64,000 bases of DNA from an uncultured Bacteroidia bacterium (lineage in GTDB: Bacteria; Bacteroidota; Bacteroidia; Bacteroidales; UBA932). The notes under the pieces were generated by a model. The model saw only the letters and a program-made list of their open reading frames with translations, was not told where the DNA came from and did no database searches. The stretch is taken from assembly GCA_902774045.1 (NCBI GenBank), contig CACYGW010000004.1, positions 1-64,000 of the forward strand, in the 5' to 3' direction. Shown here piece by piece: positions 1 to 64,000 of the stretch (the first letter of the stretch is position 1; every line of letters begins with the position of its first letter). A program made the translations under genes and the position numbers.

Positions 1-1409
1 ATATTCAGGAACTCGTAGAGGCCGGCCGCCCGGTTCTGGTGGGTACTACTGACGTGGAGACATCGGAGCTCCTTAGCCGTATGCTCCGTATGCGCGGTAT
101 CAAGCACGATGTGCTTAATGCCAAGCAGCACGCCCGTGAGGCAGAGATTGTAGCCAAGGCCGGACAGACAAGTACTGTAACCATCGCCACAAATATGGCT
201 GGCCGTGGTACCGATATCAAACTTTCACCGGAGGTGAAGAAGGCCGGAGGCCTTGCCATCATAGGTACTGAGCGTCACGACAGCCGTCGTGTAGACCGTC
301 AGCTCAGGGGCCGTGCAGGCCGTCAGGGAGACCAGGGCTCCTCTGTATTCTACGTTTCGCTTGAGGATAAGCTTATGCGTATCTTTGGGTCCGAGAGAAT
401 TGCTTCCGTGGTAGACCGCCTTGGAATGACAGAGCAGGATGCCCTGGAGAACAATATGCTTTCCAAGAGCATAGAAAAGGCCCAGAGAAAGGTAGAGGAG
501 AACAACTTCGGTATAAGAAAGAGATTGCTGGAGTACGACGATGTTATGAATCATCAGAGAGAGGCAATCTACTCCCGCCGTCATAACGCTCTTTCCGGAG
601 AGAGGATAGAGATTGACGTTATGAATATGATGCTTGATACTGCTTCCCGTATTCTTGACAAGACTCAGGGAATGGAGTATGAGGAGTTTATGTCCTATCT
701 TATGAGCCAGCTTTCAATGGATCCGGGATTCGACAAGGACTTCTACGAGCACGCTTCGCCAAATGATATCTGTGACAAACTCTTCGCCCATATGGAGGAG
801 GTTTACAACCGCAGAATGGATAATATGGTGACCAAGGTCTATCCTTTCATAAAGGATATTTACCAGAAGCAGGGTTCTATGTACGAGAACATTGCCATTC
901 CTATCTCTGACGGCCGCAAGATGATTAACATTCACGTTAATCTGGAGAAGGCTTACAATACAGAGGGCCGCGAGATAGCCAAGACCCTTAGCAAGACCAT
1001 AATCCTCTGGCAGATTGACGAGCACTGGAAGCAGCACCTCCGTGATATGGACGACCTTAAGCAGAGTGTGCAGAATGCAGCGTATGAGCAGAAAGACCCG
1101 CTGGTGGTTTACAAACTGGAGAGTTACAACCTGTTTGCGGATATGCTGGATACGCTTAACCGTGACGTGCTTTCCTTCCTTCTTCGTGCGTTCATTCCTC
1201 TGAGCGACGGCCAGCAGGCATCCCGCCCGGCCCAGCCCCGCAGGACAGATATGACTCAGATGAGGACTTCACGCAGTGAACTTACGACAAACGGAGAGCA
1301 GAAGAGCAATACTCCGGTAGTGGCAGAGAAGAAGATAGGACGCAATGATCCTTGCCCTTGCGGAAGCGGCAAGAAGTATAAGAACTGTCACGGAAAAGGA
1401 CTTGTATAG
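1..1409 (+). CDS. secA: Preprotein translocase ATPase SecA, C-terminal part (5' truncated by window edge)
   Basis: SecA is the ATP-driven motor that pushes unfolded preproteins through SecYEG. About 469 residues are visible, open in frame 3 from the window edge. They cover the end of the second nucleotide-binding fold (ATNMAGRGTDIKL; GTERHDSRRVDRQLRGRAGR is helicase motif VI), the helical scaffold and wing region, and a C-terminal SEC-C zinc motif (GRNDPCPCGSGKKYKNCH) that binds SecB or ribosomes in other bacteria. Order and spacing are those of an intact SecA. The DEAD-box half lies upstream of the window. The stop is 37 nt before the first bactofilin gene, with no obvious terminator between them. 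Confidence 0.98.
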   Translation, partial: IQELVEAGRPVLVGTTDVETSELLSRMLRMRGIKHDVLNAKQHAREAEIVAKAGQTSTVTIATNMAGRGTDIKLSPEVKKAGGLAIIGTERHDSRRVDRQLRGRAGRQGDQGSSVFYVSLEDKLMRIFGSERIASVVDRLGMTEQDALENNMLSKSIEKAQRKVEENNFGIRKRLLEYDDVMNHQREAIYSRRHNALSGERIEIDVMNMMLDTASRILDKTQGMEYEEFMSYLMSQLSMDPGFDKDFYEHASPNDICDKLFAHMEEVYNRRMDNMVTKVYPFIKDIYQKQGSMYENIAIPISDGRKMINIHVNLEKAYNTEGREIAKTLSKTIILWQIDEHWKQHLRDMDDLKQSVQNAAYEQKDPLVVYKLESYNLFADMLDTLNRDVLSFLLRAFIPLSDGQQASRPAQPRRTDMTQMRTSRSELTTNGEQKSNTPVVAEKKIGRNDPCPCGSGKKYKNCHGKGLV

Positions 1410-1446
1410 TATAGAGACATAATAAAGTAACATATTCAGATTAGTT

Positions 1447-1875
1447 ATGGAAAACAACGTCAACGATGTTAGCCGGATTGCTTCCGGTACCGTATTCAAG
1501 GGGGAAATCACATCTGCCAGTGACATTCGCGTAGATGGTTTTTTCGATGGAAGGATTAACACTAAAGGACGCCTGGTAACAGGAGAAAAAGCAGTCCTGA
1601 AGGGTGACCTTATCTGCAATGACGTAGATTTCAGCGGTACTATGTCCGGTGGAACCTTCTATGTCAAGGAAACACTTGTTCTTAAGCCTAGCTGCAGCGT
1701 TAACGGAGATCTCCGTTTCAAGAGACTTCAGGTAGACTTGGATGCTAAACTTAAAGGTAACTGCAAGCCTATCGACGATGCAGAATTTGAGAGAATAGCC
1801 TCTGGGACCGCTCCGGTAAGAAATGTTAAGACTAGTGAGGTAAAGTCAAATGATGTTCAGGCAAAAGAGCAGTAA
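1447..1875 (+). CDS. Bactofilin family protein (first of two tandem copies)
   Basis: This 142-residue protein has the short beta-helical bactofilin (DUF583) core. Its repeats run ASGTVFKGEITSASDIRVDG, then GRINTKGRLVTGEKAVLKGD, then DFSGTMSGGTFYVKETLVL. Bactofilins polymerise without nucleotide into filaments that scaffold cell-wall or polarity proteins at the membrane. The flanking tails are short and no membrane segment is visible. The start at 1447 gives MENNVNDVSRIASGT, which aligns with the start chosen for the next gene (MSINDVNRIAFGA) and so supports both. The cargo is unknown. Confidence 0.92.
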   Translation: MENNVNDVSRIASGTVFKGEITSASDIRVDGFFDGRINTKGRLVTGEKAVLKGDLICNDVDFSGTMSGGTFYVKETLVLKPSCSVNGDLRFKRLQVDLDAKLKGNCKPIDDAEFERIASGTAPVRNVKTSEVKSNDVQAKEQ

Positions 1876-1942
1876 GATTGCTTCTAATGAAGAATCTTAT
1901 ACGTTAATCAGCAAACCATTATTCATCGAAACAGAAAAAACC

Positions 1943-2374
1943 ATGAGTATAAATGATGTAAACCGCATTGCCTTTGGTGCTACTTTCAAGGGTACTCTTT
2001 CTACGGCTAATGACGTAAGAATTGACGGTAATTTTGATGGCATTCTTTACTCTTCCGGCAGAGTGGTTGTGGGCGAGAACGCAACTGTAAAGGGAAGTGT
2101 TTATTGCAACAACATTGATTTCAGCGGAAAAATGAACGGCGGAAGTATTTTTGTACGTGACACTCTGTCTCTCAAGGCAGGATGCTTCGTAGAAAGCGAC
2201 CTTTCCTTCTCAAAACTTCAGGTAGAAATTGATGCCAAGTTTACAGGCAAGTGCCAGATGATGGACGCAAAGGAATTTGACAAAATTTCTTCCCAGTATG
2301 CCATTCATCCTGTAGAGAAGGTGGATGTGGAAGTTCCGCCAGTAAAGCCTGTTACCGAAGATAAAGTTGTCTAG
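1943..2374 (+). CDS. Bactofilin family protein (second tandem copy)
   Basis: A 143-residue bactofilin, paralogous to the preceding gene along its whole core (FGATFKGTLSTANDVRIDG, DFSGKMNGGSIFVRDTLSL). I chose the ATG at 1943 because it gives an N-terminus matching its neighbour. An in-frame ATG at 1850 would add 31 unrelated residues and overlap the first bactofilin. The C-terminal tail is rich in Val, Pro and Glu and probably disordered. The stop TAG shares its G with the GTG start of the next gene, so the genes are translationally coupled. Paired bactofilins often co-polymerise; that is inference here. Confidence 0.92.
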   Translation: MSINDVNRIAFGATFKGTLSTANDVRIDGNFDGILYSSGRVVVGENATVKGSVYCNNIDFSGKMNGGSIFVRDTLSLKAGCFVESDLSFSKLQVEIDAKFTGKCQMMDAKEFDKISSQYAIHPVEKVDVEVPPVKPVTEDKVV

Positions 2375-3387
2375 TGAAGCTTAAAAAGTCATTTATCATA
2401 TTAGTTCTGAGTCTCTCTTGCTATGTGGCGGGGGCTCAGAACTCTTTTTGGCTTTTGGACGGGCTTAAATCCTTCGCCAGGTTCACCGGAATAAAGGCCT
2501 TGTACGAGTATGCTCATACAAGAGACACGTCTTTTTATGAGGCACCTCCCGGGGTTTTCTGTGTAAGGTTAAGTGAGAATATGATGGGTACTTACCTTGG
2601 AACCCGCGGAAGCGAACTCGGCGAGCAGAACCGTAATTTCCGTACAAAGATTAAATCTGAGAATATGTGGAACAACACCATTACCGTAGGTGCCTATGGT
2701 CTGGCCGTTGGCTTCACATTTAATCCGTTTGCCAATTCCAAGAATAACGATACCCGTTTTACTCTTACCCTTAACGGAAATTTCCTGGGCCTGGATGTGG
2801 GGTACTATAAAATTAATTCTCTGTCCGGTTATTCCCGCCTTAACAGTCAAAGGCACGAGATTGCCTACGGAGACCCTTCAATGAAATTTTTTATGATTAA
2901 TGCCTATGGGGTTTTAAACCATAAGCATTACTCATATCCTGCAGGTATAGGGCAGGCCTATATCCAGAAAAAGAGTTCGGGAAGCCTCTTGTTGAGCGCT
3001 AATTTTGACAGATTACACACAAGTGTGCCGGACCGTGGATTCGACGAGCCGGACATCAGCATCAACTCTAGCATTATATCCGTGGGCGTGGGCTATGGCT
3101 ACAATTACGTGCCTGCCAAAGACTGGCTGGTATCATTTACGGTTATTCCGCGTTTTGTGGTATATAACAGTTCCTATCTGGATGTAGATAAGTACCACAT
3201 GTCAGAAACATTCAAGAGACCGTCCGTCACCTACTCGGGCAATTTTGCCGTTGTAAGAAGAATAGGAAATGTTTTCCTGGCAATTACCGCCGTGGCAGAC
3301 GGATACCAGTCCTACCACTATGCATCCCGCTTTAGTTTTGACCAGACTCAGTGGCATATGCACGCTCACGTGGGAATAAACTTCTAG
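2374..3387 (+). CDS. Putative outer-membrane beta-barrel protein, DUF4421-like
   Basis: A 337-residue protein starting at a GTG that overlaps the previous stop by one base. It has a clear Sec signal peptide (MKLKKSFIILVLSLSCYVAGAQ). The mature part has alternating aromatic/polar strands (YGLAVGFTFNPF, ISVGVGYGYNYVP, HAHVGINF) and ends in phenylalanine, typical of an outer-membrane barrel. The pattern recalls the Bacteroidota DUF4421 family, but that assignment is from memory of family style. Coupling to two bactofilins suggests an envelope role. The gene meets the convergent amidase gene with a 3-nt gap. Confidence 0.7.
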   Translation: MKLKKSFIILVLSLSCYVAGAQNSFWLLDGLKSFARFTGIKALYEYAHTRDTSFYEAPPGVFCVRLSENMMGTYLGTRGSELGEQNRNFRTKIKSENMWNNTITVGAYGLAVGFTFNPFANSKNNDTRFTLTLNGNFLGLDVGYYKINSLSGYSRLNSQRHEIAYGDPSMKFFMINAYGVLNHKHYSYPAGIGQAYIQKKSSGSLLLSANFDRLHTSVPDRGFDEPDISINSSIISVGVGYGYNYVPAKDWLVSFTVIPRFVVYNSSYLDVDKYHMSETFKRPSVTYSGNFAVVRRIGNVFLAITAVADGYQSYHYASRFSFDQTQWHMHAHVGINF

Positions 3388-3390
3388 GTC

Positions 3391-6300
3391 TTATTTGTTA
3401 AAGAATTCCAGCGCGGCATTCATCAGGATGCTGCGCTTTTTGTCGCATTTAATCACTTCCAGAGGGAAGCCCAGGCTTACTACCCTGTAGCCCTTCCCTT
3501 TATAAGCTATTCCTGCACCTACGTTAGTGTCTGTGTAGCGGAGGAAGATTGCCGCATGGTCGTTTGCAGGAAGGAGCCCATCGGGAGTCTCTACGCAGTA
3601 AATATCCTCGTTAAGGTAATTTACAAAGTCAAAGGAAAGGTTTTCCGGGACATCGGAGATAACTGTATTCCTGAGAGCCTTTACATTGGCTGTTTTGGAG
3701 GCATAGTTGGTAATCCACTTATAGCCAAGAACGCTGGTTACAAAATCCTTCGCCTTAAGCGTGGCTACAGAATCCTTATTTACTGGATAAACCCGGTCCC
3801 AGACATCCGTGCCAATGTTCGCGCCGGAAATAAGTACATTGCCTCCGCTGTCACAGAAAGAACGGATGCTGTTCTGAAGAGCCTCGGGGAAGACTGCAAA
3901 TCTGTCTTCAGAGGCGCCGGGGCGGCCGGAGCATACGGTTACCTGTTTTCCGCAAATAATGTCCAGGGTACATATTTCTAACGGGGCGCCATCGGCCTGG
4001 AAGGCCGCAGTGCTTCTGGAGCAGAAGCGCACTCCAAGCTCCATAAGAGTCCTTCCGTGAATGTAGGTGTAGTCGAAGGTGTTGCCTGCAACCTGTTTTC
4101 CGGCCTCATCGGTATAAGAAGCTCCGTACCCCTGATTGTCATCATCGGTCCAGGGAATCTGGCGGTCGAACCTGTACATGGATCCGGTGTAGTTAATCTC
4201 CTTTATATATGGTACGCCGTTGTCCAGTTTGGAATCGAAGCCTGCATAGGTGGGAGTATCGAACCAGGCGGCAGAGGAAACTCTGGTGAAGTTGTTTACT
4301 ATGAGAACTGTTTCCGAGTAACCCTCTTCCGGTGTACCTACTGCCAGAACTTCGGAGGGGAAGCTTATGCCGCCGTCGTTGTATGCACACACCTTGAAGG
4401 AATGGATGTGTCCCTTGTCTACTGTGAGCTCGAAGCCCCGGGTTTGTTCTCCGCTCAGAGTAAGAAGCTCTGTCCAGGGACCATCGTCCACCCTTGTATA
4501 TATAATGTAGCCTGTGGGTACGGCCGTGGGTTCTATGTCGTCCTGGGTAGGTTTCCAGCTAAGGTAGACCTTGTCCTCTGCGCTGAACATTGCGCTGAAG
4601 GAGTTAACCGGGAGGGGCTGCACCACGTATGGCTTGCCATAGCGGTTTGCCAGGTATTTTAACATTCCTTTATATACAGCGCGGCTGACGGTAAATCGGA
4701 AGGCAGGGTCCAGACCGTATTTCATATCAGCAAAGTTCTGGTGAGAGAGAATCTCCAGCAGCATTCCGGGTACCGATGTAGTACGGGATTCGCTGTAAGA
4801 CCTGTCCCAAAGCTGCCTTCTGGACCAGAGAGAGTCGTGGAGGGCGCGCACGTCGCTGCAAATCTGGGTCTGCACGTAGTCTGTGTACTCCCTTGCCGTC
4901 ATACGGTCTTCTCCGCTGGGGAGTTTGCGGCTGTCGTCGCACTTAAGGGTGTAGATTGCCAGCGTGCCAACGGTGGAGTCGTCGGGGGTCATTCCTGCGT
5001 CTGAGTGGAAGGCAAGTGAGAGGTCGAAGGGAATGCCCAGACCTTGTTTCTGCTTGGGATTTACATCCGAACCTCCTGTAAGGAAGGTTACCCAGGCGCC
5101 CCTGCCGGCGTAGTCGTTGGTGTAGTCGTTGTCCCAACCCCGTGTAACGGTGGTGTCCATACCGCTGTACTGCATATTGTAAAGCGCACCTTCCATATAG
5201 GCCGGCATTCCGGAGATTGTCCAGTATTTGGTGGGCTCATCGGCGTTGCCGCGGGCAATTTTGCCCATTCCGCCTCCGAACCTTACGGCGTCTGCGGTTA
5301 CAAGACGGCCTTTTTCGCCTCCGTTGTCAAGCACCACGCCCCAGGAACCATCGGTATCAAACTCAAAGGTGCCAAGATAAATCCAGGTGCCTCCTCCCAT
5401 AGTCTGGTTAACCAGGAAGGATGTTACTCCTCCGCGGTGATACACGGTGTAATGGGCCTTGGAAGTGCTCTTTTCCAAGGTCTTGTAGGATACGTAAACG
5501 GAGTATTCTCCTTTTTGGGGGATGTCGGGAATCCAGGTGGCCTGGGCAGTGGGAGCCTTGTCCGTTGTAGGGGCTACCCTGGCGGAACCCATTGTGAAGG
5601 GATTCTCGTCTCCTATGTAGAAGGGCTTATGGTCTGCAAAGCCTTCACCGGCATCGTCCCAGGCGCCTTTCTCGCTGTAGTGCCCCTGACGGCGCATAAG
5701 TCCGGTGCGGGGGCCCTTGAAGGCGGGGTCGTTGTCGCAGACTACCTCGTATCTCTGGGTGTCTCTCTCCCTTGGAGTCATTACGTAGGCTCCTGCGTTT
5801 TCCAGCATGGGAATTAGGAAGGGGAGTACGTAGCTTTGGGTGTACAGATCTTCTACCGTGGTAAGGTTCACGGAGCGCTGCCACTCCCAGCGGCGGGTTG
5901 CTTCCTCGTAATAGCGGCCGTGGCTCTGCCAAAGCGCTATGTGCCTTCCGTAAAGGCCTTTGTCAAAAGCCTTGGCGCCCTGTCGCTCTACCATAGGCTT
6001 GTTCTTGCGGTCTTTCTCCTTGTATTTTGTCTTTGCCGGTGCTCCCAGGTAGGTGAGCTCCGGGGTAACCAGTTCTTCAATTGGAATGCTTCTGGCGAAG
6101 AGCTTACCTACGGAATAGCTTTTGTATGCTTCCGGGAAAAGGTTTTTAAACTCTGCTCGAAGCCAGGTAATATCTTCTGCCTGCCAGGAAATATCTCCCA
6201 GGTTTTCGTTAAACCTAAAATCCAAAGTCTTGCCTTTTTTTGTGACCGACCTTAATCTTAGATTGGGTCTTACGGAGGTCCTTTCTTTGATAAGTGTGGA

Positions 6301-6411
6301 CAGGGAGTCGCAGGCTTCCTTAAAATCTTCTACAATCCCACTCTGGGCAAAGGCTGCAGTGCAAGAGAGAGATACGCCTATAATAAGGGAAGATATAGAC
6401 TTTCTAATCAT
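3391..6411 (-). CDS. Large secreted N-acetylmuramoyl-L-alanine amidase-like protein with inserted golvesin-type domain and FN3 domain
   Basis: A 1006-residue protein with signal peptide (ISSLIIGVSLSCTAAFAQ). Around residue 160 lies a divergent Amidase_3 start (LWQSHGRYYE), followed by a helix ending GAYVMTPRERD like the family's TR.xD motif. A golvesin/xanthan-lyase C-terminal-like beta domain sits at about 285-381. The amidase fold then resumes with FHSDAG near 466 and LLEILSHQNFADM near 557, which match the family's zinc-His and catalytic-Glu regions. An FN3 domain follows (about 610-700), then roughly 300 residues I cannot assign. Relatives are often annotated xanthan lyase; the fold suggests peptidoglycan cleavage instead. 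It is the last gene of the minus-strand operon and overlaps the VanZ-like gene by 8 bp. Confidence 0.75.
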   Translation of the reverse strand: MIRKSISSLIIGVSLSCTAAFAQSGIVEDFKEACDSLSTLIKERTSVRPNLRLRSVTKKGKTLDFRFNENLGDISWQAEDITWLRAEFKNLFPEAYKSYSVGKLFARSIPIEELVTPELTYLGAPAKTKYKEKDRKNKPMVERQGAKAFDKGLYGRHIALWQSHGRYYEEATRRWEWQRSVNLTTVEDLYTQSYVLPFLIPMLENAGAYVMTPRERDTQRYEVVCDNDPAFKGPRTGLMRRQGHYSEKGAWDDAGEGFADHKPFYIGDENPFTMGSARVAPTTDKAPTAQATWIPDIPQKGEYSVYVSYKTLEKSTSKAHYTVYHRGGVTSFLVNQTMGGGTWIYLGTFEFDTDGSWGVVLDNGGEKGRLVTADAVRFGGGMGKIARGNADEPTKYWTISGMPAYMEGALYNMQYSGMDTTVTRGWDNDYTNDYAGRGAWVTFLTGGSDVNPKQKQGLGIPFDLSLAFHSDAGMTPDDSTVGTLAIYTLKCDDSRKLPSGEDRMTAREYTDYVQTQICSDVRALHDSLWSRRQLWDRSYSESRTTSVPGMLLEILSHQNFADMKYGLDPAFRFTVSRAVYKGMLKYLANRYGKPYVVQPLPVNSFSAMFSAEDKVYLSWKPTQDDIEPTAVPTGYIIYTRVDDGPWTELLTLSGEQTRGFELTVDKGHIHSFKVCAYNDGGISFPSEVLAVGTPEEGYSETVLIVNNFTRVSSAAWFDTPTYAGFDSKLDNGVPYIKEINYTGSMYRFDRQIPWTDDDNQGYGASYTDEAGKQVAGNTFDYTYIHGRTLMELGVRFCSRSTAAFQADGAPLEICTLDIICGKQVTVCSGRPGASEDRFAVFPEALQNSIRSFCDSGGNVLISGANIGTDVWDRVYPVNKDSVATLKAKDFVTSVLGYKWITNYASKTANVKALRNTVISDVPENLSFDFVNYLNEDIYCVETPDGLLPANDHAAIFLRYTDTNVGAGIAYKGKGYRVVSLGFPLEVIKCDKKRSILMNAALEFFNK

Positions 6412-6817
6412 GCTGAAGTTTGTATTTCAAATCATAGATAAGGGCCAGTAAGGAACCGACGGCAAGGCCCAGGCCGTCGGCTAAAAAGTCAGAAGAATCG
6501 GCCACCCTGTAACCTGTAAGATGCTGGCCAATCTCGGTGCCGGCGGCCAGGATGCAGCCTGCAAGGAAAAATGCCAGAATTATCAACAGTGAATTAACAG
6601 GTCTGCTGGTCTTGCCATTGAATATTCCCGCCAAAATGAGCGGGAAGGGAAGAAACATTAGGAAATGTATTATTTTATCCGTGGGGATGCCAAGGAAGTT
6701 TTCCGTTACCGTGGGGGCCGATGAAAAATCTCCAAAGCAGAGCCAGCCCACAAGCGCAAGGTAAACTATGAGTACAAGTACGTATATGTTTCGTTTTTTT
6801 TCTGCGGTCATAATCAT
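6404..6817 (-). CDS. VanZ-like family membrane protein
   Basis: A 137-residue integral membrane protein with four hydrophobic segments. VanZ-like features are the TDKIIHFLMFLPF segment after the first helix, the conserved Glu/Gln of AAGTEIGQHLTGYR, and DSSDFLADGLG before the last helix. The family gives teicoplanin resistance in one characterised case and is otherwise of unknown function, mostly envelope-related. It starts one base after the CBM9-like gene ends and overlaps the amidase gene by 8 bp. A second ATG two codons downstream is an alternative start. Confidence 0.88.
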   Translation of the reverse strand: MIMTAEKKRNIYVLVLIVYLALVGWLCFGDFSSAPTVTENFLGIPTDKIIHFLMFLPFPLILAGIFNGKTSRPVNSLLIILAFFLAGCILAAGTEIGQHLTGYRVADSSDFLADGLGLAVGSLLALIYDLKYKLQHD

Positions 6818-6818
6818 T

Positions 6819-7457
6819 TTATTTGTCCAGTGTTATTTCTCCAAAAAACTCCGGCCTGTGGAAGTCCGGTTTGGGAAGGTCTATGGGGTTCCAGGAGAGG
6901 AAGTGTACGTGAGCCGTCCTGTCCCCGCATTTATAGAAATTAGCCCTCAGGGTCTGGCCGGGAGCGGCCCCGAAGAACCTAAGGGGAATAAGCATTCCTG
7001 CAGACCAGGTGCAGATATCGCCAAGAATCTGGAAAGGAGCACCCTCTATCGTAGAGTACCTTTTTATGGCTCCAAGAACGGATGCATCCCTGCGCAGACG
7101 GCCCTCCCTGCCCGCGCCTTCGCAGGCCAGAAGTACTCCGGCGCAGTTCAGCTCAAAGTTGTAGTACTTATCTCCGGCGGGGTCCTGGACAAAGAATTCC
7201 ACGCAGCTGTCCTCCCACATTCTGCCGTTATCCTCTGTCTCCATCGCCCTTAAATCCAGGCCTCTTACGTGAAAGAGGAGCGCCAGATTCTCTCCGTCGT
7301 GAGCCGCTGCAACGTAGCAGGCCGGCTTGTAGGGAAAGCCCTCGGGCCAGTTTACGCGGTTAATGTCGGCCTTGGCCCCGTGCTCTTCAAGAGTAAGGTC
7401 AAGCGAGGTAAGCGAAAGTTTGTCAAGTCCTTCTATGTACGGGATATGAAGTGTCAT
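6819..7457 (-). CDS. Carbohydrate-binding family 9-like protein
   Basis: A 212-residue beta-sandwich protein of the CBM9-like type. Characteristic segments are NGRMWEDSCVEFFVQD, a KYYNFELNCAGVLLA strand and a closing FHRPEFFGEITLD. In the parent family this domain binds sugar ends and is usually attached to xylanases; here it stands alone. No signal peptide is visible at MTLHIPYIEG, so the protein may be cytoplasmic, which is odd for a glycan-binding domain. It overlaps the ABC transporter gene by 4 bp (ATGA) and is one base from the VanZ-like gene. Its ligand cannot be read from the sequence. Confidence 0.85.
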   Translation of the reverse strand: MTLHIPYIEGLDKLSLTSLDLTLEEHGAKADINRVNWPEGFPYKPACYVAAAHDGENLALLFHVRGLDLRAMETEDNGRMWEDSCVEFFVQDPAGDKYYNFELNCAGVLLACEGAGREGRLRRDASVLGAIKRYSTIEGAPFQILGDICTWSAGMLIPLRFFGAAPGQTLRANFYKCGDRTAHVHFLSWNPIDLPKPDFHRPEFFGEITLDK

Positions 7458-9289
7458 AAGCTTTGCATGTCATTAAGTTTCTTATAATAACCGCCCAGGG
7501 CAATAAGCTCGTCGTGGCGGCCTCTTTCTACAATGTGCCCCTCCTTCATTACCAGAATCTCGTCAGAATTCTTAATCGTGGAAAGCCTGTGGGCTATGGC
7601 AATGGTGGTGCGGTTAGACATAAGCCTGTCCAGAGCCTCCTGCACAAGCCTCTCGGACTCCGTATCCAGCGAAGCCGTGGCCTCGTCCAGAATTAGAATG
7701 GGCGGGTTCTTAAGAATGGCCCTGGCTATGGATAGCCTCTGCCTCTGGCCACCGGACAGTTTCATTCCACGGTCGCCGATATTGGTATTGTACCCCTCTT
7801 CCTTTTCCATTATGAATTCGTGGGCGTTGGCAATCTTGGCGGCCTCTATTACCTTTTCCTTGTCAGCACCGGCAATGCCAAAGGCTATGTTGTTGAATAT
7901 GGTATCGTTGAACAGGATAGGCTCCTGGTTTACATAGCCAATCAGGCTTCGCAGGTCGGAGGTCCGCAGGTCCCTGATATCCACCCCGTCAATCTTAACG
8001 GCCCCCGATGTAACATCGTAGAACCGGGGTATCAGGTCTACGAGCGTAGATTTTCCGGCACCCGACTCTCCCACGATGGCAATGGTCTTTCCTTTTTCTA
8101 TTTTTATGTCGATGCCCTCCAGAACCTTATGCCCGTTTTCGTAGCAGAAGGCTACGTTTTCCAGGCTGATACTTTCTTTGAGCCCGCTTATCTTGACCGG
8201 CTCTGCCGGTTCAGTGATAGGGTTCGGGGCATTCAGAATCTTGTCTATTCTTTCCATCGATGCAAGACCCTTGGGTATTGCATAGGTTGCCTTAGAGAAA
8301 TCTTTAAGCGGGTTGATGATGCTATAAAGTATCACCATATAGAATATGAAGGTGGATGCGTCTATGGGCGCACGCTCGCTAAGGATGAGCGAGCCTCCGA
8401 ACCAGAGCACTATGGCTATGAGCAGGGTCCCCAGAAACTCGCTCATAGGGTGGGCGAGGGATTGCCTTATGGCCACCTTTGCCGTCTTGCTGCGCAGGGC
8501 GTCGGTAGTATCGGAAAATCTGCCCTTCATACTCTTTTCTGCCACGAAGGCCTTTATTACCCTTAGGCCGCCCAGGGTTTCCTCTACCTGGGACATGGTG
8601 TCGCTCCACATCTCCTGGGCCAGGAGGGACTTTCTCTTGAGCTGCTTGCCAATTACGCCCATAACCCATCCCAGCACCGGGACAACCACAATGGTAAAGA
8701 GGGTGAGCTCCCAGCTGATGAAAATCAGCGTTGCAAAGTAGAATACTATGAGAATGGGGTTCTTGATAAGCATATCCAGGGAACTCATGATGGAGTTCTC
8801 TACCTCGTTTACGTCGCCGCTCATTCGGGCAATGATGTCGCCCCTTCTTTCCTGTGAGAAAAAGCCCAGCGGGAGAGCCAGTATCTTGTTGTACAGCTGC
8901 ATGCGCAGGTCCCTCAGCACGCCGGTACGGATAGGTACCATAACTCCGGCGGCACCAAAGTAGCAGGCTGTCTTAAGCAGGGTCATAAGCCCCAGGAGCA
9001 GGCAGAGAATGAGCAGTGTCTTGGAGGCTCCGATAGACTCCATAAGCTGGGTTACCCAGTAGTAGGCATTGTTTATTATCTTTTCCTTAAAGCTGTGGGC
9101 TGCATCGTCCCAGGGAATGAAGGCATATACCGCGTCGTTAATCTTGAACAGAATCTGCAGCATCGGTATAATAAGGGAGAAAGAGAATACGTTGAACAGT
9201 GCAGAAAACATATTCAGCAGCAAGCTTCCTCCAAGGTAGGACCTGTATGGTTTTACATATCGCTTAAGTACTTTCCAAAATTCTCTCAT
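7454..9289 (-). CDS. ABC transporter, fused permease and ATPase (MsbA-like exporter)
   Basis: A 611-residue half-transporter: a six-helix membrane domain (about residues 1-330) followed by an ATPase. Motifs are GESGAGKST (Walker A), YVNQEPILFNDT (Q-loop), KLSGGQRQRLSIARAI (signature), ILILDEATASLD (Walker B) and IAHRLSTI (H-loop). Length and layout fit the lipid/peptide exporters that include MsbA, which flips lipid A-core. In Bacteroidota this architecture is usually annotated as MsbA, but substrate cannot be set from sequence. It overlaps the CBM9-like gene by 4 bp and lies 16 nt after the M28-like gene, so it belongs to the same minus-strand operon. Confidence 0.93.
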   Translation of the reverse strand: MREFWKVLKRYVKPYRSYLGGSLLLNMFSALFNVFSFSLIIPMLQILFKINDAVYAFIPWDDAAHSFKEKIINNAYYWVTQLMESIGASKTLLILCLLLGLMTLLKTACYFGAAGVMVPIRTGVLRDLRMQLYNKILALPLGFFSQERRGDIIARMSGDVNEVENSIMSSLDMLIKNPILIVFYFATLIFISWELTLFTIVVVPVLGWVMGVIGKQLKRKSLLAQEMWSDTMSQVEETLGGLRVIKAFVAEKSMKGRFSDTTDALRSKTAKVAIRQSLAHPMSEFLGTLLIAIVLWFGGSLILSERAPIDASTFIFYMVILYSIINPLKDFSKATYAIPKGLASMERIDKILNAPNPITEPAEPVKISGLKESISLENVAFCYENGHKVLEGIDIKIEKGKTIAIVGESGAGKSTLVDLIPRFYDVTSGAVKIDGVDIRDLRTSDLRSLIGYVNQEPILFNDTIFNNIAFGIAGADKEKVIEAAKIANAHEFIMEKEEGYNTNIGDRGMKLSGGQRQRLSIARAILKNPPILILDEATASLDTESERLVQEALDRLMSNRTTIAIAHRLSTIKNSDEILVMKEGHIVERGRHDELIALGGYYKKLNDMQSL

Positions 9290-9305
9290 CTGGCTAAGGA
9301 TTTGC

Positions 9306-10322
9306 TTACCCCTGCTTTTTTATACCTGCCATCTTCTCCGTAAAATTCCATATAAGGTAAATTCTCTTCTTTAGTACCGGAAGGTCCAGGTTTTCAAGGG
9401 TATCGGTAAGTTTATTGTTATTGTCTGTTATTCCTGAGGTGAATAAAACCACCGGCATTCCGTGCTCTGCAAAGACCTTGTGGTCTCCGGTGCGGTGGTA
9501 AAATACGTTGGTAAAATCAGGGCTGCCGTAGTAGTCGTGAGACATCTCCAGGCCCGTGCCCTTACTCTTGTTGGCCTGGGCCAGTTCCTTTGTGGCAAAA
9601 CCTCCGTTAAGGGCTATGATATAGTCTTTGCGTCCGGACTTAAGGGGGCTCAGAGAACTTCCTACCTGGTCCAGATTGATAACTATTACTATTTCTTTTC
9701 TGGATATCGTACGGCCATGGGCGTCTTTAAGCGTGCCGGCGGCCAGCTCCTGCCACAGCGCATTGGAGCCTGCAAAACTCATATACTTGGCATCCAGGGC
9801 TGCAAATATAACATCTGCCTCGTATTCGCGGCCCAGACTTCTGGAGAGGGCCATCATCTTGGCCAGGCTCAAAAGCGCGGCAACTCCGGAGCCGTTGCTG
9901 TCTGCTCCGGGATAAATCTTTCCGCCTCTGATTCCAAGCCCGTCATAACTTGCCATTACAAGTATGTATTTTTTTGCCGGACTGTCACAGCCCTTGGCTA
10001 TGCCTATCACGTTGCGTCCGGCAGAGCCGCCGCTAAGGGCAAAGCTGTGCTGATAAGACGGGCCGGAAGGCACCAGCCCGAACTTGGCAAACCGGCGCTG
10101 CAGCCAGGAGGCTGTTTCTGCCGCCCCAACCGTCCCGGCTCCTCTTCCGGCGCACAGCGAATCGGACAGAAACTCAATGGCAAGGGCCAGTTTTTTCTCT
10201 GTGATGCAAAGGCGGGCCTGCTCTGAAATATCCAGGCGCATAGGCCTTGCCTCGGCAGGTGAAACAGCCGTCCCCAGCAAAAGACAGGTGACGATAAGAC
10301 CGATATTTTTAAATAAAATCAA
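9306..10322 (-). CDS. M28-family peptidase homologue lacking canonical zinc ligands
   Basis: A 338-residue secreted protein with signal peptide (LIVTCLLLGTAVSPAEA). The M28 fold is recognisable from GADSNGSGVAALLSLA, VIFAALDAKYMSFAGSNA, INLDQVG and GDHKVFAEHGMPVVLF. Compared with active M28 aminopeptidases, the first zinc His is Ser125 (MASYDG), and the Glu-Glu pair carrying the general base and a zinc ligand is Ala178-Lys179. Asp141, Asp218 and His281 remain. Catalysis by the usual mechanism therefore looks impossible; a binding or scaffolding role is more likely. It is the first gene of the five-gene minus operon and is divergent from the TPR gene. Confidence 0.82.
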   Translation of the reverse strand: MILFKNIGLIVTCLLLGTAVSPAEARPMRLDISEQARLCITEKKLALAIEFLSDSLCAGRGAGTVGAAETASWLQRRFAKFGLVPSGPSYQHSFALSGGSAGRNVIGIAKGCDSPAKKYILVMASYDGLGIRGGKIYPGADSNGSGVAALLSLAKMMALSRSLGREYEADVIFAALDAKYMSFAGSNALWQELAAGTLKDAHGRTISRKEIVIVINLDQVGSSLSPLKSGRKDYIIALNGGFATKELAQANKSKGTGLEMSHDYYGSPDFTNVFYHRTGDHKVFAEHGMPVVLFTSGITDNNNKLTDTLENLDLPVLKKRIYLIWNFTEKMAGIKKQG

Positions 10323-10332
10323 AACTGTTTCT

Positions 10333-10340
10333 TATATTTG
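10333..10340 (+). promoter_or_regulatory. Candidate -7 box (TATATTTG) of the TPR gene
   Basis: The sequence matches the Bacteroidota -7 consensus TAnnTTTG and lies 36 nt before the ATG at 10377, leaving a leader of about 30 nt. I see no good -33 TTTG at the expected distance, so the call rests on the -7 box and its place in a divergent gap. Confidence 0.5.
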
Positions 10341-10376
10341 CACAATCTGTCAAAAATAGTGAAATTCGGGCATATT

Positions 10377-12386
10377 ATGAAGTTTTTTTTAAAATACTTC
10401 CTTTCTGCGACAATTTTCCTGCTTTCGTGTCTGAGCCTCAGTGCTCAGTACGATAGGGAAGTCTTCTATATGAGGGGCCGCCAGGCGCTTGCCGACGGTA
10501 AATATGCCCAGAGTATAGAAAACTTCAACATTCTTGCCAGAATAGACAGTACAGACTATTGGACCTTCTTTTACAGGGGCATAGCCAAATACAATTTGGG
10601 TGATGTCCGCGGTGCCCAGAAGGACTTTGACAAATCTGTCCGCCTTAATCCTATTTTTACGTCGGGCTATCACTACAGGGCCATTACAAAGAGCCGTTAC
10701 GGGGATTACGAGGCTGCACTCTCTGACTATGAGCAGGCCCTGGCTCTGCGTCCGGGCTACGAGGGGCTTTATTTCAGCCGCGGAGTAACCTACTTCCTGG
10801 CCCAGCGTTTCCAGGAGGCCGTAGCAGACTTTGACTGGTACATACGCAAACAGCCCAAGGATCCTGCAGCCTTCCTTAACAGGGGAGCCAGCTATCTCTA
10901 TATGGGAGATACGCTTAAGGCTATGTCAGATTACAACAAGGCTATAAAACTGGATAAGTTCGAGCCCGAGGGTTTTGTGCGCAGGGGCCGTCTTCTTGCG
11001 CTCCAGGGAGATTACAAGAAGGCAATAGAGGATATGAACAAGGCAATTGCCCTTGACTCTACTTCTACCTTTGCCTATTTTAACAGGGCTCTTATGTATT
11101 ACGAGACAAACGATTACAATCTTGCAATGCAGGATTTGGACCGTGTCCTCAGAGACGAGCCGGGAAATGCACTCACTCTCTACAACAGGAGTCTTATCTA
11201 TGCCATAACGGGGAACTATCAGCAGGCTCTGGAAGATATGGACAGGGTGCTTAATATCAATCCCCGGAATGTACTGGCCTATTTTAACCGTGCCTCTTTC
11301 TTCCTGCAGATGGAAAGGTGGCAGGATGCTATAGAAGACTACGACAAAGCCATAGAAATATATCCGGATTTTGCCAAGGCCTATATGAACAGGTCCTATG
11401 CCCTTAGGCAGATGGGCGAGTATGCTCTGGCAAAGATGGACTACGATACGGCCCAGAAAAAGATAGCCGAGTACAGGGACAAGACCTCTGTGTCCGAGGG
11501 CTCATTTGCCGATACTACCCGTAAATACAGCTCTCTGCTCTCGCTGGATGCAGATTTTGCCAAGAAGGACTTCGATGACGAGCTTCTGCAGCACCGGGAT
11601 GTGGACATACGCCTGCGGCCTTTGTACAAGTTTGTGCTTGCAAAGGACAGGAATCTTGGTATGATTGCACTTAGCCAGAGGTACGAGAATGCCCTTCTGG
11701 ATAAGTTCCTCCGGGAGTCTCCGGTTCCTTTGGCGCTAACTTCCCGCGACAGTTCCGCCGTGGTGGATTATACGGATCTTGCCCAGGCTGCCGCTAAGGC
11801 CCGGCCGGGGGAGGGAGACTTTGCCAAGGCTCTTTACGAGCTGTCTTCCAGACAGTTCAATGCCGCGCTGGCCCTTTACGGACAGGCAGTAACCAAGTCT
11901 TCCGAGGGGGATCGATACGGGAAATTCTACAAGGCCTTCTATCTTATGAACCGAGGAGTGCTAAGGGCAGAGATGATAGACTTCCTTTCTTCCATAGAGA
12001 GCAATGTGCAGACTCTTACGATGGACGACCGTGGTACCACAAGGGCCAGGGTAAAGGAGGGTGTAAGCCATAGTTACGACTATTCAGATGCTCTCTCTGA
12101 CCTTGAAGAGGCGGCTGCCATTATGCCGGAATTCCCTTATATCCATTTTAATCTGGGGAATCTCCTGTGCCTGTCTTCCAAGCTTGTAGAGGCCATAGAC
12201 AGCTATTCCAGGGCTATCAAGCTCTATCCTGCTTTGGGCGATGCTTACTTTAACCGCGGGCTTGTGCTTATCTATCTTAAAGATAAGGAGAAGGGATGTA
12301 TTGATTTATCTTATGCCGGCGAGCTTGGTATTGCCGATGCTTACAATGTTATAAGCCGATATTGCGAGGAGAAGGATGACAAGTAG
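10377..12386 (+). CDS. Secreted tetratricopeptide-repeat protein
   Basis: A 669-residue protein with signal peptide (MKFFLKYFLSATIFLLSCLSLSAQ). I chose the ATG at 10377 because it begins exactly at this signal; an upstream TTG at 10338 would overlap the promoter box. About nine consecutive 34-residue TPRs fill residues 20-370 (A.F.RG..Y...G....A..D...AI.LDP type). A non-TPR segment follows, then two or more repeats near the C-terminus (IHFNLGNLLCLSSKLVEAID; GDAYFNRGLVLIYLKDKEKG). TPR arrays bind partner proteins; residence in the periplasm suggests envelope assembly. Its 3' end overlaps the MBL hydrolase start by 11 bp. Confidence 0.93.
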   Translation: MKFFLKYFLSATIFLLSCLSLSAQYDREVFYMRGRQALADGKYAQSIENFNILARIDSTDYWTFFYRGIAKYNLGDVRGAQKDFDKSVRLNPIFTSGYHYRAITKSRYGDYEAALSDYEQALALRPGYEGLYFSRGVTYFLAQRFQEAVADFDWYIRKQPKDPAAFLNRGASYLYMGDTLKAMSDYNKAIKLDKFEPEGFVRRGRLLALQGDYKKAIEDMNKAIALDSTSTFAYFNRALMYYETNDYNLAMQDLDRVLRDEPGNALTLYNRSLIYAITGNYQQALEDMDRVLNINPRNVLAYFNRASFFLQMERWQDAIEDYDKAIEIYPDFAKAYMNRSYALRQMGEYALAKMDYDTAQKKIAEYRDKTSVSEGSFADTTRKYSSLLSLDADFAKKDFDDELLQHRDVDIRLRPLYKFVLAKDRNLGMIALSQRYENALLDKFLRESPVPLALTSRDSSAVVDYTDLAQAAAKARPGEGDFAKALYELSSRQFNAALALYGQAVTKSSEGDRYGKFYKAFYLMNRGVLRAEMIDFLSSIESNVQTLTMDDRGTTRARVKEGVSHSYDYSDALSDLEEAAAIMPEFPYIHFNLGNLLCLSSKLVEAIDSYSRAIKLYPALGDAYFNRGLVLIYLKDKEKGCIDLSYAGELGIADAYNVISRYCEEKDDK

Positions 12387-13191
12387 TACCGACAGAGCCC
12401 TTAAATTCCTAAGTTTTACCAGCGGCAGCTGCGGGAACTGTTATTATCTGGAGTGTGGCGGTGCGGCCGTGCTCATAGATGCTGGGATTTCCATAAGGTC
12501 TCTGAAGAAAGTAATGCTTGCAAACTCGCTCTCCCTTGAGAAAGTATCGGCCATCCTGGTAACCCACGATCATCTTGACCATATCCGCAACCTGGGTTCT
12601 TATTGCAAGAGGCTGGGTAAGCCTGTATATGCGTCGGCCAGGCTGCACGAGGCTCTCTCCCGCCATACCTTTACCGCAGATTATATCTCCGGTTGCAGGA
12701 AGTATCTTGCCCAGGGGGAGTGGAACGACGTGGGCGGTATGCTGGTGCGCTATTTTACGGTTCCGCACGATGCTACGCATACCTGCGGGTTTGCAATTGC
12801 GGCCGCGGGGCGTAAGTTTTTCATTATGACCGATGCCGGCCGGATAACGGACGAGGCCGTGTCTCTGGCGTCTCAGGCAGAGGTGGTGGTGATAGAGTCT
12901 AATTACGATGTGGATATGCTTATGGGAGGGCCTTATCCTCACGAGCTTAAGATGAGGATTTGCGGTGGAAACGGGCATCTTAGCAATGATGAGTGTGCCC
13001 TGGCTCTGACTCGTATCTGGCATCCTGGGCTCAAGGCTGTTTTTCTTTGCCATCTTAGCGAGAATAATAATACCCCCAAGGCCGCCTATAATGCTTCTCT
13101 TCAGGCTTTGGAGGGTATCGGCATAGAAAAGGGGTCGCTTCTTCTGCAACCCCTTCCCAGAACAGAGCCGTCGGCTCTTTATTCCCTGTAA
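12376..13191 (+). CDS. MBL-fold metallo-hydrolase (YycJ/WalJ-like)
   Basis: A 271-residue metallo-beta-lactamase-fold hydrolase. The metal motif is VTHDHLDHIRNLG (HxHxDH). Further ligands are in TVPHDATHTCGF and MTDAGRITDEA, and CHLSENNNT lies near the end. The early SFTSGSCGNCYYLE and VLIDAGISIRSLKK are typical of the YycJ/WalJ group, which has been linked to DNA exonuclease activity and cell-wall coordination. No signal peptide, so cytoplasmic. The start overlaps the TPR gene by 11 bp, implying co-transcription. Confidence 0.93.
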   Translation: MTSSTDRALKFLSFTSGSCGNCYYLECGGAAVLIDAGISIRSLKKVMLANSLSLEKVSAILVTHDHLDHIRNLGSYCKRLGKPVYASARLHEALSRHTFTADYISGCRKYLAQGEWNDVGGMLVRYFTVPHDATHTCGFAIAAAGRKFFIMTDAGRITDEAVSLASQAEVVVIESNYDVDMLMGGPYPHELKMRICGGNGHLSNDECALALTRIWHPGLKAVFLCHLSENNNTPKAAYNASLQALEGIGIEKGSLLLQPLPRTEPSALYSL

Positions 13192-13203
13192 GTTGGTTTG
13201 TAA

Positions 13204-14055
13204 CTATCGGTCCGTAGTAATCTTGCAAGAGGCGGGGGCCTTTATGTTTTGGTCTATTATTATCTCTCCGATAGATCCGGCTTTGATAAAGCCGCTTTTG
13301 GGGTTCTTTACGGAGGTGATGTGTCCGTTTACAGTTGCTTCTACGCTGGAGTATTCAAAGGCTAGGTCGGCGTCGGGAAGGAAGGTGCAGTCTTCCAGAA
13401 TTAGGTTTTCTGCATAGCAGAGGGGCTGGCTGCCGCCTATTTTGCAGCGGACTAGCCTTAGGTTTTTGGAGTGCCAGCCAAGGAATTCGCCGTTAATTAC
13501 CGAGTCGTAGACTGTTATGTTTTCTGTTTCCCAGAAGGCGTCTTTGGTGTCCAGGACGGAGTCGTGGATTTCTACGTTTTTGCTCCATTGGAAGGAGTAG
13601 TTGCCGCTTAGGCGGAAGTTGTGAAGGACTATGTCGCTGCAGTTCATGAATATGTAGTCTGCTCTTTCTGCTACAAGGTCGCGGGCTTCTATCGCGGAGC
13701 AGTGCCAGAAGGTTTCTGAGGCGGCTCCTATAATTACGTTCCTTATCTTGATTCCGTTCATTTCGCGGAACATTTTGGGCGCGTCTACTATAGTGTCTTC
13801 CATCGCAAGGTTTTTGGAGTACCAGAGGGCGGCTCTGGCTCCTACAGTGAAGATGCAGTTTTTTACGGTAAAGCCGTCGCAGCACCAGAGGGGGTATTTT
13901 CCTTCGAAGCGGCAACCTGTAGCTGTGATGTCGGAGGTTTCCTTCAGGGCAGATTCTCCGGCGTGTATTATTACGTTTTCCAGCTGGAGGTGGTGTTTGC
14001 AGTAGAGGGGGCGTTCGCCGCCAAATTCACAGTTCCTTATGATTTCTTTTTCCAT
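13204..14055 (-). CDS. DUF3737 family protein, right-handed beta-helix
   Basis: A 283-residue protein of short repeats in which small polar and aromatic residues alternate (IIRNCEFGGERPLYCKHHL, SALKETSDITATGCRFEG, EFLGWHSKNLRLVRCKIGG). This is the pattern of DUF3737, predicted to form a parallel beta-helix. The function is unknown; the solenoid resembles sugar-lyase scaffolds, but I see no catalytic motif. No signal peptide. The gene is convergent with the MBL hydrolase (12-nt gap). Its 5' side faces the tandem hairpin repeats. Confidence 0.88.
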   Translation of the reverse strand: MEKEIIRNCEFGGERPLYCKHHLQLENVIIHAGESALKETSDITATGCRFEGKYPLWCCDGFTVKNCIFTVGARAALWYSKNLAMEDTIVDAPKMFREMNGIKIRNVIIGAASETFWHCSAIEARDLVAERADYIFMNCSDIVLHNFRLSGNYSFQWSKNVEIHDSVLDTKDAFWETENITVYDSVINGEFLGWHSKNLRLVRCKIGGSQPLCYAENLILEDCTFLPDADLAFEYSSVEATVNGHITSVKNPKSGFIKAGSIGEIIIDQNIKAPASCKITTDR

Positions 14056-14087
14056 ATAATAGTTCTATAAATTCTTAATTTTGGGAA

Positions 14088-14493
14088 GATAATCCTTTAT
14101 CTTTTCTCCCTGTCGCTTACGCGACCCTAGCCGGGTAAATGGTCGAAAAGATGAAGGTTATCATTTAAGTCTTCTGTCATTTTAATCCAAATTTATCCAA
14201 AGATAACCATTTATCTTTTCTCCCTGTCGCTTCGCGACCCTAGCCGGGTAAATGGTCGAAAAGATAAAGATTATCTTCTGTCATTTTAATTCAAATTTAT
14301 CCAATGATAACCCTTCATCTTTTCTCCCTGTCGCTTGCGCGACCCTAGCCGGGTAAATGGTCGAAAAGATGAAGGTTATCATTTAAGTCTTCTGTCATTT
14401 TAATTCAAATTTATCCAAAGATAACCATTTATCTTTTCTCCCTGTTGCTTCGCAACCCTAACCGGGAAAATGGTCGGAAAGATGAAGGTTATC
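14088..14493 (+). repeat. Four tandem copies of a hairpin-forming repeat (period 104-114 bp)
   Basis: Copies of the hairpin part run 14088-14162, 14202-14275, 14306-14380 and 14420-14493. Each opens with GATAA, then TATCTTTTC or CATCTTTTC, carries a core CCCTGTCGCTT..GCGACCC plus TAGCCGGGTAAATGG, and closes with GAAAAGAT...TTATC. The arms are complementary and the core holds a smaller GTCGC/GCGAC hairpin. Spacers are also near-identical (TCTTCTGTCATTTTAAT, CAAATTTATCCAA), so the unit is about 114 bp, shortened to 104 once. Copy 4 has paired changes in the inner stem (TTGC/GCAA for TCGC/GCGA), which preserves base pairing. The core recurs at 54530-54563. The last copy abuts the MATE gene stop. 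Confidence 0.9.
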
Positions 14494-14495
14494 AT

Positions 14496-15857
14496 TTAAG
14501 TCTTCTGGAATCCTGATACTAAGTTTTTCTTCATCCAACCGTCACCTTTTATCCTGAAGAGGAAGAGGATTCCTCTGAGGTTAAGTTCTATGCACATTGG
14601 TACCCAGTATCCTTCCAGGCCCCAGCCGCAGCCTCTTGTAAGCCAGAGGGAAAGGCCAATCCGTACAATCCACATACCTGCAAAATTAAGAATACTTGGG
14701 ATAATGGTGTCTCCGGCACCGATGCAGGCACCGTAGGCAACTATTGATGCGGCGTACATTGTTTCTGCAAAGGCCTCTATCCTAAGGACATACGCGCCCA
14801 TGGATACAACGTCGGGGTCGTTGCTAAGGATGGACATAATCTGGGGCGCCAGGATGAACATAATGATGGCCAGGAAGGTCATCATGGCCACGCCGGAAAA
14901 AATGGTTACTTTGGCAAAACTGCGGGCAAGCCGCTTTCTGGCAGCGCCAAGGCTTTGTCCCACGAGGGTTGTGGCAGCATCGGCCATACCATAACCGGGC
15001 ATATAGCAAAAGCCTTCGGCGGTGATAGCAAAGTTGTTGGCTGCAAGGGCTATCGGCCCCAGGGGTGCTACTATTATTGTTCCTGCTATGTGAGCCCCGC
15101 GCATTGCGGCGTTCTGCAGCCACATGGGCCCCGTTATGCCAAAGGCGTTCTTCAGGGTGCGTGCCTTGGGCCGGAAGCTGCCCCTTTCTTTAAAGATATT
15201 CAGCTCCGGAGAACGTACGGCAGAGAACCACATCATCAGGACGGCTGTTATGGCCATCGCTATTCCGGTTCCAAGGGCGGCTCCGGTAACTCCCATCCCC
15301 GCTCCGGGTACCGTTATGTCCGCGCCCAGAAGGTGAATCTGCCTTGTGGGGAAGATCAGGAAGAAGTTGAATATGACGTCCAGAAGGCACATTACTACGT
15401 CCAGAATTCCGGGCAGTTTCATATTGCCGCTGCATTGCAGCATTGTGCCGCCCAGCCAGGTAATCTGCATAAAGGGGAGGGCCAGGCAGAAGATGAAGAA
15501 GTAGCGGGAGGCGTCCCTTATTATTTCTTCACTGCCGCCAAGCCATTGGGGAAGGTGGGGGCTTATGAGCAGGCCGCACAGGGCCAGGACTACGCTAAGG
15601 CTTACGCAGGAGGTGATAGCCTCTCTGAAAACCTGTCTTGCGCCCTGGAAGTCGTTGGAACCTATGAGGTGGGCTACCTGCACGGAAAAGCCCTGGCAGG
15701 ATGCAAACAGAAAGCCTCCGAAGAGCCATGTGGTTGTGGCTATGAGACCTATCGATGCGGCCGGATTGGATCCCAGGCTGCCCACCATCGATGCGTCTAT
15801 GAACTGTAGCATCACGGAGGCCAGTTGGGCTATTATGGCCGGGCCACAGAGCAACAT
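14496..15857 (-). CDS. MATE family multidrug/metabolite efflux transporter
   Basis: A membrane protein of 453 residues from the first canonical start, with about twelve hydrophobic helices in two halves. MATE features are QFIDASMVGSLG near the N-terminus and MADAATTLVGQSLGAARKR in the second half. MATE carriers export cationic compounds using Na+ or H+ gradients. The real start may lie upstream: the frame is open to 15938, where ATA (not ATG) overlaps the GH53 stop, and the 27 extra residues (IKETKDILLQSIRLGTELST...) look like a normal MATE N-terminus. The gene ends next to the fourth hairpin repeat. Confidence 0.93.
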   Translation of the reverse strand: MLLCGPAIIAQLASVMLQFIDASMVGSLGSNPAASIGLIATTTWLFGGFLFASCQGFSVQVAHLIGSNDFQGARQVFREAITSCVSLSVVLALCGLLISPHLPQWLGGSEEIIRDASRYFFIFCLALPFMQITWLGGTMLQCSGNMKLPGILDVVMCLLDVIFNFFLIFPTRQIHLLGADITVPGAGMGVTGAALGTGIAMAITAVLMMWFSAVRSPELNIFKERGSFRPKARTLKNAFGITGPMWLQNAAMRGAHIAGTIIVAPLGPIALAANNFAITAEGFCYMPGYGMADAATTLVGQSLGAARKRLARSFAKVTIFSGVAMMTFLAIIMFILAPQIMSILSNDPDVVSMGAYVLRIEAFAETMYAASIVAYGACIGAGDTIIPSILNFAGMWIVRIGLSLWLTRGCGWGLEGYWVPMCIELNLRGILFLFRIKGDGWMKKNLVSGFQKT

Positions 15858-15937
15858 AGTAAGACGGAACTGCTGTCTTGTGCTGAGTTCCGTCCCTAGT
15901 CTAATGCTCTGAAGCAGTATGTCTTTGGTCTCTTTTA

Positions 15938-17053
15938 TTACTGTGCGGGTTTAAAGAGTTTTACTACATCGGAGGGAGAGCCGTCGCTGTTGAATACTCC
16001 CATATCGTAGGCGTTCCAGCCAAGTGTGGTGTAGATGGCGGGCTTCCACCATCCGTAAACCTCAGGCTCCCAGTAAAGTATGCCTTTACAGCGGCTTATC
16101 TGGCGTATTTTTGTAATGAAGTCTGTAAGTATCGTCACGCCTTCTGACAGATTGTCGTTTTTGATACCTGTCTCCACTACAAATACATCTTTGTTAAACT
16201 TGTTTATAAGGTTGTTTATGTTGTCAATTGCTCCGTCGTTTGCCTGCTGCCAGGTTTTTCCACTAATTCCCTGGGGATAGTGGGAAAGGCCGATTACGTC
16301 CATTTTGCCTCCGGCGTTGGTAAAGTTGCTGAACCACCATTCAAGGTCCTGATAGGCGTTGTTAAGATGAACTATAACCTTGGCCTCGGGGAAGATGGCC
16401 TTTACTGCGTCGTAGCCGGCGTTGCTAAGCTCTGCGTAGTTGGAGTAGTTGCTGACAATTCCTGTATTGGCTATTTTTCCGTCCGGCCACAGCATTCCAA
16501 CCCTTGTCTCGTTTCCAACCTGAACATAGGAAGGAGTGATGCCCTGCTGTTTAAGTCCCGTAAGCACTTCCTTGGTGTAGTCGTTCACCCTTGTAACCAG
16601 GTTTGCGTGGTTGAGGCTCTGCCAGGCGGCAGGGGTGTCCTGACGGCCGGGGTCTGCAAAGAAGTCGCTGTAATGAAAGTCTATCATAATCTCCAGGCCG
16701 GCAGCCTTGGCTCTCTTGGCCTTTGCAAGAACGTCGTCGTATCCGCACCAGCCGCCGCGGGAAGGATCTACCCAAACTCTAAGTCTTGTAATGTTCTGTC
16801 CAAGTCCTTTCAGAATTACAAAGATATCCTGGGTTGTGCCGGAAGCATTTTTGAAGGTCTTGCCGTCGTGCTCCATTTCAGAGGCCCAGCTAACGTCTGC
16901 CCCATAGTAGAAACTGGGATGAGTTACCGGCTGCTGGGTTTCCTCCTCTGGCTTTTGTTCTTCTTTGTTAACTGGTTCTGAATTTTTGCCACAGGCCAGA
17001 AACAGGGAGGCCGACACTAAGGCCAGGGCGGTGAAACGGATTGATTTTTTCAT
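15938..17053 (-). CDS. Arabinogalactan endo-beta-1,4-galactanase, GH53, lipoprotein
   Basis: A 371-residue lipoprotein: signal peptide and lipobox (SASLFLACGK), a short Glu/Pro linker, then a GH53 barrel. Recognisable segments are FYYGADVSWASEMEHDG at the barrel start, ITRLRVWVDPSRGGW, IDFHYSDFFADPGRQ, the acid/base Glu in YVQVGNETRVGMLWP and the nucleophile Glu in VFVVETGIKND. GH53 cleaves beta-1,4-galactan, the pectin side chain. Surface anchoring fits release of galactan oligosaccharides. No SusC/D pair is near. The gene lies upstream of and contacts the MATE gene, and is divergent from the kinase cluster. Confidence 0.95.
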   Translation of the reverse strand: MKKSIRFTALALVSASLFLACGKNSEPVNKEEQKPEEETQQPVTHPSFYYGADVSWASEMEHDGKTFKNASGTTQDIFVILKGLGQNITRLRVWVDPSRGGWCGYDDVLAKAKRAKAAGLEIMIDFHYSDFFADPGRQDTPAAWQSLNHANLVTRVNDYTKEVLTGLKQQGITPSYVQVGNETRVGMLWPDGKIANTGIVSNYSNYAELSNAGYDAVKAIFPEAKVIVHLNNAYQDLEWWFSNFTNAGGKMDVIGLSHYPQGISGKTWQQANDGAIDNINNLINKFNKDVFVVETGIKNDNLSEGVTILTDFITKIRQISRCKGILYWEPEVYGWWKPAIYTTLGWNAYDMGVFNSDGSPSDVVKLFKPAQ

Positions 17054-17088
17054 AATTAAGCCAAATTGAAATGCGTTTTATATTACTA

Positions 17089-17120
17089 TTGCAAAAGTAC
17101 AAAATAATTTTGTAAATTTG
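17089..17120 (+). promoter_or_regulatory. Candidate promoter of the Ser/Thr kinase cluster
   Basis: TTG at 17089-17091, a 21-nt gap, then TAAATTTG at 17113-17120 fit the Bacteroidota -33/-7 pattern. The ATG is 31 nt further on and a purine-rich AGGAAG lies between. On the other strand TACTTTTG (17092-17099) could serve GH53, so the two promoters would overlap. Confidence 0.6.
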
Positions 17121-17151
17121 TGGATAACACGATAGGAAGTAAAAATATCAT

Positions 17152-17709
17152 ATGATTTGTACTAATTGCGGTTGGGACAATGCTCCCTCCAATGTGCATT
17201 GCGAAAAATGCGGAACAAAGCTGGTGGTGATTCCTGCTCCCCAGCCCCCGGTTAAACCGGCTTTTTGCGGGAACTGCGGTTATCCCCTGTCTAATCCAGG
17301 CCCGGTGTGCCCCAGCTGCGGCACCCCCATCCCCGGAAGGGGCCATGCCGGCGGAACCTTGTCTCCTATCCAGGGGCAGGCTCCTCAGGAACCCGTCAAG
17401 ACAGAAATTCCTGCGGCAGGCGGGCCGTCTTTCTCTCTTGAGCCGGTGAATATGGCAGGAGAGGACAATCCGGCAGGAAGAATCAGTTATGTGGGAGAGA
17501 AGGTTGTGCTTAACAGGGCCAACACAGAGCCGGACAATTCCAGCATTACATCCAAAGTACAGGCAGAAATCGTAAATAAGGATGGTAAGTGGATTATATC
17601 CGACGGCAGTTCCCTCAAGACTACCTTCATCTACCTGAGCGAGCCAAGAGAGCTCAAGGACGGGGATGTAATCCTTCTTGGTAACAGACTATTCAAATTC
17701 AAGGTATAA
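17152..17709 (+). CDS. Double zinc-ribbon protein with C-terminal FHA-like domain
   Basis: A 185-residue cytoplasmic protein. Two zinc ribbons are clear: Cys3, Cys6, Cys17, Cys20 and Cys39, Cys42, Cys53, Cys56. A Pro/Gly-rich linker follows, then from about residue 105 an FHA-like beta-sandwich (ISYVGEKVVLNRANTEPDNS, KDGKWIISDGSS, LKDGDVILLGNRLFKFKV). FHA domains bind phosphothreonine; the usual SRxH motif is replaced by SSITSKVQAEI, so binding may be altered. Its stop overlaps the next kinase start (TAATG), so it is probably a substrate or adaptor of the kinase. First gene of the cluster. Confidence 0.85.
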   Translation: MICTNCGWDNAPSNVHCEKCGTKLVVIPAPQPPVKPAFCGNCGYPLSNPGPVCPSCGTPIPGRGHAGGTLSPIQGQAPQEPVKTEIPAAGGPSFSLEPVNMAGEDNPAGRISYVGEKVVLNRANTEPDNSSITSKVQAEIVNKDGKWIISDGSSLKTTFIYLSEPRELKDGDVILLGNRLFKFKV

Positions 17710-18986
17710 TGGTTCCCCAGCAGTGCATATTCAATCCCGGAGATATAGTTGACGGCTGCCTCACTATTGTTACACATCTTGGCGGAGGTACCTTCGGCGA
17801 TGTTTACCGTGTCCGCAACACGGAAGGGAGGGAATATGCCCTAAAGATACTGAAGCTCTGGAAGGTATCGGCCGCAGAATGTGAAAACCTGCGCAACCGC
17901 TTCAAGATGGAGTTCGACACCGGGCGTATAGACAGCCAGTATCTGGCCCATTCCTATTCTTACGGAGAGGTCTTGGGCAATCCCTTCATTCTTATGGAGC
18001 TTTACTCCGGCGGAGACCTTAAGACCTATGCCCTTAATCACGACGTAGACTGGGCCGTGCTTGCAAGGCAGATTCTTGGGGGATTGTCGGATCTTCACGC
18101 AAGCGGCAAGGTTCACAGGGACCTTAAGCCGGAGAACGTGCTTATAAGGGAGGACGGTACAGCCGTTCTAACAGACTTTGGCATTTCCGGAGACCGCAAC
18201 AAGAGGATGACGGAGCGTGCGGCCGGCGGCGGCCCTCAGCAGCTTTTCGGGACCTATCCCTATATGCCTCCGGAGCAGCTTAATCCTCCGCGTGGCAGCC
18301 AGGCCACCGTTCTTCCCACGACAGATATCTTCTCCTTCGGGGTGATGATGTACGAAATCATTACCGGTCAGCTCCCATTTGGACCAATGTCGATGGAGAC
18401 CCTTCATACCTACCTGACAAACAGCAGTACGGGTAACTGGGACAGGGAGCAACTTAACGCCGTTCCCGGCGGGGCCGCTTGGGCGCCTCTTATAGAGGGC
18501 TGCCTGCAGCCGGACTTCAAACAGCGCCTGCAGAGCGCCGCCCAGGTGCGGGATCTTATCCCGGGAGGTTTGATGGATTCTCTCAGAGGAGAGGACAAGG
18601 CCTATATGAGGGTTGTAAACGGCTTGCTGCTAAGAGTGATGCAGGGAGAGGAGTACGGGGCTGTTTATTATCTTGACCAGTGCCTTCAGAGCGGCCGCTG
18701 GCTTATTCCCATGGGCCGTACGGACGGCAGTCCCAACGGGGGAATACCTATCAAGGAGATTCAGAGCTGTTATATTTCCAGAAGGCATTGCACCCTGGAA
18801 AAGGACCCTGTGTCCGGCCAGTGGTACATTAGGGACGGACAGTGGAATCCCGCAGAAAGAAAGTGGGTTCAGTCTCTAAACGGAACTTATGTAAATTCTT
18901 CCGAGGCTCTTGAGGAGGCAATGCCCATAGGCCCCGGGGATATCATCTCTTTGGGAGACGTAAAATTAAGGGTAGAAGGATACTAG
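17709..18986 (+). CDS. Cytosolic Ser/Thr protein kinase with C-terminal FHA domain
   Basis: A 425-residue Hanks-type kinase. Residues 15-290 hold the catalytic domain: glycine loop LGGGTFGDVY, Lys46 (ALKILKL), VHRDLKPENVL with Asp138, TDFGIS with Asp156, and a PYMPPEQL activation-segment end. The C-terminal ~100 residues form an FHA domain (IPMGRTDGS, YISRRHCTLEKD, SLNGTYVNSS, GDIISLGDVKLRV) with the canonical SRRH phosphothreonine motif. There is no membrane segment. FHA plus kinase in one chain suggests docking on phosphorylated partners, perhaps the membrane kinase encoded next. The start overlaps the previous gene by one base. Confidence 0.95.
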   Translation: MVPQQCIFNPGDIVDGCLTIVTHLGGGTFGDVYRVRNTEGREYALKILKLWKVSAAECENLRNRFKMEFDTGRIDSQYLAHSYSYGEVLGNPFILMELYSGGDLKTYALNHDVDWAVLARQILGGLSDLHASGKVHRDLKPENVLIREDGTAVLTDFGISGDRNKRMTERAAGGGPQQLFGTYPYMPPEQLNPPRGSQATVLPTTDIFSFGVMMYEIITGQLPFGPMSMETLHTYLTNSSTGNWDREQLNAVPGGAAWAPLIEGCLQPDFKQRLQSAAQVRDLIPGGLMDSLRGEDKAYMRVVNGLLLRVMQGEEYGAVYYLDQCLQSGRWLIPMGRTDGSPNGGIPIKEIQSCYISRRHCTLEKDPVSGQWYIRDGQWNPAERKWVQSLNGTYVNSSEALEEAMPIGPGDIISLGDVKLRVEGY

Positions 18987-19006
18987 ATAATCAGAATACT
19001 TAGCAT

Positions 19007-20686
19007 ATGGAACAGGAACTAGTAAAGGGATCATTGTTCGGCGGGCGTTATGCTCTGCTGGAAGAAAAGGGCCGCGGGTCCTTTGGCGAAGTCTGGCTTG
19101 CAAAGGACACGCAGCTGGACATAGATGTAGCTCTAAAAATTTACATTGCCCTGGACGACAGGGGTATAGAGGAATTCAAGGCGGAATTCCGCAATGCCTA
19201 TAATCTTAATCACCCCAATCTTCTGCACGCCACCCACTTTGATACGGACGGCCGCAGACCTTTCCTGGTGATGCCTTATTGCCCGGACTCTTCCACGTCC
19301 CTGATTGGCAAGTGCGACGAGCCTCTCCTTTGGAAACTCATTATGGATGTGAGTTCCGGCCTGGCTTACCTGCATTCCGTAGATGTGGTGCATCACGACA
19401 TTAAGCCGGACAATATCCTCCGGGATTTTGCGGGTAACTTTGTTATAACGGACTTTGGCATAAGCACTAATATGCGCAGCACCTTAAGGCGCAATGCCGA
19501 TGCCGGCGAAACTCTTGGCGGAGCCCTGTCCTATATGGGCCCGGAGATGTTCACTTCCGAACCTGTTTCCATCAAAGCTACCGATATTTGGGCCCTTGGC
19601 GCAACTCTTTATGAGATTGCAGTTGGTGAACTGCCTTTCTTCGGGCAGGGCGGCATAATGCTTGGCCGCGGCGCCGATGTTCCCCAAATTAAGGGAGATT
19701 ATTCGGACGACCTCAAGCGTGTAATAAGGGACTGCCTTGCAATGGAGCCTTGGGATCGTCCTCAGGCAGCGGCGCTCCACGCGTTTGCGTCGGCTAAGGT
19801 GTCCGGGAGGGAGGCTTACCCGTCCTGGAATCATATTCCTGACAAAAAGCCTGCACCTGCACCTTCGGCCGATCCGGCTCCTACATCCATTCCTACCCCC
19901 GGCCCTAAACCCGCATCGGCTCCGGCTCCCAAGAAAGAAGAACCTGCAACCCGCCTTATGGTTGGTGTTCCGGAGTCCAATATGCCCAAGACCGATGTCA
20001 GCCAGGCACGCAGGCCAGCTCCTGCACCCGCACCAGCTCCTGCACCGGCTCCTGCTCCTGCACCGGCTTCTGCTCCTGCACCCGCTCCTGCTCCTGCACC
20101 CGCACCGCCGGCCAGGATACCTGTACAGGACAATCGTCTGGAGTCCACAGTGATAGTATCGGCCTCAAATGTCCCGGAGATGGACAAAATGCCTGCAAAG
20201 CAGGCTCCGCCCAAGGCACCATCGGCCCCTAAATCATCATTCGAACCCTATGGACCAAAGCCCAAGAAGAAGAAAACCTGGCTTGTAGTCCTTATTTGTT
20301 TTGTAGTTGCCGCCGGCCTGGGAGTAGGTGCAATCCTTCTTCTGCCAAGTCTGTCAACCAATCAGGCCGATGTTGACCTGCCCCAGTACGAGGCTGCCTG
20401 CCGCCAGGTAGATTCCCTTGTGAACCTTGGCGCAAACAACAAGATAGACCCTCTTATCGCTGCAATAGATGCCTATGCCAGGGTAAGCAGTTATGAGAAT
20501 ACTTATCCTGACGACAAGAGATACAAAAAAGGCAGCGCAATCCTTACTGTCCTTAAGCGCAAGGCTGCTTCTGCCGCCATGGCCTGGGACGAGGCCGCCA
20601 AGGCCCAGCGCGCTGCCGGAAATTACGATTATGCCAGAAAGGTAGATGAGAAAGTAGCTAAACTTAACAGAGCAAAAGACCTGTAA
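19007..20686 (+). CDS. Membrane-anchored Ser/Thr protein kinase with Pro-Ala linker
   Basis: A 559-residue kinase. The catalytic domain is at 12-265: GRGSFGEVW, Lys44 (VALKIYI), HHDIKPDNIL with Asp131, DFGIS with Asp149. The residue before the catalytic Asp is His130, not Arg, so this is a non-RD kinase. A long Pro-Ala linker (about 280-400) leads to one transmembrane helix at about 424-446 (TWLVVLICFVVAAGLGVGAI). A ~110-residue external domain follows, predicted helical (MAWDEAAKAQRAAGNYDYAR). This is the layout of sensor kinases such as PknB or PrkC, but without PASTA repeats, so the signal differs. It lies 20 nt after the FHA kinase and 3 nt before the MORN gene. Confidence 0.94.
   Translation: MEQELVKGSLFGGRYALLEEKGRGSFGEVWLAKDTQLDIDVALKIYIALDDRGIEEFKAEFRNAYNLNHPNLLHATHFDTDGRRPFLVMPYCPDSSTSLIGKCDEPLLWKLIMDVSSGLAYLHSVDVVHHDIKPDNILRDFAGNFVITDFGISTNMRSTLRRNADAGETLGGALSYMGPEMFTSEPVSIKATDIWALGATLYEIAVGELPFFGQGGIMLGRGADVPQIKGDYSDDLKRVIRDCLAMEPWDRPQAAALHAFASAKVSGREAYPSWNHIPDKKPAPAPSADPAPTSIPTPGPKPASAPAPKKEEPATRLMVGVPESNMPKTDVSQARRPAPAPAPAPAPAPAPAPASAPAPAPAPAPAPPARIPVQDNRLESTVIVSASNVPEMDKMPAKQAPPKAPSAPKSSFEPYGPKPKKKKTWLVVLICFVVAAGLGVGAILLLPSLSTNQADVDLPQYEAACRQVDSLVNLGANNKIDPLIAAIDAYARVSSYENTYPDDKRYKKGSAILTVLKRKAASAAMAWDEAAKAQRAAGNYDYARKVDEKVAKLNRAKDL
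20014..20109 (+). repeat. Low-complexity Pro-Ala coding repeat
   Basis: Short repeats of CCTGCACC and GCTCCTG units inside the membrane kinase gene encode alternating Pro-Ala, a stiff extended linker. A similar Pro-Ala-Gln stretch lies in the phosphatase gene at about 22866-22953. Such tracts can slip during replication, so linker length may vary between strains. Confidence 0.85.
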
Positions 20687-20689
20687 GCT

Positions 20690-22009
20690 ATGAAACAGAA
20701 ACTTGTATTATTACTCTCGTTTTTCTTCTGTGTCGCAGCTGTTTACGCCCAGGAAGTCCCCGGGGAAACCACTGTGATTCAGAGTTGTTACGATGTTACC
20801 TTCAAAAAAGGTCTCAGCCTCTTTAACCACGGCAAGTATGCAGAGGCCAAGAATCAGTTCGTGGCGGCAAAGTCCTGCCCGGACAAGCCTGCCGACAACG
20901 AGCTTGATCTTTGGATTAAACGCTGCGAGGAGCAGATAGTTACCCTGGAGATTACAAATGCCGTATTCTGCAACGTCACCAATGACGGAACTGTCATTGA
21001 TTCTTACGGTTCATCCCTCTATGCCGGAAAGATTAAATATATAAAGCCTAAAATTACATATACCTCTCACCTGTCAACGAGCAAGAGCGTAAAGATAAAC
21101 GTAAAGGTTCTTAAGCCGGACGGAGATATGCTGTTCTCCGGCTCGTCCCCCAACGGATACACCTACAGCTCGGAGTTTACAGCGCAAACCGGCAGTTCCA
21201 ACACCGTAGAACTGCTGGGCTGGGGTAATTCCGGCGGCGGTACGTATTCGGAGGGTACCTATACGATGGAGTTCTGGTACAAGAACAAGAGGCTCTTCAG
21301 CAAGTCCTTCCACGTGTACTCCGGTACCGGCAGCAGCTCTTCCGGCAGTGGTTCTTCCGGCAGCGGCTATGGCTCCGGGAGCAACAACAATTCCTCTTAT
21401 AACCAGGGCGGAAGGACAACTCCCATCAGAGGCGGAAAGTGGGAAAGAATGTTCAAAGACCTTATGAGGAATGCAACTGTCCTTAGCGGTGGCGACCGTT
21501 ACCTTGGAGAAAGGGATTCCAACGGTAACAGGCACGGATGGGGTATTTATTCTTGGACCGATAATACCATTTACATTGGCAAATGGTCCCGTGGGGATTT
21601 TGACGGGGGCGCAATGTACTTCTGTCCCGACGGATACGAGCTCACTGGAGCAGAGGGCGGACAGTTCTTTGCCGGCTATTATTCAAATGACAAAAAGACA
21701 AGCGGCCGCGTATATGACGAAAACGGAAATATGCTTTACATTGGCAGTTTCTCTAACAATAAACCGGAAAATGATTATCCTCATTTCTCCGTTACCTCTC
21801 CTATGTTGGTTATAGAGTACAACAACGGAGACCTGTTCGTGGGTGAAACGGATGGTACCCGTCCTTATGGATTCGGCCTGTATCTGTGGCACGACGGCGG
21901 CGCTTGGTTCGGTTTTTGGTCGGAAGGCGTAAGAAAAGGCTCAGGTTTCTATATCTCCGACTCCGGCTCCATTACCAGCGGAACCTGGGATAACAACACA
22001 ATGAATTAG
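20690..22009 (+). CDS. Secreted MORN-repeat protein with N-terminal TPR-like segment
   Basis: A 439-residue protein with signal peptide (LVLLLSFFFCVAAVYAQ). Residues 30-85 resemble one TPR (FKKGLSLFNHGKYAEAKNQF). A beta-rich middle part follows, then a Ser/Gly linker (about 205-240) and MORN-type repeats in the last 170 residues (NRHGWGIYSWTDNTIYIGKW, RPYGFGLYLWHDGGAWFGFW). MORN repeats bind lipids or proteins. Placement between the membrane kinase and the membrane phosphatase, 3 nt after the kinase, suggests it is the periplasmic ligand or partner of the kinase's external domain. That role is inferred from position only. Confidence 0.85.
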   Translation: MKQKLVLLLSFFFCVAAVYAQEVPGETTVIQSCYDVTFKKGLSLFNHGKYAEAKNQFVAAKSCPDKPADNELDLWIKRCEEQIVTLEITNAVFCNVTNDGTVIDSYGSSLYAGKIKYIKPKITYTSHLSTSKSVKINVKVLKPDGDMLFSGSSPNGYTYSSEFTAQTGSSNTVELLGWGNSGGGTYSEGTYTMEFWYKNKRLFSKSFHVYSGTGSSSSGSGSSGSGYGSGSNNNSSYNQGGRTTPIRGGKWERMFKDLMRNATVLSGGDRYLGERDSNGNRHGWGIYSWTDNTIYIGKWSRGDFDGGAMYFCPDGYELTGAEGGQFFAGYYSNDKKTSGRVYDENGNMLYIGSFSNNKPENDYPHFSVTSPMLVIEYNNGDLFVGETDGTRPYGFGLYLWHDGGAWFGFWSEGVRKGSGFYISDSGSITSGTWDNNTMN

Positions 22010-22021
22010 AAAATTACAGAT

Positions 22022-23476
22022 ATGACAGAGATTAAGTACAGACTTACAGCTTGCAGTGATCCTGCCGGAAAAAAGAATGACATAGCTCCCTTGTACGGGA
22101 ACGAGGACAATATGCTTTTACTTCCCGGACTTTCTCCGGAGCCCTTTGTCCCGGACGCCGTACTGGAACTCGGCCCTCACGGCACTCTGCTTATGGTGGC
22201 CGACGGTATGGGTGGAATGAATGCCGGCGAGGTGGCCTCACAGATTGCAGTTTCTACCGCACAGGCAATGTTTTGCTCAGAGGAGGCCCAGTCCCTGGAC
22301 GCATCGTCCTACCAGGCCAGGGAAGCCTTTATGGAAAAGGTTGTGGTCCAGGCCGATACTGCCATTAAGGAAAAGGCTGCCGCAGACCCCGAATGCTCCG
22401 GGATGGGCAGCACCATCATTATGATATGGCTCTGCGGAAACGAGGCTACGGTTACCTGGTGCGGAGACAGCCGCGCATATCTGTTCCGTCCTTCCATAGG
22501 ATTACGCCAGGTATCAAAGGACCATTCTTATGTTCAGAGCCTTGTGGATGCCGGCAAGATTACAGCCGACGAGGCCTTTGGCCATCCCTACGGCAACGTA
22601 ATTACCCGCTCTCTGGGAGACCCTTCCAAGGCAGCAAAGGCAGACAGCCACACCTTCCCTATATATAAGGGGGATATACTTATGCTTAACAGCGACGGCC
22701 TTAGCGGAGTTCTGCGCGACAAGACAATGCAGGACATCATAGCGGATTCCAGACAGACCCCTACTCAGTGCAGGGAGGCTCTCTGGAAAGCCGCTCAGGA
22801 GGCAGACTGGTACGACAACGTAACCTGTATTCTCTGCGAACTGGTAGAGGGTCCCGAGGCCCCTGCCGTAGTTCCGGCCCCCGCTCCCGCACCTCAGCCG
22901 GCACCGCAACCGGCCCCCGCTCCCGCACCGCAACCTGCTCCGGCTCCTTCAAGGCCTGCGGCACCGCCCGTAAAGCCCGCGCCTAAAGGGGGAAAGAATA
23001 AAATGGTAATTGTAATAAGCGTGGTTATTTCCATTGTGGTTGCAACAGTCCTGGCCCTTCTCCTTATGGGAGGCGGAAAGGGTACTACAGAACCCGGTCC
23101 GGCACCTACAGAGGTCCAGGGCAACAAGCCGCCAAAGCCTCAGGCTGCTAACAGCGGTAATCAGGCCAACAAACCGCCCAAGCCTTCACAGGGCGCTTCT
23201 CAGGGCTCATCTCAGCCTTCTACCCAGCCTGCGACAGCCAGCCAGCCTCCCCAGGGAGGATCTTCAGCGGCCGATCAGGGAGGTAAGATAGACCAGGCCA
23301 ATGAGAACAATAAGCCCGATGCCGCAGATGAAAACAAGCCAAACAGCGGCAGCGGCAACAAGCCCAACAACAGTTCGGAAGGCAAGCCAAGCAACAACCA
23401 GACCGGGCAAAACAATCAGACTGGTCAGGGAAACAATCAGACCAATATAGAAATAACGGAGAATTACGAAAATTGA
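22022..23476 (+). CDS. Membrane-anchored PP2C-type Ser/Thr protein phosphatase
   Basis: A 484-residue protein. The N-terminal ~260 residues form a PPM/PP2C phosphatase: GNEDN (27-29 region), MVADGMGGMNAGE with metal ligand Asp61, VTWCGDSRAYLF, HPYGNVITRSLG, LNSDGLSGVL and YDNVTCIL. A Pro-Ala-Gln linker leads to one transmembrane helix at about 327-350 (MVIVISVVISIVVATVLALL). The external tail of ~130 residues is rich in Asn, Gln, Lys, Pro and Ser and looks disordered. It would reverse phosphorylation by the two kinases upstream, and its linker/helix plan mirrors that of the membrane kinase. Last gene of the cluster. Confidence 0.95.
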   Translation: MTEIKYRLTACSDPAGKKNDIAPLYGNEDNMLLLPGLSPEPFVPDAVLELGPHGTLLMVADGMGGMNAGEVASQIAVSTAQAMFCSEEAQSLDASSYQAREAFMEKVVVQADTAIKEKAAADPECSGMGSTIIMIWLCGNEATVTWCGDSRAYLFRPSIGLRQVSKDHSYVQSLVDAGKITADEAFGHPYGNVITRSLGDPSKAAKADSHTFPIYKGDILMLNSDGLSGVLRDKTMQDIIADSRQTPTQCREALWKAAQEADWYDNVTCILCELVEGPEAPAVVPAPAPAPQPAPQPAPAPAPQPAPAPSRPAAPPVKPAPKGGKNKMVIVISVVISIVVATVLALLLMGGGKGTTEPGPAPTEVQGNKPPKPQAANSGNQANKPPKPSQGASQGSSQPSTQPATASQPPQGGSSAADQGGKIDQANENNKPDAADENKPNSGSGNKPNNSSEGKPSNNQTGQNNQTGQGNNQTNIEITENYEN

Positions 23477-23483
23477 TGACAAT

Positions 23484-23522
23484 GCGGTGCAAATTGCTCA
23501 AAAAACAGTAAATTTGCACCGC
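23484..23522 (+). promoter_or_regulatory. 12-bp inverted repeat overlapping the candidate ssrA -7 box
   Basis: GCGGTGCAAATT (23484-23495) and its exact complement AATTTGCACCGC (23511-23522) flank a 15-nt A-rich loop. The box TAAATTTG at 23509-23516, matching the -7 consensus, overlaps the right arm and ends 10 nt before the tmRNA. The repeat also begins 8 nt after the phosphatase stop. It may be an operator at the ssrA promoter, a terminator for the kinase cluster, or both. No T-run follows the stem. Confidence 0.65.
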
Positions 23523-23526
23523 GATT

Positions 23527-23922
23527 GGGGATGTTTTGGTTTTGACAGCATCGATGTCTGTCGGTAAGCAAGCCGGGCGCTGTGGGGCGGCCCGTTAATC
23601 CCGACCCTCGAAAATTCAGTTGGCAACAACAACTATGCACTCGCTGCCTAATTAGACCAAGTCTATTAGCTTAATCCGCGACGCCAAGGCTGCGTCGCCG
23701 ACGAGTATCCCTCGGAACTTCCGCCCGCTATTTTCCGGCCCAGGGGTATCATCAAGAGCGGGACGCACCGGTGGACGCCTTTAAAACCGGCTAAGATTCA
23801 AAGGCTAAGGGTTCGGTGGCCCGTCTTCCGGCAGCCCCTCCTCTAAAATCAAAGGAAGAATAAGCTTGTAGAAAGCCGCCGGGTGCGGTGTTTGGACGGC
23901 GGTTCGAGTCCGCCCATCTCCA
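23527..23922 (+). ncRNA. ssrA: Transfer-messenger RNA (tmRNA)
   Basis: The molecule rescues stalled ribosomes by acting first as an alanyl-tRNA and then as an mRNA for a degradation tag. The 5' end GGGGATG pairs with CATCTCC at 23915-23921 (one G-U). The T-arm is GGACGGCGGTTCGAGTCCGCC. The tag frame at 23622-23651 reads GNNNYALAA then stop, preceded by the tRNA-borne Ala; the YALAA ending is the usual protease signal. The discriminator A is followed by CAA, so the CCA end is not encoded. Length is about 396 nt. An open frame on the opposite strand here is not a gene. Confidence 0.97.
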
Positions 23923-23946
23923 CAAAAAAACATAATAAGGGAGAAT

Positions 23947-26900
23947 ATGAAAAGATTCAGCTTTTATCTCCAAGTCTTAATGATTAGTGCCGCAGAAATA
24001 CTTACTTCCTGCGGCACCGATTCTTCTACGACGGTAGGAGTTCGTACCGGTTGCTTGGAGGCCGGCTCGTGGGATGTATCTTCGTGGATTTCGGCGGTGG
24101 ATGCACCGATAATGACAGACATTACCAACAACGGCGACGTTCCCGAATGCCGTTCTGCAGACGGAGCCTCCTGGTTTGTCCTGGAAAACAGCAACAAGGC
24201 CAAGGTGGTAAGCGCAAAATGGATGACCGCCGGCCTTGGCGTCTACACCCTCTACCTTAACGGCAGAAAGGTGGGCGACGATTTCTTGAAGCCAGGCTTC
24301 ACCCATCCGCAAAAGACAAAGTATTCATTCACGTACGACATTTCCAAGGCCTTTGCCAAGGGAAACGGAGAGAAAAACGTACTCTCTGCACAGGTAACCC
24401 CCGGCTGGTGGGCAGACAAGATTATGACCCCCGGTGGCCAGAAGGGTATGAACGGGACCAAATGCGCGTTCCGCGCAGTTTTGGAACTTGTTTATGCCGA
24501 TGGTTCCAGAGAACTGATAGGAACAGACACTGAGCAGTGGAAAGCAGGTGTGGCCGGCCCCGTTACCCACGCAGCCATTTTTGACGGCGAGGAATACGAC
24601 GCCAGGGAACTTCCGGGCTATGAGCGCGTGGCAGACTTCAAGGCTCCGGAGATTAACGCAGAATTCTCCGGCGAAATCCTGCCATCTCAGGGTGCGGAAA
24701 TCAGCCTCCGCAAAGATTTAGAGCTTAGCCCCGTAAGAATGTATGTCTGGGAAGAAGTAGAGGGCCGGAAAGAAGGGGAATACGGAAAGGTAGTTATTAA
24801 AAGAGAATATAAGAAGGGCCAGACCATAGACCTTGCTCCCGGAGAAACCCTAGAGGTTGACTTTGGACAGAATGCGTCGGCAGTGCCCTCGTTCGTCTTT
24901 AAGGCTGCGGCCGGCACCAAACTGGTCTGCCTGCCTTGCGAGTTGCTGAACGACGGCAACGGCGCCAAGTCAAGGGGAATGGACGGCCCGGAGGGCAGCG
25001 GACACAGAGCCAACCTCCGTACTCCCGTAAATGCCATGCGTCTTTACTATACCTTTGCCGGAGAGGAAGACTACGTGGCCTATCACCCTGAATGTACCTT
25101 CTTTGGCTACAGGTTCGTAACCATCACCACGGACGGGCCGGTACAGATTAAATCCATTACTTCCATCCCTGTCACCTCTATTAAAAAGGAGATGGAAATC
25201 GGCACCATCACCACTGGGGATGACCTTGTAAACCGTCTCATTTCCAATACTGTATGGGGCCAGAGGTCCAACTATCTGTCCGTGCCCACAGACTGCCCTC
25301 AGCGTAACGAGCGTCTTGGCTGGACTGCCGATACTCAGGTATTCACGGAGACAGGAACCTTCTTTGCCAACACGGACAGGTTTTTCCACAAGTGGACCAG
25401 GGATCTTCGCGACAGCCAGAGTCCTCTTGGGGGCTTCCCCGGAGTTGCTCCCAAAGCACAGTATGGCAGCGAGATGATGCGTCTTGGCTGGGCCGATGCC
25501 GGAATAATAGTGCCCTGGACTGTCTGGAAGCAATTCGGAGACAAGTCTATCGTAGATGAGAACTGGGAGGCGATGGAGCACTTTATGTCTCACGTAAACG
25601 AGACAAAATACGACCACGAGGCCCTGATTGCAGAAAACGGCAACTATCAGTGGGCCGACTGGCTAAGCTACGAGCCTCTTGAGAGTTGCGGCGGGCGTTC
25701 GCACTACAGCGATGCCAGCGGCCGTTGGACTCTAAGGCCGGAGACCATTGTTTACTGGAAGTATCTTTCTGCTTCTTACTGGGCGATTGATGCCGGAATG
25801 ATGAGGGACATGGCCGTCAATACAGGCAGGGATGCTTCCAAATACGAGGCAATGCAGCAGGAGGCAAGGGCTTATCTTAAGGAGACCTTCCTTAACGAAG
25901 ACGGCACCTTCAAGACTCCTATACTTAATACTATGCAGACTCCGGCCCTCTTTGCCCTTAAGAACGACCTTGTACAGGGACAGGCCAGGGAGGCTATGCT
26001 GGAGAGACTGAGGCAGAACTTCCTGGACCACGACGGATGTCTGCAGACGGGATTCCTGGGGACTTCCATTCTTATGGGAACCCTTACGGAGAATGGCATG
26101 ACCGATGTTGCCTACGACCTTCTCTTCCAAAGGAAGAACCCCAGCTGGCTCTATTCCATAGATAACGGAGCAACTACTATCTGGGAGCGCTGGAACAGCT
26201 ATACCCTTGAGTCCGGTATGGGCCCTCAGGGAATGAACAGCTTTAATCACTATGCCTATGGCGCCGTTTGCCAGTGGATCTGGCAGACCGTGGCAGGCAT
26301 TGCAACTTCTACGGAAGAGCCCGGATTCCAGACTGTCATCCTTAAGCCCGTGCCGGACAGAAGGCTTGGTTTTGTCAAGGCAGAGTACAATTCTGCCTCC
26401 GGCCTTATCAAGAGCCACTGGCGGTACGACGGGGACAAGTGGATTTGGGAGTTTACCATTCCTTCCAGGGCTCTGGTAACGCTGCCCGGCCAGGAAGAGC
26501 AAAAAGAGTATGCTCCAGGAAATTACAAAATAGTTTTGGATTTACCCTCTGACGAAAAGCCTTCATTATTGGAGGCTTTTGCCAATCCTCCCAAAGAGGC
26601 CCGCGCAAGAGTGTGGTGGCATTGGATGGACGGGAATATCTCCAAGGAGGGTATCAAGAAGGATTTGGACTGGATGGCGGTCAGCGGCATAGCAGGCTTT
26701 CAGCAGTTTGATGCCGGCGGCACTATGGGCGGAAAAACCATAGTAGAACACGTTCCTTATATGTCTGACAGCTGGAAGGATGCCTTCAGGTATGCAATCG
26801 GTTATGCAGATTCTCTTGGAATGGAGGTTGCCATAGCATCGGCTCCCGGATGGAGCTCGACCGGAGGCCCCTGGGTTAAGCCGGAGAATGCAATGAAAAA

Positions 26901-29667
26901 ACTCTCCTGGAGTACCCTGGAGGTCAAAGGAGAGGGGGTGGAAAAAACCATCAGCCTTCCCCAGCCTTACACTCAGGTAGGAAAGTACCAGAATACAGAA
27001 CTTGAAAAGAACGGAGAGCCCTGGTACAGGGACGTTGCTGTGGTGGCCGTGCGTATCCCGCAGGAAGACAAGTCTCTTGCCGACTTGGGAGCAGAACTTA
27101 GTTGCAGCGGGGGAGCGTTCTCCCTTGAGGCCCTTACAAATGGGGATTTGTCGGACGGCGGTATTCTTATCCCGGAAGAGAGCACTGGCAAGAGATGGCT
27201 GCAATATTCTTTCCCGGAGCCTGTAACCATTAAGGCACTTAGCGTCTGCGGCCTTCCTACAAGAAGTATCTGGGGTATGAGAGATGCCAATTACGACAAT
27301 GCTCTGCTGTGCAGCGACGACGGCAACTCCTGGGAAGAGATATGCCGCGTTCCTACGGGAATCCTGCTCACCCAGACTATAGATGTTCCAGACACAAAGG
27401 CCCGCTACTTCCGCTTTGCGGTTAATTATCCCCGTGCAGATAAGGAACTTAGGATAAACGAGTTCAATCTTTTTACTGTAAGCAAGATAAATCATTCAGA
27501 GGAGAAGGCCGGCTTTGCCGCCCCCTATGATTTTGCAGCCTTTATAACCCCGGAAGCCACGGCTCCCGCTACGGAAACCATCGACCTTACAACCTTTGCA
27601 AAAGACGGGAATCTTACCTGGTCTGTTCCGGAGGGTAGATGGCGGATATATCGCTTCGGGGCCACACTTACCGGGAAAAAGAATCATCCGGCCTCACCGG
27701 AGGCTACCGGACTGGAGGTGGACAAACTTGACAGGGAGGCCTGGAAAGATTACTTTCACCAATACCTTGGTATGTACAAGGAGGCGTCGGGAGGTCTTTT
27801 GGGCCAAAGGGGCATTTCTTATCTTTTGATTGATAGTTATGAGGCCGGTCAGATGACCTGGACTCCCACCCTGCGTGAGACCTTTAAAAAAGAACACTGC
27901 TACGACCTTATTCCCTGGCTCCCGGTGCTTACCGGAGAGATTGTCCAGAGCACGGCCCGCAGCGAGCAGTTCCTCTTTGACTGGAGGGCTACCATAGGTT
28001 CTATGCTGGCCGCCAACTACGATTATCTTACCGAAATTCTTAAGGAGTATAAACTCAAGGGACGTTATATAGAGGCTCAGGAAAACGGTCGCGTATTTAT
28101 CGGGGACGGAATGGACCTTAAGAAGGGCTCTACCGTGCCTATGGCCGCTATCTGGGTAAATGGAACCACGCACGAGATGAGCAGCGCAGATATTCGCGAG
28201 TCTGCCTCGGTGGCCCATATTTACGGACAGAACCTTGTGGCCGTAGAGTCGTTTACGGTTTCCGGGCGCTCAGAGAATGCCTGGAACTACTATCCCGGAA
28301 ATATCAGACACACGGCTCACGTCGCCCTTAGCAACGGTGCAAACCGCTTCATTATCCACGAGAGTTCACATCAGCCCTCGGATGCTCATAAACCGGGTCT
28401 TGATCTTCTGGGCTACGGGCAGTGGTTCAACCGTCACGATACCTGGGCTCCCTATGCCAAATATTGGATAGATTATCTTTCCAGAAGCTGTTTCCTTATG
28501 CAGCAGGGCCGTTTTGTTGCCGATGTGCTCTGGTATTACGGAGAAGATATCAATATCACCGGTATTTACGGCAGGCATCTTCCGGATGTGCCTCAGGGCT
28601 ATAACTTTGACTTTATTCAGCCCTCCGGCCTTATGGAACTTGTTTCCGTGGCTGATGGAGACCTTGTGGTTCCTTCCGGAATGCGCTACAAGGTGCTTGC
28701 CTTGGGCCGCAACTGCGAGTCTATGAGCCTTCCAGTGCTTCGAAAATTGGTAGAACTGGCCGGCGAGGGCGCAGTTATCTGCGGCACTCTGCCCAAGAGG
28801 CCTGCCGGAATAGAGGACGATACCCAGGAGTTTACCGTCCTTGTAGAAAAACTCTCGGCCTTAGTGAGCAAAAAGCAGCTTAAGGAGATTCTTTCGGAAA
28901 CTATCGGCCCGGACTATACCGGTCCTTCAGATATAAAATATCTCCACCGGGATTGCGGCGACAGGCAAATCTACTGGGTCTGCAACTTCTCCGACAAGGA
29001 GATTTCCTCCAATGTTGGCTTCCGTGATGCGGCCGGCCCTTGCACCGTGCTTGATCCGGAGACCGGAAGACCGGACGCCGGGGCTTATAAAAACGGGGTT
29101 CTTACCCTTGCGCCGGAGAAGGCCCTCTTCCTTGTGTTCGATAAGGACGGAGTAGCCCAGCCGGAGGTTCCGGGTCCCAGACGCGGCCGTGCCTTCAATA
29201 TTTCCGGGCCCTGGAAGGTGGATTTCGATGGTCTTGGCGCCCCTGAAGGCACAAGGCTCATGGATAAACTTGCTTCCCTGACTCTGAGTGAGGATAAAGA
29301 TGTGAAGTATTTCTCCGGTACTGCTACCTACACCACAGATTTTACCATTGAGAAGGAAGATAACCCCCGCGGCCTGCAGATAGATCTTGGGGAGGTTGGA
29401 CAGATGGCCGATGTTTACGTAAATGGCACCCACGTGGCCTTCCTCTGGCACGCTCCTTACATGGTGGATTGGGAGGGTTATGTGAAAATTGGCCGGAATA
29501 CTCTTACCGTTAAAGTTGTGAACACCTGGTCCAATAAACTTATCGGCGATTCAGGGCTTGCAGAGCAGGACCGCCTAACTTATACTGCCAGAGAATTTTA
29601 TAAGCCAACATCCCGTCTTACCCCTTCCGGGCTTATGGGGCCCGTGAAAATAACCGTGCTTGAATAA
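23947..29667 (+). CDS. Fused alpha-L-rhamnosidase: GH78 plus GH106, lipoprotein
   Basis: A 1906-residue protein with lipobox LTSC (Cys22). Residues ~30-860 are a complete GH78 rhamnosidase: accessory sandwich (LYLNGRKVGDDFLKPGFT, VTPGWWADK), PTDCPQRNERLGWTADTQVF near 448 with the usual catalytic-region acids, TTIWERWNSY near 745, then a closing beta domain. From about 877 a second full enzyme begins, matching GH106 (RVWWHWMDGNISKEGIKKDL, AIASAPGWSSTGGPWVKPE, a central barrel, and a C-terminal galactose-binding-like domain VYVNGTHVAFLWHAPYMVD). The two folds are unrelated, so this is a true fusion with no stop between. It likely removes rhamnose from pectin such as rhamnogalacturonan. It begins 24 nt after the tmRNA. 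Confidence 0.93.
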   Translation: MKRFSFYLQVLMISAAEILTSCGTDSSTTVGVRTGCLEAGSWDVSSWISAVDAPIMTDITNNGDVPECRSADGASWFVLENSNKAKVVSAKWMTAGLGVYTLYLNGRKVGDDFLKPGFTHPQKTKYSFTYDISKAFAKGNGEKNVLSAQVTPGWWADKIMTPGGQKGMNGTKCAFRAVLELVYADGSRELIGTDTEQWKAGVAGPVTHAAIFDGEEYDARELPGYERVADFKAPEINAEFSGEILPSQGAEISLRKDLELSPVRMYVWEEVEGRKEGEYGKVVIKREYKKGQTIDLAPGETLEVDFGQNASAVPSFVFKAAAGTKLVCLPCELLNDGNGAKSRGMDGPEGSGHRANLRTPVNAMRLYYTFAGEEDYVAYHPECTFFGYRFVTITTDGPVQIKSITSIPVTSIKKEMEIGTITTGDDLVNRLISNTVWGQRSNYLSVPTDCPQRNERLGWTADTQVFTETGTFFANTDRFFHKWTRDLRDSQSPLGGFPGVAPKAQYGSEMMRLGWADAGIIVPWTVWKQFGDKSIVDENWEAMEHFMSHVNETKYDHEALIAENGNYQWADWLSYEPLESCGGRSHYSDASGRWTLRPETIVYWKYLSASYWAIDAGMMRDMAVNTGRDASKYEAMQQEARAYLKETFLNEDGTFKTPILNTMQTPALFALKNDLVQGQAREAMLERLRQNFLDHDGCLQTGFLGTSILMGTLTENGMTDVAYDLLFQRKNPSWLYSIDNGATTIWERWNSYTLESGMGPQGMNSFNHYAYGAVCQWIWQTVAGIATSTEEPGFQTVILKPVPDRRLGFVKAEYNSASGLIKSHWRYDGDKWIWEFTIPSRALVTLPGQEEQKEYAPGNYKIVLDLPSDEKPSLLEAFANPPKEARARVWWHWMDGNISKEGIKKDLDWMAVSGIAGFQQFDAGGTMGGKTIVEHVPYMSDSWKDAFRYAIGYADSLGMEVAIASAPGWSSTGGPWVKPENAMKKLSWSTLEVKGEGVEKTISLPQPYTQVGKYQNTELEKNGEPWYRDVAVVAVRIPQEDKSLADLGAELSCSGGAFSLEALTNGDLSDGGILIPEESTGKRWLQYSFPEPVTIKALSVCGLPTRSIWGMRDANYDNALLCSDDGNSWEEICRVPTGILLTQTIDVPDTKARYFRFAVNYPRADKELRINEFNLFTVSKINHSEEKAGFAAPYDFAAFITPEATAPATETIDLTTFAKDGNLTWSVPEGRWRIYRFGATLTGKKNHPASPEATGLEVDKLDREAWKDYFHQYLGMYKEASGGLLGQRGISYLLIDSYEAGQMTWTPTLRETFKKEHCYDLIPWLPVLTGEIVQSTARSEQFLFDWRATIGSMLAANYDYLTEILKEYKLKGRYIEAQENGRVFIGDGMDLKKGSTVPMAAIWVNGTTHEMSSADIRESASVAHIYGQNLVAVESFTVSGRSENAWNYYPGNIRHTAHVALSNGANRFIIHESSHQPSDAHKPGLDLLGYGQWFNRHDTWAPYAKYWIDYLSRSCFLMQQGRFVADVLWYYGEDINITGIYGRHLPDVPQGYNFDFIQPSGLMELVSVADGDLVVPSGMRYKVLALGRNCESMSLPVLRKLVELAGEGAVICGTLPKRPAGIEDDTQEFTVLVEKLSALVSKKQLKEILSETIGPDYTGPSDIKYLHRDCGDRQIYWVCNFSDKEISSNVGFRDAAGPCTVLDPETGRPDAGAYKNGVLTLAPEKALFLVFDKDGVAQPEVPGPRRGRAFNISGPWKVDFDGLGAPEGTRLMDKLASLTLSEDKDVKYFSGTATYTTDFTIEKEDNPRGLQIDLGEVGQMADVYVNGTHVAFLWHAPYMVDWEGYVKIGRNTLTVKVVNTWSNKLIGDSGLAEQDRLTYTAREFYKPTSRLTPSGLMGPVKITVLE

Positions 29668-29688
29668 ACGGCGAAATTGCTATATTTG
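29660..29688 (+). promoter_or_regulatory. Candidate promoter of the phosphonate genes
   Basis: TTG at 29660-29662, an 18-nt gap and TATATTTG at 29681-29688 match the Bacteroidota consensus. The -33 part overlaps the end of the rhamnosidase gene. The ATG at 29708 follows 19 nt later, giving a short leader. This indicates transcription separate from the rhamnosidase gene. Confidence 0.65.
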
Positions 29689-29707
29689 CAGGGTATAGAC
29701 AGAAAAA

Positions 29708-31717
29708 ATGAAGGCTTTAATTCTTAATTCAGGGCTTGGCCATAGAATGGGTGTGCTCACTAGCGAGCACCCTAAATGCATGACAGACATCTCATCAAAG
29801 GAGACTATTCTAAGCCGTCAGCTTAAGCTTATAGCAGAGGCCGGCATAGAAGAGGTGGTAATGACCACCGGTTACTTTGACGATGTGCTGGTGAATTACT
29901 GTAACTCTCTTGAACTGCCGTTAAAGTTTACCTTTGTAAATAATCCGGTTTACGATAAGACTAACTACATTTATTCCATCTGGTGCGCCAGAGAGGCCCT
30001 CCGCGGAGAAGATATAATTCTTATGCATGGAGACCTCGTGTTCCAGAACAGCGTTTTTGACGAGGTTGTTCTAAGTACTTCCTCGTGTATGACGGTAAGC
30101 AGCACCCTGCCTCTTCCGGCCAAGGATTTTAAGGCGGTGATCTGCGACGGGCGCATAGATAAGGTTGGAATTGAATTCTTTGATAATGCCCTTGCTGCTC
30201 AGCCGCTTTACAAACTCTTGGCCAAGGACTGGGACGTGTGGCTGGATGCCATAGACCGTTATTGCCGGGAGGGGAATACGTCCTGCTATGCAGAGAACGC
30301 TTTTAACGAGGTGTCTTCCCGGTGCAAAGTTCTTCCTTTGGATATAAAGGACGCTCTGTGCGCAGAGATTGACACCCCCGAGGATCATGCTCAGGTGAAG
30401 GCCAGGCTGCGTGAGATAGAGTCCCGCACAGTCTATATGTGCTTTTCTACAGATATCCTGCACAGCGGTCACATAGCCATAATCCGAAAAGCCCAGAGGC
30501 TTGGACGCCTTATAATTGGAGTTTTGTCCGATGAGGCCGTGGCAAGTTACCGGCATTACCCCCTTATACCATTCGAGGAAAGAAAGTCCCTTATCGGGAG
30601 CCTTGCCGGGGTGTGGAAGGTGGTAGGGCAGAATACTCTAAGTTATAAGGAGAATCTTCTGGTCCTGCGTCCGGACTATGTGGTTCACGGGGACGACTGG
30701 CGGGAGGGTTTCCAGAAGTCCATACGCGAGGAGGTGGTTTCCGTGCTGGATGGTTACGGAGGCCAACTTGTAGAGTTCCCTTATTCCAGCAATCCCAAGT
30801 ACGACGAACTGGAGAAAATGTCCCGCGCCAAGCTGGCTATGCCGGACTTCCGCCGGGGTAGACTGAGGAAACTTATAGGGATGAAGGGCCTTGTCACTGC
30901 CATAGAGGCTCACAGCGGTATTACCGGCCTTATTGCAGAGAAAACCACCGTGCTCAAGGATGGCAAGACCTGGCAGTTCGACGCCATGTGGCTTTCCAGC
31001 CTGTGCGATTCTACGGCCAAGGGAAAGCCGGATATTGAGCTTGTAGATATGACAAGCCGCTTCCGCACCATTGACGATATTATGGAGGTAACCACCAAGC
31101 CCCTTATTTTTGACGGCGATACCGGCGGGCTGGCGGAACATTTTGTATATACGGTCCGGAGCCTGGAGAGAATGGGCGTGTCGATGGTTATTATAGAGGA
31201 TAAGGTGGGGTTAAAGAAGAACTCCCTCTTTGGGACCGAGGTTTGTCAGACTCAGGACAGCATAGAGAACTTCTGCGCTAAGATAGCCGCCGGCAAGAAG
31301 GCTAAGAAAACATCTGACTTTATGATATGCGCCCGTATAGAAAGCCTTATCCTGGAGCAGGGGATGGAGGATGCCCTTAAGCGCGCCGCAGCCTATACAG
31401 CCGCCGGGGCCGATGCCATTATGATTCACAGCCGCCGGAAAGACCCTTCGGAAGTGTTTGAATTTGTGCAGAAATTCCGCCAGGCAGACCCTTCCACTCC
31501 GCTTGTGGTAGTTCCAACCTCTTTTAACGCTGTTACGGAAGAAGAGTTCCGCGCAATTGGGGTAAATATCGTCATATATGCAAATCAGCTTACGCGCAGC
31601 GGCTTCCCTGCAATGCAGGAGACGGCCCGCACCATATTGAAGAATCACAGGGCGCTGGAGGCAGATGCGGCCTGTATGCCCATAAAGGAAATCATCAACC
31701 TAATACCGGAAGAATAA
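29708..31717 (+). CDS. Three-domain phosphonate enzyme: NTP transferase, cytidylyltransferase, phosphoenolpyruvate mutase
   Basis: A 669-residue fusion. Residues 1-235 are a sugar/choline-type nucleotidyltransferase (MKALILNSGLGHRMG, EHPKCM, LMHGDLVF). Residues 240-370 are a TagD-like cytidylyltransferase (STDILHSGHIAIIRKAQRLG with HSGH; VHGDDWREG). Residues 384-660 are PEP mutase, with MTSRFRTIDDIMEV, IFDGDTGG and the signature EDKVGLKKNS. PEP mutase makes phosphonopyruvate, the first C-P bond step; CTP-dependent domains activate phosphonates as CMP esters. The TagD-PepM pair is a known arrangement; the extra N-terminal transferase recalls LicC/PntC enzymes. The stop overlaps the next start (TAATG). 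Confidence 0.9.
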   Translation: MKALILNSGLGHRMGVLTSEHPKCMTDISSKETILSRQLKLIAEAGIEEVVMTTGYFDDVLVNYCNSLELPLKFTFVNNPVYDKTNYIYSIWCAREALRGEDIILMHGDLVFQNSVFDEVVLSTSSCMTVSSTLPLPAKDFKAVICDGRIDKVGIEFFDNALAAQPLYKLLAKDWDVWLDAIDRYCREGNTSCYAENAFNEVSSRCKVLPLDIKDALCAEIDTPEDHAQVKARLREIESRTVYMCFSTDILHSGHIAIIRKAQRLGRLIIGVLSDEAVASYRHYPLIPFEERKSLIGSLAGVWKVVGQNTLSYKENLLVLRPDYVVHGDDWREGFQKSIREEVVSVLDGYGGQLVEFPYSSNPKYDELEKMSRAKLAMPDFRRGRLRKLIGMKGLVTAIEAHSGITGLIAEKTTVLKDGKTWQFDAMWLSSLCDSTAKGKPDIELVDMTSRFRTIDDIMEVTTKPLIFDGDTGGLAEHFVYTVRSLERMGVSMVIIEDKVGLKKNSLFGTEVCQTQDSIENFCAKIAAGKKAKKTSDFMICARIESLILEQGMEDALKRAAAYTAAGADAIMIHSRRKDPSEVFEFVQKFRQADPSTPLVVVPTSFNAVTEEEFRAIGVNIVIYANQLTRSGFPAMQETARTILKNHRALEADAACMPIKEIINLIPEE

Positions 31718-33927
31718 TGATTTCCCCAGAGTTATTTGTAAAGACGCTATCCCAGTGCGGAATAAACTTCTATGCCGGTGTGCCGGACAGCCTTCTTAAG
31801 CAGTTGTGCTCTTATCTCGCCGCCAATCTGGACGGGGCTCATAACATCATAGCCGCAAACGAGGGCGCTGCCGTAGCCCTGGCGGCGGGTCATTATCTTG
31901 CCAGCGGAAAGCCGGGAGTCGTATATATGCAGAATTCCGGGGAGGGAAATGCCATCAATCCTCTGGCTTCCCTTACAGACCCCGATGTGTATGATATCCC
32001 CGTGCTGCTTGTAATTGGCTGGAGAGGCCGCCCCGGAGTGCACGACGAGCCCCAGCACGTTAAGCAGGGAAAGATAACTACCTCCCTTCTGGACGTTATG
32101 GGCATAGAATGGAAGGTCCTGTCCAAAGAGCCTTCCGAGGCACTTTCACAAATAGAAGATTGCGTAGAAAAGCTAACTTTATACGGCAAGACTCAGGCTC
32201 TTATAATAGAGAAGGATACTTTTGAACCATACGAAAATAAAAAGACGGAGGCTACGGAACTTTCTCTTCTGAGGGAAGATGCCATAAAAACTGTAGCAGC
32301 CGCCATAGGTAAAGATGACGTGATAGTGTCGACCACCGGGATGATAAGCCGCGAACTCTTCGAGTACCGCGAGTCTTTGTCCCAGGGGCACGCCCGCGAC
32401 TTTCTTACCGTGGGCTCTATGGGGCACGCCAGCCAGATAGCTCTTGGAATAGCTCTGGAGCAACCAGGAAGAAGGGTGTGGTGCTTTGACGGAGACGGTG
32501 CGTCCCTTATGCACCTTGGATCGCTGGCCATAGTGGCCTCCAAGGCTCCCAAAAACTACATACACGTAGTCTTTAATAACGGCGCTCACGACTCTGTGGG
32601 CGGGCAGCCAACGGTGGCTCTGGACATAAACCTCTCTTGTGCGGCGGTGAATCTGGGCTACAAGGTGGCATTTACGGTAAAGCATATAGATGCTCTTCGT
32701 GCTGTACTGGAAGAAGATATTCCGGCAAAAGAAGGCCCTGTTTTTCTGGAAGTAAAGGTACGTAAAGGAAACAGGCCGGACCTTGGCCGCCCCACTACCA
32801 CCACGATTCAGAACAAGAAGGCCTTTATGGATTTTCTGAACGTTCTGGGGCACAGAAACAAGGTGCTTAAGGGTATTGATTCCCTCAGGAATATTTTGCC
32901 TATGCGTTCAAAGGTGCTTTTTGTGCGGGACGCATCCTATCCTTTCCTTGGAATAAGGGATGAGGTTGAAAAGATTTTGGCCGATGCTTTCTGTGAGGTA
33001 ACGGTGTTCGGCGACTTTGGGGTGAACCCTCTTTATGAGTCGGTATGCGCCGGGGTGGACATAATAAAAAAGAATAAGTGCGACTACATTGTAGCGGTGG
33101 GCGGAGGCAGCGCCATTGACGTTGCCAAGTGCATAAAGCTTTATTCCGGAGCCCTTAACGCCAGACTTGTGGCAATACCCACTACTGCAGGCACCGGCAG
33201 CGAATCTACCTGTTTTGCCGTAATGTACAAGGATGGAGAAAAGCAGTCTGTGACAAGCGACGATATCATTCCGGACTTTGCCATCCTGGAGCCGTCTGTT
33301 CTGGCCACACTTCCCCTGTACCAGAAAAAATGCACCATGATGGACGCTCTCTGCCAGGGAATCGAATCCTGGTGGAGCGTAAATTCAACCGATGAGTCAA
33401 AGGAGTATTCACGCCTTGCGGTAAGAGGGATAATGGAAAACTGGAGGGCCTATATCTTTGACAACAGCGCCACTGCCGCAGAGAAGATTATGCTTTGTGC
33501 AAACTATGCCGGCAAGGCTATCTGCATAACCCAGACAACGGCCCCTCACGCTTTCAGTTACAAGATTACCTCCAGGTTCGGCCTGCCTCACGGACACGCC
33601 GTGGCCGTATCGATGCAGGAAATATGGAAATGGATGCTGGATAATACTTCTGCGTGCATAGACCCTAGGGGAGAGGAGTATCTTAAAGGGATTATGTCGG
33701 ACATAGCATCCGCAATGGGCTGCTCTGCCCTGGAGGCTCCCGGTGTGTTCTCCGAGATTATGGCCGCCCTGGAACTTGAAAGGCCCAAGGCCCAGGCCAC
33801 AGGCTTGGATAAGAAAACCATCGCCCAGGAACTTTCCCTCTCCGTGAATCCAGTCCGCCTCAAAAATAATCCTGTACCCATAGGAGAAGAAGATGCGGCC
33901 GGATTGTATTCCCGAATAATAGAATAA
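31717..33927 (+). CDS. Phosphonopyruvate decarboxylase fused to iron-type alcohol dehydrogenase (probable phosphonoacetaldehyde reductase)
   Basis: A 736-residue fusion. Residues 1-370 are a ThDP-dependent phosphonopyruvate decarboxylase (CGINFYAGVPDSLLKQLC, ANEGAAVALAAGHYLASG, QNSGEGNAINPL, ThDP-binding GDGASLMHLGSLA). Residues 394-736 are a group III alcohol dehydrogenase (VAVGGGSAIDVAKCIK, IPTTAGTGSE, MDALCQGIESWWSVNSTDES, GLPHGHAVAVSMQEIW). Beside a decarboxylase that yields phosphonoacetaldehyde, the reductase should give 2-hydroxyethylphosphonate, as FomC and PhpC do. No AEP transaminase is present, which favours the hydroxy product. The start shares one base with the preceding stop, so both genes form one transcriptional unit. 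Confidence 0.9.
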   Translation: MISPELFVKTLSQCGINFYAGVPDSLLKQLCSYLAANLDGAHNIIAANEGAAVALAAGHYLASGKPGVVYMQNSGEGNAINPLASLTDPDVYDIPVLLVIGWRGRPGVHDEPQHVKQGKITTSLLDVMGIEWKVLSKEPSEALSQIEDCVEKLTLYGKTQALIIEKDTFEPYENKKTEATELSLLREDAIKTVAAAIGKDDVIVSTTGMISRELFEYRESLSQGHARDFLTVGSMGHASQIALGIALEQPGRRVWCFDGDGASLMHLGSLAIVASKAPKNYIHVVFNNGAHDSVGGQPTVALDINLSCAAVNLGYKVAFTVKHIDALRAVLEEDIPAKEGPVFLEVKVRKGNRPDLGRPTTTTIQNKKAFMDFLNVLGHRNKVLKGIDSLRNILPMRSKVLFVRDASYPFLGIRDEVEKILADAFCEVTVFGDFGVNPLYESVCAGVDIIKKNKCDYIVAVGGGSAIDVAKCIKLYSGALNARLVAIPTTAGTGSESTCFAVMYKDGEKQSVTSDDIIPDFAILEPSVLATLPLYQKKCTMMDALCQGIESWWSVNSTDESKEYSRLAVRGIMENWRAYIFDNSATAAEKIMLCANYAGKAICITQTTAPHAFSYKITSRFGLPHGHAVAVSMQEIWKWMLDNTSACIDPRGEEYLKGIMSDIASAMGCSALEAPGVFSEIMAALELERPKAQATGLDKKTIAQELSLSVNPVRLKNNPVPIGEEDAAGLYSRIIE

Positions 33928-33936
33928 TCGCTTTCT

Positions 33937-34896
33937 TTGGCCACAAGACCTAATATCAGTGTATGGGCGCTGCTTGTGGCAGTGCTGGCATTGGCGGTGC
34001 TGGACCTCGCTTTTGGCGGAGTCCGGCTAAATCTTGGAGAATTTTTTAGCCAGGACGGTACGCTCCAGAGGCAGATTGTCTTTAACATAAGGCTTCCGCG
34101 TGTTCTTTGCGCCGTGCTTTCCGGCGCGGCTCTGTCCCTTGCGGGCTGCCAGATGCAGGCTGTTTTCCGCAACCCTCTGGCAGACCCTCACATACTTGGC
34201 CTAAGCTCCGGTTCTGCCCTTGGCGCCGCCCTTGCCATAGGGCTTGGGGCTTTGTCCGTAGCCGGGGGCGCATTCATAGGAGCCTGTCTGGCCTCGGTTT
34301 GCATAGTGGCCGTGTCTTCCCGGTTCAAGGGGGTTACGGTGCTTCTAATCTTTGGTGTGCTGCTTGGCTTTGTCTTTAGTGCGGTAACTACGCTTTGCCA
34401 GTACTTTTCTTCCGAGGAGAGCCTTAAACTCTACCATAGCTGGGTATCCGGCAGTTTTTCTGCAAGCGGATGGGACGGGGTAACCTATATTGCCCTTGCC
34501 CTCTTGCTTGGTCTTTTCCTGGCCCTTTCCAACCTTAAAGGGTTGGATATCATTTTGTTCGGGGAGGATTTTGCCCTGGCCGGGGGCGCGCCCATAGGCC
34601 TTATACGCATAAAGGCAATTCTGTCCTGCTGCATTATGACGGCTGTCGTCACCGCTTTTTGCGGGCCCATAGGTTTTGTGGGAATAATAGGCCCTCATCT
34701 TGCCAGGGCCCTTACCGGCAAGGCGGCGCACCGCTGGATTGTCTTTCCGTCCATACTCATAGGAGGAGGACTGGCTCTTATTGCCGATGCCATGTCGCAG
34801 GTTTTCAGCGTGCCGGTACCCGCGGGAGCAACTATGGCCCTTGCCGGAGTACCAGTCATTATGTATATAATTCTTGGAAAGCGCCTATGGTTCTGA
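33937..34896 (+). CDS. FecCD-family ABC transporter permease (iron-siderophore/cobalamin type)
   Basis: A 319-residue membrane protein with about nine or ten hydrophobic segments. Family marks are FNIRLPRVLCAVLSGAALSL, AGCQMQAVFRNPLADPHILG, GPIGFVGIIGPHLARAL and VPVPAGATMALAGVPVIMYI. FecCD permeases import ferric siderophores, haem or B12. The start must be TTG at 33937: the preceding gene is in the same frame and its stop lies only 10 nt upstream, with no ATG or GTG between. The ATPase gene overlaps its end. No binding protein or TonB receptor is nearby. Confidence 0.92.
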   Translation: MATRPNISVWALLVAVLALAVLDLAFGGVRLNLGEFFSQDGTLQRQIVFNIRLPRVLCAVLSGAALSLAGCQMQAVFRNPLADPHILGLSSGSALGAALAIGLGALSVAGGAFIGACLASVCIVAVSSRFKGVTVLLIFGVLLGFVFSAVTTLCQYFSSEESLKLYHSWVSGSFSASGWDGVTYIALALLLGLFLALSNLKGLDIILFGEDFALAGGAPIGLIRIKAILSCCIMTAVVTAFCGPIGFVGIIGPHLARALTGKAAHRWIVFPSILIGGGLALIADAMSQVFSVPVPAGATMALAGVPVIMYIILGKRLWF

Positions 34897-35474
34897 CGGT
34901 TAAAGATTTACTTATTGGCTACAATTCTTCTTCTCCCGTAGCCGGCCCTTTGAGCCTGGAATTGGACAAGGGAGAACTTGTGTTGCTCCAGGGCCCCAAC
35001 GGAAGCGGTAAGACCACTTTCCTTAAAACTGTAGCCGGTCTTGTGAGGCCGCTCGGGGGCAGTATCCTCTCAGAAAAGGCAATGCTTCTTCCAACCCGTA
35101 TCCCAAAAGTAAGAGGTTTTAGCAGCGTAGAGTTTATCTGCGCCTTCCTGGGGTTTGCCGCCGCAGGCGGTCCCGCTAACCAGGACGCTGCCATGGAGAC
35201 GCTTAAAACACTTGGTGTAGAGGAACTTGCCGCTGCGGACATTGCATCCCTGAGCGACGGACAGTTCCAGAAAATCTGCCTTTGCGCCGCCCTTGCCAGC
35301 GGACGCACCCTGCTTCTCCTGGATGAGCCTACGGCCTTTCTGGACGCTCCTTCAAGGCTGTCGCTTATGGAAACCCTGCGTTCTATTACCAGCGAAACCG
35401 GGGTTACGGTTATATTCTCTTCCCACGACATTGCCGCCTGCCGGCCATACTGCTCCCGCACTGTCAGCTTTTAA
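34887..35474 (+). CDS. ABC transporter ATPase (short), partner of the FecCD permease
   Basis: A 195-residue ATPase. I take the ATG at 34887, which gives MVLTVKDLLIGYN and overlaps the permease by 10 bp; the longer open frame upstream is only permease DNA read in another frame. Motifs: QGPNGSGKTTFLKT (Walker A), ASLSDGQFQKICLCAALASG (signature, LSDGQ), LLLLDEPTAFLD (Walker B), FSSHDI (H-loop). It is about 50 residues shorter than usual, lacking the C-terminal extension after the H-loop and trimmed in the helical domain, but every ATPase motif is present, so it is probably active. Confidence 0.9.
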   Translation: MVLTVKDLLIGYNSSSPVAGPLSLELDKGELVLLQGPNGSGKTTFLKTVAGLVRPLGGSILSEKAMLLPTRIPKVRGFSSVEFICAFLGFAAAGGPANQDAAMETLKTLGVEELAAADIASLSDGQFQKICLCAALASGRTLLLLDEPTAFLDAPSRLSLMETLRSITSETGVTVIFSSHDIAACRPYCSRTVSF

Positions 35475-35519
35475 TATTTTTTTTGCTTTTTTATACTGAA
35501 AGTCCTAACTTAGTCAGTT

Positions 35520-38141
35520 ATGGACAAACTATACATATTCGACGGCCATTCCCTTATTTTCAGGATGTATTATGCCTTTGCGGCGCGTCCAATGATTAAC
35601 TCTAAGGGAGTGGACACATCTATCCTGTACGGATTCACCAAATACCTTCTAGAAAAACTGACCAAGGATGCTCCCACGCACGCAGCCGTGGCTTTTGACC
35701 CTCCGGGAGGCACCTTCCGCAACCAGATGTACCCTCTTTACAAGGCCAACAGAAAGGAAACACCCCAGCTGGTAATAGATGCCCTTGAGCCTCTTACCCA
35801 GATTTGCAAATCTCTTGGTCTACCGGTGCTGATGGTTCCGGGTTTCGAGGCCGACGATGTGGTGGGTACGGTTGCCAAGCGTTTTGCCGGGAAGTATCTC
35901 CAGGTCTATATGGTAACTCCGGACAAGGATTACGGGCAGCTGGTAGACAATAGCATTTATCAGCTAAAGCCGGGCAAGGGCTCTGTAGAGGACGATGTCC
36001 TGGGGCCGGAAGAGATCTGTGACAAATACGGGATAAATACCACCTCGCAGGTAATAGACATGCTCACTATCTGTGGCGATGCTTCCGATAACGTGCCCGG
36101 AGTAAAGGGCGTTGGAGAGGTAGGAGCCGCAAAACTCATAGCCAAGTACGGCAGCGTAGAGAATATATACGCTCATCTGGAAGAACTCACTCCAAGGCAG
36201 AGGGATATGTTCCTTGAGGCAAAGGACCACATAGAACTTAGCCAGAACCTTGTTACCATAAAGACGGACGTGCCGGTATCGGTAAGTCTGGAAGAAATGA
36301 AGGTTGCCACTGCTTATTCCCCCCTGGCCACTGAGCTGTTTGATAAATACGAGTTCAAGAGCCTTAAGAAATACCTGGCCGGAAAGGCTCCCGACGTAGA
36401 GGCGGCTCCGGAAATTCACGGCGAACCGGCCATACTTCATTACAAAACTGTCCCTGCTGCAGAATTCAAGACAATCTGCACCGATGCTGGATTCGTGGCC
36501 CTTTCTTTTATGGACGAAGGCGAGGGAAAACCCGTCATTAGGGCAGCCTCGCTGCGTAATAACGTTGCCTGTGTATGCCTGGAAGCGCCGTCGGAAGAAC
36601 TGCTTAAGGGCAATCTTCTCAAATACGGCTACGGCCTAAAGAAACTATCGAACCTTATGTCCCCAGTGCCGCTTGGCGGAAAGCTATGCGACATAGAGCT
36701 TATGCACTATCTTATAAATCCGGAAGAAGAGCATAGCGCCAGGGCTCTGGCATCATCGATCCTAAATACTATTATAACGGACAGGAAGGAGGAGACGCCC
36801 TCTTTGTTCGAAGATATAATGGCCGCTCAGGAAAGGGACCTTCAGCGCCAGGCTGCGCTCTCTGTTTATCTTGGCCCTGTTATAGAGAAGATGCTTAAGC
36901 GTAACGGGCTGGACTACCTGTACGACAATATGGAGGAGCCCTTGTCAAAGGTACTCTCCAGGATGGAGAGAACGGGAGTAAAGGTGGACCTTGGCGTGCT
37001 TAAGGAGTTTACCCAGGGCCTGCGGGAAGAAATCGCGGTGCGTGAGGCTGCCATAAGGGAGATGGCCGGTGAACCCAGCCTTAACGTATCCTCTCCCAAG
37101 CAGGTGGGGGATGTCCTTTTTGACAAGCTGAACCTGGATCCAAGGATGAAAAAGACATCGGCCGGCAGCTATTCTACCGACGAGCAGACTCTTAGCGAAA
37201 TCTACGACCGTCATCCCATAATAGAAGAAATCCTGGAGTTCAGGGCGGCTAAAAAACTTCTCAGTACTTACATAGACCCTCTTCCGAGTTACATTTCCCC
37301 GGCGGACGGTAGGATACATACCACCTTTAATCAGGCCCTTACCGCAACCGGAAGGCTATCCTCGTCGAACCCCAATCTGCAGAACATTCCCATACGCACG
37401 GAAAGGGGAATGCAGATAAGGAAGGCCTTCGTGCCCGGTACCCCGGACGGGGTGATACTTTCTGCCGATTATTCCCAGATAGAACTCAGGATTATGGCTC
37501 ACCTGAGCGAAGACCCTCACATGGTGGCGGCCTTCTGCGCCGGAGAGGATATTCACTCTGCAACCGCCGCAAAGATTTACGGGGTGGCCGTAAGTGCTGT
37601 TACACCGGAGCAGAGAAGGGTGGCCAAGACGGCCAACTTTGGGATAATCTACGGTATTTCTTCCTTTGGTCTGGCCCAGAGGCTGCACATCTCCAGAACG
37701 GAGGCCAAGGGTATAATTGACGACTATTTCGCCGCCTTCCCCAGGGTGCGGGACTTTATAGAGTCCTGCAAGGAGGGGGCCCGCAAGGACGGCTATGTAC
37801 AGACGATGTTCGGCCGCAGGAGATATCTTCCGCTCATAAACTCCTCTAACAAGAATATGCGGGAACTCTCTGAAAGAAACGCCGTTAACGCCCCCATCCA
37901 GGGCACGGCGGCCGATATTATAAAGCTCTCTATGATTAGCACCGACGCCCGAATGACCGCCCAGGGACTGGGAAGCCGCATGGTGCTTCAGATTCACGAC
38001 GAACTTCTCTTTGATACCCTTGCCGGCGAAAAGGACATTCTTAAGGCTCTGGTAAAGGCAGAGATGGAAAATGTAATTACCTTATCCGTACCTCTTACTG
38101 TTGAATGTAATTATGGAAAGAACTGGCTCGAAGCTCACTGA
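35520..38141 (+). CDS. polA: DNA polymerase I
   Basis: An 873-residue family A polymerase. Residues 1-290 are the 5'-3' flap nuclease (YIFDGHSLIFRMYYAF, VPGFEADDVVGT, ICGDASDNVPGVKGVG). The middle region sits where the 3'-5' exonuclease should be but lacks its DxE and KYD motifs (it reads GFVALSFMDEGEG and YGYGLKKLSNL). Residues ~480-873 are the polymerase (SADYSQIELRIMAHLSED, RRVAKTANFGIIYGIS, IHDELLFDT). The protein should fill gaps and remove RNA primers, probably without proofreading. It heads a run of overlapping genes; the sigma-factor start lies within its last 29 bp. Confidence 0.97.
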   Translation: MDKLYIFDGHSLIFRMYYAFAARPMINSKGVDTSILYGFTKYLLEKLTKDAPTHAAVAFDPPGGTFRNQMYPLYKANRKETPQLVIDALEPLTQICKSLGLPVLMVPGFEADDVVGTVAKRFAGKYLQVYMVTPDKDYGQLVDNSIYQLKPGKGSVEDDVLGPEEICDKYGINTTSQVIDMLTICGDASDNVPGVKGVGEVGAAKLIAKYGSVENIYAHLEELTPRQRDMFLEAKDHIELSQNLVTIKTDVPVSVSLEEMKVATAYSPLATELFDKYEFKSLKKYLAGKAPDVEAAPEIHGEPAILHYKTVPAAEFKTICTDAGFVALSFMDEGEGKPVIRAASLRNNVACVCLEAPSEELLKGNLLKYGYGLKKLSNLMSPVPLGGKLCDIELMHYLINPEEEHSARALASSILNTIITDRKEETPSLFEDIMAAQERDLQRQAALSVYLGPVIEKMLKRNGLDYLYDNMEEPLSKVLSRMERTGVKVDLGVLKEFTQGLREEIAVREAAIREMAGEPSLNVSSPKQVGDVLFDKLNLDPRMKKTSAGSYSTDEQTLSEIYDRHPIIEEILEFRAAKKLLSTYIDPLPSYISPADGRIHTTFNQALTATGRLSSSNPNLQNIPIRTERGMQIRKAFVPGTPDGVILSADYSQIELRIMAHLSEDPHMVAAFCAGEDIHSATAAKIYGVAVSAVTPEQRRVAKTANFGIIYGISSFGLAQRLHISRTEAKGIIDDYFAAFPRVRDFIESCKEGARKDGYVQTMFGRRRYLPLINSSNKNMRELSERNAVNAPIQGTAADIIKLSMISTDARMTAQGLGSRMVLQIHDELLFDTLAGEKDILKALVKAEMENVITLSVPLTVECNYGKNWLEAH

Positions 38142-38724
38142 GAGCAGTGACATAGAAATAATAAAAAGGGCCCTTGACCAGGCAGACCCGGCCTACTCCC
38201 AGGCGGCTTTCTTTACCCTTTACTCCAGGTATAACAAGGGAGTAAGGGCGCATATTTCAAAATATGTGAAAAGCCAGGAAGAAGTAGAAGATATCTGTAT
38301 GGAGACCTTTGCAAAGGCCTTCAAGCAACTATCGACTTATAATCAGGAAAATAAATTCTCTACCTGGCTGTTCAGGATAGCCAGAAACACGGCGTTCGAC
38401 CACCTTAGCCACGACAAGACTCTGAAGAGCGCCCGTCTTACCATTGACTATGCGGCTCTTGAACTCATAGACATTCCCTCAGGAGACAACAGTCCGGAAG
38501 AAGACGTCATAGGAAACCAGGACCACGAGCGTTTTATCTCCTGCATTGACACCCTGCCCTCGCTTTACAAGGAAGTAGCCCAATACTGCTTTGTAGACAA
38601 TATGGAGTACAGGGACATATCGGAGACAACGGGGCTGCCAATCAATACGGTAAAGACCCGTATAAAAAGGGCTAAGGGGATTATAATCAAAAGATTGTCA
38701 GAGGAAGAGGAGGAGGGGCTATGA
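38113..38724 (+). CDS. ECF-type RNA polymerase sigma factor
   Basis: A 203-residue sigma-70-family protein with region 2 (FFTLYSRYNKGVRAHISKYV, QNEKFSTWLFRIARN-like segment at about 80-95) and region 4 (LPSLYKEVAQYCFVDNMEYR, TGLPINTVKTRIKRAKGI). I chose the ATG at 38113; it overlaps polA by 29 bp, while an upstream TTG at 38101 would overlap more. No anti-sigma factor or membrane regulator gene is adjacent, so activity may be set by expression. The next gene, rsmG, overlaps its stop by 4 bp. Confidence 0.92.
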   Translation: MERTGSKLTESSDIEIIKRALDQADPAYSQAAFFTLYSRYNKGVRAHISKYVKSQEEVEDICMETFAKAFKQLSTYNQENKFSTWLFRIARNTAFDHLSHDKTLKSARLTIDYAALELIDIPSGDNSPEEDVIGNQDHERFISCIDTLPSLYKEVAQYCFVDNMEYRDISETTGLPINTVKTRIKRAKGIIIKRLSEEEEEGL

Positions 38725-39386
38725 TGTCTTATCAGGAATTTGAGTCCGTGATAAGCAGGTATCTTGGCCCGCTGAGCGAAGCCCAGAAAGAAGCCTTTGC
38801 CGCTCTGGATGGTCTTTACCGCGACTGGAACTCAAAGATTAACGTTATTTCCCGCAAGGATATTGATTCTCTTTACGAGCATCACATACTGCACTCGCTT
38901 TGCATAGCGCTCTACCTTAAGACCGTCCGCCCCCAGGACTATCTGTCCTGGCAGGAAGGGAAAGCGACGGTACTGGACCTTGGAACAGGGGGCGGCTTCC
39001 CCGGCATCCCCCTTGCCATAATGTTCCCCGGGACAGAGTTCACCCTGTGCGATTCCGTGGGCAAGAAAACCCTTGTAGCCGGCTCTGTCGCTGAGGCTCT
39101 TGGCCTTAAAAACGTAAAGGTGGTAAATGCCAGGGCCGAGTCTCTTGGCCGCAGCTTCGACTATGTTGTCTCCCGGGCCGTGGCCTCGTTGCAGGACTTC
39201 TATCCCTGGGTGAAGGGATGTTATAACAAGAGGATTCTATATCTGAGGGGAGGCGATGTTGCAGAGGAAATATCACCGCTTATCTCCCGTTACAAGCTTA
39301 AGGACATAGATGTCTGGCCGGTTTTCGGGGTGCTTGACGGAGAATATTTTAACGAAAAATGGATTGTTGATATAAGCCGGAAATGA
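38721..39386 (+). CDS. rsmG: 16S rRNA (guanine-527 N7)-methyltransferase RsmG/GidB
   Basis: A 221-residue SAM-dependent methyltransferase. The SAM site is VLDLGTGGGFPGIPLAIMFP, followed by TLCDSVGKKTLVAGSVAEAL and VVNARAESL. The N-terminal helix bundle with INVISRKDIDSLYEHHILHS is typical of RsmG. The enzyme methylates G527 of 16S rRNA; its loss gives low-level streptomycin resistance in other bacteria. Start codons ATG at 38721 and 38724 are both possible; the first overlaps the sigma-factor stop as ATGA. Confidence 0.96.
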   Translation: MMSYQEFESVISRYLGPLSEAQKEAFAALDGLYRDWNSKINVISRKDIDSLYEHHILHSLCIALYLKTVRPQDYLSWQEGKATVLDLGTGGGFPGIPLAIMFPGTEFTLCDSVGKKTLVAGSVAEALGLKNVKVVNARAESLGRSFDYVVSRAVASLQDFYPWVKGCYNKRILYLRGGDVAEEISPLISRYKLKDIDVWPVFGVLDGEYFNEKWIVDISRK

Positions 39387-42211
39387 AACCGTTTCTGTAC
39401 GAGGTGGCGCAGTGGTTACTGCCCAGGGACATATCCAAAAAGACCCTTATCTTTCCCAACAGGAGGTCTGTGCTGTTTTTTACCAAGCACCTGAGGACCC
39501 TTGCCGCGGGCAATCTTAAGGCTCCCATCATTATGCCCAGGATGATAACCGTGAGCGATTTTTACTCCCGGCTCTACGGCGGCACCGCCTCGGACAAGGT
39601 TATCCTTCTTCTGGAACTGTACGATATTTACAAAGAGCTTTATCCCAAGGCCGAGCCTCTGGACGATTTTATTTTCTGGGGCGATGTCATCCTGGCCGAT
39701 TTTTCCGATGTGGACAAGTATCTGGCCTCTGCCAATCAGCTCTTTACCAACGTGGCGGACTTCAAGGCCATGCAGGACGACTTCTCCTATCTTACCGACG
39801 TCCAGCGCCAGGCAATTGACAGGTTCCTGTCTCATTTCAAGGAAAAAGACCCCCGCAAAGAGGGCGCAGTAGATTATAAAGAGCGTTTTGCGGGCCTGTG
39901 GAACATACTTCTCCCGCTTTACGAAAGATTCAGGGAAGTCCTGTCACAGAAAGGCCTTGCCTACGAGGGTATGATTTACCGCAGCGTGGCCGAGTCTTTC
40001 CGGGATGGGGCGGCCGCGGATATTCTGGCAGGGAAATTCCCTATGACCGATGAATATGTTTTCATTGGCCTTAATGCCCTTAACGAGTGTGAAAGGCTGG
40101 TTATGCGCCGTATGGGAGATGCCGGCCTGGCTTCTTTCTGCTGGGATTACGTGGGGCCGATGATTAAGGATAAAAGCAACCGTTCCTCCTTCTTTATGGA
40201 TGACAACGTTGCCCGCTTCCCTATGGACTGGAAACTCCAGGAGCCTGACGGCCTGCCGGAGGTAAATGTGGTGGGGGTGCCGTCGGCCGTGGGGCAGGCA
40301 AAGCTCCTGGAGAAGATGATCGGAGATCCGGAAGACACTGCCGTGGTACTTCCGGAGGAAGCTATGCTCCTTCCCGTCCTTAACTCCATTCCCGATACCG
40401 TAAAGGATGTGAACGTTACTATGGGGATGCCCCTTCTAGGCAGCCGCATACACGCCTTTATGCAGCAGGTAGCCCAGCTGCAGCTTCACCTGAGGCAGAA
40501 GGATGGAGAGTGGCTTTTCTACCACAAAATTGTATGGAACATTCTGGGCTCAGGTCTAGCGGCCGTGATTTTAACCCCGCAGGATAGGGAGGAGATACAG
40601 AAAATAAAAAAGGCGGCCAAATACTATATTCCAAGGGCCGATTTTTCCGGGTGCAGCCCCCTGATACAGGAGATATTCTCTCCTATGGTGAAAGATACCA
40701 AGGCACCATCGGCCCAGACAATCAAAGAGATGCAGGCCTATTTCCAGGGTATTATAAAGAAGGTGGCACCCCTGATGCTGGACGATACGGACCTTGCCTC
40801 CGAGGTGGAATTTGCCAAAAAGTGGCTGGACTGCATACAGAAACTCGAAGGAAAGGACCTTGCCGTTCTTCCTGCAACATATATAAGGCTGCTCGGCCAG
40901 CTCGTGGCCCTGCAGTCGGTGCCTTTGGAAGGCGAACCTCTTGGCGGCCTTCAGATTATGGGCCCTCTTGAAACCCGCGCCCTTGACTTTGACACCATGA
41001 TAGTGCTTTCCTGCAACGACGGGGTCTTCCCGCGCCATACCGTTAGTTCCTCGTTCATTCCGCCTCAGCTGCGAAAGGCCTTCGAACTCCCTACCTACGA
41101 GTATCAGGACTCTATTTGGGCCTATTACTTCTATAGGATGATTTGCCGCGCAAAAACCGTGTGGCTCCTTTTCGATACCCGTACAGAGGGCGGGCGCGCC
41201 GGCGAAGAAAGCCGCTACATAAAGCAGTTGCAGTATCACTTCCGCCTGCCTCTGAAGCGTTTTTGGGCAAGGTCGGACGTAAGTTTTTCTTCTGGCGCGG
41301 CGGATATTCCAAAGCCGTCCGATATCGTGGAGAGACTGAAGGCCAGGCCTTTGTCTGCAAGCTCCCTTCAGAATTACCTTATCTGCCCGGCCAAATTCTA
41401 CTACAGCTTCATTCTTAGGCTTAAGGGCGATGACGAGGTGTCGGAGTCCCTGGACCAAAGTATGCTTGGCAACGTCTATCACCAGACCATGCAGGAACTT
41501 TACGGTCCTGCGCCAAGAACTTTCACTGCAGAAGACCTGAAAGCTATTTCCAAAGACAAGAAGAGACTGCGCGGGATAATAGAAGAAAAGATAAAGGGAC
41601 AGATAAACTCCCTGGAAGTATCGGGCCGTAACATTGTGTTCGAAGACCTTATAATGGAGTACGTGCTAAAGACTTTGGAGATTGACGCCTCACTGGCGGC
41701 GGAGCGCGGGCCGATGACAATCGAAGGAGTGGAGGTGCCCAGAACCTGGAAGTTCGGCGGCTACCACTTTACCGGTACCATAGACCGTATAGATTCCTTT
41801 GCAAACGGTACCAGAAGGGTGGTTGACTATAAGACGGGCAAAGTCCTTAAAGACGACATAACCATAGATGACAGCAATGCAGAGAGTATTGCCTTAAAGG
41901 TCTTTACCCGTCAGTACGGGAACGCCAAGAAGGATGATAAATGGCCCAAGATAGCCCTGCAGCTCTTCCTATACGATAAGTTTGTGGGAGCCAGGGGCGG
42001 TGACATTACAAACTGCATCTATCCTGCGCCCAAACTCTTCACTTCCGGAGTAGAGGAGTGCAGGGTGAACGGGAAATTCTGCTCCATTATGGAGGAAGAA
42101 CTCAAGGGACTTTTGCAGGAAATGGAAAATGAGAACATTCCTTTCTGCCTTGTACCAGAGGGAAGGGATGAGTGCTCCTATTGCGACTTTAAGAATATTT
42201 GCGGAAGATGA
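39383..42211 (+). CDS. AddB-like PD-(D/E)XK nuclease with Fe-S cluster cysteines
   Basis: A 942-residue partner of the helicase-nuclease encoded next. The first ~600 residues are an inactivated helicase-like region (LIFPNRRSVLFFTKHLR; NDGVFPRH). The C-terminal third is a RecB-type nuclease: LICPAKFYYS, then VVDYKTGKVL (catalytic Asp and Lys), and CSYCDFKNIC at the end. The four cysteines match the 4Fe-4S staple of AddB and related nucleases. AddAB processes double-strand ends for recombination. The start overlaps rsmG by 4 bp and the end overlaps the helicase gene by 4 bp. Confidence 0.9.
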   Translation: MKPFLYEVAQWLLPRDISKKTLIFPNRRSVLFFTKHLRTLAAGNLKAPIIMPRMITVSDFYSRLYGGTASDKVILLLELYDIYKELYPKAEPLDDFIFWGDVILADFSDVDKYLASANQLFTNVADFKAMQDDFSYLTDVQRQAIDRFLSHFKEKDPRKEGAVDYKERFAGLWNILLPLYERFREVLSQKGLAYEGMIYRSVAESFRDGAAADILAGKFPMTDEYVFIGLNALNECERLVMRRMGDAGLASFCWDYVGPMIKDKSNRSSFFMDDNVARFPMDWKLQEPDGLPEVNVVGVPSAVGQAKLLEKMIGDPEDTAVVLPEEAMLLPVLNSIPDTVKDVNVTMGMPLLGSRIHAFMQQVAQLQLHLRQKDGEWLFYHKIVWNILGSGLAAVILTPQDREEIQKIKKAAKYYIPRADFSGCSPLIQEIFSPMVKDTKAPSAQTIKEMQAYFQGIIKKVAPLMLDDTDLASEVEFAKKWLDCIQKLEGKDLAVLPATYIRLLGQLVALQSVPLEGEPLGGLQIMGPLETRALDFDTMIVLSCNDGVFPRHTVSSSFIPPQLRKAFELPTYEYQDSIWAYYFYRMICRAKTVWLLFDTRTEGGRAGEESRYIKQLQYHFRLPLKRFWARSDVSFSSGAADIPKPSDIVERLKARPLSASSLQNYLICPAKFYYSFILRLKGDDEVSESLDQSMLGNVYHQTMQELYGPAPRTFTAEDLKAISKDKKRLRGIIEEKIKGQINSLEVSGRNIVFEDLIMEYVLKTLEIDASLAAERGPMTIEGVEVPRTWKFGGYHFTGTIDRIDSFANGTRRVVDYKTGKVLKDDITIDDSNAESIALKVFTRQYGNAKKDDKWPKIALQLFLYDKFVGARGGDITNCIYPAPKLFTSGVEECRVNGKFCSIMEEELKGLLQEMENENIPFCLVPEGRDECSYCDFKNICGR

Positions 42212-45200
42212 TAAAGGTACTGCGAGCATCGGCCGGTTCAGGAAAGACCTTCAACCTGGCCAAGACTTACATAAGGCTGCTGATGCAGTCTTCTGACAGG
42301 TATGCTTACAGGCATATCCTGGCGGTAACCTTTACTAACAAGGCTACCTCCGAGATGAAAAACCGCATTATCAAGGAGCTGGACATACTCTCGCGTGAGC
42401 CGGAGCGCTCCGGCTACATAAAAGAGTTTGCCGCTCTCTGCGGGGGAGTAGAACCTGTAAAGCAAAAGGCAGAGCGTCTCATAAGGGATATTCTCCACGA
42501 TTACGCCGCATTCTCTGTAAGTACCATAGACAAGTTCTTTGTCCAGGCCCTGCGTGCCTTTGCAATGGAACTGGGCCAGTTCTCAAGGTATCAGATAGAA
42601 CTTGACCGCGAATCCCTGGTGCAGGAATGCGTAGACCGTGTTCTGGACGGGTTGGACAATACTCCCGCAAAGGAAGACCTTCGCTCCTGGCTAAGGGATA
42701 GCATCAAGGAAGATCTGGAGAGCAAGGGCAGCTTCAGACTGGAAAGGAAAATAGGCGAGATGGCAAAGCGCCTTATGTCCGACGAACTCAGGGATGCTCT
42801 TGAAAAGCGTGGGTTCAGGAAAGGATTTACTTTCTCCAGGGACTATCTAAAGAAGGTTCGGCAATTCTGCAGTGAGTACAATAAGACCTACCTTTCCCGG
42901 ATAGCATCGGCCTCAAAAAAAGTAATGGAGACTATCTCTGCCTGCGGCCTTAGCCCGGAGAACTTCTCCCGTGCAAACATCTTTACGCTCAAAATAGGCG
43001 TAATAGGCGACTGCGCTGCAAAAGGAAGCTTTGTGGATCCAAGCCCTACATTGCTTGGCAGTGCCGTGGACGCAGAAAAATGGTTCAGGAAAAACGAGGC
43101 CGGGAAGTATCTTCCTATGTGTCAGCAGGCACTGGAGGGGCCTATGAATGCCTTTGCAGACCTTTTTTCTGACGATAACCTGAAGGTTTTCAAAACCGTA
43201 CAGGTGCTTAACAAGCAGATTAATTCCCTAGGCCTTGCCAGCGACCTTGATACCGAGTACGCGCTTCTTCTGAACGAGAAGAACGTAATAAGCCTTGACG
43301 ACTCCAATACTACCATACGCAACATTATTGCCGGTACCGATGCCCCATTCATCTATGAGAAACTGGGAGTTAGGTACGAGAACTTCCTCTTGGACGAGTT
43401 CCAGGACACATCGGCAATACAGTGGGACAACTTTGTGCCACTTATAAAGGAAAGCGATTCTTCCGGAGGGTTCAACCTCATAGTGGGAGACGTAAAGCAA
43501 AGTATCTACCGTTGGAGGGGAGGCGACTGGAAACTGCTCTCCTCCGGTGTAAAGGAGAACTTCCCCGGAATAGACGCAAATGAATCGCTGAGGCAGAACT
43601 GGCGCAGTCTTAAGACGATAGTCGAGTTCAACAGTGCTTTCTTCCCCTATGCGGCGCAGATGCTGGACGCCAAGGCCGGCAGCGGCGACCTGATAAAGGG
43701 TATTTATGCCGATGCCTCCCAGGAAGCCAAGACAAGGAACCCTGCTCCGGGATTCGTAAACTTTACTTTCTGCGAGGAGAGGGAAGAGGAGTATGGCAAA
43801 ATTCTGGACTCCCTGAACCGGGCCCTTCGCTCCGGTGCCTCCTATGGGCAGACGGCTATTTTGGTAAGGACCAATAACGATGGCTCCGACATAGCCTCCT
43901 TCCTTCTTAAGAATGATATTCCGGTAATATCGGACGATTCAATGAGGGTCAAGTCCTGCGAGACCGTGCGCCGTATTGTATCTCTTCTTTCCTGCGTATG
44001 CAACGAGGGAGACTCTCTGAACACATTTATAGCCAGGGAGCTGGATATAGAGCTTCCCGCCAGGTACGACACTATTTACTCCCTTGCAGAGGACCTTCTG
44101 CGCCGCCTGGGAGAAAAGACACCGGAAATTTACGGCAAAGATGTGCTTTACATCCAGTCCTTTATGGATGTAATTCAGGACTGGTCGGCCTCTAACGGCA
44201 ATTCCATTATGGAATTCCTAAGGTACTGGGATAAGGAAGATCCCAAGATAGCATCGCCAGAGGGCGTAGATTCAGTAAGGATAATGACCATCCACAAGTC
44301 CAAGGGCCTGGAGTTCGATTACGTCATAGTGCCTTTTATGGGCGAAAGGGAACTTTACAGCCGTAACGGTGAGCAGCGCTGGTGCGTACCGTATCTTGAG
44401 GGTACGCCGCTTGAGGGCAAGGCAGAGGGCGTGTACAACGTAACCCTGACTTCCGGAATGGACGCTACATTCTTCTCTAAGCAATACAGGGAAGAACTTA
44501 AGATGCAGTACATAGACACCATCAATACGTTCTATGTTGCCTTCACCCGCGCCAGAAGGGTTCTTGAAATAATATCCACCAAGCCGGACAAAAAGACCCA
44601 GGAAAACCTGAATCCCGGAGGATTCAAGAGGTTTGCCGACGTACTGTACTCTTACCTTGAGTCCCAGGACCAAAGTTTTGGGGAAATGTATGATTTTAGG
44701 GCCGATGCTTACGGAAAGGGTGCCGGGAGTGACGAATCCCTCCGGGGAGGGGCCCTGGAGACCGAGTACAGGACCTGGCCCCTGCGGGGCAGGTTGAGGA
44801 TCGGGGGCGATGCCGCCGAACTTTTTGCCCGCGCTCCCGGCGACGAGTCCCTGCCTGCCAGGATAAAGGGCATAGTGATGCACAAGATTTTGTCCGATGT
44901 AAGCGTGGCTTCCGACCTTCCCTCTGCAGTAGAGCGCGCGGTGGCCGTCGGTCTTGTGTCTCCATCTGAGCGCCAGGAGTACCTCTCTTTGCTAGAAGCC
45001 AAGCTCTCCGAGGTGGAAAGCCTTGGGTGGTTCCTCCCCGGAGGGGAAGCCCTTAATGAGATATCCATTCTTGCCCCTGACGGAACGGTCCATCGTCCGG
45101 ACAGGGTAACTATCGGCCCGGATAAGTCCGTCACCGTGATAGATTATAAGTTCGGAGAGCCGCATTCCGGCTATGCCGCCCAGATTCGCCGGTATTGCGA

Positions 45201-45282
45201 TTTGTACAGGAAGATGGGTTATACAAAGGTACAGGGATGGCTCTGGTATGTGACTTTGGCGCAAACGGTAAAGGTGGAATAA
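42208..45282 (+). CDS. AddA-like UvrD-family helicase with C-terminal nuclease
   Basis: A 1024-residue superfamily 1 helicase. Motifs: LRASAGSGKTF (Walker A), AVTFTNKATSEMKNRI (Ia), LLDEFQDTSAIQW (II), VGDVKQSIYRWRGGDW (III), MTIHKSKGLEFDYVIVPF (V), YVAFTRARRVLEI (VI). The C-terminus carries a PD-(D/E)XK nuclease (HRPDRVTIG, VIDYKFGEPHSG). I chose ATG at 42208 (MIKVLRASAG), which overlaps the AddB stop as ATGA. With the preceding gene it forms a Bacteroidota AddAB-type end-resection complex. Chi recognition cannot be inferred from this reading. Confidence 0.93.
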   Translation: MIKVLRASAGSGKTFNLAKTYIRLLMQSSDRYAYRHILAVTFTNKATSEMKNRIIKELDILSREPERSGYIKEFAALCGGVEPVKQKAERLIRDILHDYAAFSVSTIDKFFVQALRAFAMELGQFSRYQIELDRESLVQECVDRVLDGLDNTPAKEDLRSWLRDSIKEDLESKGSFRLERKIGEMAKRLMSDELRDALEKRGFRKGFTFSRDYLKKVRQFCSEYNKTYLSRIASASKKVMETISACGLSPENFSRANIFTLKIGVIGDCAAKGSFVDPSPTLLGSAVDAEKWFRKNEAGKYLPMCQQALEGPMNAFADLFSDDNLKVFKTVQVLNKQINSLGLASDLDTEYALLLNEKNVISLDDSNTTIRNIIAGTDAPFIYEKLGVRYENFLLDEFQDTSAIQWDNFVPLIKESDSSGGFNLIVGDVKQSIYRWRGGDWKLLSSGVKENFPGIDANESLRQNWRSLKTIVEFNSAFFPYAAQMLDAKAGSGDLIKGIYADASQEAKTRNPAPGFVNFTFCEEREEEYGKILDSLNRALRSGASYGQTAILVRTNNDGSDIASFLLKNDIPVISDDSMRVKSCETVRRIVSLLSCVCNEGDSLNTFIARELDIELPARYDTIYSLAEDLLRRLGEKTPEIYGKDVLYIQSFMDVIQDWSASNGNSIMEFLRYWDKEDPKIASPEGVDSVRIMTIHKSKGLEFDYVIVPFMGERELYSRNGEQRWCVPYLEGTPLEGKAEGVYNVTLTSGMDATFFSKQYREELKMQYIDTINTFYVAFTRARRVLEIISTKPDKKTQENLNPGGFKRFADVLYSYLESQDQSFGEMYDFRADAYGKGAGSDESLRGGALETEYRTWPLRGRLRIGGDAAELFARAPGDESLPARIKGIVMHKILSDVSVASDLPSAVERAVAVGLVSPSERQEYLSLLEAKLSEVESLGWFLPGGEALNEISILAPDGTVHRPDRVTIGPDKSVTVIDYKFGEPHSGYAAQIRRYCDLYRKMGYTKVQGWLWYVTLAQTVKVE

Positions 45283-45305
45283 GTTTTTATTGTTATATTC
45301 GCAGT

Positions 45306-46076
45306 ATGATTGGAGTATTTGATTCAGGATGCGGAGGACTGTCCGTTCTAAAGGAAATCATCAAGCTTCTGCCTGATGAAAAATACATCTATCTTGCAGA
45401 TAACGCCCATTGCCCCTACGGGGAAAAGACAAAGGAGTATATTACCGACAGATGCCGAGAGATAACCCGCCTTCTTATGTCTAAGGGCGCAGAAATCATA
45501 GTGGTTGCCTGCAATACCGCTACGGCTGCCGCCATCTCTTCTTTAAGAAGCGAATTTCCCATTAAGTTCATAGGAATGGAGCCGGCGGTGAAGCCTGCTG
45601 CCCTGGGAACGAAAAGCGGGGTAATCGGAGTTCTGGCTACGGCAGGCACTCTTAAAGGCTCCAAGTATCTGGCTACAAAGAGTAATTACGAGGATGGCTG
45701 CAAGATAGTGGAGCACGTTGGGGAGGGCTTTGTAGAGATTGTAGAAAACGGCACTGCCAATACCCCCCAGGCTGCCCAGACCGTGCGCCGCAGCCTTTAT
45801 CCTCTTTTGGACCAGGGAGCGGACACAATAGTTCTGGGCTGCACCCATTATCCCTTCCTTCTTCCCCAGCTTCAGGAGCAGGCTGCTGCCTATTACGGCG
45901 GAAAGGTGCTCTGCCGCTTCATAGACCCTGCCCCGGCCGTGGCCAACCACCTTGTAGATGTTATGAGGGAAGAGGGCCTGCTAAAAGATTCCCCCCAGGA
46001 AGGCGGAGGCAGCGTAGAACTTATTGCAACCGGCAGCCCAGAGCGCCTGGTGCAGCTTTATTCCAAGATTTCTTAA
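45306..46076 (+). CDS. murI: Glutamate racemase
   Basis: A 256-residue enzyme that converts L- to D-glutamate for peptidoglycan. Both catalytic cysteine motifs are present (IVVACNTATAAA and VLGCTHYPFLLPQ), as is the opening MIGVFDSGCGGLSVL. The start is the ATG at 45306; an open frame to 45195 is an extension into the helicase gene. A near-consensus box TATATTCG at 45294-45301 lies just before the start, so murI may have its own promoter and a very short leader. Confidence 0.97.
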   Translation: MIGVFDSGCGGLSVLKEIIKLLPDEKYIYLADNAHCPYGEKTKEYITDRCREITRLLMSKGAEIIVVACNTATAAAISSLRSEFPIKFIGMEPAVKPAALGTKSGVIGVLATAGTLKGSKYLATKSNYEDGCKIVEHVGEGFVEIVENGTANTPQAAQTVRRSLYPLLDQGADTIVLGCTHYPFLLPQLQEQAAAYYGGKVLCRFIDPAPAVANHLVDVMREEGLLKDSPQEGGGSVELIATGSPERLVQLYSKIS

Positions 46077-46103
46077 ACCAAAAACTAATAATTCAAATCA
46101 GAT

Positions 46104-47255
46104 ATGGCAGAATTCAAAGATTATAATCATAGTTTTATACAACTCGTTAAAACTTCAATTAATAAGAATAAGTTTTTTGCCCTTTCAACTTTTGCGCTGC
46201 TGTTTGCCTTTGTGACGTGTACCCCCGAGGACAAGAATAACGGAGGGAATGGTGGAAATCAGAACAATCCGGAAAAACTCACCATCACTGGCGATGCCTT
46301 GGACGTGACAGATCATTCCGCTATGCTCACGGGTTATGCCAACCTCCCGTTTGAGTTGGGAGATGCTGAAGTGGGTATTATGTATGATAAGAGCCAATCT
46401 TTTGCGGATGTCACGAAAGTTGTTGCAACTGGATTGGATGGCAATAATAAGTTTACGGTTATGGTCATTAGCCTGGAACCAAGTACGACCTATTATTACA
46501 AGTCCTACGTCCAGAATGGAATGACCCTTAAGTGCGGTGATGTGAAGTCGTTCACTACCAATGAGTCAACAATTCCTGTTGGAGCCGTGGACCTTGGTAT
46601 CGTTATGACCAGAGAAGACGGAAGCACCTACAACCTGTACTGGTCAAAATCCAATCTTTCCACCAGCGGACTTTGCGCCAATCCCGAGGATTATGGAGAC
46701 TATTATGCCTGGGGAGAGACGGAACCGTATTATACGGAGGGTCATAGTCAGGATATTCCTTGCAGCAACTGGCGTTCTCGTACAAATCCTGAGATTACCG
46801 GTTACAATTTTTCGTCTTATAAGTGGTACAATGATTTACAATCCACCTTTTCGAAGTACAATACGAGCAGTTCGCATGGTCCTGTAGATAACAAGACGGA
46901 ACTGGATCCGGAGGACGATGTTGCCCACGTTAAACTCGGCGGCAACTGGCGTATGCCCACGGATGCTGAGTGGACGGCACTTCGAACCCGGTGCACCTGG
47001 ACTTGGACGACACAGAATGGCATTAACGGCAGCCTGGTAACCGCTTCCAACGGTAACAGTATCTTCCTTCCCGCAGCTGGAGTCCGGTGTGGCACCTACC
47101 TCAACTCTGCAGGGGTTATCGGCCACTACTGGTCTTCTTCCATCGATGTGATCTCCCCGAACGAAGTGTGGGATGCCGGCTTCGATTCCGGCAGTGTCAG
47201 CAGGGGCAACGGCCTCCGTTGCGACGGGTTCTCTGTCCGTCCTGTTTCAGAATAA
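46104..47255 (+). CDS. FISUMP-type surface lipoprotein
   Basis: A 383-residue protein. An unusual 23-residue polar N-terminus precedes the hydrophobic segment (KFFALSTFALLFAFVTC); VTC fits a lipobox with Cys39. A Gly/Asn-rich linker follows, then an FN3-like domain (about 55-155; ALDVTDHSAMLTGYANLPF, LEPSTTYYYKSYV). The C-terminal domain resembles Fibrobacter succinogenes major paralogous (FISUMP) domains (YYAWGETEP, GGNWRMPTDAEWTAL, FLPAAGVRCGTYL, HYWSSS, GLRCDGFSVRPV). These are surface proteins of unknown role. The gene is more AT-rich than its neighbours and is followed by its own terminator, so it may be a recent insertion between murI and fumarase. Confidence 0.8.
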   Translation: MAEFKDYNHSFIQLVKTSINKNKFFALSTFALLFAFVTCTPEDKNNGGNGGNQNNPEKLTITGDALDVTDHSAMLTGYANLPFELGDAEVGIMYDKSQSFADVTKVVATGLDGNNKFTVMVISLEPSTTYYYKSYVQNGMTLKCGDVKSFTTNESTIPVGAVDLGIVMTREDGSTYNLYWSKSNLSTSGLCANPEDYGDYYAWGETEPYYTEGHSQDIPCSNWRSRTNPEITGYNFSSYKWYNDLQSTFSKYNTSSSHGPVDNKTELDPEDDVAHVKLGGNWRMPTDAEWTALRTRCTWTWTTQNGINGSLVTASNGNSIFLPAAGVRCGTYLNSAGVIGHYWSSSIDVISPNEVWDAGFDSGSVSRGNGLRCDGFSVRPVSE

Positions 47256-47277
47256 GAGGGAAAGTATGGAAAAATAG

Positions 47278-47303
47278 CAAGGATGGCCGAATAGCCATCC
47301 TTG
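47278..47303 (+). terminator. Hairpin terminator after the FISUMP-type gene
   Basis: A perfect 10-bp stem, CAAGGATGGC with GCCATCCTTG, closes a 6-nt loop 22 nt after the stop. Only a weak T-rich tail (TTAGTCTT) follows. Function as a transcription end is probable from placement. Confidence 0.7.
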
Positions 47304-47395
47304 TTAGTCTTGCCCCAAGAATACGTGAAGGAAAAGATGTTATAAAATATCTAAAATTCAAAACGTCTGAGGTGCGTCCAAATCATCCTAAATAA

Positions 47396-47427
47396 TTTGC
47401 AGAGGTCGTGTGGATTTTTTAACTTTG
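47396..47427 (+). promoter_or_regulatory. Promoter of the fumarase gene
   Basis: TTTG at 47396-47399, a 20-nt gap and TAACTTTG at 47420-47427 are a full match to the Bacteroidota consensus. The ATG is 28 nt downstream. The 200-bp gap around it holds otherwise only the preceding terminator. Confidence 0.8.
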
Positions 47428-47455
47428 AAAGAGTAAAACAATAATAGTTATAATA

Positions 47456-49072
47456 ATGGCAGAATTCAAGTATGCGCCGATGTTTCAGACCGGCCCGGAC
47501 ACAACAGAGTATTACAAACTTACAAGCGATTATGTTTCAGTAGGAGAGTTTGAGGGGAAGCCCATCCTCAAGATAGAAAAGGAGGCCCTTACCCTTCTTG
47601 CCAGACAGGCATTCAGGGACGTAAACTTCCTTTTGCGCCCGGAGCACAATGCCCAGGTGGCAAAGATTCTAACGGATCCAGAGGCATCGGACAACGACAA
47701 ATACGTTGCCCTTATGTTCCTTAGGAACGCAGAGGTGGCAGCCAAGGGCAAACTTCCTTTCTGCCAGGATACCGGCACCGCCATTATTCACGGAGAAAAG
47801 GGACAGCAGGTCTGGACCGGCTTCGACGATAAAGAAGCCCTCTCGAAGGGTGTGTTCGACACCTACACCACAGAGAACCTGCGCTACAGCCAGAACGCCC
47901 CTCTGGATATGTACAAGGAGGTTAACACCAAGTGCAACCTTCCCGCCCAGATAGACATAGATGCAGAGGAAGGGATGGAGTACAAGTTCCTCTGCGTAGT
48001 AAAGGGCGGCGGCTCCGCCAACAAGAGCTACCTTTACCAGATGACAAAGGCAGTGCTTAATCCGGACACCCTGGTTCCCTTCCTGGTAGAGAAGATGAAG
48101 ACTCTTGGAACGGCTGCCTGCCCTCCTTATCATATTGCCTTTGTAATCGGAGGTACCTCGGCAGAGAAGAACCTTCTTACAGTCAAGTTGGCTTCTACCC
48201 ACTACTACGACAATCTGCCCACTACGGGAGACGAAACCGGCCGCGCTTTCCGCGACATCGCCCTTGAAGAAGAGGTTTGGAAAGAGGCCTGCAAGATTGG
48301 TCTTGGCGCACAGTTCGGCGGCAAATACTTTGCCCACGACATTAGAATAATCCGTCTTCCCCGTCACGGAGCGTCCTGCCCCATTGGCCTTGGAGTAAGT
48401 TGCTCTGCAGACCGCAACATCAAGGCAAAGATAGATAAGGACGGCGTCTGGATAGAGAAACTGGACGACAACCCCACCCGTCTTATTCCGGAGGCCCTGC
48501 GCCAGGCCGGAGAAGGCGGCGGAGTAAAGATTAATCTTGACCGTCCCATCAAGGAAGTGCTTGCAGACCTTACAAAATACCCTGTTTCTACCCGTCTCAG
48601 CCTTAGCGGCACCATCATTGTGGCCCGCGACATAGCCCACGCCCGTCTTAAGGAGCGTCTGGACAGGGGCGAGGACCTGCCACAGTACTTCAAGGACCAC
48701 CCTGTATTCTATGCAGGCCCGGCCAAGACTCCGGAAGGAATGCCCTGCGGTTCCATGGGCCCCACAACTGCCCAGAGAATGGACCCTTACGTAGATTTGT
48801 TCCAGAGCAAGGGCGGCAGTATGATTATGATAGCCAAGGGTAACCGCACGCAGCAGGTAACTGATGCCTGCAAGAAATACGGCGGCTTCTATCTTGGCTC
48901 CATAGGCGGCCCGGCAGCCGTGCTCAGCAGCGACGGCATCAAGAGCATCGAGTGCGTAGAGTACCCGGACCTTGGAATGGAGGCAATATGGAAGATAAAA
49001 GTAGAGGACTTCCCGGCCTTCATACTTGTAGACGACAAGGGCAACGACTTCTTTAAAAAGCTTGGTCTCTAG
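47456..49072 (+). CDS. Fumarate hydratase class I (Fe-S)
   Basis: A 538-residue one-chain class I fumarase, interconverting fumarate and malate. The N-terminal half carries [16 protein letters not shown] with the first cluster cysteine and [37 protein letters not shown] and [16 protein letters not shown] follow. The C-terminal half has the swivelling domain ([52 protein letters not shown]). Length and layout match the two-domain FumA/FumB type. The isomerase homologue begins at the base after the stop. Confidence 0.96.
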
Positions 49073-50113
49073 ATGGAAGAGAAGAAACTGTATCCGATGA
49101 AGGTGATTCCCAAGGTGATAGAACTCCCTTGGGGCACTTTTACCCATATTGTGGCCGACCTTGGATACGAAGAGTCCAAGATTGGTAGCGGCTATCTTGC
49201 CGGCGACACCCTTGAGGATGTGATGGAGACTTATTTCGAGCGTGTCGTTGGCGATGATAACTTTGCCTTCTACGGCCGCCAGTTTCCGCTTTCCATAGCA
49301 GCCCTGGATATACGCAGGGGGCTTGGCCCTGTGAGCGTCTGCCCGCCGGACGAACTGGCCCAGGAGCGATACGACGCCCTTGGCAAGAAGAAACTATGGT
49401 ATGTTGCCAAGGCTTATGCCGATGCTGCCGTTTTCCTTGGCTTTAATGAGGCTCTGGACGCTTCGCGTCTTTACGAATCTTCCGCAGACGGCTCCCTGCC
49501 CTCGCTCCTTCACAGGGAAACCGCCCATATGGGGGATTTCTTTGTGATAGAGCCCGGTACCGTTCACGCTGCGCAGAACGTTAAACTTATAGAAGTTTCG
49601 GAGGCATCGGGACTGGATTTCGTGATTTTCGGGGACGATACTGCCCTGGATTCCCTGGTGGAGGCCCTTGACTTTATAGAACTTGGCCCTTGCAAGGAGG
49701 ACGAAGACCATCATCACGCCCACGCAGACCAGGACAAGGTTTCCCGCACACTTGAAAAATGCGACGAGTTCGCGGTCACCGAGATTCATCTTACCGATGC
49801 TCTTCACATCTATACAGAGCAGTTCGGCTCCTTCATAATTTACTCCTGCCTTGGCGGAGAGGTGTCCTTCCAGTTCCCCAAGGACGGGCCCACGGGAATG
49901 GATACCTATCTTCTTGCCGCAGGCGAGACCCTGCTCATTCCTGCGGAGCTGCAAGACTTCTACATTGTACCTATCGACAGAGGTTCGCTTCTTCTGGAAG
50001 CATCGGTCCCTCCCCATAAGATGGAGGACTCCTATCTGCCGGAGGAACATCATCACCACGACCACGACCATTGTGACCACGACCACTGTGGGCACCATCA
50101 CCACGAAAACTGA
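49073..50113 (+). CDS. Mannose-6-phosphate isomerase class I homologue with altered metal site and His-rich tail
   Basis: A 346-residue cupin-fold protein of the type I phosphomannose isomerase family (KVIELPWGTFTHIVADLGYE, GDFFVIEPGTVHAAQNVKLI, AAGETLLIPAELQDFYIV). In active members zinc is held by QxH, Glu and His; here the equivalents of QVHP and GKTE read S88-V-C90-P and GKKK (Lys107), leaving only His165. A His/Asp-rich loop (EDHHHAHADQ, about 208-218) and a C-terminal tail of His and Asp with two Cys (EEHHHHDHDHCDHDHCGHHH) could bind several metal ions. The family assignment is firm; isomerase activity is doubtful. Located between fumarase and the S4 protein. Confidence 0.8.
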   Translation: MEEKKLYPMKVIPKVIELPWGTFTHIVADLGYEESKIGSGYLAGDTLEDVMETYFERVVGDDNFAFYGRQFPLSIAALDIRRGLGPVSVCPPDELAQERYDALGKKKLWYVAKAYADAAVFLGFNEALDASRLYESSADGSLPSLLHRETAHMGDFFVIEPGTVHAAQNVKLIEVSEASGLDFVIFGDDTALDSLVEALDFIELGPCKEDEDHHHAHADQDKVSRTLEKCDEFAVTEIHLTDALHIYTEQFGSFIIYSCLGGEVSFQFPKDGPTGMDTYLLAAGETLLIPAELQDFYIVPIDRGSLLLEASVPPHKMEDSYLPEEHHHHDHDHCDHDHCGHHHHEN

Positions 50114-50118
50114 TAATT

Positions 50119-50568
50119 ATGGCAGACAGCGTAAGAATAGACAAATATCTTTGGGCCATTAGGGTTTACAAGACCCGCTCTGATGCCACCGATGCCTGCA
50201 ACGGCAACAAAGTTAAAGTCGGCGGCCAGAATGCCAAGCCTTCCAAAATGGTAAAGGTGGGCGAGGTAATAGAGGTGCGCAAGGGGGCTATCGCCCTTAC
50301 CTTCAAGGTAAAGGCTCTGCTGGAGAAACGCGTGGGAGCGGCTCTTGTAAGCGATTATGCCATAAACCAGACTCCTCAGGCGGAACTGGACAAACTAAAG
50401 ACTCCTGTAGAAACCTTCTTCGTGCGAAGGGACAGGGGAGCGGGCCGTCCCACCAAGAAGGACCGTCGCGAGATGGATTCCCTTCAGGGGGATATGGACT
50501 TCGGCTTTGACGACATCCCTGACGATGTCGCAAAGCACTTCGGCCTTACAGAAGACGATGATTTTTAA
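50119..50568 (+). CDS. S4-domain RNA-binding protein (Hsp15/HslR-like)
   Basis: A 149-residue protein. The S4 domain occupies the first ~65 residues (VRIDKYLWAIRVYKTRSDAT, GNKVKVGGQNAKPSKMVKVG). A charged tail follows (FFVRRDRGAGRPTKKDRREMD) and an acidic end. Hsp15 binds stalled 50S subunits carrying a nascent chain and helps recycle them; the similarity here covers the S4 domain and the basic tail. It starts 5 nt after the isomerase stop. Confidence 0.92.
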   Translation: MADSVRIDKYLWAIRVYKTRSDATDACNGNKVKVGGQNAKPSKMVKVGEVIEVRKGAIALTFKVKALLEKRVGAALVSDYAINQTPQAELDKLKTPVETFFVRRDRGAGRPTKKDRREMDSLQGDMDFGFDDIPDDVAKHFGLTEDDDF

Positions 50569-50578
50569 AACTATATTT

Positions 50579-52567
50579 ATGAAACGTATATTTACACTTG
50601 GGCTTGTCCTGCTTGTGGCAGTGCAGGCATTTGCCGCCGGCAAACCCAAAACCTACTTTGTTGACTCTCCTGACGGAAAGATTTCGGCCACGGTATCCGT
50701 TGGCGATGGTATCTCTTATACAGTCTGTCGCGACGGGCACCAGCTTCTGGCACCATCGGCAATAGCAATGACATTATCGGACGGTATAGTATATGGCGAT
50801 GTTTTGGATAAGGTGAGCAAGGTTAAGAAGGCAAGTGCCAGCGTAGTTAAGCCGGCCTACCCTTACAAGAAGGCATCGGTTAAAGATGAATACAATCAGA
50901 TTACCCTGGTGTTCAAGGAGTTCGACCTTGTCTTCCGTGCCTATGACGATGGTATAGCCTATCGCTTCGTTTCAAAGCGCAAGGGTGCCTACACCGTTGA
51001 TGCAGAGAAGGCGGAGTTCCGCTTTGCAGATGATCCTATGGCCTATGTGTCTTATGTCTACGGAGAAGAGAGGCCTATAGACAAGCAACTCATGAACTCT
51101 CAGGAGAATCTGTACGAGTACATGCACCTTTCTCAGTGGAACAAGGCCAGGATAGCCTATGGCCCTATCTATGTTGAGGCTCCCACCGGAGAGAAACTGG
51201 TTATTACCGAGTCTGACCTTGTTGATTATGCCGGCCTTAATTTCTATGGGGCCGATGGTGGCTTTGACGGTCTCTTTGCCCGCAGGCCTTCCAGGGAAGA
51301 GGTCGGCGGCCACAATATGCTTCAGGGAATGATTCTGGAGCGCGCAGATTATATTGCGCAGTGCGAAGGCCCTAGGAACTTCCCCTGGAGAACCATAATC
51401 GTAGCTCAGGAAGAGAAGGAACTTACGGCCAGCGATATGGTCTGGAAGCTTGCTGCGGACCCTGAGGGGGATTTCTCCTGGGTTAAGCCCGGAAAAGTTG
51501 CCTGGGATTGGTGGAATGACTGGAATCTTTACGGGGTTGACTTCCGTGCCGGCATAAATAACGAGACTTACAAATATTACATCGACTTTGCTTCTTCCAA
51601 GGGCATAGAATACGTTATTCTGGACGAGGGCTGGGCCGTTAACAAGAAGACGGACCTTATGCTGGTTGTTCCGGAGATAGACCTTCCTATGCTTAGTAGC
51701 TATGCACAGTCCAAGGGCGTGGGGCTCATTCTCTGGGCAGGCTACAAGGCCTTTGACAAGGATATGGAGGGCGTGTGCGAGCATTATTCCAAGATGGGTA
51801 TCAAGGGATTCAAGATAGACTTTATGGACCGCGACGACCAGGTCGTGGTAGATTTCTACTACCGTGCCGCCGCAACCTGCGCCAAGTACGGCCTTATGGC
51901 AGACTTCCACGGGGCCTTCAAGCCTTCCGGCCTTAACCGTACCTGGCCCAATGTGGTTAACTTCGAGGGTGTCTATGGCCTTGAGCAGATGAAGTGGAGC
52001 GGCGGAGATATGGTTACCCACGATGTTACCATTCCTTTTATCCGTATGGTGGCAGGTCCTATGGACTACACCCAGGGTGCTATGCGCAATGCTACCAAGA
52101 ATAACTATCGTCCTATAGGTACAGAGCCTATGAGCCAGGGTACAAGGTGCCGTCAGCTTGCAGAGTACATGATATTCGATGCGCCTCTTTCTATGCTTTG
52201 CGATTCTCCTTCCAATTATCTTGCAGAGCCCGAGTGCACGGATTTCATCGCTTCCGTTCCTACGGTCTGGGACGAAACCGTACCTGTGGCCGCCAAGATT
52301 CGCGAGTATGTGGTCATTGCCCGCCGCAGCGGACAGACCTGGTATGTGGGCGCCATTACAAGCTGGGATGCCCGCGAACTGGAGCTTGACCTTAGCTTTA
52401 TCCCTGAGGATAATTACCATATGACTGTTTTCCGCGACGGTATCAATGCAGACCGTGCGGCCCGCGACTACAAGAAAGAGGAACTTACTCTTCCCACCTG
52501 CCGTAAGGTTAAGATTTCTATGGCTCCCGGCGGCGGCTGGGTTGCCGTTATTAATCCCGCAGAATAA
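50579..52567 (+). CDS. GH97 glycoside hydrolase, probably retaining alpha-galactosidase type
   Basis: A 662-residue secreted enzyme with signal peptide (MKRIFTLGLVLLVAVQAFAA). I start at ATG 50579, where the signal begins; an open frame to 50507 lies inside the S4 gene. The N-terminal beta-sandwich (VDSPDGKISATVSVGDGISY), catalytic barrel (KVAWDWWNDWNLYGVDFRAG, EYVILDEGWAV) and C-terminal beta domain are those of GH97. KIDFMDRDDQ with Asp414 matches the nucleophile region of retaining members such as B. thetaiotaomicron GH97b; inverting members use a distant Glu instead. Substrate is likely alpha-galactoside. The stop overlaps the next start by one base. Confidence 0.9.
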   Translation: MKRIFTLGLVLLVAVQAFAAGKPKTYFVDSPDGKISATVSVGDGISYTVCRDGHQLLAPSAIAMTLSDGIVYGDVLDKVSKVKKASASVVKPAYPYKKASVKDEYNQITLVFKEFDLVFRAYDDGIAYRFVSKRKGAYTVDAEKAEFRFADDPMAYVSYVYGEERPIDKQLMNSQENLYEYMHLSQWNKARIAYGPIYVEAPTGEKLVITESDLVDYAGLNFYGADGGFDGLFARRPSREEVGGHNMLQGMILERADYIAQCEGPRNFPWRTIIVAQEEKELTASDMVWKLAADPEGDFSWVKPGKVAWDWWNDWNLYGVDFRAGINNETYKYYIDFASSKGIEYVILDEGWAVNKKTDLMLVVPEIDLPMLSSYAQSKGVGLILWAGYKAFDKDMEGVCEHYSKMGIKGFKIDFMDRDDQVVVDFYYRAAATCAKYGLMADFHGAFKPSGLNRTWPNVVNFEGVYGLEQMKWSGGDMVTHDVTIPFIRMVAGPMDYTQGAMRNATKNNYRPIGTEPMSQGTRCRQLAEYMIFDAPLSMLCDSPSNYLAEPECTDFIASVPTVWDETVPVAAKIREYVVIARRSGQTWYVGAITSWDARELELDLSFIPEDNYHMTVFRDGINADRAARDYKKEELTLPTCRKVKISMAPGGGWVAVINPAE

Positions 52568-54498
52568 TGAGGCGTTTTAGCGCCCCGCTTTTACCCCTTC
52601 TTCTCCTGCTTCTGTGGCCTGTTTTTAAGGGGCCTGCAAGGGCAGGAGAGGCAGAGGGAGAGCCTGTCCGTTTTGCCTTTATTACGGACAATCACTTTTC
52701 TTTTGATTCGCCTTCAATAAAAGCGCTCCGCCAGTGTATTGCGGATATCAATTCTTTGGATACTCTGGATTTTGTGCTTTTTGGGGGTGATATCACCGAT
52801 TTTGGTACCGATGCCGAGCTTCGTGCCGTAAAGTCCATGATGGACTCTCTTAAATACAAGTATTATGTGGTTGCCGGGAATCACGACGCTAAGTGGTCAG
52901 AGAGCGGCTGTAATACTTTCAAGGAGGTTTTTGGGTATGAGCATTACGAGTTCGAGCTCAAGGGATGGCGTTTTCTGGGCTGTAATTGCGGTCCTGATAT
53001 GAGGATGGCTCCGGCCCTTATCCCGCGCGAGAGTATGGAGTGGCTAAAGGGTCTTGAGGGCGGCAAGCGCAGTATTTTCGTGAACCATTACCCGCAGGAT
53101 ACCTCTGTGCTTAATTACTTCGATGTTACAAGAGAGCTTAAGAGAATAGGGGTTCAGTTAGAGATTGGCGGCCACTGGCACAGGAATCATTCCCTGAGTT
53201 ACGATGGCCTGCCTGCCGTGCTTGGGCGTTCTTCTATGGCGGACAGCCGTAAGCCTGCGGGCTATAATATTTTTGTCATTGGGGATGACGGCCGGGTATC
53301 GATAAGCGAGAGGCGTGCCTCTGAAGAAGGTCCTTTCGTGCAGTTGGCTCCCTGGTACAGCAATGAGCTAAGGCCTGTGGCCGATACTGTCAGTTACGAT
53401 GCAGACGGGCTTCCGGCTTCTTTCCCCTGGCTAAGGTATTCCGTTAACGAGGAGTATCCCCAGGTCCGGGAGGTCTGGAGGCTTCAGGAGAGCGCTAATA
53501 TAGTGGCTGGTTTTGCGAGGCTTGGAAACTGGGCCTGGTACACTACCGCGTCCGGGGAGGTTACTATGATTAATATAAGTAATGGCTCCAAGCTGTGGAC
53601 CAAGGCTTTCCCGGGCAAGATTTTTTCTACTCCGGCCCTTGGGGGGCGCTATCTTGTTTTTGGTTGTGCCGATGGTTACATATACTCGCTGGATGCCTTC
53701 TCCGGGGAGACTCTTTGGGCTCACCGGGCCGGCCGTTCAGTGCTTGGCTCTCCTGCTATCCTTGACGGGAAGGTGTTTGTGGGGGCGTCTGACGGCTGTT
53801 TCCGCTGCCTTGACTTATATACTGGTTCTGAGGTATGGAATTTTGACAAGGTAGAGGGGTTCATAGAGTGCAGGGCGTTTGTGGATGAGTCGCAAGTGGT
53901 GTTCGGGTCCTGGGGCAATAAGCTTTATTCTCTTGATACCAAAACCGGGGCTCTTCAATGGACGTGGGTTTGCGAGCGTGAGTCCAGGATGTTTTCTCCT
54001 GCGGCCGTGTGGCCGGTTAAGGCGGCCGGGCGTGTTTTCATAGCTGTGCCGGACAGGAGGGTTTATGTGCTGGATGCGGCTACGGGAAAGCAACTTTTCT
54101 ATGTTGTAGGTGGGCGCGAGGCTATTGGACTGTCTTCTGACGGGAGCCGGGTTTACGCCAAGACTATGTATCATCATTCTTATGCTTTCCGCTCCGATGT
54201 TGCTGTCCCGGAGGATACTTTTTTGCCTTTGGAAGCTCTTTGCTGGAATGTGGAGAATGGGGCTGGTTACGAGATTGGGCCTACGCCCATAGTGGAGATC
54301 GATGGAATGGTGATTACTCCTACCGATAAGGGAAATATTTTTGCTCTTTCCGATACCGATGGTTCCCTTTTATGGTACCATAAGCTTTCCTTGGCTTTGG
54401 TCAATCCTGTTGAGGCCTGGAGCGCTCCCGACGGTAAGGTTTTCCTTCTCGCTTCTACTATGGACGGGGTTATTTCCCTGATGGAAATCGAGAAATAG
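52567..54498 (+). CDS. Metallophosphoesterase with C-terminal PQQ-like beta-propeller
   Basis: A 643-residue secreted protein (signal: LLPLLLLLLWPVFKGPARA). Residues ~35-250 form a calcineurin-like phosphoesterase with all metal motifs: FITDNHFSF, LFGGDITDFG, VAGNHDAKW, VNHYPQD, GGHWHRNHS. From about 300 there are repeated WD-like blades of the PQQ type (GEVTMINISNGSKLWTKAF, YIYSLDAFSGETLWAHRAG, KLYSLDTKTGALQWTW). The propeller could bind a phosphorylated glycan or a protein partner. The one-base TAATG overlap with GH97 implies joint expression. The gene is followed by a palindromic terminator. Confidence 0.9.
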   Translation: MRRFSAPLLPLLLLLLWPVFKGPARAGEAEGEPVRFAFITDNHFSFDSPSIKALRQCIADINSLDTLDFVLFGGDITDFGTDAELRAVKSMMDSLKYKYYVVAGNHDAKWSESGCNTFKEVFGYEHYEFELKGWRFLGCNCGPDMRMAPALIPRESMEWLKGLEGGKRSIFVNHYPQDTSVLNYFDVTRELKRIGVQLEIGGHWHRNHSLSYDGLPAVLGRSSMADSRKPAGYNIFVIGDDGRVSISERRASEEGPFVQLAPWYSNELRPVADTVSYDADGLPASFPWLRYSVNEEYPQVREVWRLQESANIVAGFARLGNWAWYTTASGEVTMINISNGSKLWTKAFPGKIFSTPALGGRYLVFGCADGYIYSLDAFSGETLWAHRAGRSVLGSPAILDGKVFVGASDGCFRCLDLYTGSEVWNFDKVEGFIECRAFVDESQVVFGSWGNKLYSLDTKTGALQWTWVCERESRMFSPAAVWPVKAAGRVFIAVPDRRVYVLDAATGKQLFYVVGGREAIGLSSDGSRVYAKTMYHHSYAFRSDVAVPEDTFLPLEALCWNVENGAGYEIGPTPIVEIDGMVITPTDKGNIFALSDTDGSLLWYHKLSLALVNPVEAWSAPDGKVFLLASTMDGVISLMEIEK

Positions 54499-54529
54499 TT
54501 CCTTATAATCGATGTACCCGATGTTTGGC

Positions 54530-54563
54530 TCCTGTCGCTTGCGCGACCCTAGCCGGGTAAATG
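54530..54563 (+). repeat. Dispersed copy of the hairpin-repeat core
   Basis: The 33-base stretch from CCTGTCGCTTGCGCGACC through TAGCCGGGTAAATG is identical to the core of the third tandem copy at 14327-14359. The outer arms differ, so only the core moved or was kept. This shows the element is a genome-dispersed family, not one local duplication. Confidence 0.85.
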
Positions 54564-54588
54564 TCTTTTGTCCGCGGACAAAAGACAT
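54561..54588 (+). terminator. 28-bp perfect palindrome, probable bidirectional terminator
   Basis: ATGTCTTTTGTCCG is followed directly by its exact complement CGGACAAAAGACAT. It lies 62 nt after the phosphoesterase stop, and TTTTATTTAT follows it. With convergent genes on both sides, a terminator is the simplest reading. Confidence 0.6.
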
Positions 54589-54722
54589 TTTATTTATACT
54601 GGGGATCTTCAATCCCCCAACCCCCCTGGCCTCCACTGGTTCGACTTTCTTCGAAAGTCTCCCTGACGTTCCGGCCGGCGCCTGATGGCGCCCGGTACAT
54701 CATACAATAGTACTTATAGAAT

Positions 54723-54820
54723 GAGATGTCTCGACTACGCTCGACATGACAAAAAAAGTTGTTATTCAATCGTCATTCAATTTTGTCATTTCGACCGAAC
54801 GAAGTGAGTGGAGAAATCTC
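54723..54820 (+). repeat. Imperfect inverted repeat of the GTCATTTCGACC type
   Basis: The left arm GAGATGTCTCGACTACG..CGACATGACA (54723-54751) is complementary, with some gaps, to the right arm TGTCATTTCGACC...GTGGAGAAATCTC (54784-54820). Sequences of this kind are scattered between genes in many Bacteroidota genomes. The right arm ends on the stop codon of the adenylation-enzyme gene. Two small hairpins lie nearby: GACTTTC/GAAAGTC at 54643-54659 and GGCGCC/GGCGCC at 54677-54692. I see no gene in 54499-54819. Confidence 0.75.
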
Positions 54821-56127
54821 TATCTCTGATAGAACTTTCTGTCCAGTTTGCCGTTGTAGGTGCGTTTGATTTCGGGAACTTCTTCGTAGAAAAGCGGGAC
54901 TTTGTAGCCTTCAAGGCGCTCTTTTAAAAATGAAGCCAGATCCCGCGCACTGAAACCGGCAGCATCGGCCCCCCATACAACCAAAAGCATCAGGGCCTTG
55001 CCCGTGATGGGATGATCCTTGTCTACGCAGATGCAATCCTTTACCATAGGGTGTGCCATAGCTGCTTCTTCTACCTCCGAGGGGGCGACCTTGAATCCGC
55101 CAACGTTAATTACGTCGCTCTGCCTGCCTGTAAGGTGCAGCATTCCTTCGTCGTCCAGGTATCCCAGGTCCGATGTGAATACCGTTCCTTCCCTAAGGAC
55201 CGCTGCTGTCTGCTCCGGGTCGTTTACATAACCGCTCATAAGAGTGTCGCCCTGGCAGGAGATAAGGCCTTCCGGGGTTATTACTATCCTTGAATGGGGC
55301 ATTGGGCGGCCAAGGCAGCCGCTCTTGCAGCGTCCGTCGTTAAAGTTATAAGTGGCAATTATTCCGGTCTCTGTAGAGGCATAGGTGTTGTAAAGCCTTG
55401 TCCTGGGAAGGAGCTCGCAGAGGCGCAGCATGTCGGGGTGGGGAAGAGGGGCGGCGCCGGATTCTATGAAGTCCAGCCTGTCTGCGTAACTTCCAAGACG
55501 GTCTTTTGACAGTTGCAGAAGCATCCTTATCGTGGCCGGGACAAAGAAGGTGGCCACCTTGGGTGCCGGGTAGTCCAGGGCTTGGAAGAATTTTTCCATA
55601 TCCTTCATTCCATCCAGGATAATCATGGTGGCTCCAAGCATTACAAGGGGGTAAATCTTGGAGAGGCTGCCTATGTGGTTAAGCGGGCCGTTTATTACAA
55701 AGGCCAGGTCGTGGCTGAATCCTTGCCCGTGAATAAGGTTTTCTGCGTCTGCAATTATTGTTTTGTGGCTTATTATTACGCCTTTTGACTTGCCTGTGGT
55801 GCCGGTTGTGAACAGTATGTCTGCCGTGCCCTGCGGCAGGATTGTGCCTTCAAGGCTGGCGGAGATGCTTTTAAGAACTGTATCCGGCGTGTCTTTTTCC
55901 AGGGGCACAGCTACTCCTCCTGCAATGTGAATGGCAAAGTAGGAGACTACGAATTCTATGTCTTGGCTGTTCTTAAGGGTTAGAATCTGCCCTTTGTGCA
56001 GGTGCCTGGAACGCTCTTCTACCCTTTCCCACAGTTCCTTATAACTAAGGGATTTTCCGGCGCAGACAATGGCTGTCTTGCCAGGGTGTTTTTGGGCGCT
56101 AAGGCGCAGATAGTCTTCCAGAATCAT
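54820..56127 (-). CDS. AMP-forming adenylation enzyme (acyl-CoA/ACP ligase type)
   Basis: A 435-residue ANL-superfamily enzyme that activates a carboxylic acid with ATP and passes it to a thiol. Motifs: LFTTGTTGKSKGVIISH (P-loop), LYNTYASTETGII, FTSDLGYLDDEGMLHL, GRQSDVINVGGFKVAPSEVE, and the C-terminal lysine in YNGKLDRKFY. It is shorter than acetyl-CoA synthetases (about 500-650), with a compact N-terminal domain. The tiny carrier-protein gene directly upstream (one-base overlap) suggests loading onto ACP. The substrate is unknown; no condensing or reducing enzyme is near. Confidence 0.9.
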   Translation of the reverse strand: MILEDYLRLSAQKHPGKTAIVCAGKSLSYKELWERVEERSRHLHKGQILTLKNSQDIEFVVSYFAIHIAGGVAVPLEKDTPDTVLKSISASLEGTILPQGTADILFTTGTTGKSKGVIISHKTIIADAENLIHGQGFSHDLAFVINGPLNHIGSLSKIYPLVMLGATMIILDGMKDMEKFFQALDYPAPKVATFFVPATIRMLLQLSKDRLGSYADRLDFIESGAAPLPHPDMLRLCELLPRTRLYNTYASTETGIIATYNFNDGRCKSGCLGRPMPHSRIVITPEGLISCQGDTLMSGYVNDPEQTAAVLREGTVFTSDLGYLDDEGMLHLTGRQSDVINVGGFKVAPSEVEEAAMAHPMVKDCICVDKDHPITGKALMLLVVWGADAAGFSARDLASFLKERLEGYKVPLFYEEVPEIKRTYNGKLDRKFYQR

Positions 56128-56357
56128 TACTTTGTCTTGCTTTCTACCAATGCTGCAAGGCTGGCTATGGAACTTAGGTTTTTGGGAGTGGCATCTGCTG
56201 CTTCCAGAGATATGCCAAACTCCTCTGATAGGACCATCAGGATCGTTGCTACTCCAAGGGAATCAAGTTCTGTGAAAAGGAATTCGGAGTTCAGGTCTAC
56301 AAGAGGGAGGTTCTCTTCCAGTAAAGAACTGATTTTTTGCTGTATTTTGTTTTCCAT
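56127..56357 (-). CDS. Acyl carrier protein
   Basis: A 76-residue carrier protein. The phosphopantetheine serine is in LFTELDSLGVATILM (ELDSL), followed by a typical helix (LSEEFGISLEAADATPKNLS). It is too divergent to be the housekeeping ACP of fatty acid synthesis. It is co-transcribed with the adenylation enzyme (stop and start share one base), so it is probably that enzyme's dedicated acceptor. It is divergent from the rubrerythrin gene across 92 nt. Confidence 0.92.
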   Translation of the reverse strand: MENKIQQKISSLLEENLPLVDLNSEFLFTELDSLGVATILMVLSEEFGISLEAADATPKNLSSIASLAALVESKTK

Positions 56358-56449
56358 GCTTCAAATCTACTTTCTGCACTTGCAAAAATAAATAATTTTC
56401 CGTACCATTGTATAATCAATGAAATCTTTCACCATCAAAATTATTAAAT

Positions 56450-57004
56450 ATGAAAAAGAAATTCAGATGTTTGGTTTGCGGTTACGTTTATGAGGGCGAA
56501 AATCCCCCGGAGCGCTGTCCTCAGTGCCATGTTACCGCAGAAAAATTTGTAGAGATAAAAGAAGATGAGGGTAAGCCTCAGTGGGCTTGCGAGCATCATA
56601 TCGGAGACGGTAAGGTGGAGGACCAGGAGGTTCTTCAGGGGCTTCGCGACCACTTTAACGGAGAGTGCTCAGAGGTTGGTATGTATCTGGCTATGTCCCG
56701 TCAGGCAGAGCGTGAGGGCTATCCGGAGATTGCAGAGGCCTTTAAGCGCTATGCTTTTGAGGAGGCAGATCATGCTTCCAAGTTTGCAGAGCTTCTTGGA
56801 GAGTGCGTATGGGATACCAAGACTAATCTGGAGAAGCGTTATCAGGCAGAGGCCGGCGCTTGCGAGGGTAAACTTGCCATTGCTTCCCGTGCCAAGGCTC
56901 TTGGCTATGACGCTATTCACGATACAGTTCACGAGATGGCCAAGGACGAGGCTCGTCACGGCGCCGGCTTCTACGGACTGCTTCAGAGGTATTTCAAGAA
57001 GTAA
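56450..57004 (+). CDS. Reverse rubrerythrin (N-terminal rubredoxin, diiron four-helix domain)
   Basis: A 184-residue iron protein that reduces hydrogen peroxide in anaerobes. The rubredoxin domain comes first ([12 protein letters not shown] and [14 protein letters not shown], a CxxC pair each side), opposite to classical rubrerythrin. The diiron domain follows with [30 protein letters not shown] and [12 protein letters not shown] supplying Glu/His ligands. It supports an anaerobic lifestyle with oxidative-stress defence. A strong terminator follows at 57023-57052. Confidence 0.93.
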
Positions 57005-57022
57005 GATATCCTTTATAACATT

Positions 57023-57052
57023 AAAGACGGGCCGGAGGGCTCGTCTTTTTTT
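57023..57052 (+). terminator. Intrinsic terminator after the rubrerythrin gene
   Basis: AAAGACGGGCC pairs with GGCTCGTCTTT (one G-U) around a GGAG loop and runs into eight T's. It begins 18 nt after the stop codon. Confidence 0.9.
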
Positions 57053-57067
57053 GTAGAAAAGTGGATT

Positions 57068-57110
57068 GCAGGATTCCCCGGCGCGACGGGGCCGCACCGG
57101 GCTATCCTGC
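57068..57110. repeat. Nested inverted repeat
   Basis: GCAGGAT (57068-57074) pairs with ATCCTGC (57104-57110). Inside, CCCCG (57076-57080) pairs with CGGGG (57087-57091). It is very GC-rich and lies between the rubrerythrin terminator and the larger junction structure. Role unknown. Confidence 0.6.
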
Positions 57111-57136
57111 GGGCGGCGGTAGATACTGCTCAAGAG

Positions 57137-57257
57137 TCAATCACAGCGGCAAGCTTTGCTTGCCGTGCTTAACGTAAGAAAAGCCTTTACAAACGCGAGC
57201 GTTTGAAGGCTTTTCATTACGTTAAGAGGGTGCACTGGGTGCACCATCTGTGATTGA
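57137..57257. other. Four-way-junction palindromic element next to tRNA-Arg
   Basis: An outer stem TCAATCACAG (57137-57146) / CTGTGATTGA (57248-57257) encloses three hairpins with only two-base joints. Hairpin A is CGGCAAGC-TTT-GCTTGCCG (57147-57165). Hairpin B is long: CTTAACGTAA (57168-57177) / TTACGTTAAG (57217-57226), continued by AAAAGCCTT/AAGGCTTTT and AAACGC/GCGTTT. Hairpin C is GGTGCAC-TGG-GTGCACC (57229-57245). It ends 4 nt from the encoded CCA of the tRNA, on that tRNA's downstream side. It could be a structured RNA, a tRNA-operon terminator or processing signal, or a palindromic mobile element. Confidence 0.8.
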
Positions 57258-57261
57258 GTCT

Positions 57262-57338
57262 TGGTGACGCCTGCAGGATTCAAACCTGCGACCTTTTGAT
57301 CCGTAGTCAAATGCTCTATTCAGCTGAGCTAAGGCGCC
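57262..57338 (-). tRNA. tRNA-Arg (anticodon ACG)
   Basis: Read on the minus strand: acceptor GGCGCCT pairs with AGGCGTC (one G-U); D-arm GCTC..GAGC; anticodon stem TTTGA/TCAAA with loop CTACGGA, so anticodon ACG; T-arm GCAGG-TTTGAAT-CCTGC; discriminator A and encoded CCA. It lies just upstream of rplS on the opposite side of the junction element. Confidence 0.96.
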
Positions 57339-57362
57339 GTTTTGGGCTGTTGGCCCTTGGTA

Positions 57363-57746
57363 TTATTCTGTAACTTCCTTGGGGGTTGCTACGAACTTCT
57401 TCTCCTGAATTCTTGCCTTCTTACCAGACAGGTTGCGGAGGTAGAAGATTCTTGCCCTGCGGACTTTACCAACCTTGTTAACCTCGATACTCTCGATAGC
57501 GGGGGAGTGATAAGGGAAAATTCTCTCTACACCAATGCCGCTGGAGACTTTGCGAACGGTAAAGGTTCTTGTAAAAGGAGTTGCTCCTGAAATCTGGATT
57601 ACTACACCTCTGAATTTCTGAAGTCTCTCTTTATCTCCCTCTTTAATCTTAAGGGTAACGGTGATGGTGTCACCGGCCTTGAACTGAGGGAATTCAGCAA
57701 CTTTCTCATTCTGGAAAGACTGCTCCACTAAATTTATCAAATCCAT
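57363..57746 (-). CDS. rplS: 50S ribosomal protein L19
   Basis: A 127-residue ribosomal protein at the 30S-50S interface. Typical L19 segments are FKAGDTITVTLKIKEGDKER, FRGVVIQISG, FTVRKVSSGIGVERIFPYHS and KVGKVRRARIFYLR. It has its own full-consensus promoter at 57814-57844. The tRNA-Arg gene lies 24 nt beyond its stop on the same strand. Confidence 0.97.
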   Translation of the reverse strand: MDLINLVEQSFQNEKVAEFPQFKAGDTITVTLKIKEGDKERLQKFRGVVIQISGATPFTRTFTVRKVSSGIGVERIFPYHSPAIESIEVNKVGKVRRARIFYLRNLSGKKARIQEKKFVATPKEVTE

Positions 57747-57813
57747 AATCTAGATATTACTTACTTAGCGCAACGTTACGTGGGGTAAGAGGTTGCTTTG
57801 TTTTTCGGGACTG

Positions 57814-57844
57814 CAAATGTAGGAATAAATTTGCTATCTGCAAA
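57814..57844 (-). promoter_or_regulatory. Promoter of rplS
   Basis: On the minus strand TTTG (57844-57841), a 19-nt gap and TACATTTG (57821-57814) match the Bacteroidota consensus exactly. The start codon is 67 nt downstream, so the leader is about 60 nt, long enough for regulation. Confidence 0.85.
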
Positions 57845-57860
57845 CTTTTTTATTCAAAAA

Positions 57861-59048
57861 TCAGAAATTTGTCTTCATTTTCTCAAAGAGTTCACGGTCG
57901 TCCCTGTTAGGGTTGGGTGTGAAGGAGTCGCTGCCACGCATTTCTTCCAGAGCTTGTTTCTCGCTCTTGGAAAGTTTGCGGGGAATCCATACCAGGAATT
58001 TTACATAAAGGTCTCCGTTACCGCTTCCGGTGTAATTCCTTAGGCCGGGAAGTCCGTGCCCCTTAAGCCTTGCAATTGTGCCGGACTGGGTTCCGGGCTC
58101 TACGTTAACCTTAAAGGAAGTATCCAGCCCCGGGATTGTTACCTCGCAACCCAGCATTGCGTCCGTTACGGAAAGGGTGTGGGTGTAGAAGAGATCTTTG
58201 CCGTCGCGCAGGAAGTATTTGTGCGGGATTTCTTCTACCAGTACAAGAAGGTCTGCCTTCTGCCCGCCCCACTGGCCGGTATGGCCGGCGCCCTGTACGG
58301 TGAGCTGCATTCCGTTCTCTACTCCTGCCGGTATGTTAACTTTTACAGATACTCTCTTGCGTACTATTCCCGTTCCTCCGCAGTTGCGGCAAGGATTCTT
58401 TATAACCCTGCCGGTACCATTACAATGCGAACAGGTTGTCTGAACTGGGATTGTGCCAAAGAAACTCTGCCTCTTTATGGTTTCTACTCCGGTGCCGTTG
58501 CAATGAGGACATTTCTGAATGTCGGAAGCCTCCTTGGCCCCCTTTCCGGCGCAGTCCGGACAGGGCTCGTAACGCTCTATGCTTACTTCTTTCTCTACGC
58601 CCTTTGCAATCTCTTCAAGCGTGAGTCGTACGCGGGTGCGGATATCCCTTCCCCTGTAAACCTTCTCCCTTGAGCCTGAAGAACTGCGGCCGCCACCTCC
58701 GAACATACTGTTAATAAAGTCCCCGAAGCCACCGAAGCCACCGCCGAAGGCACCCCCGAACAGGTCTTCAAAATTGATGTTGGAAAAATCTGCGCCAGCC
58801 GTTCCGTCAAAGGCGGAATGCCCGAACTTGTCGTACTTGGCCTTCTTGTCAGGGTCGCTTAGCACAGAATAAGCCTCAGAAGCCTCCTTGAACTTTTCTT
58901 CGGCCTCCTTCTTCTTTTCTTCCGTATCGTTTACGTGCTTGTAGGGATGCCACTCAAGAGTAATTTTCTTGTAGGCAGCCTTAATCTCATCGGCCGATGC
59001 ATTTCGGCTCACGCCAAGCACTTCGTAGTAATCTCTTTTGTTTGCCAT
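57861..59048 (-). CDS. dnaJ: Chaperone DnaJ, with HPY in place of the HPD motif
   Basis: A 395-residue full DnaJ: J domain (1-70), Gly/Phe region ([15 protein letters not shown]), four zinc repeats ([32 protein letters not shown]) and the C-terminal client-binding domains. DnaJ stimulates DnaK ATPase through the invariant His-Pro-Asp of the J domain. Here that tripeptide is His34-Pro35-Tyr36 ([10 protein letters not shown]); codon TAC at 58943-58941 differs from GAC by one base. If real, coupling to DnaK should be lost. The gene follows grpE by 11 nt in the same transcript. Confidence 0.96.
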
Positions 59049-59059
59049 AGGCTTAGTCT

Positions 59060-59578
59060 TTATTGCCCCACTACAACTTTGGCATAACGGAGTATCTTGC
59101 CGTCAAGAGTGTATCCGGTCTGGATAACATCGTAGACAAGACCTTTCTTCTCTTCTTCCGCAACGGGAATCATAGCCTCTGCCTCGTGAAAATCGGTGTC
59201 GAACTTCTGCCCCAAAGCCTCTATCTTCTCCAGGCCGCGGGTTTTAAGATAGGCAAAAAGCTTGTCGTAGATAAGACGGGTGCCTTCCTTGGCAGCCTCG
59301 TCGGCCGATCCTTTAAGCAACTGAAGGGCCCGCTCGCAGTCGTCAAGCACGGGAAGAAGCCCCTTAATGGTATCTGCTCCTGCGCTTTTTACCAAATCTT
59401 CGCGCTCTTCTTTTGTCCTCTGGCGGTATGTCATGAACTCCGCCAATATCTTAAGATAGTCGTTTTTTTCTTTGGCTATTTCTTCCTTGGCCTTTTCCAG
59501 CTCTTCCTCAAGGGCTTTAATCCTGTCATTCTCCACTTTGCCGGCCTCCTGGGCCTTAGTCTTTTTTTCCTTTGCCAT
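59060..59578 (-). CDS. grpE: Nucleotide exchange factor GrpE
   Basis: A 172-residue GrpE, which releases ADP from DnaK. A charged coiled coil ([20 protein letters not shown]) leads to the conserved [20 protein letters not shown], then the beta domain (LEALGQKFD-like [20 protein letters not shown] and [20 protein letters not shown]). I chose ATG at 59578 ([10 protein letters not shown]); an in-frame start 45 bp upstream would add residues that do not look conserved. A palindrome lies about 55 nt upstream. Confidence 0.95.
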
Positions 59579-59615
59579 AATTATACGAATTTCGTTGGCT
59601 TGTGCCTTCAAATAA

Positions 59616-59649
59616 TCTGCCAAGCCAAAATGTCTGCCATATTGGCAGA
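59616..59649 (-). promoter_or_regulatory. Palindrome TCTGCCA-N3-TGGCAGA plus extra half-site upstream of grpE-dnaJ
   Basis: A perfect 7+3+7 palindrome at 59633-59649 is joined by a third copy of TCTGCCA at 59616-59622, 10 nt away. It stands 55 nt upstream of grpE and 17 nt from the gpsA stop, in the only spacer of the heat-shock operon. It is unlike CIRCE. It may be the binding site of a heat-shock regulator. Confidence 0.6.
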
Positions 59650-59665
59650 ATATTATGATTCGGGC

Positions 59666-60718
59666 TTATACTTCCGAGTAAGTGAAGTCCTTCCAGGGCA
59701 GCTGAGAAACCTGACCCTGCGTAAGCACTTTATCTACGAACAGCAGCATAGGGAAGTCCTCTTTTCTGAGCTGTCCCTTTGCCACTTTGGTCTTCACGGC
59801 TTTTGCCAGACGCTCTATTATTACCACCGACTCCAATGTCATTCCGCTAAGAATCTTGGTGGCTTCCTCCAGACTCTTACCCTCTCCGAGCAGAATGCCC
59901 AGTTTACGGGTACGGGCCCCGGTTACGGTAACATATAAATCTCCAAGACCTATGAGTATGCTCTCCTGGCAAGCACCTTCTTCCTTAAGATAGGTAACCA
60001 TTTCCTTTGCGGCCTGGTAGTAGGCGGCAGCCTGGCAGTTACAGTGGGTATGCTCAGGGTCAGGATCGTTTTTGGAAGAATAACCTATAACCATCGACAC
60101 CCCAAGTGCATAGGCATTTTTTATTGCTACGGCGCTCTCCAGTCCGTGAACATCGTGGGTGAGCGAGATATGGAAAGTATCGGTCTCAAGAGAAGATTTA
60201 ATCATCTTCATAATATCCGCATCGCGGCCGCATACTGCCACGTGGGTATGCTCTCCGCGCCTTATCTCCTGGGCTGTGCCGGGGCCGCCGATAGCATAAA
60301 TGTCCCTTTTGATTCCCTTTGCCTCCAGTGCGCGCTCCCAATACTCCGGATAGGAGATAAGGGAACCATCGTCCAGCCCCACAAGACCCTTGGCTGCGGA
60401 TACAATGGGAACTGAGGTGTCCATAACGGATAAAATCTCCTCAAGGAACCAATCAACCCCAAAGGAAGAAATGGCCCCTATCACGTAGTCTGCACCCTCG
60501 CAGGCCTGCCGCCAGCCATCGCTGTAGGCAAAACTAACGTTCTGCGGGAAAACTTCCTCTATTCGCGGATGCCTTCCTGCATTGACGATGCAACTGTCAA
60601 TGATTTCTTTGTCCTGAGGTGTACCTACCGCCGTCACCTTGTTTCCTGCCTTTGCAGCTATCAACGCCAGCGCCGAACCCATCTGCCCAAGGCCTATTAT
60701 GGTGATGTTTTTACCCAT
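59666..60718 (-). CDS. gpsA: Glycerol-3-phosphate dehydrogenase [NAD(P)+]
   Basis: A 350-residue enzyme reducing dihydroxyacetone phosphate to sn-glycerol-3-phosphate for phospholipids. The NAD site is ITIIGLGQMGSALALIAAKA; VSAAKGLVG and GGPGTAQEI follow; the catalytic lysine is in ESAVAIKNAYALGVSMVIGY. The fold and order are GpsA, with a few family deviations (GPGTAQE for GPSFAxE). A -7 box TATCTTTG (60745-60738) lies 20 nt before the start. Confidence 0.93.
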   Translation of the reverse strand: MGKNITIIGLGQMGSALALIAAKAGNKVTAVGTPQDKEIIDSCIVNAGRHPRIEEVFPQNVSFAYSDGWRQACEGADYVIGAISSFGVDWFLEEILSVMDTSVPIVSAAKGLVGLDDGSLISYPEYWERALEAKGIKRDIYAIGGPGTAQEIRRGEHTHVAVCGRDADIMKMIKSSLETDTFHISLTHDVHGLESAVAIKNAYALGVSMVIGYSSKNDPDPEHTHCNCQAAAYYQAAKEMVTYLKEEGACQESILIGLGDLYVTVTGARTRKLGILLGEGKSLEEATKILSGMTLESVVIIERLAKAVKTKVAKGQLRKEDFPMLLFVDKVLTQGQVSQLPWKDFTYSEV

Positions 60719-60737
60719 TTTCTCTCTATTATTGCCA

Positions 60738-60764
60738 CAAAGATAAGAATAATTCGTAAGTTTG
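60738..60764. promoter_or_regulatory. Back-to-back -7 boxes of gpsA and the phosphoesterase/GDPD-like gene
   Basis: On the minus strand TATCTTTG (60745-60738) serves gpsA. On the plus strand TAAGTTTG (60757-60764) ends only 4 nt before the ATG at 60769, so transcription would begin at or next to the start codon. A TTG at 60732-60734 gives a 22-nt spacing for the plus-strand -33. Confidence 0.55.
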
Positions 60765-60768
60765 TACG

Positions 60769-62631
60769 ATGAAAAGACTAATTACTTCCATTTACATATT
60801 GATATCCCTGTCTTTCTCTCTCTTTTCCAGGGAGGTCGAAGGCCGGGTTCACTGCGGAGGTTTGCTTTTGCAAGGAGTCATAGTCTCCGACGGCACCTCC
60901 TTCACTCTTACAAAGGCCGACGGCACATTTAAACTGAATTTAGAAGGAGATTATATTCACATTGTCACCCCTTCGGGGTTTATTTGCCGGACCGATGATG
61001 CCTTTCCCCCCTTCTGGCAGCTCACGGAAGGCCGCCGATGGTTTGATTTTGACCTTACGGCAATGTCCAGGAACAAGGATTTTTCCCTTCTGGCCCTGAC
61101 CGCTCCGCAAGTTTCAGATGCCGATGACTTTGCGGCTTATAAGGAGAAGATTTTGCCGGACCTGGTGTACCAGGCAGTATCGGCCAGGATCAAAGGCCTT
61201 ACGGCCGGGGTGATTATTGGCGATGTCACTGCTAAATCGGCAAACCAGATAGATAGGTTCAAATCATCCCTGAGGGCTGTTAAAATCCCATTCTACCCTG
61301 TGGCCTCCAACTCCTGGTGCGGCCCCGGGGAGTACGCTTTTTTCCTTAGGGACGCTCTGATAGTTTCCCTGGGTTCCGGAGATTCTGCTACAAGGGCCGT
61401 CTACCTTGAAAAACTCCTTAGATACATAGGCCCGGACACCCGGATCTTCGTGGCCGTTACTTTCCCGGCCGATTCTGCCCTCACGGCTGCTCTGGATGGG
61501 CGCAAGGCCGATATCATCTGCCCCGGAGTTATCCCTCACGGCACAGTGGAACTTGCACCCGGAGTGCTTCAGCACCCAATTGGCAATATTACTCTCTGCC
61601 CTCCCTTCCCAGCCGGATACAAAATATTCTCTTACTTTGGAGGAAGCCTTTCCTGGAACTACCACAGCCTTTACGGGGAGGATGATTTCCCCGTTTACGC
61701 AGTGCCTCCCGGAGCGGATTCCGTCCATCCCAACAGTCCGGTCATTAAGGCTATCGATTTTGATTTTGCCGGCAAGGCTGTCTGGAGCGAGGACGGCATC
61801 CTAAGGGGAGAACTTCAGAAAGAAAATGACTGCTTTACGGCTCCCGCCGGAAGGTACTCTACAGAAGTGGAGGTAACCATAACTAACCGCTTTGGAAAGG
61901 GAAAGACGCTTACGGTGCCACTGGGAGCCCTTCCGGACATCCAGGCCCGCCTTGTCTTCAGGGACAAGACCCTTGCAACCTTCAATAAGGAAGTGCTGGA
62001 TGCAGTAAGGCGCGGAGCCAACAGCCTTGAGGCGGAACTTCAGCTTTCTTCCGGAGGCGCGGTAATGATTTGCCGGGACGTTTATCCAAAGTATAACTCC
62101 GAGCCCGGAGGCTACCCAGTGCGGGACCTTGTTGCTATGGTAGAGGAGTTTACCGCTTCCGAGGGTTTTTCGCCGCGCAGGTTTACCTTTGCCCTAAACA
62201 GCGGCTCCGGAGCTGGAGAGGGGAGCACCTGGCCGGACTACAGGGAGTTTGCAGACAAGGCCCTTGCAGAACTGCTTTCCTTTAATCTTGGAGACCGCCT
62301 TGTAATAGAGAGCTTCGACGACCGTATCCTGAACTACATCCACCAAAACTACCCTCAGGTAGAATTATGTTACCTTGTAGATACCGAGTGCGGGCTGTAT
62401 CAGGATTATATGTCCCTTCTTAACTTCAGGCCCCGGTGGATTGGCTACCAATACGAGATGCTTACCGACTATCTTCTCTCCCGCGCCCGCAGCGAGGGTA
62501 TGAGGGTGGCCGTCTGGGATATAAACACCCCGCTTTTCTTCCCTTCGCTTGTAGAAAAGGGGGTTGATTCAATCATTACCGATGCCGCAGTGCCGGCCCT
62601 GGAACTTATAAGAGAAAAATATGCATACTAG
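60769..62631 (+). CDS. Secreted degenerate metallophosphoesterase fused to GDPD-like domain
   Basis: A 620-residue protein with signal peptide (MKRLITSIYILISLSFSLFS). Residues 20-75 match the carboxypeptidase-like N-domain of calcineurin-type phosphoesterases (VEGRVHCGGLLLQGVIVSDG). The phosphoesterase core follows but its metal motifs are lost (ALTAPQ for TDPQ, ASNSW for GNHD), then its C-terminal beta domain. From about 400 a GDPD-type barrel appears (GANSLEAELQLSSGGAVMIC, FNLGDRLVIESFDD, MRVAVWDINTP, GVDSIITD). The expected His-Asp after the second strand is Cys-Arg-Asp. Both enzyme sites look inactive. It is divergent from gpsA and overlaps mazG by 11 bp. Confidence 0.75.
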   Translation: MKRLITSIYILISLSFSLFSREVEGRVHCGGLLLQGVIVSDGTSFTLTKADGTFKLNLEGDYIHIVTPSGFICRTDDAFPPFWQLTEGRRWFDFDLTAMSRNKDFSLLALTAPQVSDADDFAAYKEKILPDLVYQAVSARIKGLTAGVIIGDVTAKSANQIDRFKSSLRAVKIPFYPVASNSWCGPGEYAFFLRDALIVSLGSGDSATRAVYLEKLLRYIGPDTRIFVAVTFPADSALTAALDGRKADIICPGVIPHGTVELAPGVLQHPIGNITLCPPFPAGYKIFSYFGGSLSWNYHSLYGEDDFPVYAVPPGADSVHPNSPVIKAIDFDFAGKAVWSEDGILRGELQKENDCFTAPAGRYSTEVEVTITNRFGKGKTLTVPLGALPDIQARLVFRDKTLATFNKEVLDAVRRGANSLEAELQLSSGGAVMICRDVYPKYNSEPGGYPVRDLVAMVEEFTASEGFSPRRFTFALNSGSGAGEGSTWPDYREFADKALAELLSFNLGDRLVIESFDDRILNYIHQNYPQVELCYLVDTECGLYQDYMSLLNFRPRWIGYQYEMLTDYLLSRARSEGMRVAVWDINTPLFFPSLVEKGVDSIITDAAVPALELIREKYAY

Positions 62632-63496
62632 AGAAGAGAAGCTGGAGGCCTTCGGAAGGCTGCTGGACGTAATGGACCGCCTTAGGGAGAACTGCCCCTG
62701 GAACGGAGCCCAGACCATTGATACCCTGCGGCCTATGACGATAGAGGAAGTTTACGAGCTGTCCGATGCCGTTATGGCCCATAACGACGAAGAACTAAAA
62801 AAAGAACTTGGCGACGTTCTGCTGCACATTGTCTTTTATAGCAGGATTGCCCAGGAGGAGGGAAAGTATGATATTGCCGATGTTGCAGAAAAACTCTGTC
62901 AGAAGATGATATTCCGGCATCCTCACATCTTTGCTCCCGACGGCAGCCCCGCCAGGTCGGAGGGGCTCACCCCCGAGGAAGTTTCCAAGAACTGGGAGAT
63001 GATAAAGACCAAGGAGAAGGGCGGCAACAAGCGTGTGCTATCCGGCATTCCTGAATCTCTGCCTCCAGTCCTTAAGGCCCTGTCCATGCAGGACAAGGCC
63101 CGCGGTGTGGGATTCGACTGGGAGGAACCTTCCCAGGTCTGGGACAAGGTGCGCGAGGAAATGGGCGAATTCCGCGCAGAACTGGAGGCGATGGCCTCTG
63201 CTCAGGGGCACGTAGACCCTTCCGTGCTTGCCCCGGAAGAAGGGTCTTCAGAAGAGTTCAAGGCCGCCTACGACAGGGCAGAGGAAGAACTTGGAGACTT
63301 TATGTTCGCCGTCATAAACGCCGGCAGGCTCTACGGGCTTAATCCCGATACCGCACTATCGCGCGCCTGCGCCAAATTCAAGCGCCGCTTTACCTATCTG
63401 GAAGAGCAGACCATCCGCAAGGGAGTCTCTTTAAACGAGCTTACCCTCGCCCAAATGGATGCCATCTGGGACGAGGGTAAGGCCTTGGGTCTTTAA
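62621..63496 (+). CDS. mazG: Nucleoside triphosphate pyrophosphohydrolase MazG
   Basis: A 291-residue two-domain MazG that hydrolyses NTPs to NMP and PPi, a house-cleaning role. The first domain has LRENCPWNGAQTIDTLRPMT, EEVYELSDAV and LKKELGDVLLHIVF (EExxE/ExxD metal ligands); the second has DKAREEMGEFRAEL-like WDKVREEMGEFRAEL and EEELGDFMFAVINAGRLYG. Length is slightly above the E. coli protein (263). The stop abuts the convergent trpB stop with no spare base. Confidence 0.95.
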   Translation: MHTREEKLEAFGRLLDVMDRLRENCPWNGAQTIDTLRPMTIEEVYELSDAVMAHNDEELKKELGDVLLHIVFYSRIAQEEGKYDIADVAEKLCQKMIFRHPHIFAPDGSPARSEGLTPEEVSKNWEMIKTKEKGGNKRVLSGIPESLPPVLKALSMQDKARGVGFDWEEPSQVWDKVREEMGEFRAELEAMASAQGHVDPSVLAPEEGSSEEFKAAYDRAEEELGDFMFAVINAGRLYGLNPDTALSRACAKFKRRFTYLEEQTIRKGVSLNELTLAQMDAIWDEGKALGL

Positions 63497-64000
63497 TTAG
63501 CGGTTAAGAGCTTCCGTAGATTCCCTGAAACGGACAAGATCTTCGTCCGTAACACTGTAATTCTGCATTTCTCCCGAGAAATAGCTGTCGTAAGCCGACA
63601 TATCCACAAAACCGTGACCGGAAAGGTTAAAGAGTATTGTCTTGGCCTCGCCGGTTTCCTTGCATTTAAGAGCCTCGCGTATTGTAGCCGCAATGGCGTG
63701 GCAGGACTCTGGAGCCGGGATTATACCTTCTGAACGGGCAAAGAGGACTCCGGACTCGAAGGATTCAAGCTGGTCAATGTCAACGGCTTCCATAAAGCCG
63801 TCCTTCATTAGCTGGGAAAGAATAACTCCCGCTCCGTGGTAACGCAGCCCGCCGGCGTGGATGGATGAAGGCTTGAAGTCGTGGCCCAGGGTAAACATAG
63901 GCAGAAGCGGAGTCTTTCCGGCCTCGTCGCCAAAATCGTACAGGAACTTGCCCTTGGTAAGTTTAGGACAGGAAGCGGGCTCTGCCGCAATGAAACGGGT
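63497..64000 (-). CDS. trpB: Tryptophan synthase beta chain, TrpB2 type, C-terminal part (5' end outside window)
   Basis: About 167 residues are visible, open to the window edge. RFIAAEPASCPKLTKGKFLY, then DFGDEAGKTPLLPMFTLGHD, then SIHAGGLRYHGAG are marks of the TrpB2 group rather than TrpB1. GIIPAPESCHAIAATIREAL and FNLSGHGFVDM close the PLP-binding side. TrpB condenses indole and serine to tryptophan. The PLP lysine lies beyond the edge. It is convergent with mazG, the two stops forming TAATTA. Confidence 0.95.
   Translation of the reverse strand, partial: TRFIAAEPASCPKLTKGKFLYDFGDEAGKTPLLPMFTLGHDFKPSSIHAGGLRYHGAGVILSQLMKDGFMEAVDIDQLESFESGVLFARSEGIIPAPESCHAIAATIREALKCKETGEAKTILFNLSGHGFVDMSAYDSYFSGEMQNYSVTDEDLVRFRESTEALNR

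Follow-up and report, generated by a model that had tools for sequence, protein, structure and literature searches.

A five-gene Ser/Thr phosphorylation module of an uncultured Bacteroidales bacterium, a probable compact member of an order-wide trans-envelope switch

The stretch of DNA analysed here (64,000 nucleotides from a gut-type bacterium, hereafter the window) carries five consecutive genes encoding two Ser/Thr kinases, a PP2C phosphatase, a zinc-ribbon/FHA adaptor and a predicted secreted protein. Do these genes form one functional unit, and is this unit one of the phosphorylation sets already described in bacteria? In the literature searched, Ser/Thr kinase signalling is sparsely described for the Bacteroidales, which are dominant gut bacteria, and the outer signal is unknown for most bacterial membrane kinases. 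No description of a Bacteroidales FHA/PP2C/kinase locus was found in open-access literature, the only literature covered, which is weak evidence of absence.

Organization of the locus and domain plans of its products

All five open reading frames are present and their boundaries were confirmed:

17089..17120, + strand: putative promoter, Bacteroidota-type motif TTG-N21-TAAATTTG, exact match, 31 bases upstream of G1
17152..17709, + strand: G1, cytoplasmic adaptor with double zinc ribbon, Pro-rich linker and divergent FHA domain, 185 aa
17709..18986, + strand: G2, soluble Ser/Thr kinase with canonical FHA domain, 425 aa
19007..20686, + strand: G3, membrane Ser/Thr kinase, 1680 bp
20690..22009, + strand: G4, predicted secreted protein with signal peptide, TPR-like helices, beta-sandwich and MORN array
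22022..23476, + strand: G5, PP2C phosphatase with TM helix, 484 aa, 1455 bp
23480..23527, + strand: RNA hairpin directly before tmRNA, MFE -23.1 kcal/mol, z -5.3

The intergenic gaps from G1 to G5 are -1, 20, 3 and 12 bases, and because of these values the five genes were read as one operon. The motif TTG-N21-TAAATTTG, which we take to be the Bacteroides-type promoter consensus, lies in the 98-base intergenic region 5' of G1 and is the sole exact + strand match upstream of, or inside, the five genes; the promoter is putative, being a motif match. A pattern with 20-base spacing missed this site, the actual spacing being 21, and scans for sigma-70 promoters and terminators gave matches not above the chance level. 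The preliminary description of a consecutive arrangement, with short gaps or an overlap and a single promoter, is borne out by the gene boundaries and the one motif match. At the other end, none of 200 shuffled sequences was as stable as the hairpin, which has no U-tract; this strong hairpin would close the predicted operon. A search for an empty site at the tmRNA found the GH53-type neighbour not syntenic in relatives, with clean anchors in one genome only (G003).

G1 matches the Pfam models DZR (4e-9) and FHA (2e-5), and its orthologues have the motifs MxCxNCGWxN and LNRxNT..SITSK in common. G2 matches Pkinase (1.3e-35) and FHA (1.3e-9), displays HRDLKPEN, DFG, SRRH and NGTYVN, and is the best-conserved member of the module, with 47-61% identity across 80 loci; a TM helix after the catalytic domain was seen in 0/83 kinase-FHA relatives. 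Neither G1 nor G2 matches the TagH/VI_FHA model.

The two membrane enzymes were proposed to share a mirrored plan, with the catalytic domain inside, a Pro-Ala linker, a single helix and an external tail. In G3, the kinase domain (residues 1-262, Pkinase 3.1e-36) retains the catalytic Lys, HHD and DFG and is followed by a linker of 45% P+A over 160 aa, a single TM helix at about 426-444 and an external helical domain at about 454-543, found again in 9 other membrane kinases. In G5, the PP2C domain (1.9e-12), with metal-binding Asp motifs invariant in the alignment, precedes a linker of 62% P+A and a single TM helix at about 329-348. Lys-rich stretches precede both helices, so the predicted N-in topology fits for G3 and G5. 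The plan holds up to the helix and parts at the tail, since that of G5 is low-complexity N/Q/P/G, unlike the folded external domain of G3. A helix downstream of the catalytic domain was found in 74/78 PP2C relatives and 96/103 membrane-kinase relatives, and the mirrored plan is, from these predictions, general among relatives.

G4 comprises a signal peptide, TPR-like helices (32-81), a beta-sandwich (86-210), a Gly/Ser linker and a MORN array (262-437), in an AlphaFold2 model of pLDDT 84.7. The MORN match of G4 itself is under the Pfam cut-off (E 0.028); profile searches of its homologues reach E 7e-8, and the predicted fold matches MORN1 by Foldseek (E 5e-12) and an axonemal MORN-type chain (Z 12.1). 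Its MORN identity, announced earlier together with a TPR part, is thereby established through homologues and predicted fold, its own Pfam score remaining sub-threshold. The TPR part comes down to a single short N-terminal helical unit, followed by the beta-sandwich, which has no family name. Modelled alone, this beta domain reaches pLDDT 95.9; the fold search returned generic Ig-like/beta-sandwich matches only (best Z 9.5 among many ties), and Foldseek gave no match below E 0.001. Because the fold matches are generic, no ligand class is claimed for it.

Conservation of the module and the outer partner of the kinase

Conservation of gene order was followed across 80 named Bacteroidales loci with a kinase-FHA gene, of which 69 could be tested on the upstream side and 61 on the downstream side. 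At 69/69 loci, the gene immediately 5' of kinase-FHA is the zinc-ribbon/FHA gene; on the downstream side, a membrane kinase occurs at 61/61 loci, a PP2C gene at 60/61 and the gene of an FHA-TM-trypsin-like protease at 58/61. The core recurs in nearly all genomes from an independent draw in which the module was read, and in many families despite differing flanks, so that the core linkage anticipated in relatives is indeed kept. Presence is patchy, at 14/393 Bacteroidales genomes, with two distinct module lineages inside one genus. Upstream flanks of relatives are diverse and mostly housekeeping-type. In some lineages a MotA/ExbB-type proton channel pair accompanies the module.

Genes for kinases and for PP2C phosphatases are common, and bacterial gene order is partly inherited, so one could imagine neighbours without joint function; against this, the core persists across many families with different flanks and parts of it are fused, which makes this explanation barely credible. 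A chance association of five unrelated genes was rejected on the conserved linkage. The comparisons support the five genes as one functional unit conserved across Bacteroidales.

This unit was first taken as complete with five genes, a view that had to be given up. A sister module of the same genus has the order ZF-KF-[lipoprotein]-MK-secreted TPR/beta-FHA protease-c4-PP2C, which matches that of the window except for added genes, among them the protease and a secreted gene that separate the MORN gene from the phosphatase. The FHA-TM-trypsin-like protease is absent among the window genes, where a distant FHA-TM paralogue (contig 26) is the only related protein found. Judged by gene content, the window carries a reduced form of the module. 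Between window and sister, the catalytic parts are 57-67% identical and the kinase tail 29%, and G4 has had its C-terminal part replaced; the module thus appears constant inside and variable outside.

What does the secreted protein do on the outer side? Beta domains of the G4 type occur on the external tails of membrane kinases in 9 loci, and of 13 beta-domain chains encoded separately, 11 have their gene immediately after that of a membrane kinase (gap -31 to 65). A single protein of Odoribacter laneus unites the kinase, the TM helix, the beta domain and the MORN repeats, without the TPR part of G4. On PP2C proteins the beta domain was found in 0 cases. Because of this fusion and this domain sharing, the secreted MORN protein is likely the partner of the external domain of the kinase. 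As a candidate envelope sensor standing between the two enzymes, it is thus linked on genomic grounds to the kinase tail, and nothing links it to the phosphatase tail. Nor is MORN a fixed outer part: BACON and other outer modules stand in for it in relatives, and on these sequences it is one of several interchangeable modules. A secreted protein of TPR/beta/MORN type was recognised in 26/61 loci only; it may not be universal, or may be too diverged for recognition.

Comparison with known phosphorylation systems

The T6SS threonine-phosphorylation pathway (PpkA, PppA and Fha, with TagQRST in Pseudomonas and RtkS in Serratia) has a similar parts list, with an outer-domain membrane kinase, an FHA reader, a PP2C and a periplasmic partner, and among solved structures the PppA chain 6jkv is closest in sequence to G5 (E 6e-26), PstP being a close second. 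In Serratia, the periplasmic protein RtkS contacts the part of PpkA that lies in the periplasm, and Fha phosphorylation requires it (PMC6082577); this contact was shown experimentally and is a precedent for the proposed G4-G3 link. Two genomes (G283, G367) have distant versions of the module next to complete T6SS loci, and two others (G294, G309) have them inside T6SS-type operons. However, TssC, the T6SS sheath gene, was not found in the 96%-complete genome and is present in only a small fraction of the searched genomes that carry the module, and no T6SS gene lies near the window copy or the 80 close loci, apart from a single ClpV match (L180), which we take to be a generic hit to a Clp ATPase. 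In the kinase-FHA tree, which leaves out the G309 and G294 copies, the T6SS-linked copies fall into a distant clade. The module also differs by its two kinases, the TM helix on its phosphatase, its zinc-ribbon FHA adaptor and, in relatives, the FHA-TM-trypsin-like protease, and no match to RtkS was found for its TPR/beta/MORN partner. The claim that this is not a T6SS phosphorylation set therefore stands for the window and is qualified by the distant versions in four genomes; that the module is this pathway itself is very improbable. By analogy, it would work like the pathway, without the T6SS.

With mycobacterial PknB/PstP and with Stk1/Stp1, the module shares a membrane kinase, a cognate PP2C and the plan of Pro/Ala linker, TM helix and tail (PstP is likewise a membrane protein), and the NCBIfam models that come nearest, PknB_PASTA and Stp1, each score under their cut-off (PknB_PASTA_kin, 141.9 bits against 450; Stp1/IreP NF033484, 191.9 bits against a curated 230). 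A growth or cell-wall regulator of this type with a different outer domain is nonetheless unlikely. As announced, no PASTA domain is found by Pfam in the five proteins; division or wall genes are not adjacent, and a regulator central to growth would not be expected to be lacking in most relatives, as this module is. The soluble kinase-FHA, the zinc-ribbon FHA protein and the secreted partner are additional to that plan.

A toxin/antitoxin or anti-phage module like KKP of Pf prophages, which also clusters two kinases, one with FHA, and a PP2C (PMC11341870), has a small chance of being the right comparison. The patchy presence and the two lineages within one genus would fit it, G2 carries the FHA domain expected on one kinase, and the kinase domains match PADLOC kinase models, but these matches are generic. 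KKP is defined by the order PP2C-kinase-kinase, genes of 900-1300 bp each and a cold-shock domain on one kinase, the FHA domain being on the other (PMC11341870). The window has the order ZnR/FHA-kinase-kinase-secreted-PP2C, longer G3 and G5 genes (1680 and 1455 bp), membrane anchors and no Pfam cold-shock match at E 0.1 in the five proteins. Searches of phage and plasmid collections yielded no copy at E 1e-30, viral contigs giving weak kinase matches only, and the flanks hold one restriction-modification neighbour (L132) and otherwise scattered single defence matches. On the generic PADLOC matches, the missing phage and plasmid copies and these scattered flank hits, a defence module was rejected. 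The kinase-PP2C-vWA (TerY-P-like) conflict modules (PMC7159879) share the active kinase, the PP2C and zinc ribbons; no vWA match was found in the five proteins or the extra genes scanned, FHA readers and an envelope arm taking its place.

A proposed trans-envelope switch

The gene set and its order, the domain plans, catalytic motifs and topology, and the sharing and fusion of domains come from sequence, synteny and prediction. Taken together with the comparisons above, we consider it probable that the module is a compact version of a trans-envelope Ser/Thr phosphorylation switch found throughout the Bacteroidales. G4, presumably exported, would form the outer sensing unit with the external helical domain of G3, probably by binding the G3 tail, its recognition end being exchangeable (MORN here, BACON or others elsewhere). 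A change in this outer assembly could turn on the inward kinase of G3 through dimerisation; G3 would then phosphorylate itself and/or the G2 kinase and the G1 adaptor, the FHA domains of G1 and G2 would recognise the phospho-threonines and recruit targets or pass the signal on to them, and G5, in the same membrane, would strip the phosphates and reset the switch.

Since most relatives join one FHA reader through a TM helix to a trypsin-like protease of predicted outward topology, a protease reaction in the envelope was probably the original output. The window lineage would have lost the protease gene, in which case either targets of G1/G2 or an FHA-TM protein encoded elsewhere, for example the contig 26 paralogue, would carry the output here. 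More tentatively, the module could belong to a T6SS-free phospho-relay running from an exchangeable secreted sensor to the membrane kinase, the FHA-TM reader and the outward trypsin-like protease, with the MotA/ExbB-type channel pair in some lineages, so that cytoplasmic Ser/Thr phosphorylation would drive envelope proteolysis or energised work; the window copy would then be an offshoot without the protease.

Here the genomes indicate, through gene fusion and domain exchange, a particular secreted partner for a particular kinase. The module occurs in commensals that are in culture, among them Odoribacter laneus and Bacteroides faecis, the latter with the core of kinase, phosphatase and protease, which makes the question of sensing directly testable. 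The link between an FHA reader and an outward trypsin-like protease in relatives suggests an unusual output, and the distant T6SS-adjacent versions suggest that a phospho-switch has changed between serving a secretion machine and acting independently.

Organization and domain plans of the five genes

The five genes were confirmed at the coordinates proposed in the preliminary description, all on the + strand with intergenic gaps of -1, 20, 3 and 12 bases:

17089-17120: Bacteroidota-type promoter motif TTG-N21-TAAATTTG (motif match)
17152-17709, + strand: G1, zinc-ribbon/FHA adaptor
17709-18986, + strand: G2, kinase-FHA
19007-20686, + strand: G3, membrane kinase
20690-22009, + strand: G4, secreted TPR/beta/MORN protein
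22022-23476, + strand: G5, membrane PP2C
23480-23527: hairpin closing the operon, just before tmRNA (z -5.3)

The hairpin, between the phosphatase gene and tmRNA, is very stable and has no U-tract. Positions 23947-29667 hold one 1906-residue ORF, which by eye resembles two putative glycoside-hydrolase-like proteins joined end to end.

Pfam assigned a double zinc ribbon and an FHA domain to G1, Pkinase and FHA to G2, Pkinase to G3 and PP2C to G5. G2 retains the kinase motifs HRDLKPEN and DFG, and its FHA is canonical (SRRH, NGTYVN); the FHA of G1 is divergent, yet its orthologues conserve that divergent form. The catalytic Lys, HHD (non-RD type) and DFG are retained in G3, as are the acidic metal-binding motifs in G5, and both proteins possess a Pro/Ala linker and a single TM helix preceded by Lys-rich sequence. 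For G4, Pfam gave a sub-threshold MORN match and nothing else. Its model (pLDDT 84.7), built from aligned homologues, predicts a signal peptide, TPR-like helices, a beta-sandwich (86-210), a Gly/Ser linker and a MORN array. Since this array matches MORN1 in Foldseek (E 5e-12) and is supported by VIA-align (Z 12.1 over 98 residues, 2.5 A), and since G4 homologues exceed the Pfam MORN cut-off, we assign it to MORN. Modelled alone, the beta domain reached a pLDDT of 95.9, its structure matches being generic sandwich folds only.

Conservation and genomic history of the module

Among named genomes, the G2 profile recovered 230 relatives, and 80 of these were retained; almost all of the 80 are titled Bacteroidales, and one MAG titled Clostridia bears the same module. 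The module was present in 14 of 393 genomes evenly sampled from the order (E <= 1e-60) and in 4 of 395 sampled from the phylum. In edge-aware neighbour counts, the Zn-ribbon/FHA gene adjoins the kinase-FHA gene in 69/69 loci, with a membrane kinase downstream in 61/61 and a PP2C in 60/61; the gene order is thus conserved across Bacteroidales, the check that the preliminary description had asked for. Also downstream, in 58/61 loci, is c3, an FHA-TM-trypsin-like protease; a His-motif is found in 59 and a GNSGG-type Ser motif in 49 of 69 c3 proteins, and that of Bacteroides sp. 519 matches FHA (1.2e-15) and Trypsin (2.7e-8) in Pfam. Independently drawn genomes showed mostly the same gene set, with orders rearranged in some.

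The congeneric sister G404 carries, in order, ZnR/FHA, kinase/FHA, a small lipoprotein, a membrane kinase whose external domain is that of G3, the secreted TPR/beta protein, c3, the secreted gene c4 and PP2C; given this gene string, the window module is the G404 order minus c3 and c4. The window genome has only a distant c3 paralogue, adjoining another kinase on contig 26 (1-4.7 kb, L119), which could be an unlinked output of the module.

Several related loci were observed. Contig 1 of the same genome (29.7-34.9 kb; L118 7744-12923) holds a second phospho-signalling locus, encoding an FHA-TM protein, a secreted LRR protein, a secreted caspase-like (C14) protease, a zinc-ribbon/FHA protein and a soluble PP2C. 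Within the module of L135 (11289-12930), a MotA/TolQ/ExbB-type proton-channel gene and a one-TM coiled-coil partner are inserted, matched in seven other loci (e.g. L132, L154, L157, L162, L167, L200). L174 (16012-19653) and relatives (cluster c6, 16 loci) encode membrane kinases of ~1200 residues whose outer part resembles RHS/YD-type repeats, and in L193, L201, L203 and L204 a second pair of membrane kinase and secreted TPR protein directly precedes the Zn-ribbon/FHA gene.

Comparison with the congeneric G003 showed that ~21 kb upstream of tmRNA, module included, is lineage-specific: in G003, tmRNA is bordered directly by the counterparts of window segments 3-2374 and 29708-33927, and the absence of 2374-23476 from the same place suggests a variable region. 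In the kinase-FHA tree, the window copy and that of G027, of the same genus, fall in different clades. At other loci the flanking genes vary and are mostly of housekeeping type, no consistent mobile or defence signature was seen in them, and no plasmid or phage copies were found at E 1e-30. Patchy vertical loss together with transfer would be the simplest reading.

Probable pairing of the secreted protein with the membrane kinase

Profiles of the G4 parts, run over all loci, found the beta domain on nine membrane-kinase chains and on no PP2C or kinase-FHA chain; of the other, separate beta-domain chains, 11 of 13 are encoded immediately downstream of a membrane kinase. A single 772-residue chain of Odoribacter laneus YIT 12061 comprises, in order, kinase, TM, helical and beta parts and MORN repeats. 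The secreted protein has its outer end swapped from one locus to another (MORN, BACON, others). The window and sister copies share 57-67% identity in their catalytic parts and 29% in the kinase tail, and the G4 C-terminal part cannot be aligned, a pattern that is constant inside and variable outside. The fusion, the domain sharing and this pattern support the proposed envelope-sensor role of the MORN protein on the kinase side; contact with the phosphatase gained no support.

Known systems and a proposed switch

T6SS genes were found neither around the window copy nor around the 80 close loci, and no TssC was found in the window genome, so that the claimed lack of secretion-system genes holds for this genome. 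It does not extend to the wider family: distant versions adjoin or lie within type VI secretion loci (L225/L229, L226/L230, L223, L224), standing beside complete ones in G283 and G367 (TssC 1.9e-190, TssD, VgrG, others) and adjoining TssK-type and neighbouring genes in G309 and G294 (TssC ~12.5 kb away in G294). The G283 and G367 copies branch far from the window clade in the kinase-FHA tree.

Among working systems, RtkS-PpkA-Fha-PppA of Serratia is the nearest parallel: there, periplasmic RtkS binds the PpkA outer domain, and normal Fha phosphorylation requires RtkS (PMC6082577). Membership in that pathway was rejected because the T6SS link was not found. KKP, whose order, gene length and cold-shock domain (PMC11341870) do not agree with the module, and the PASTA kinase system were also rejected. 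The parts are of familiar kinds, and we found no paper describing them as a set in the open-access literature searched.

We propose that the whole could act as an envelope-sensing switch, in which secreted G4 and the G3 tail would sense outside, the G3 kinase would act inside, G2 and G1 would serve as readers and relay, and membrane-held G5 would reset the system. The parts, their order, the predicted topology, the fusion and the domain exchange are documented here, and to these we add by inference the binding, signal, phosphorylation order and output. Within this family the window copy is a reduced member, and the relatives that have the FHA-TM protease are fuller and of greater interest.
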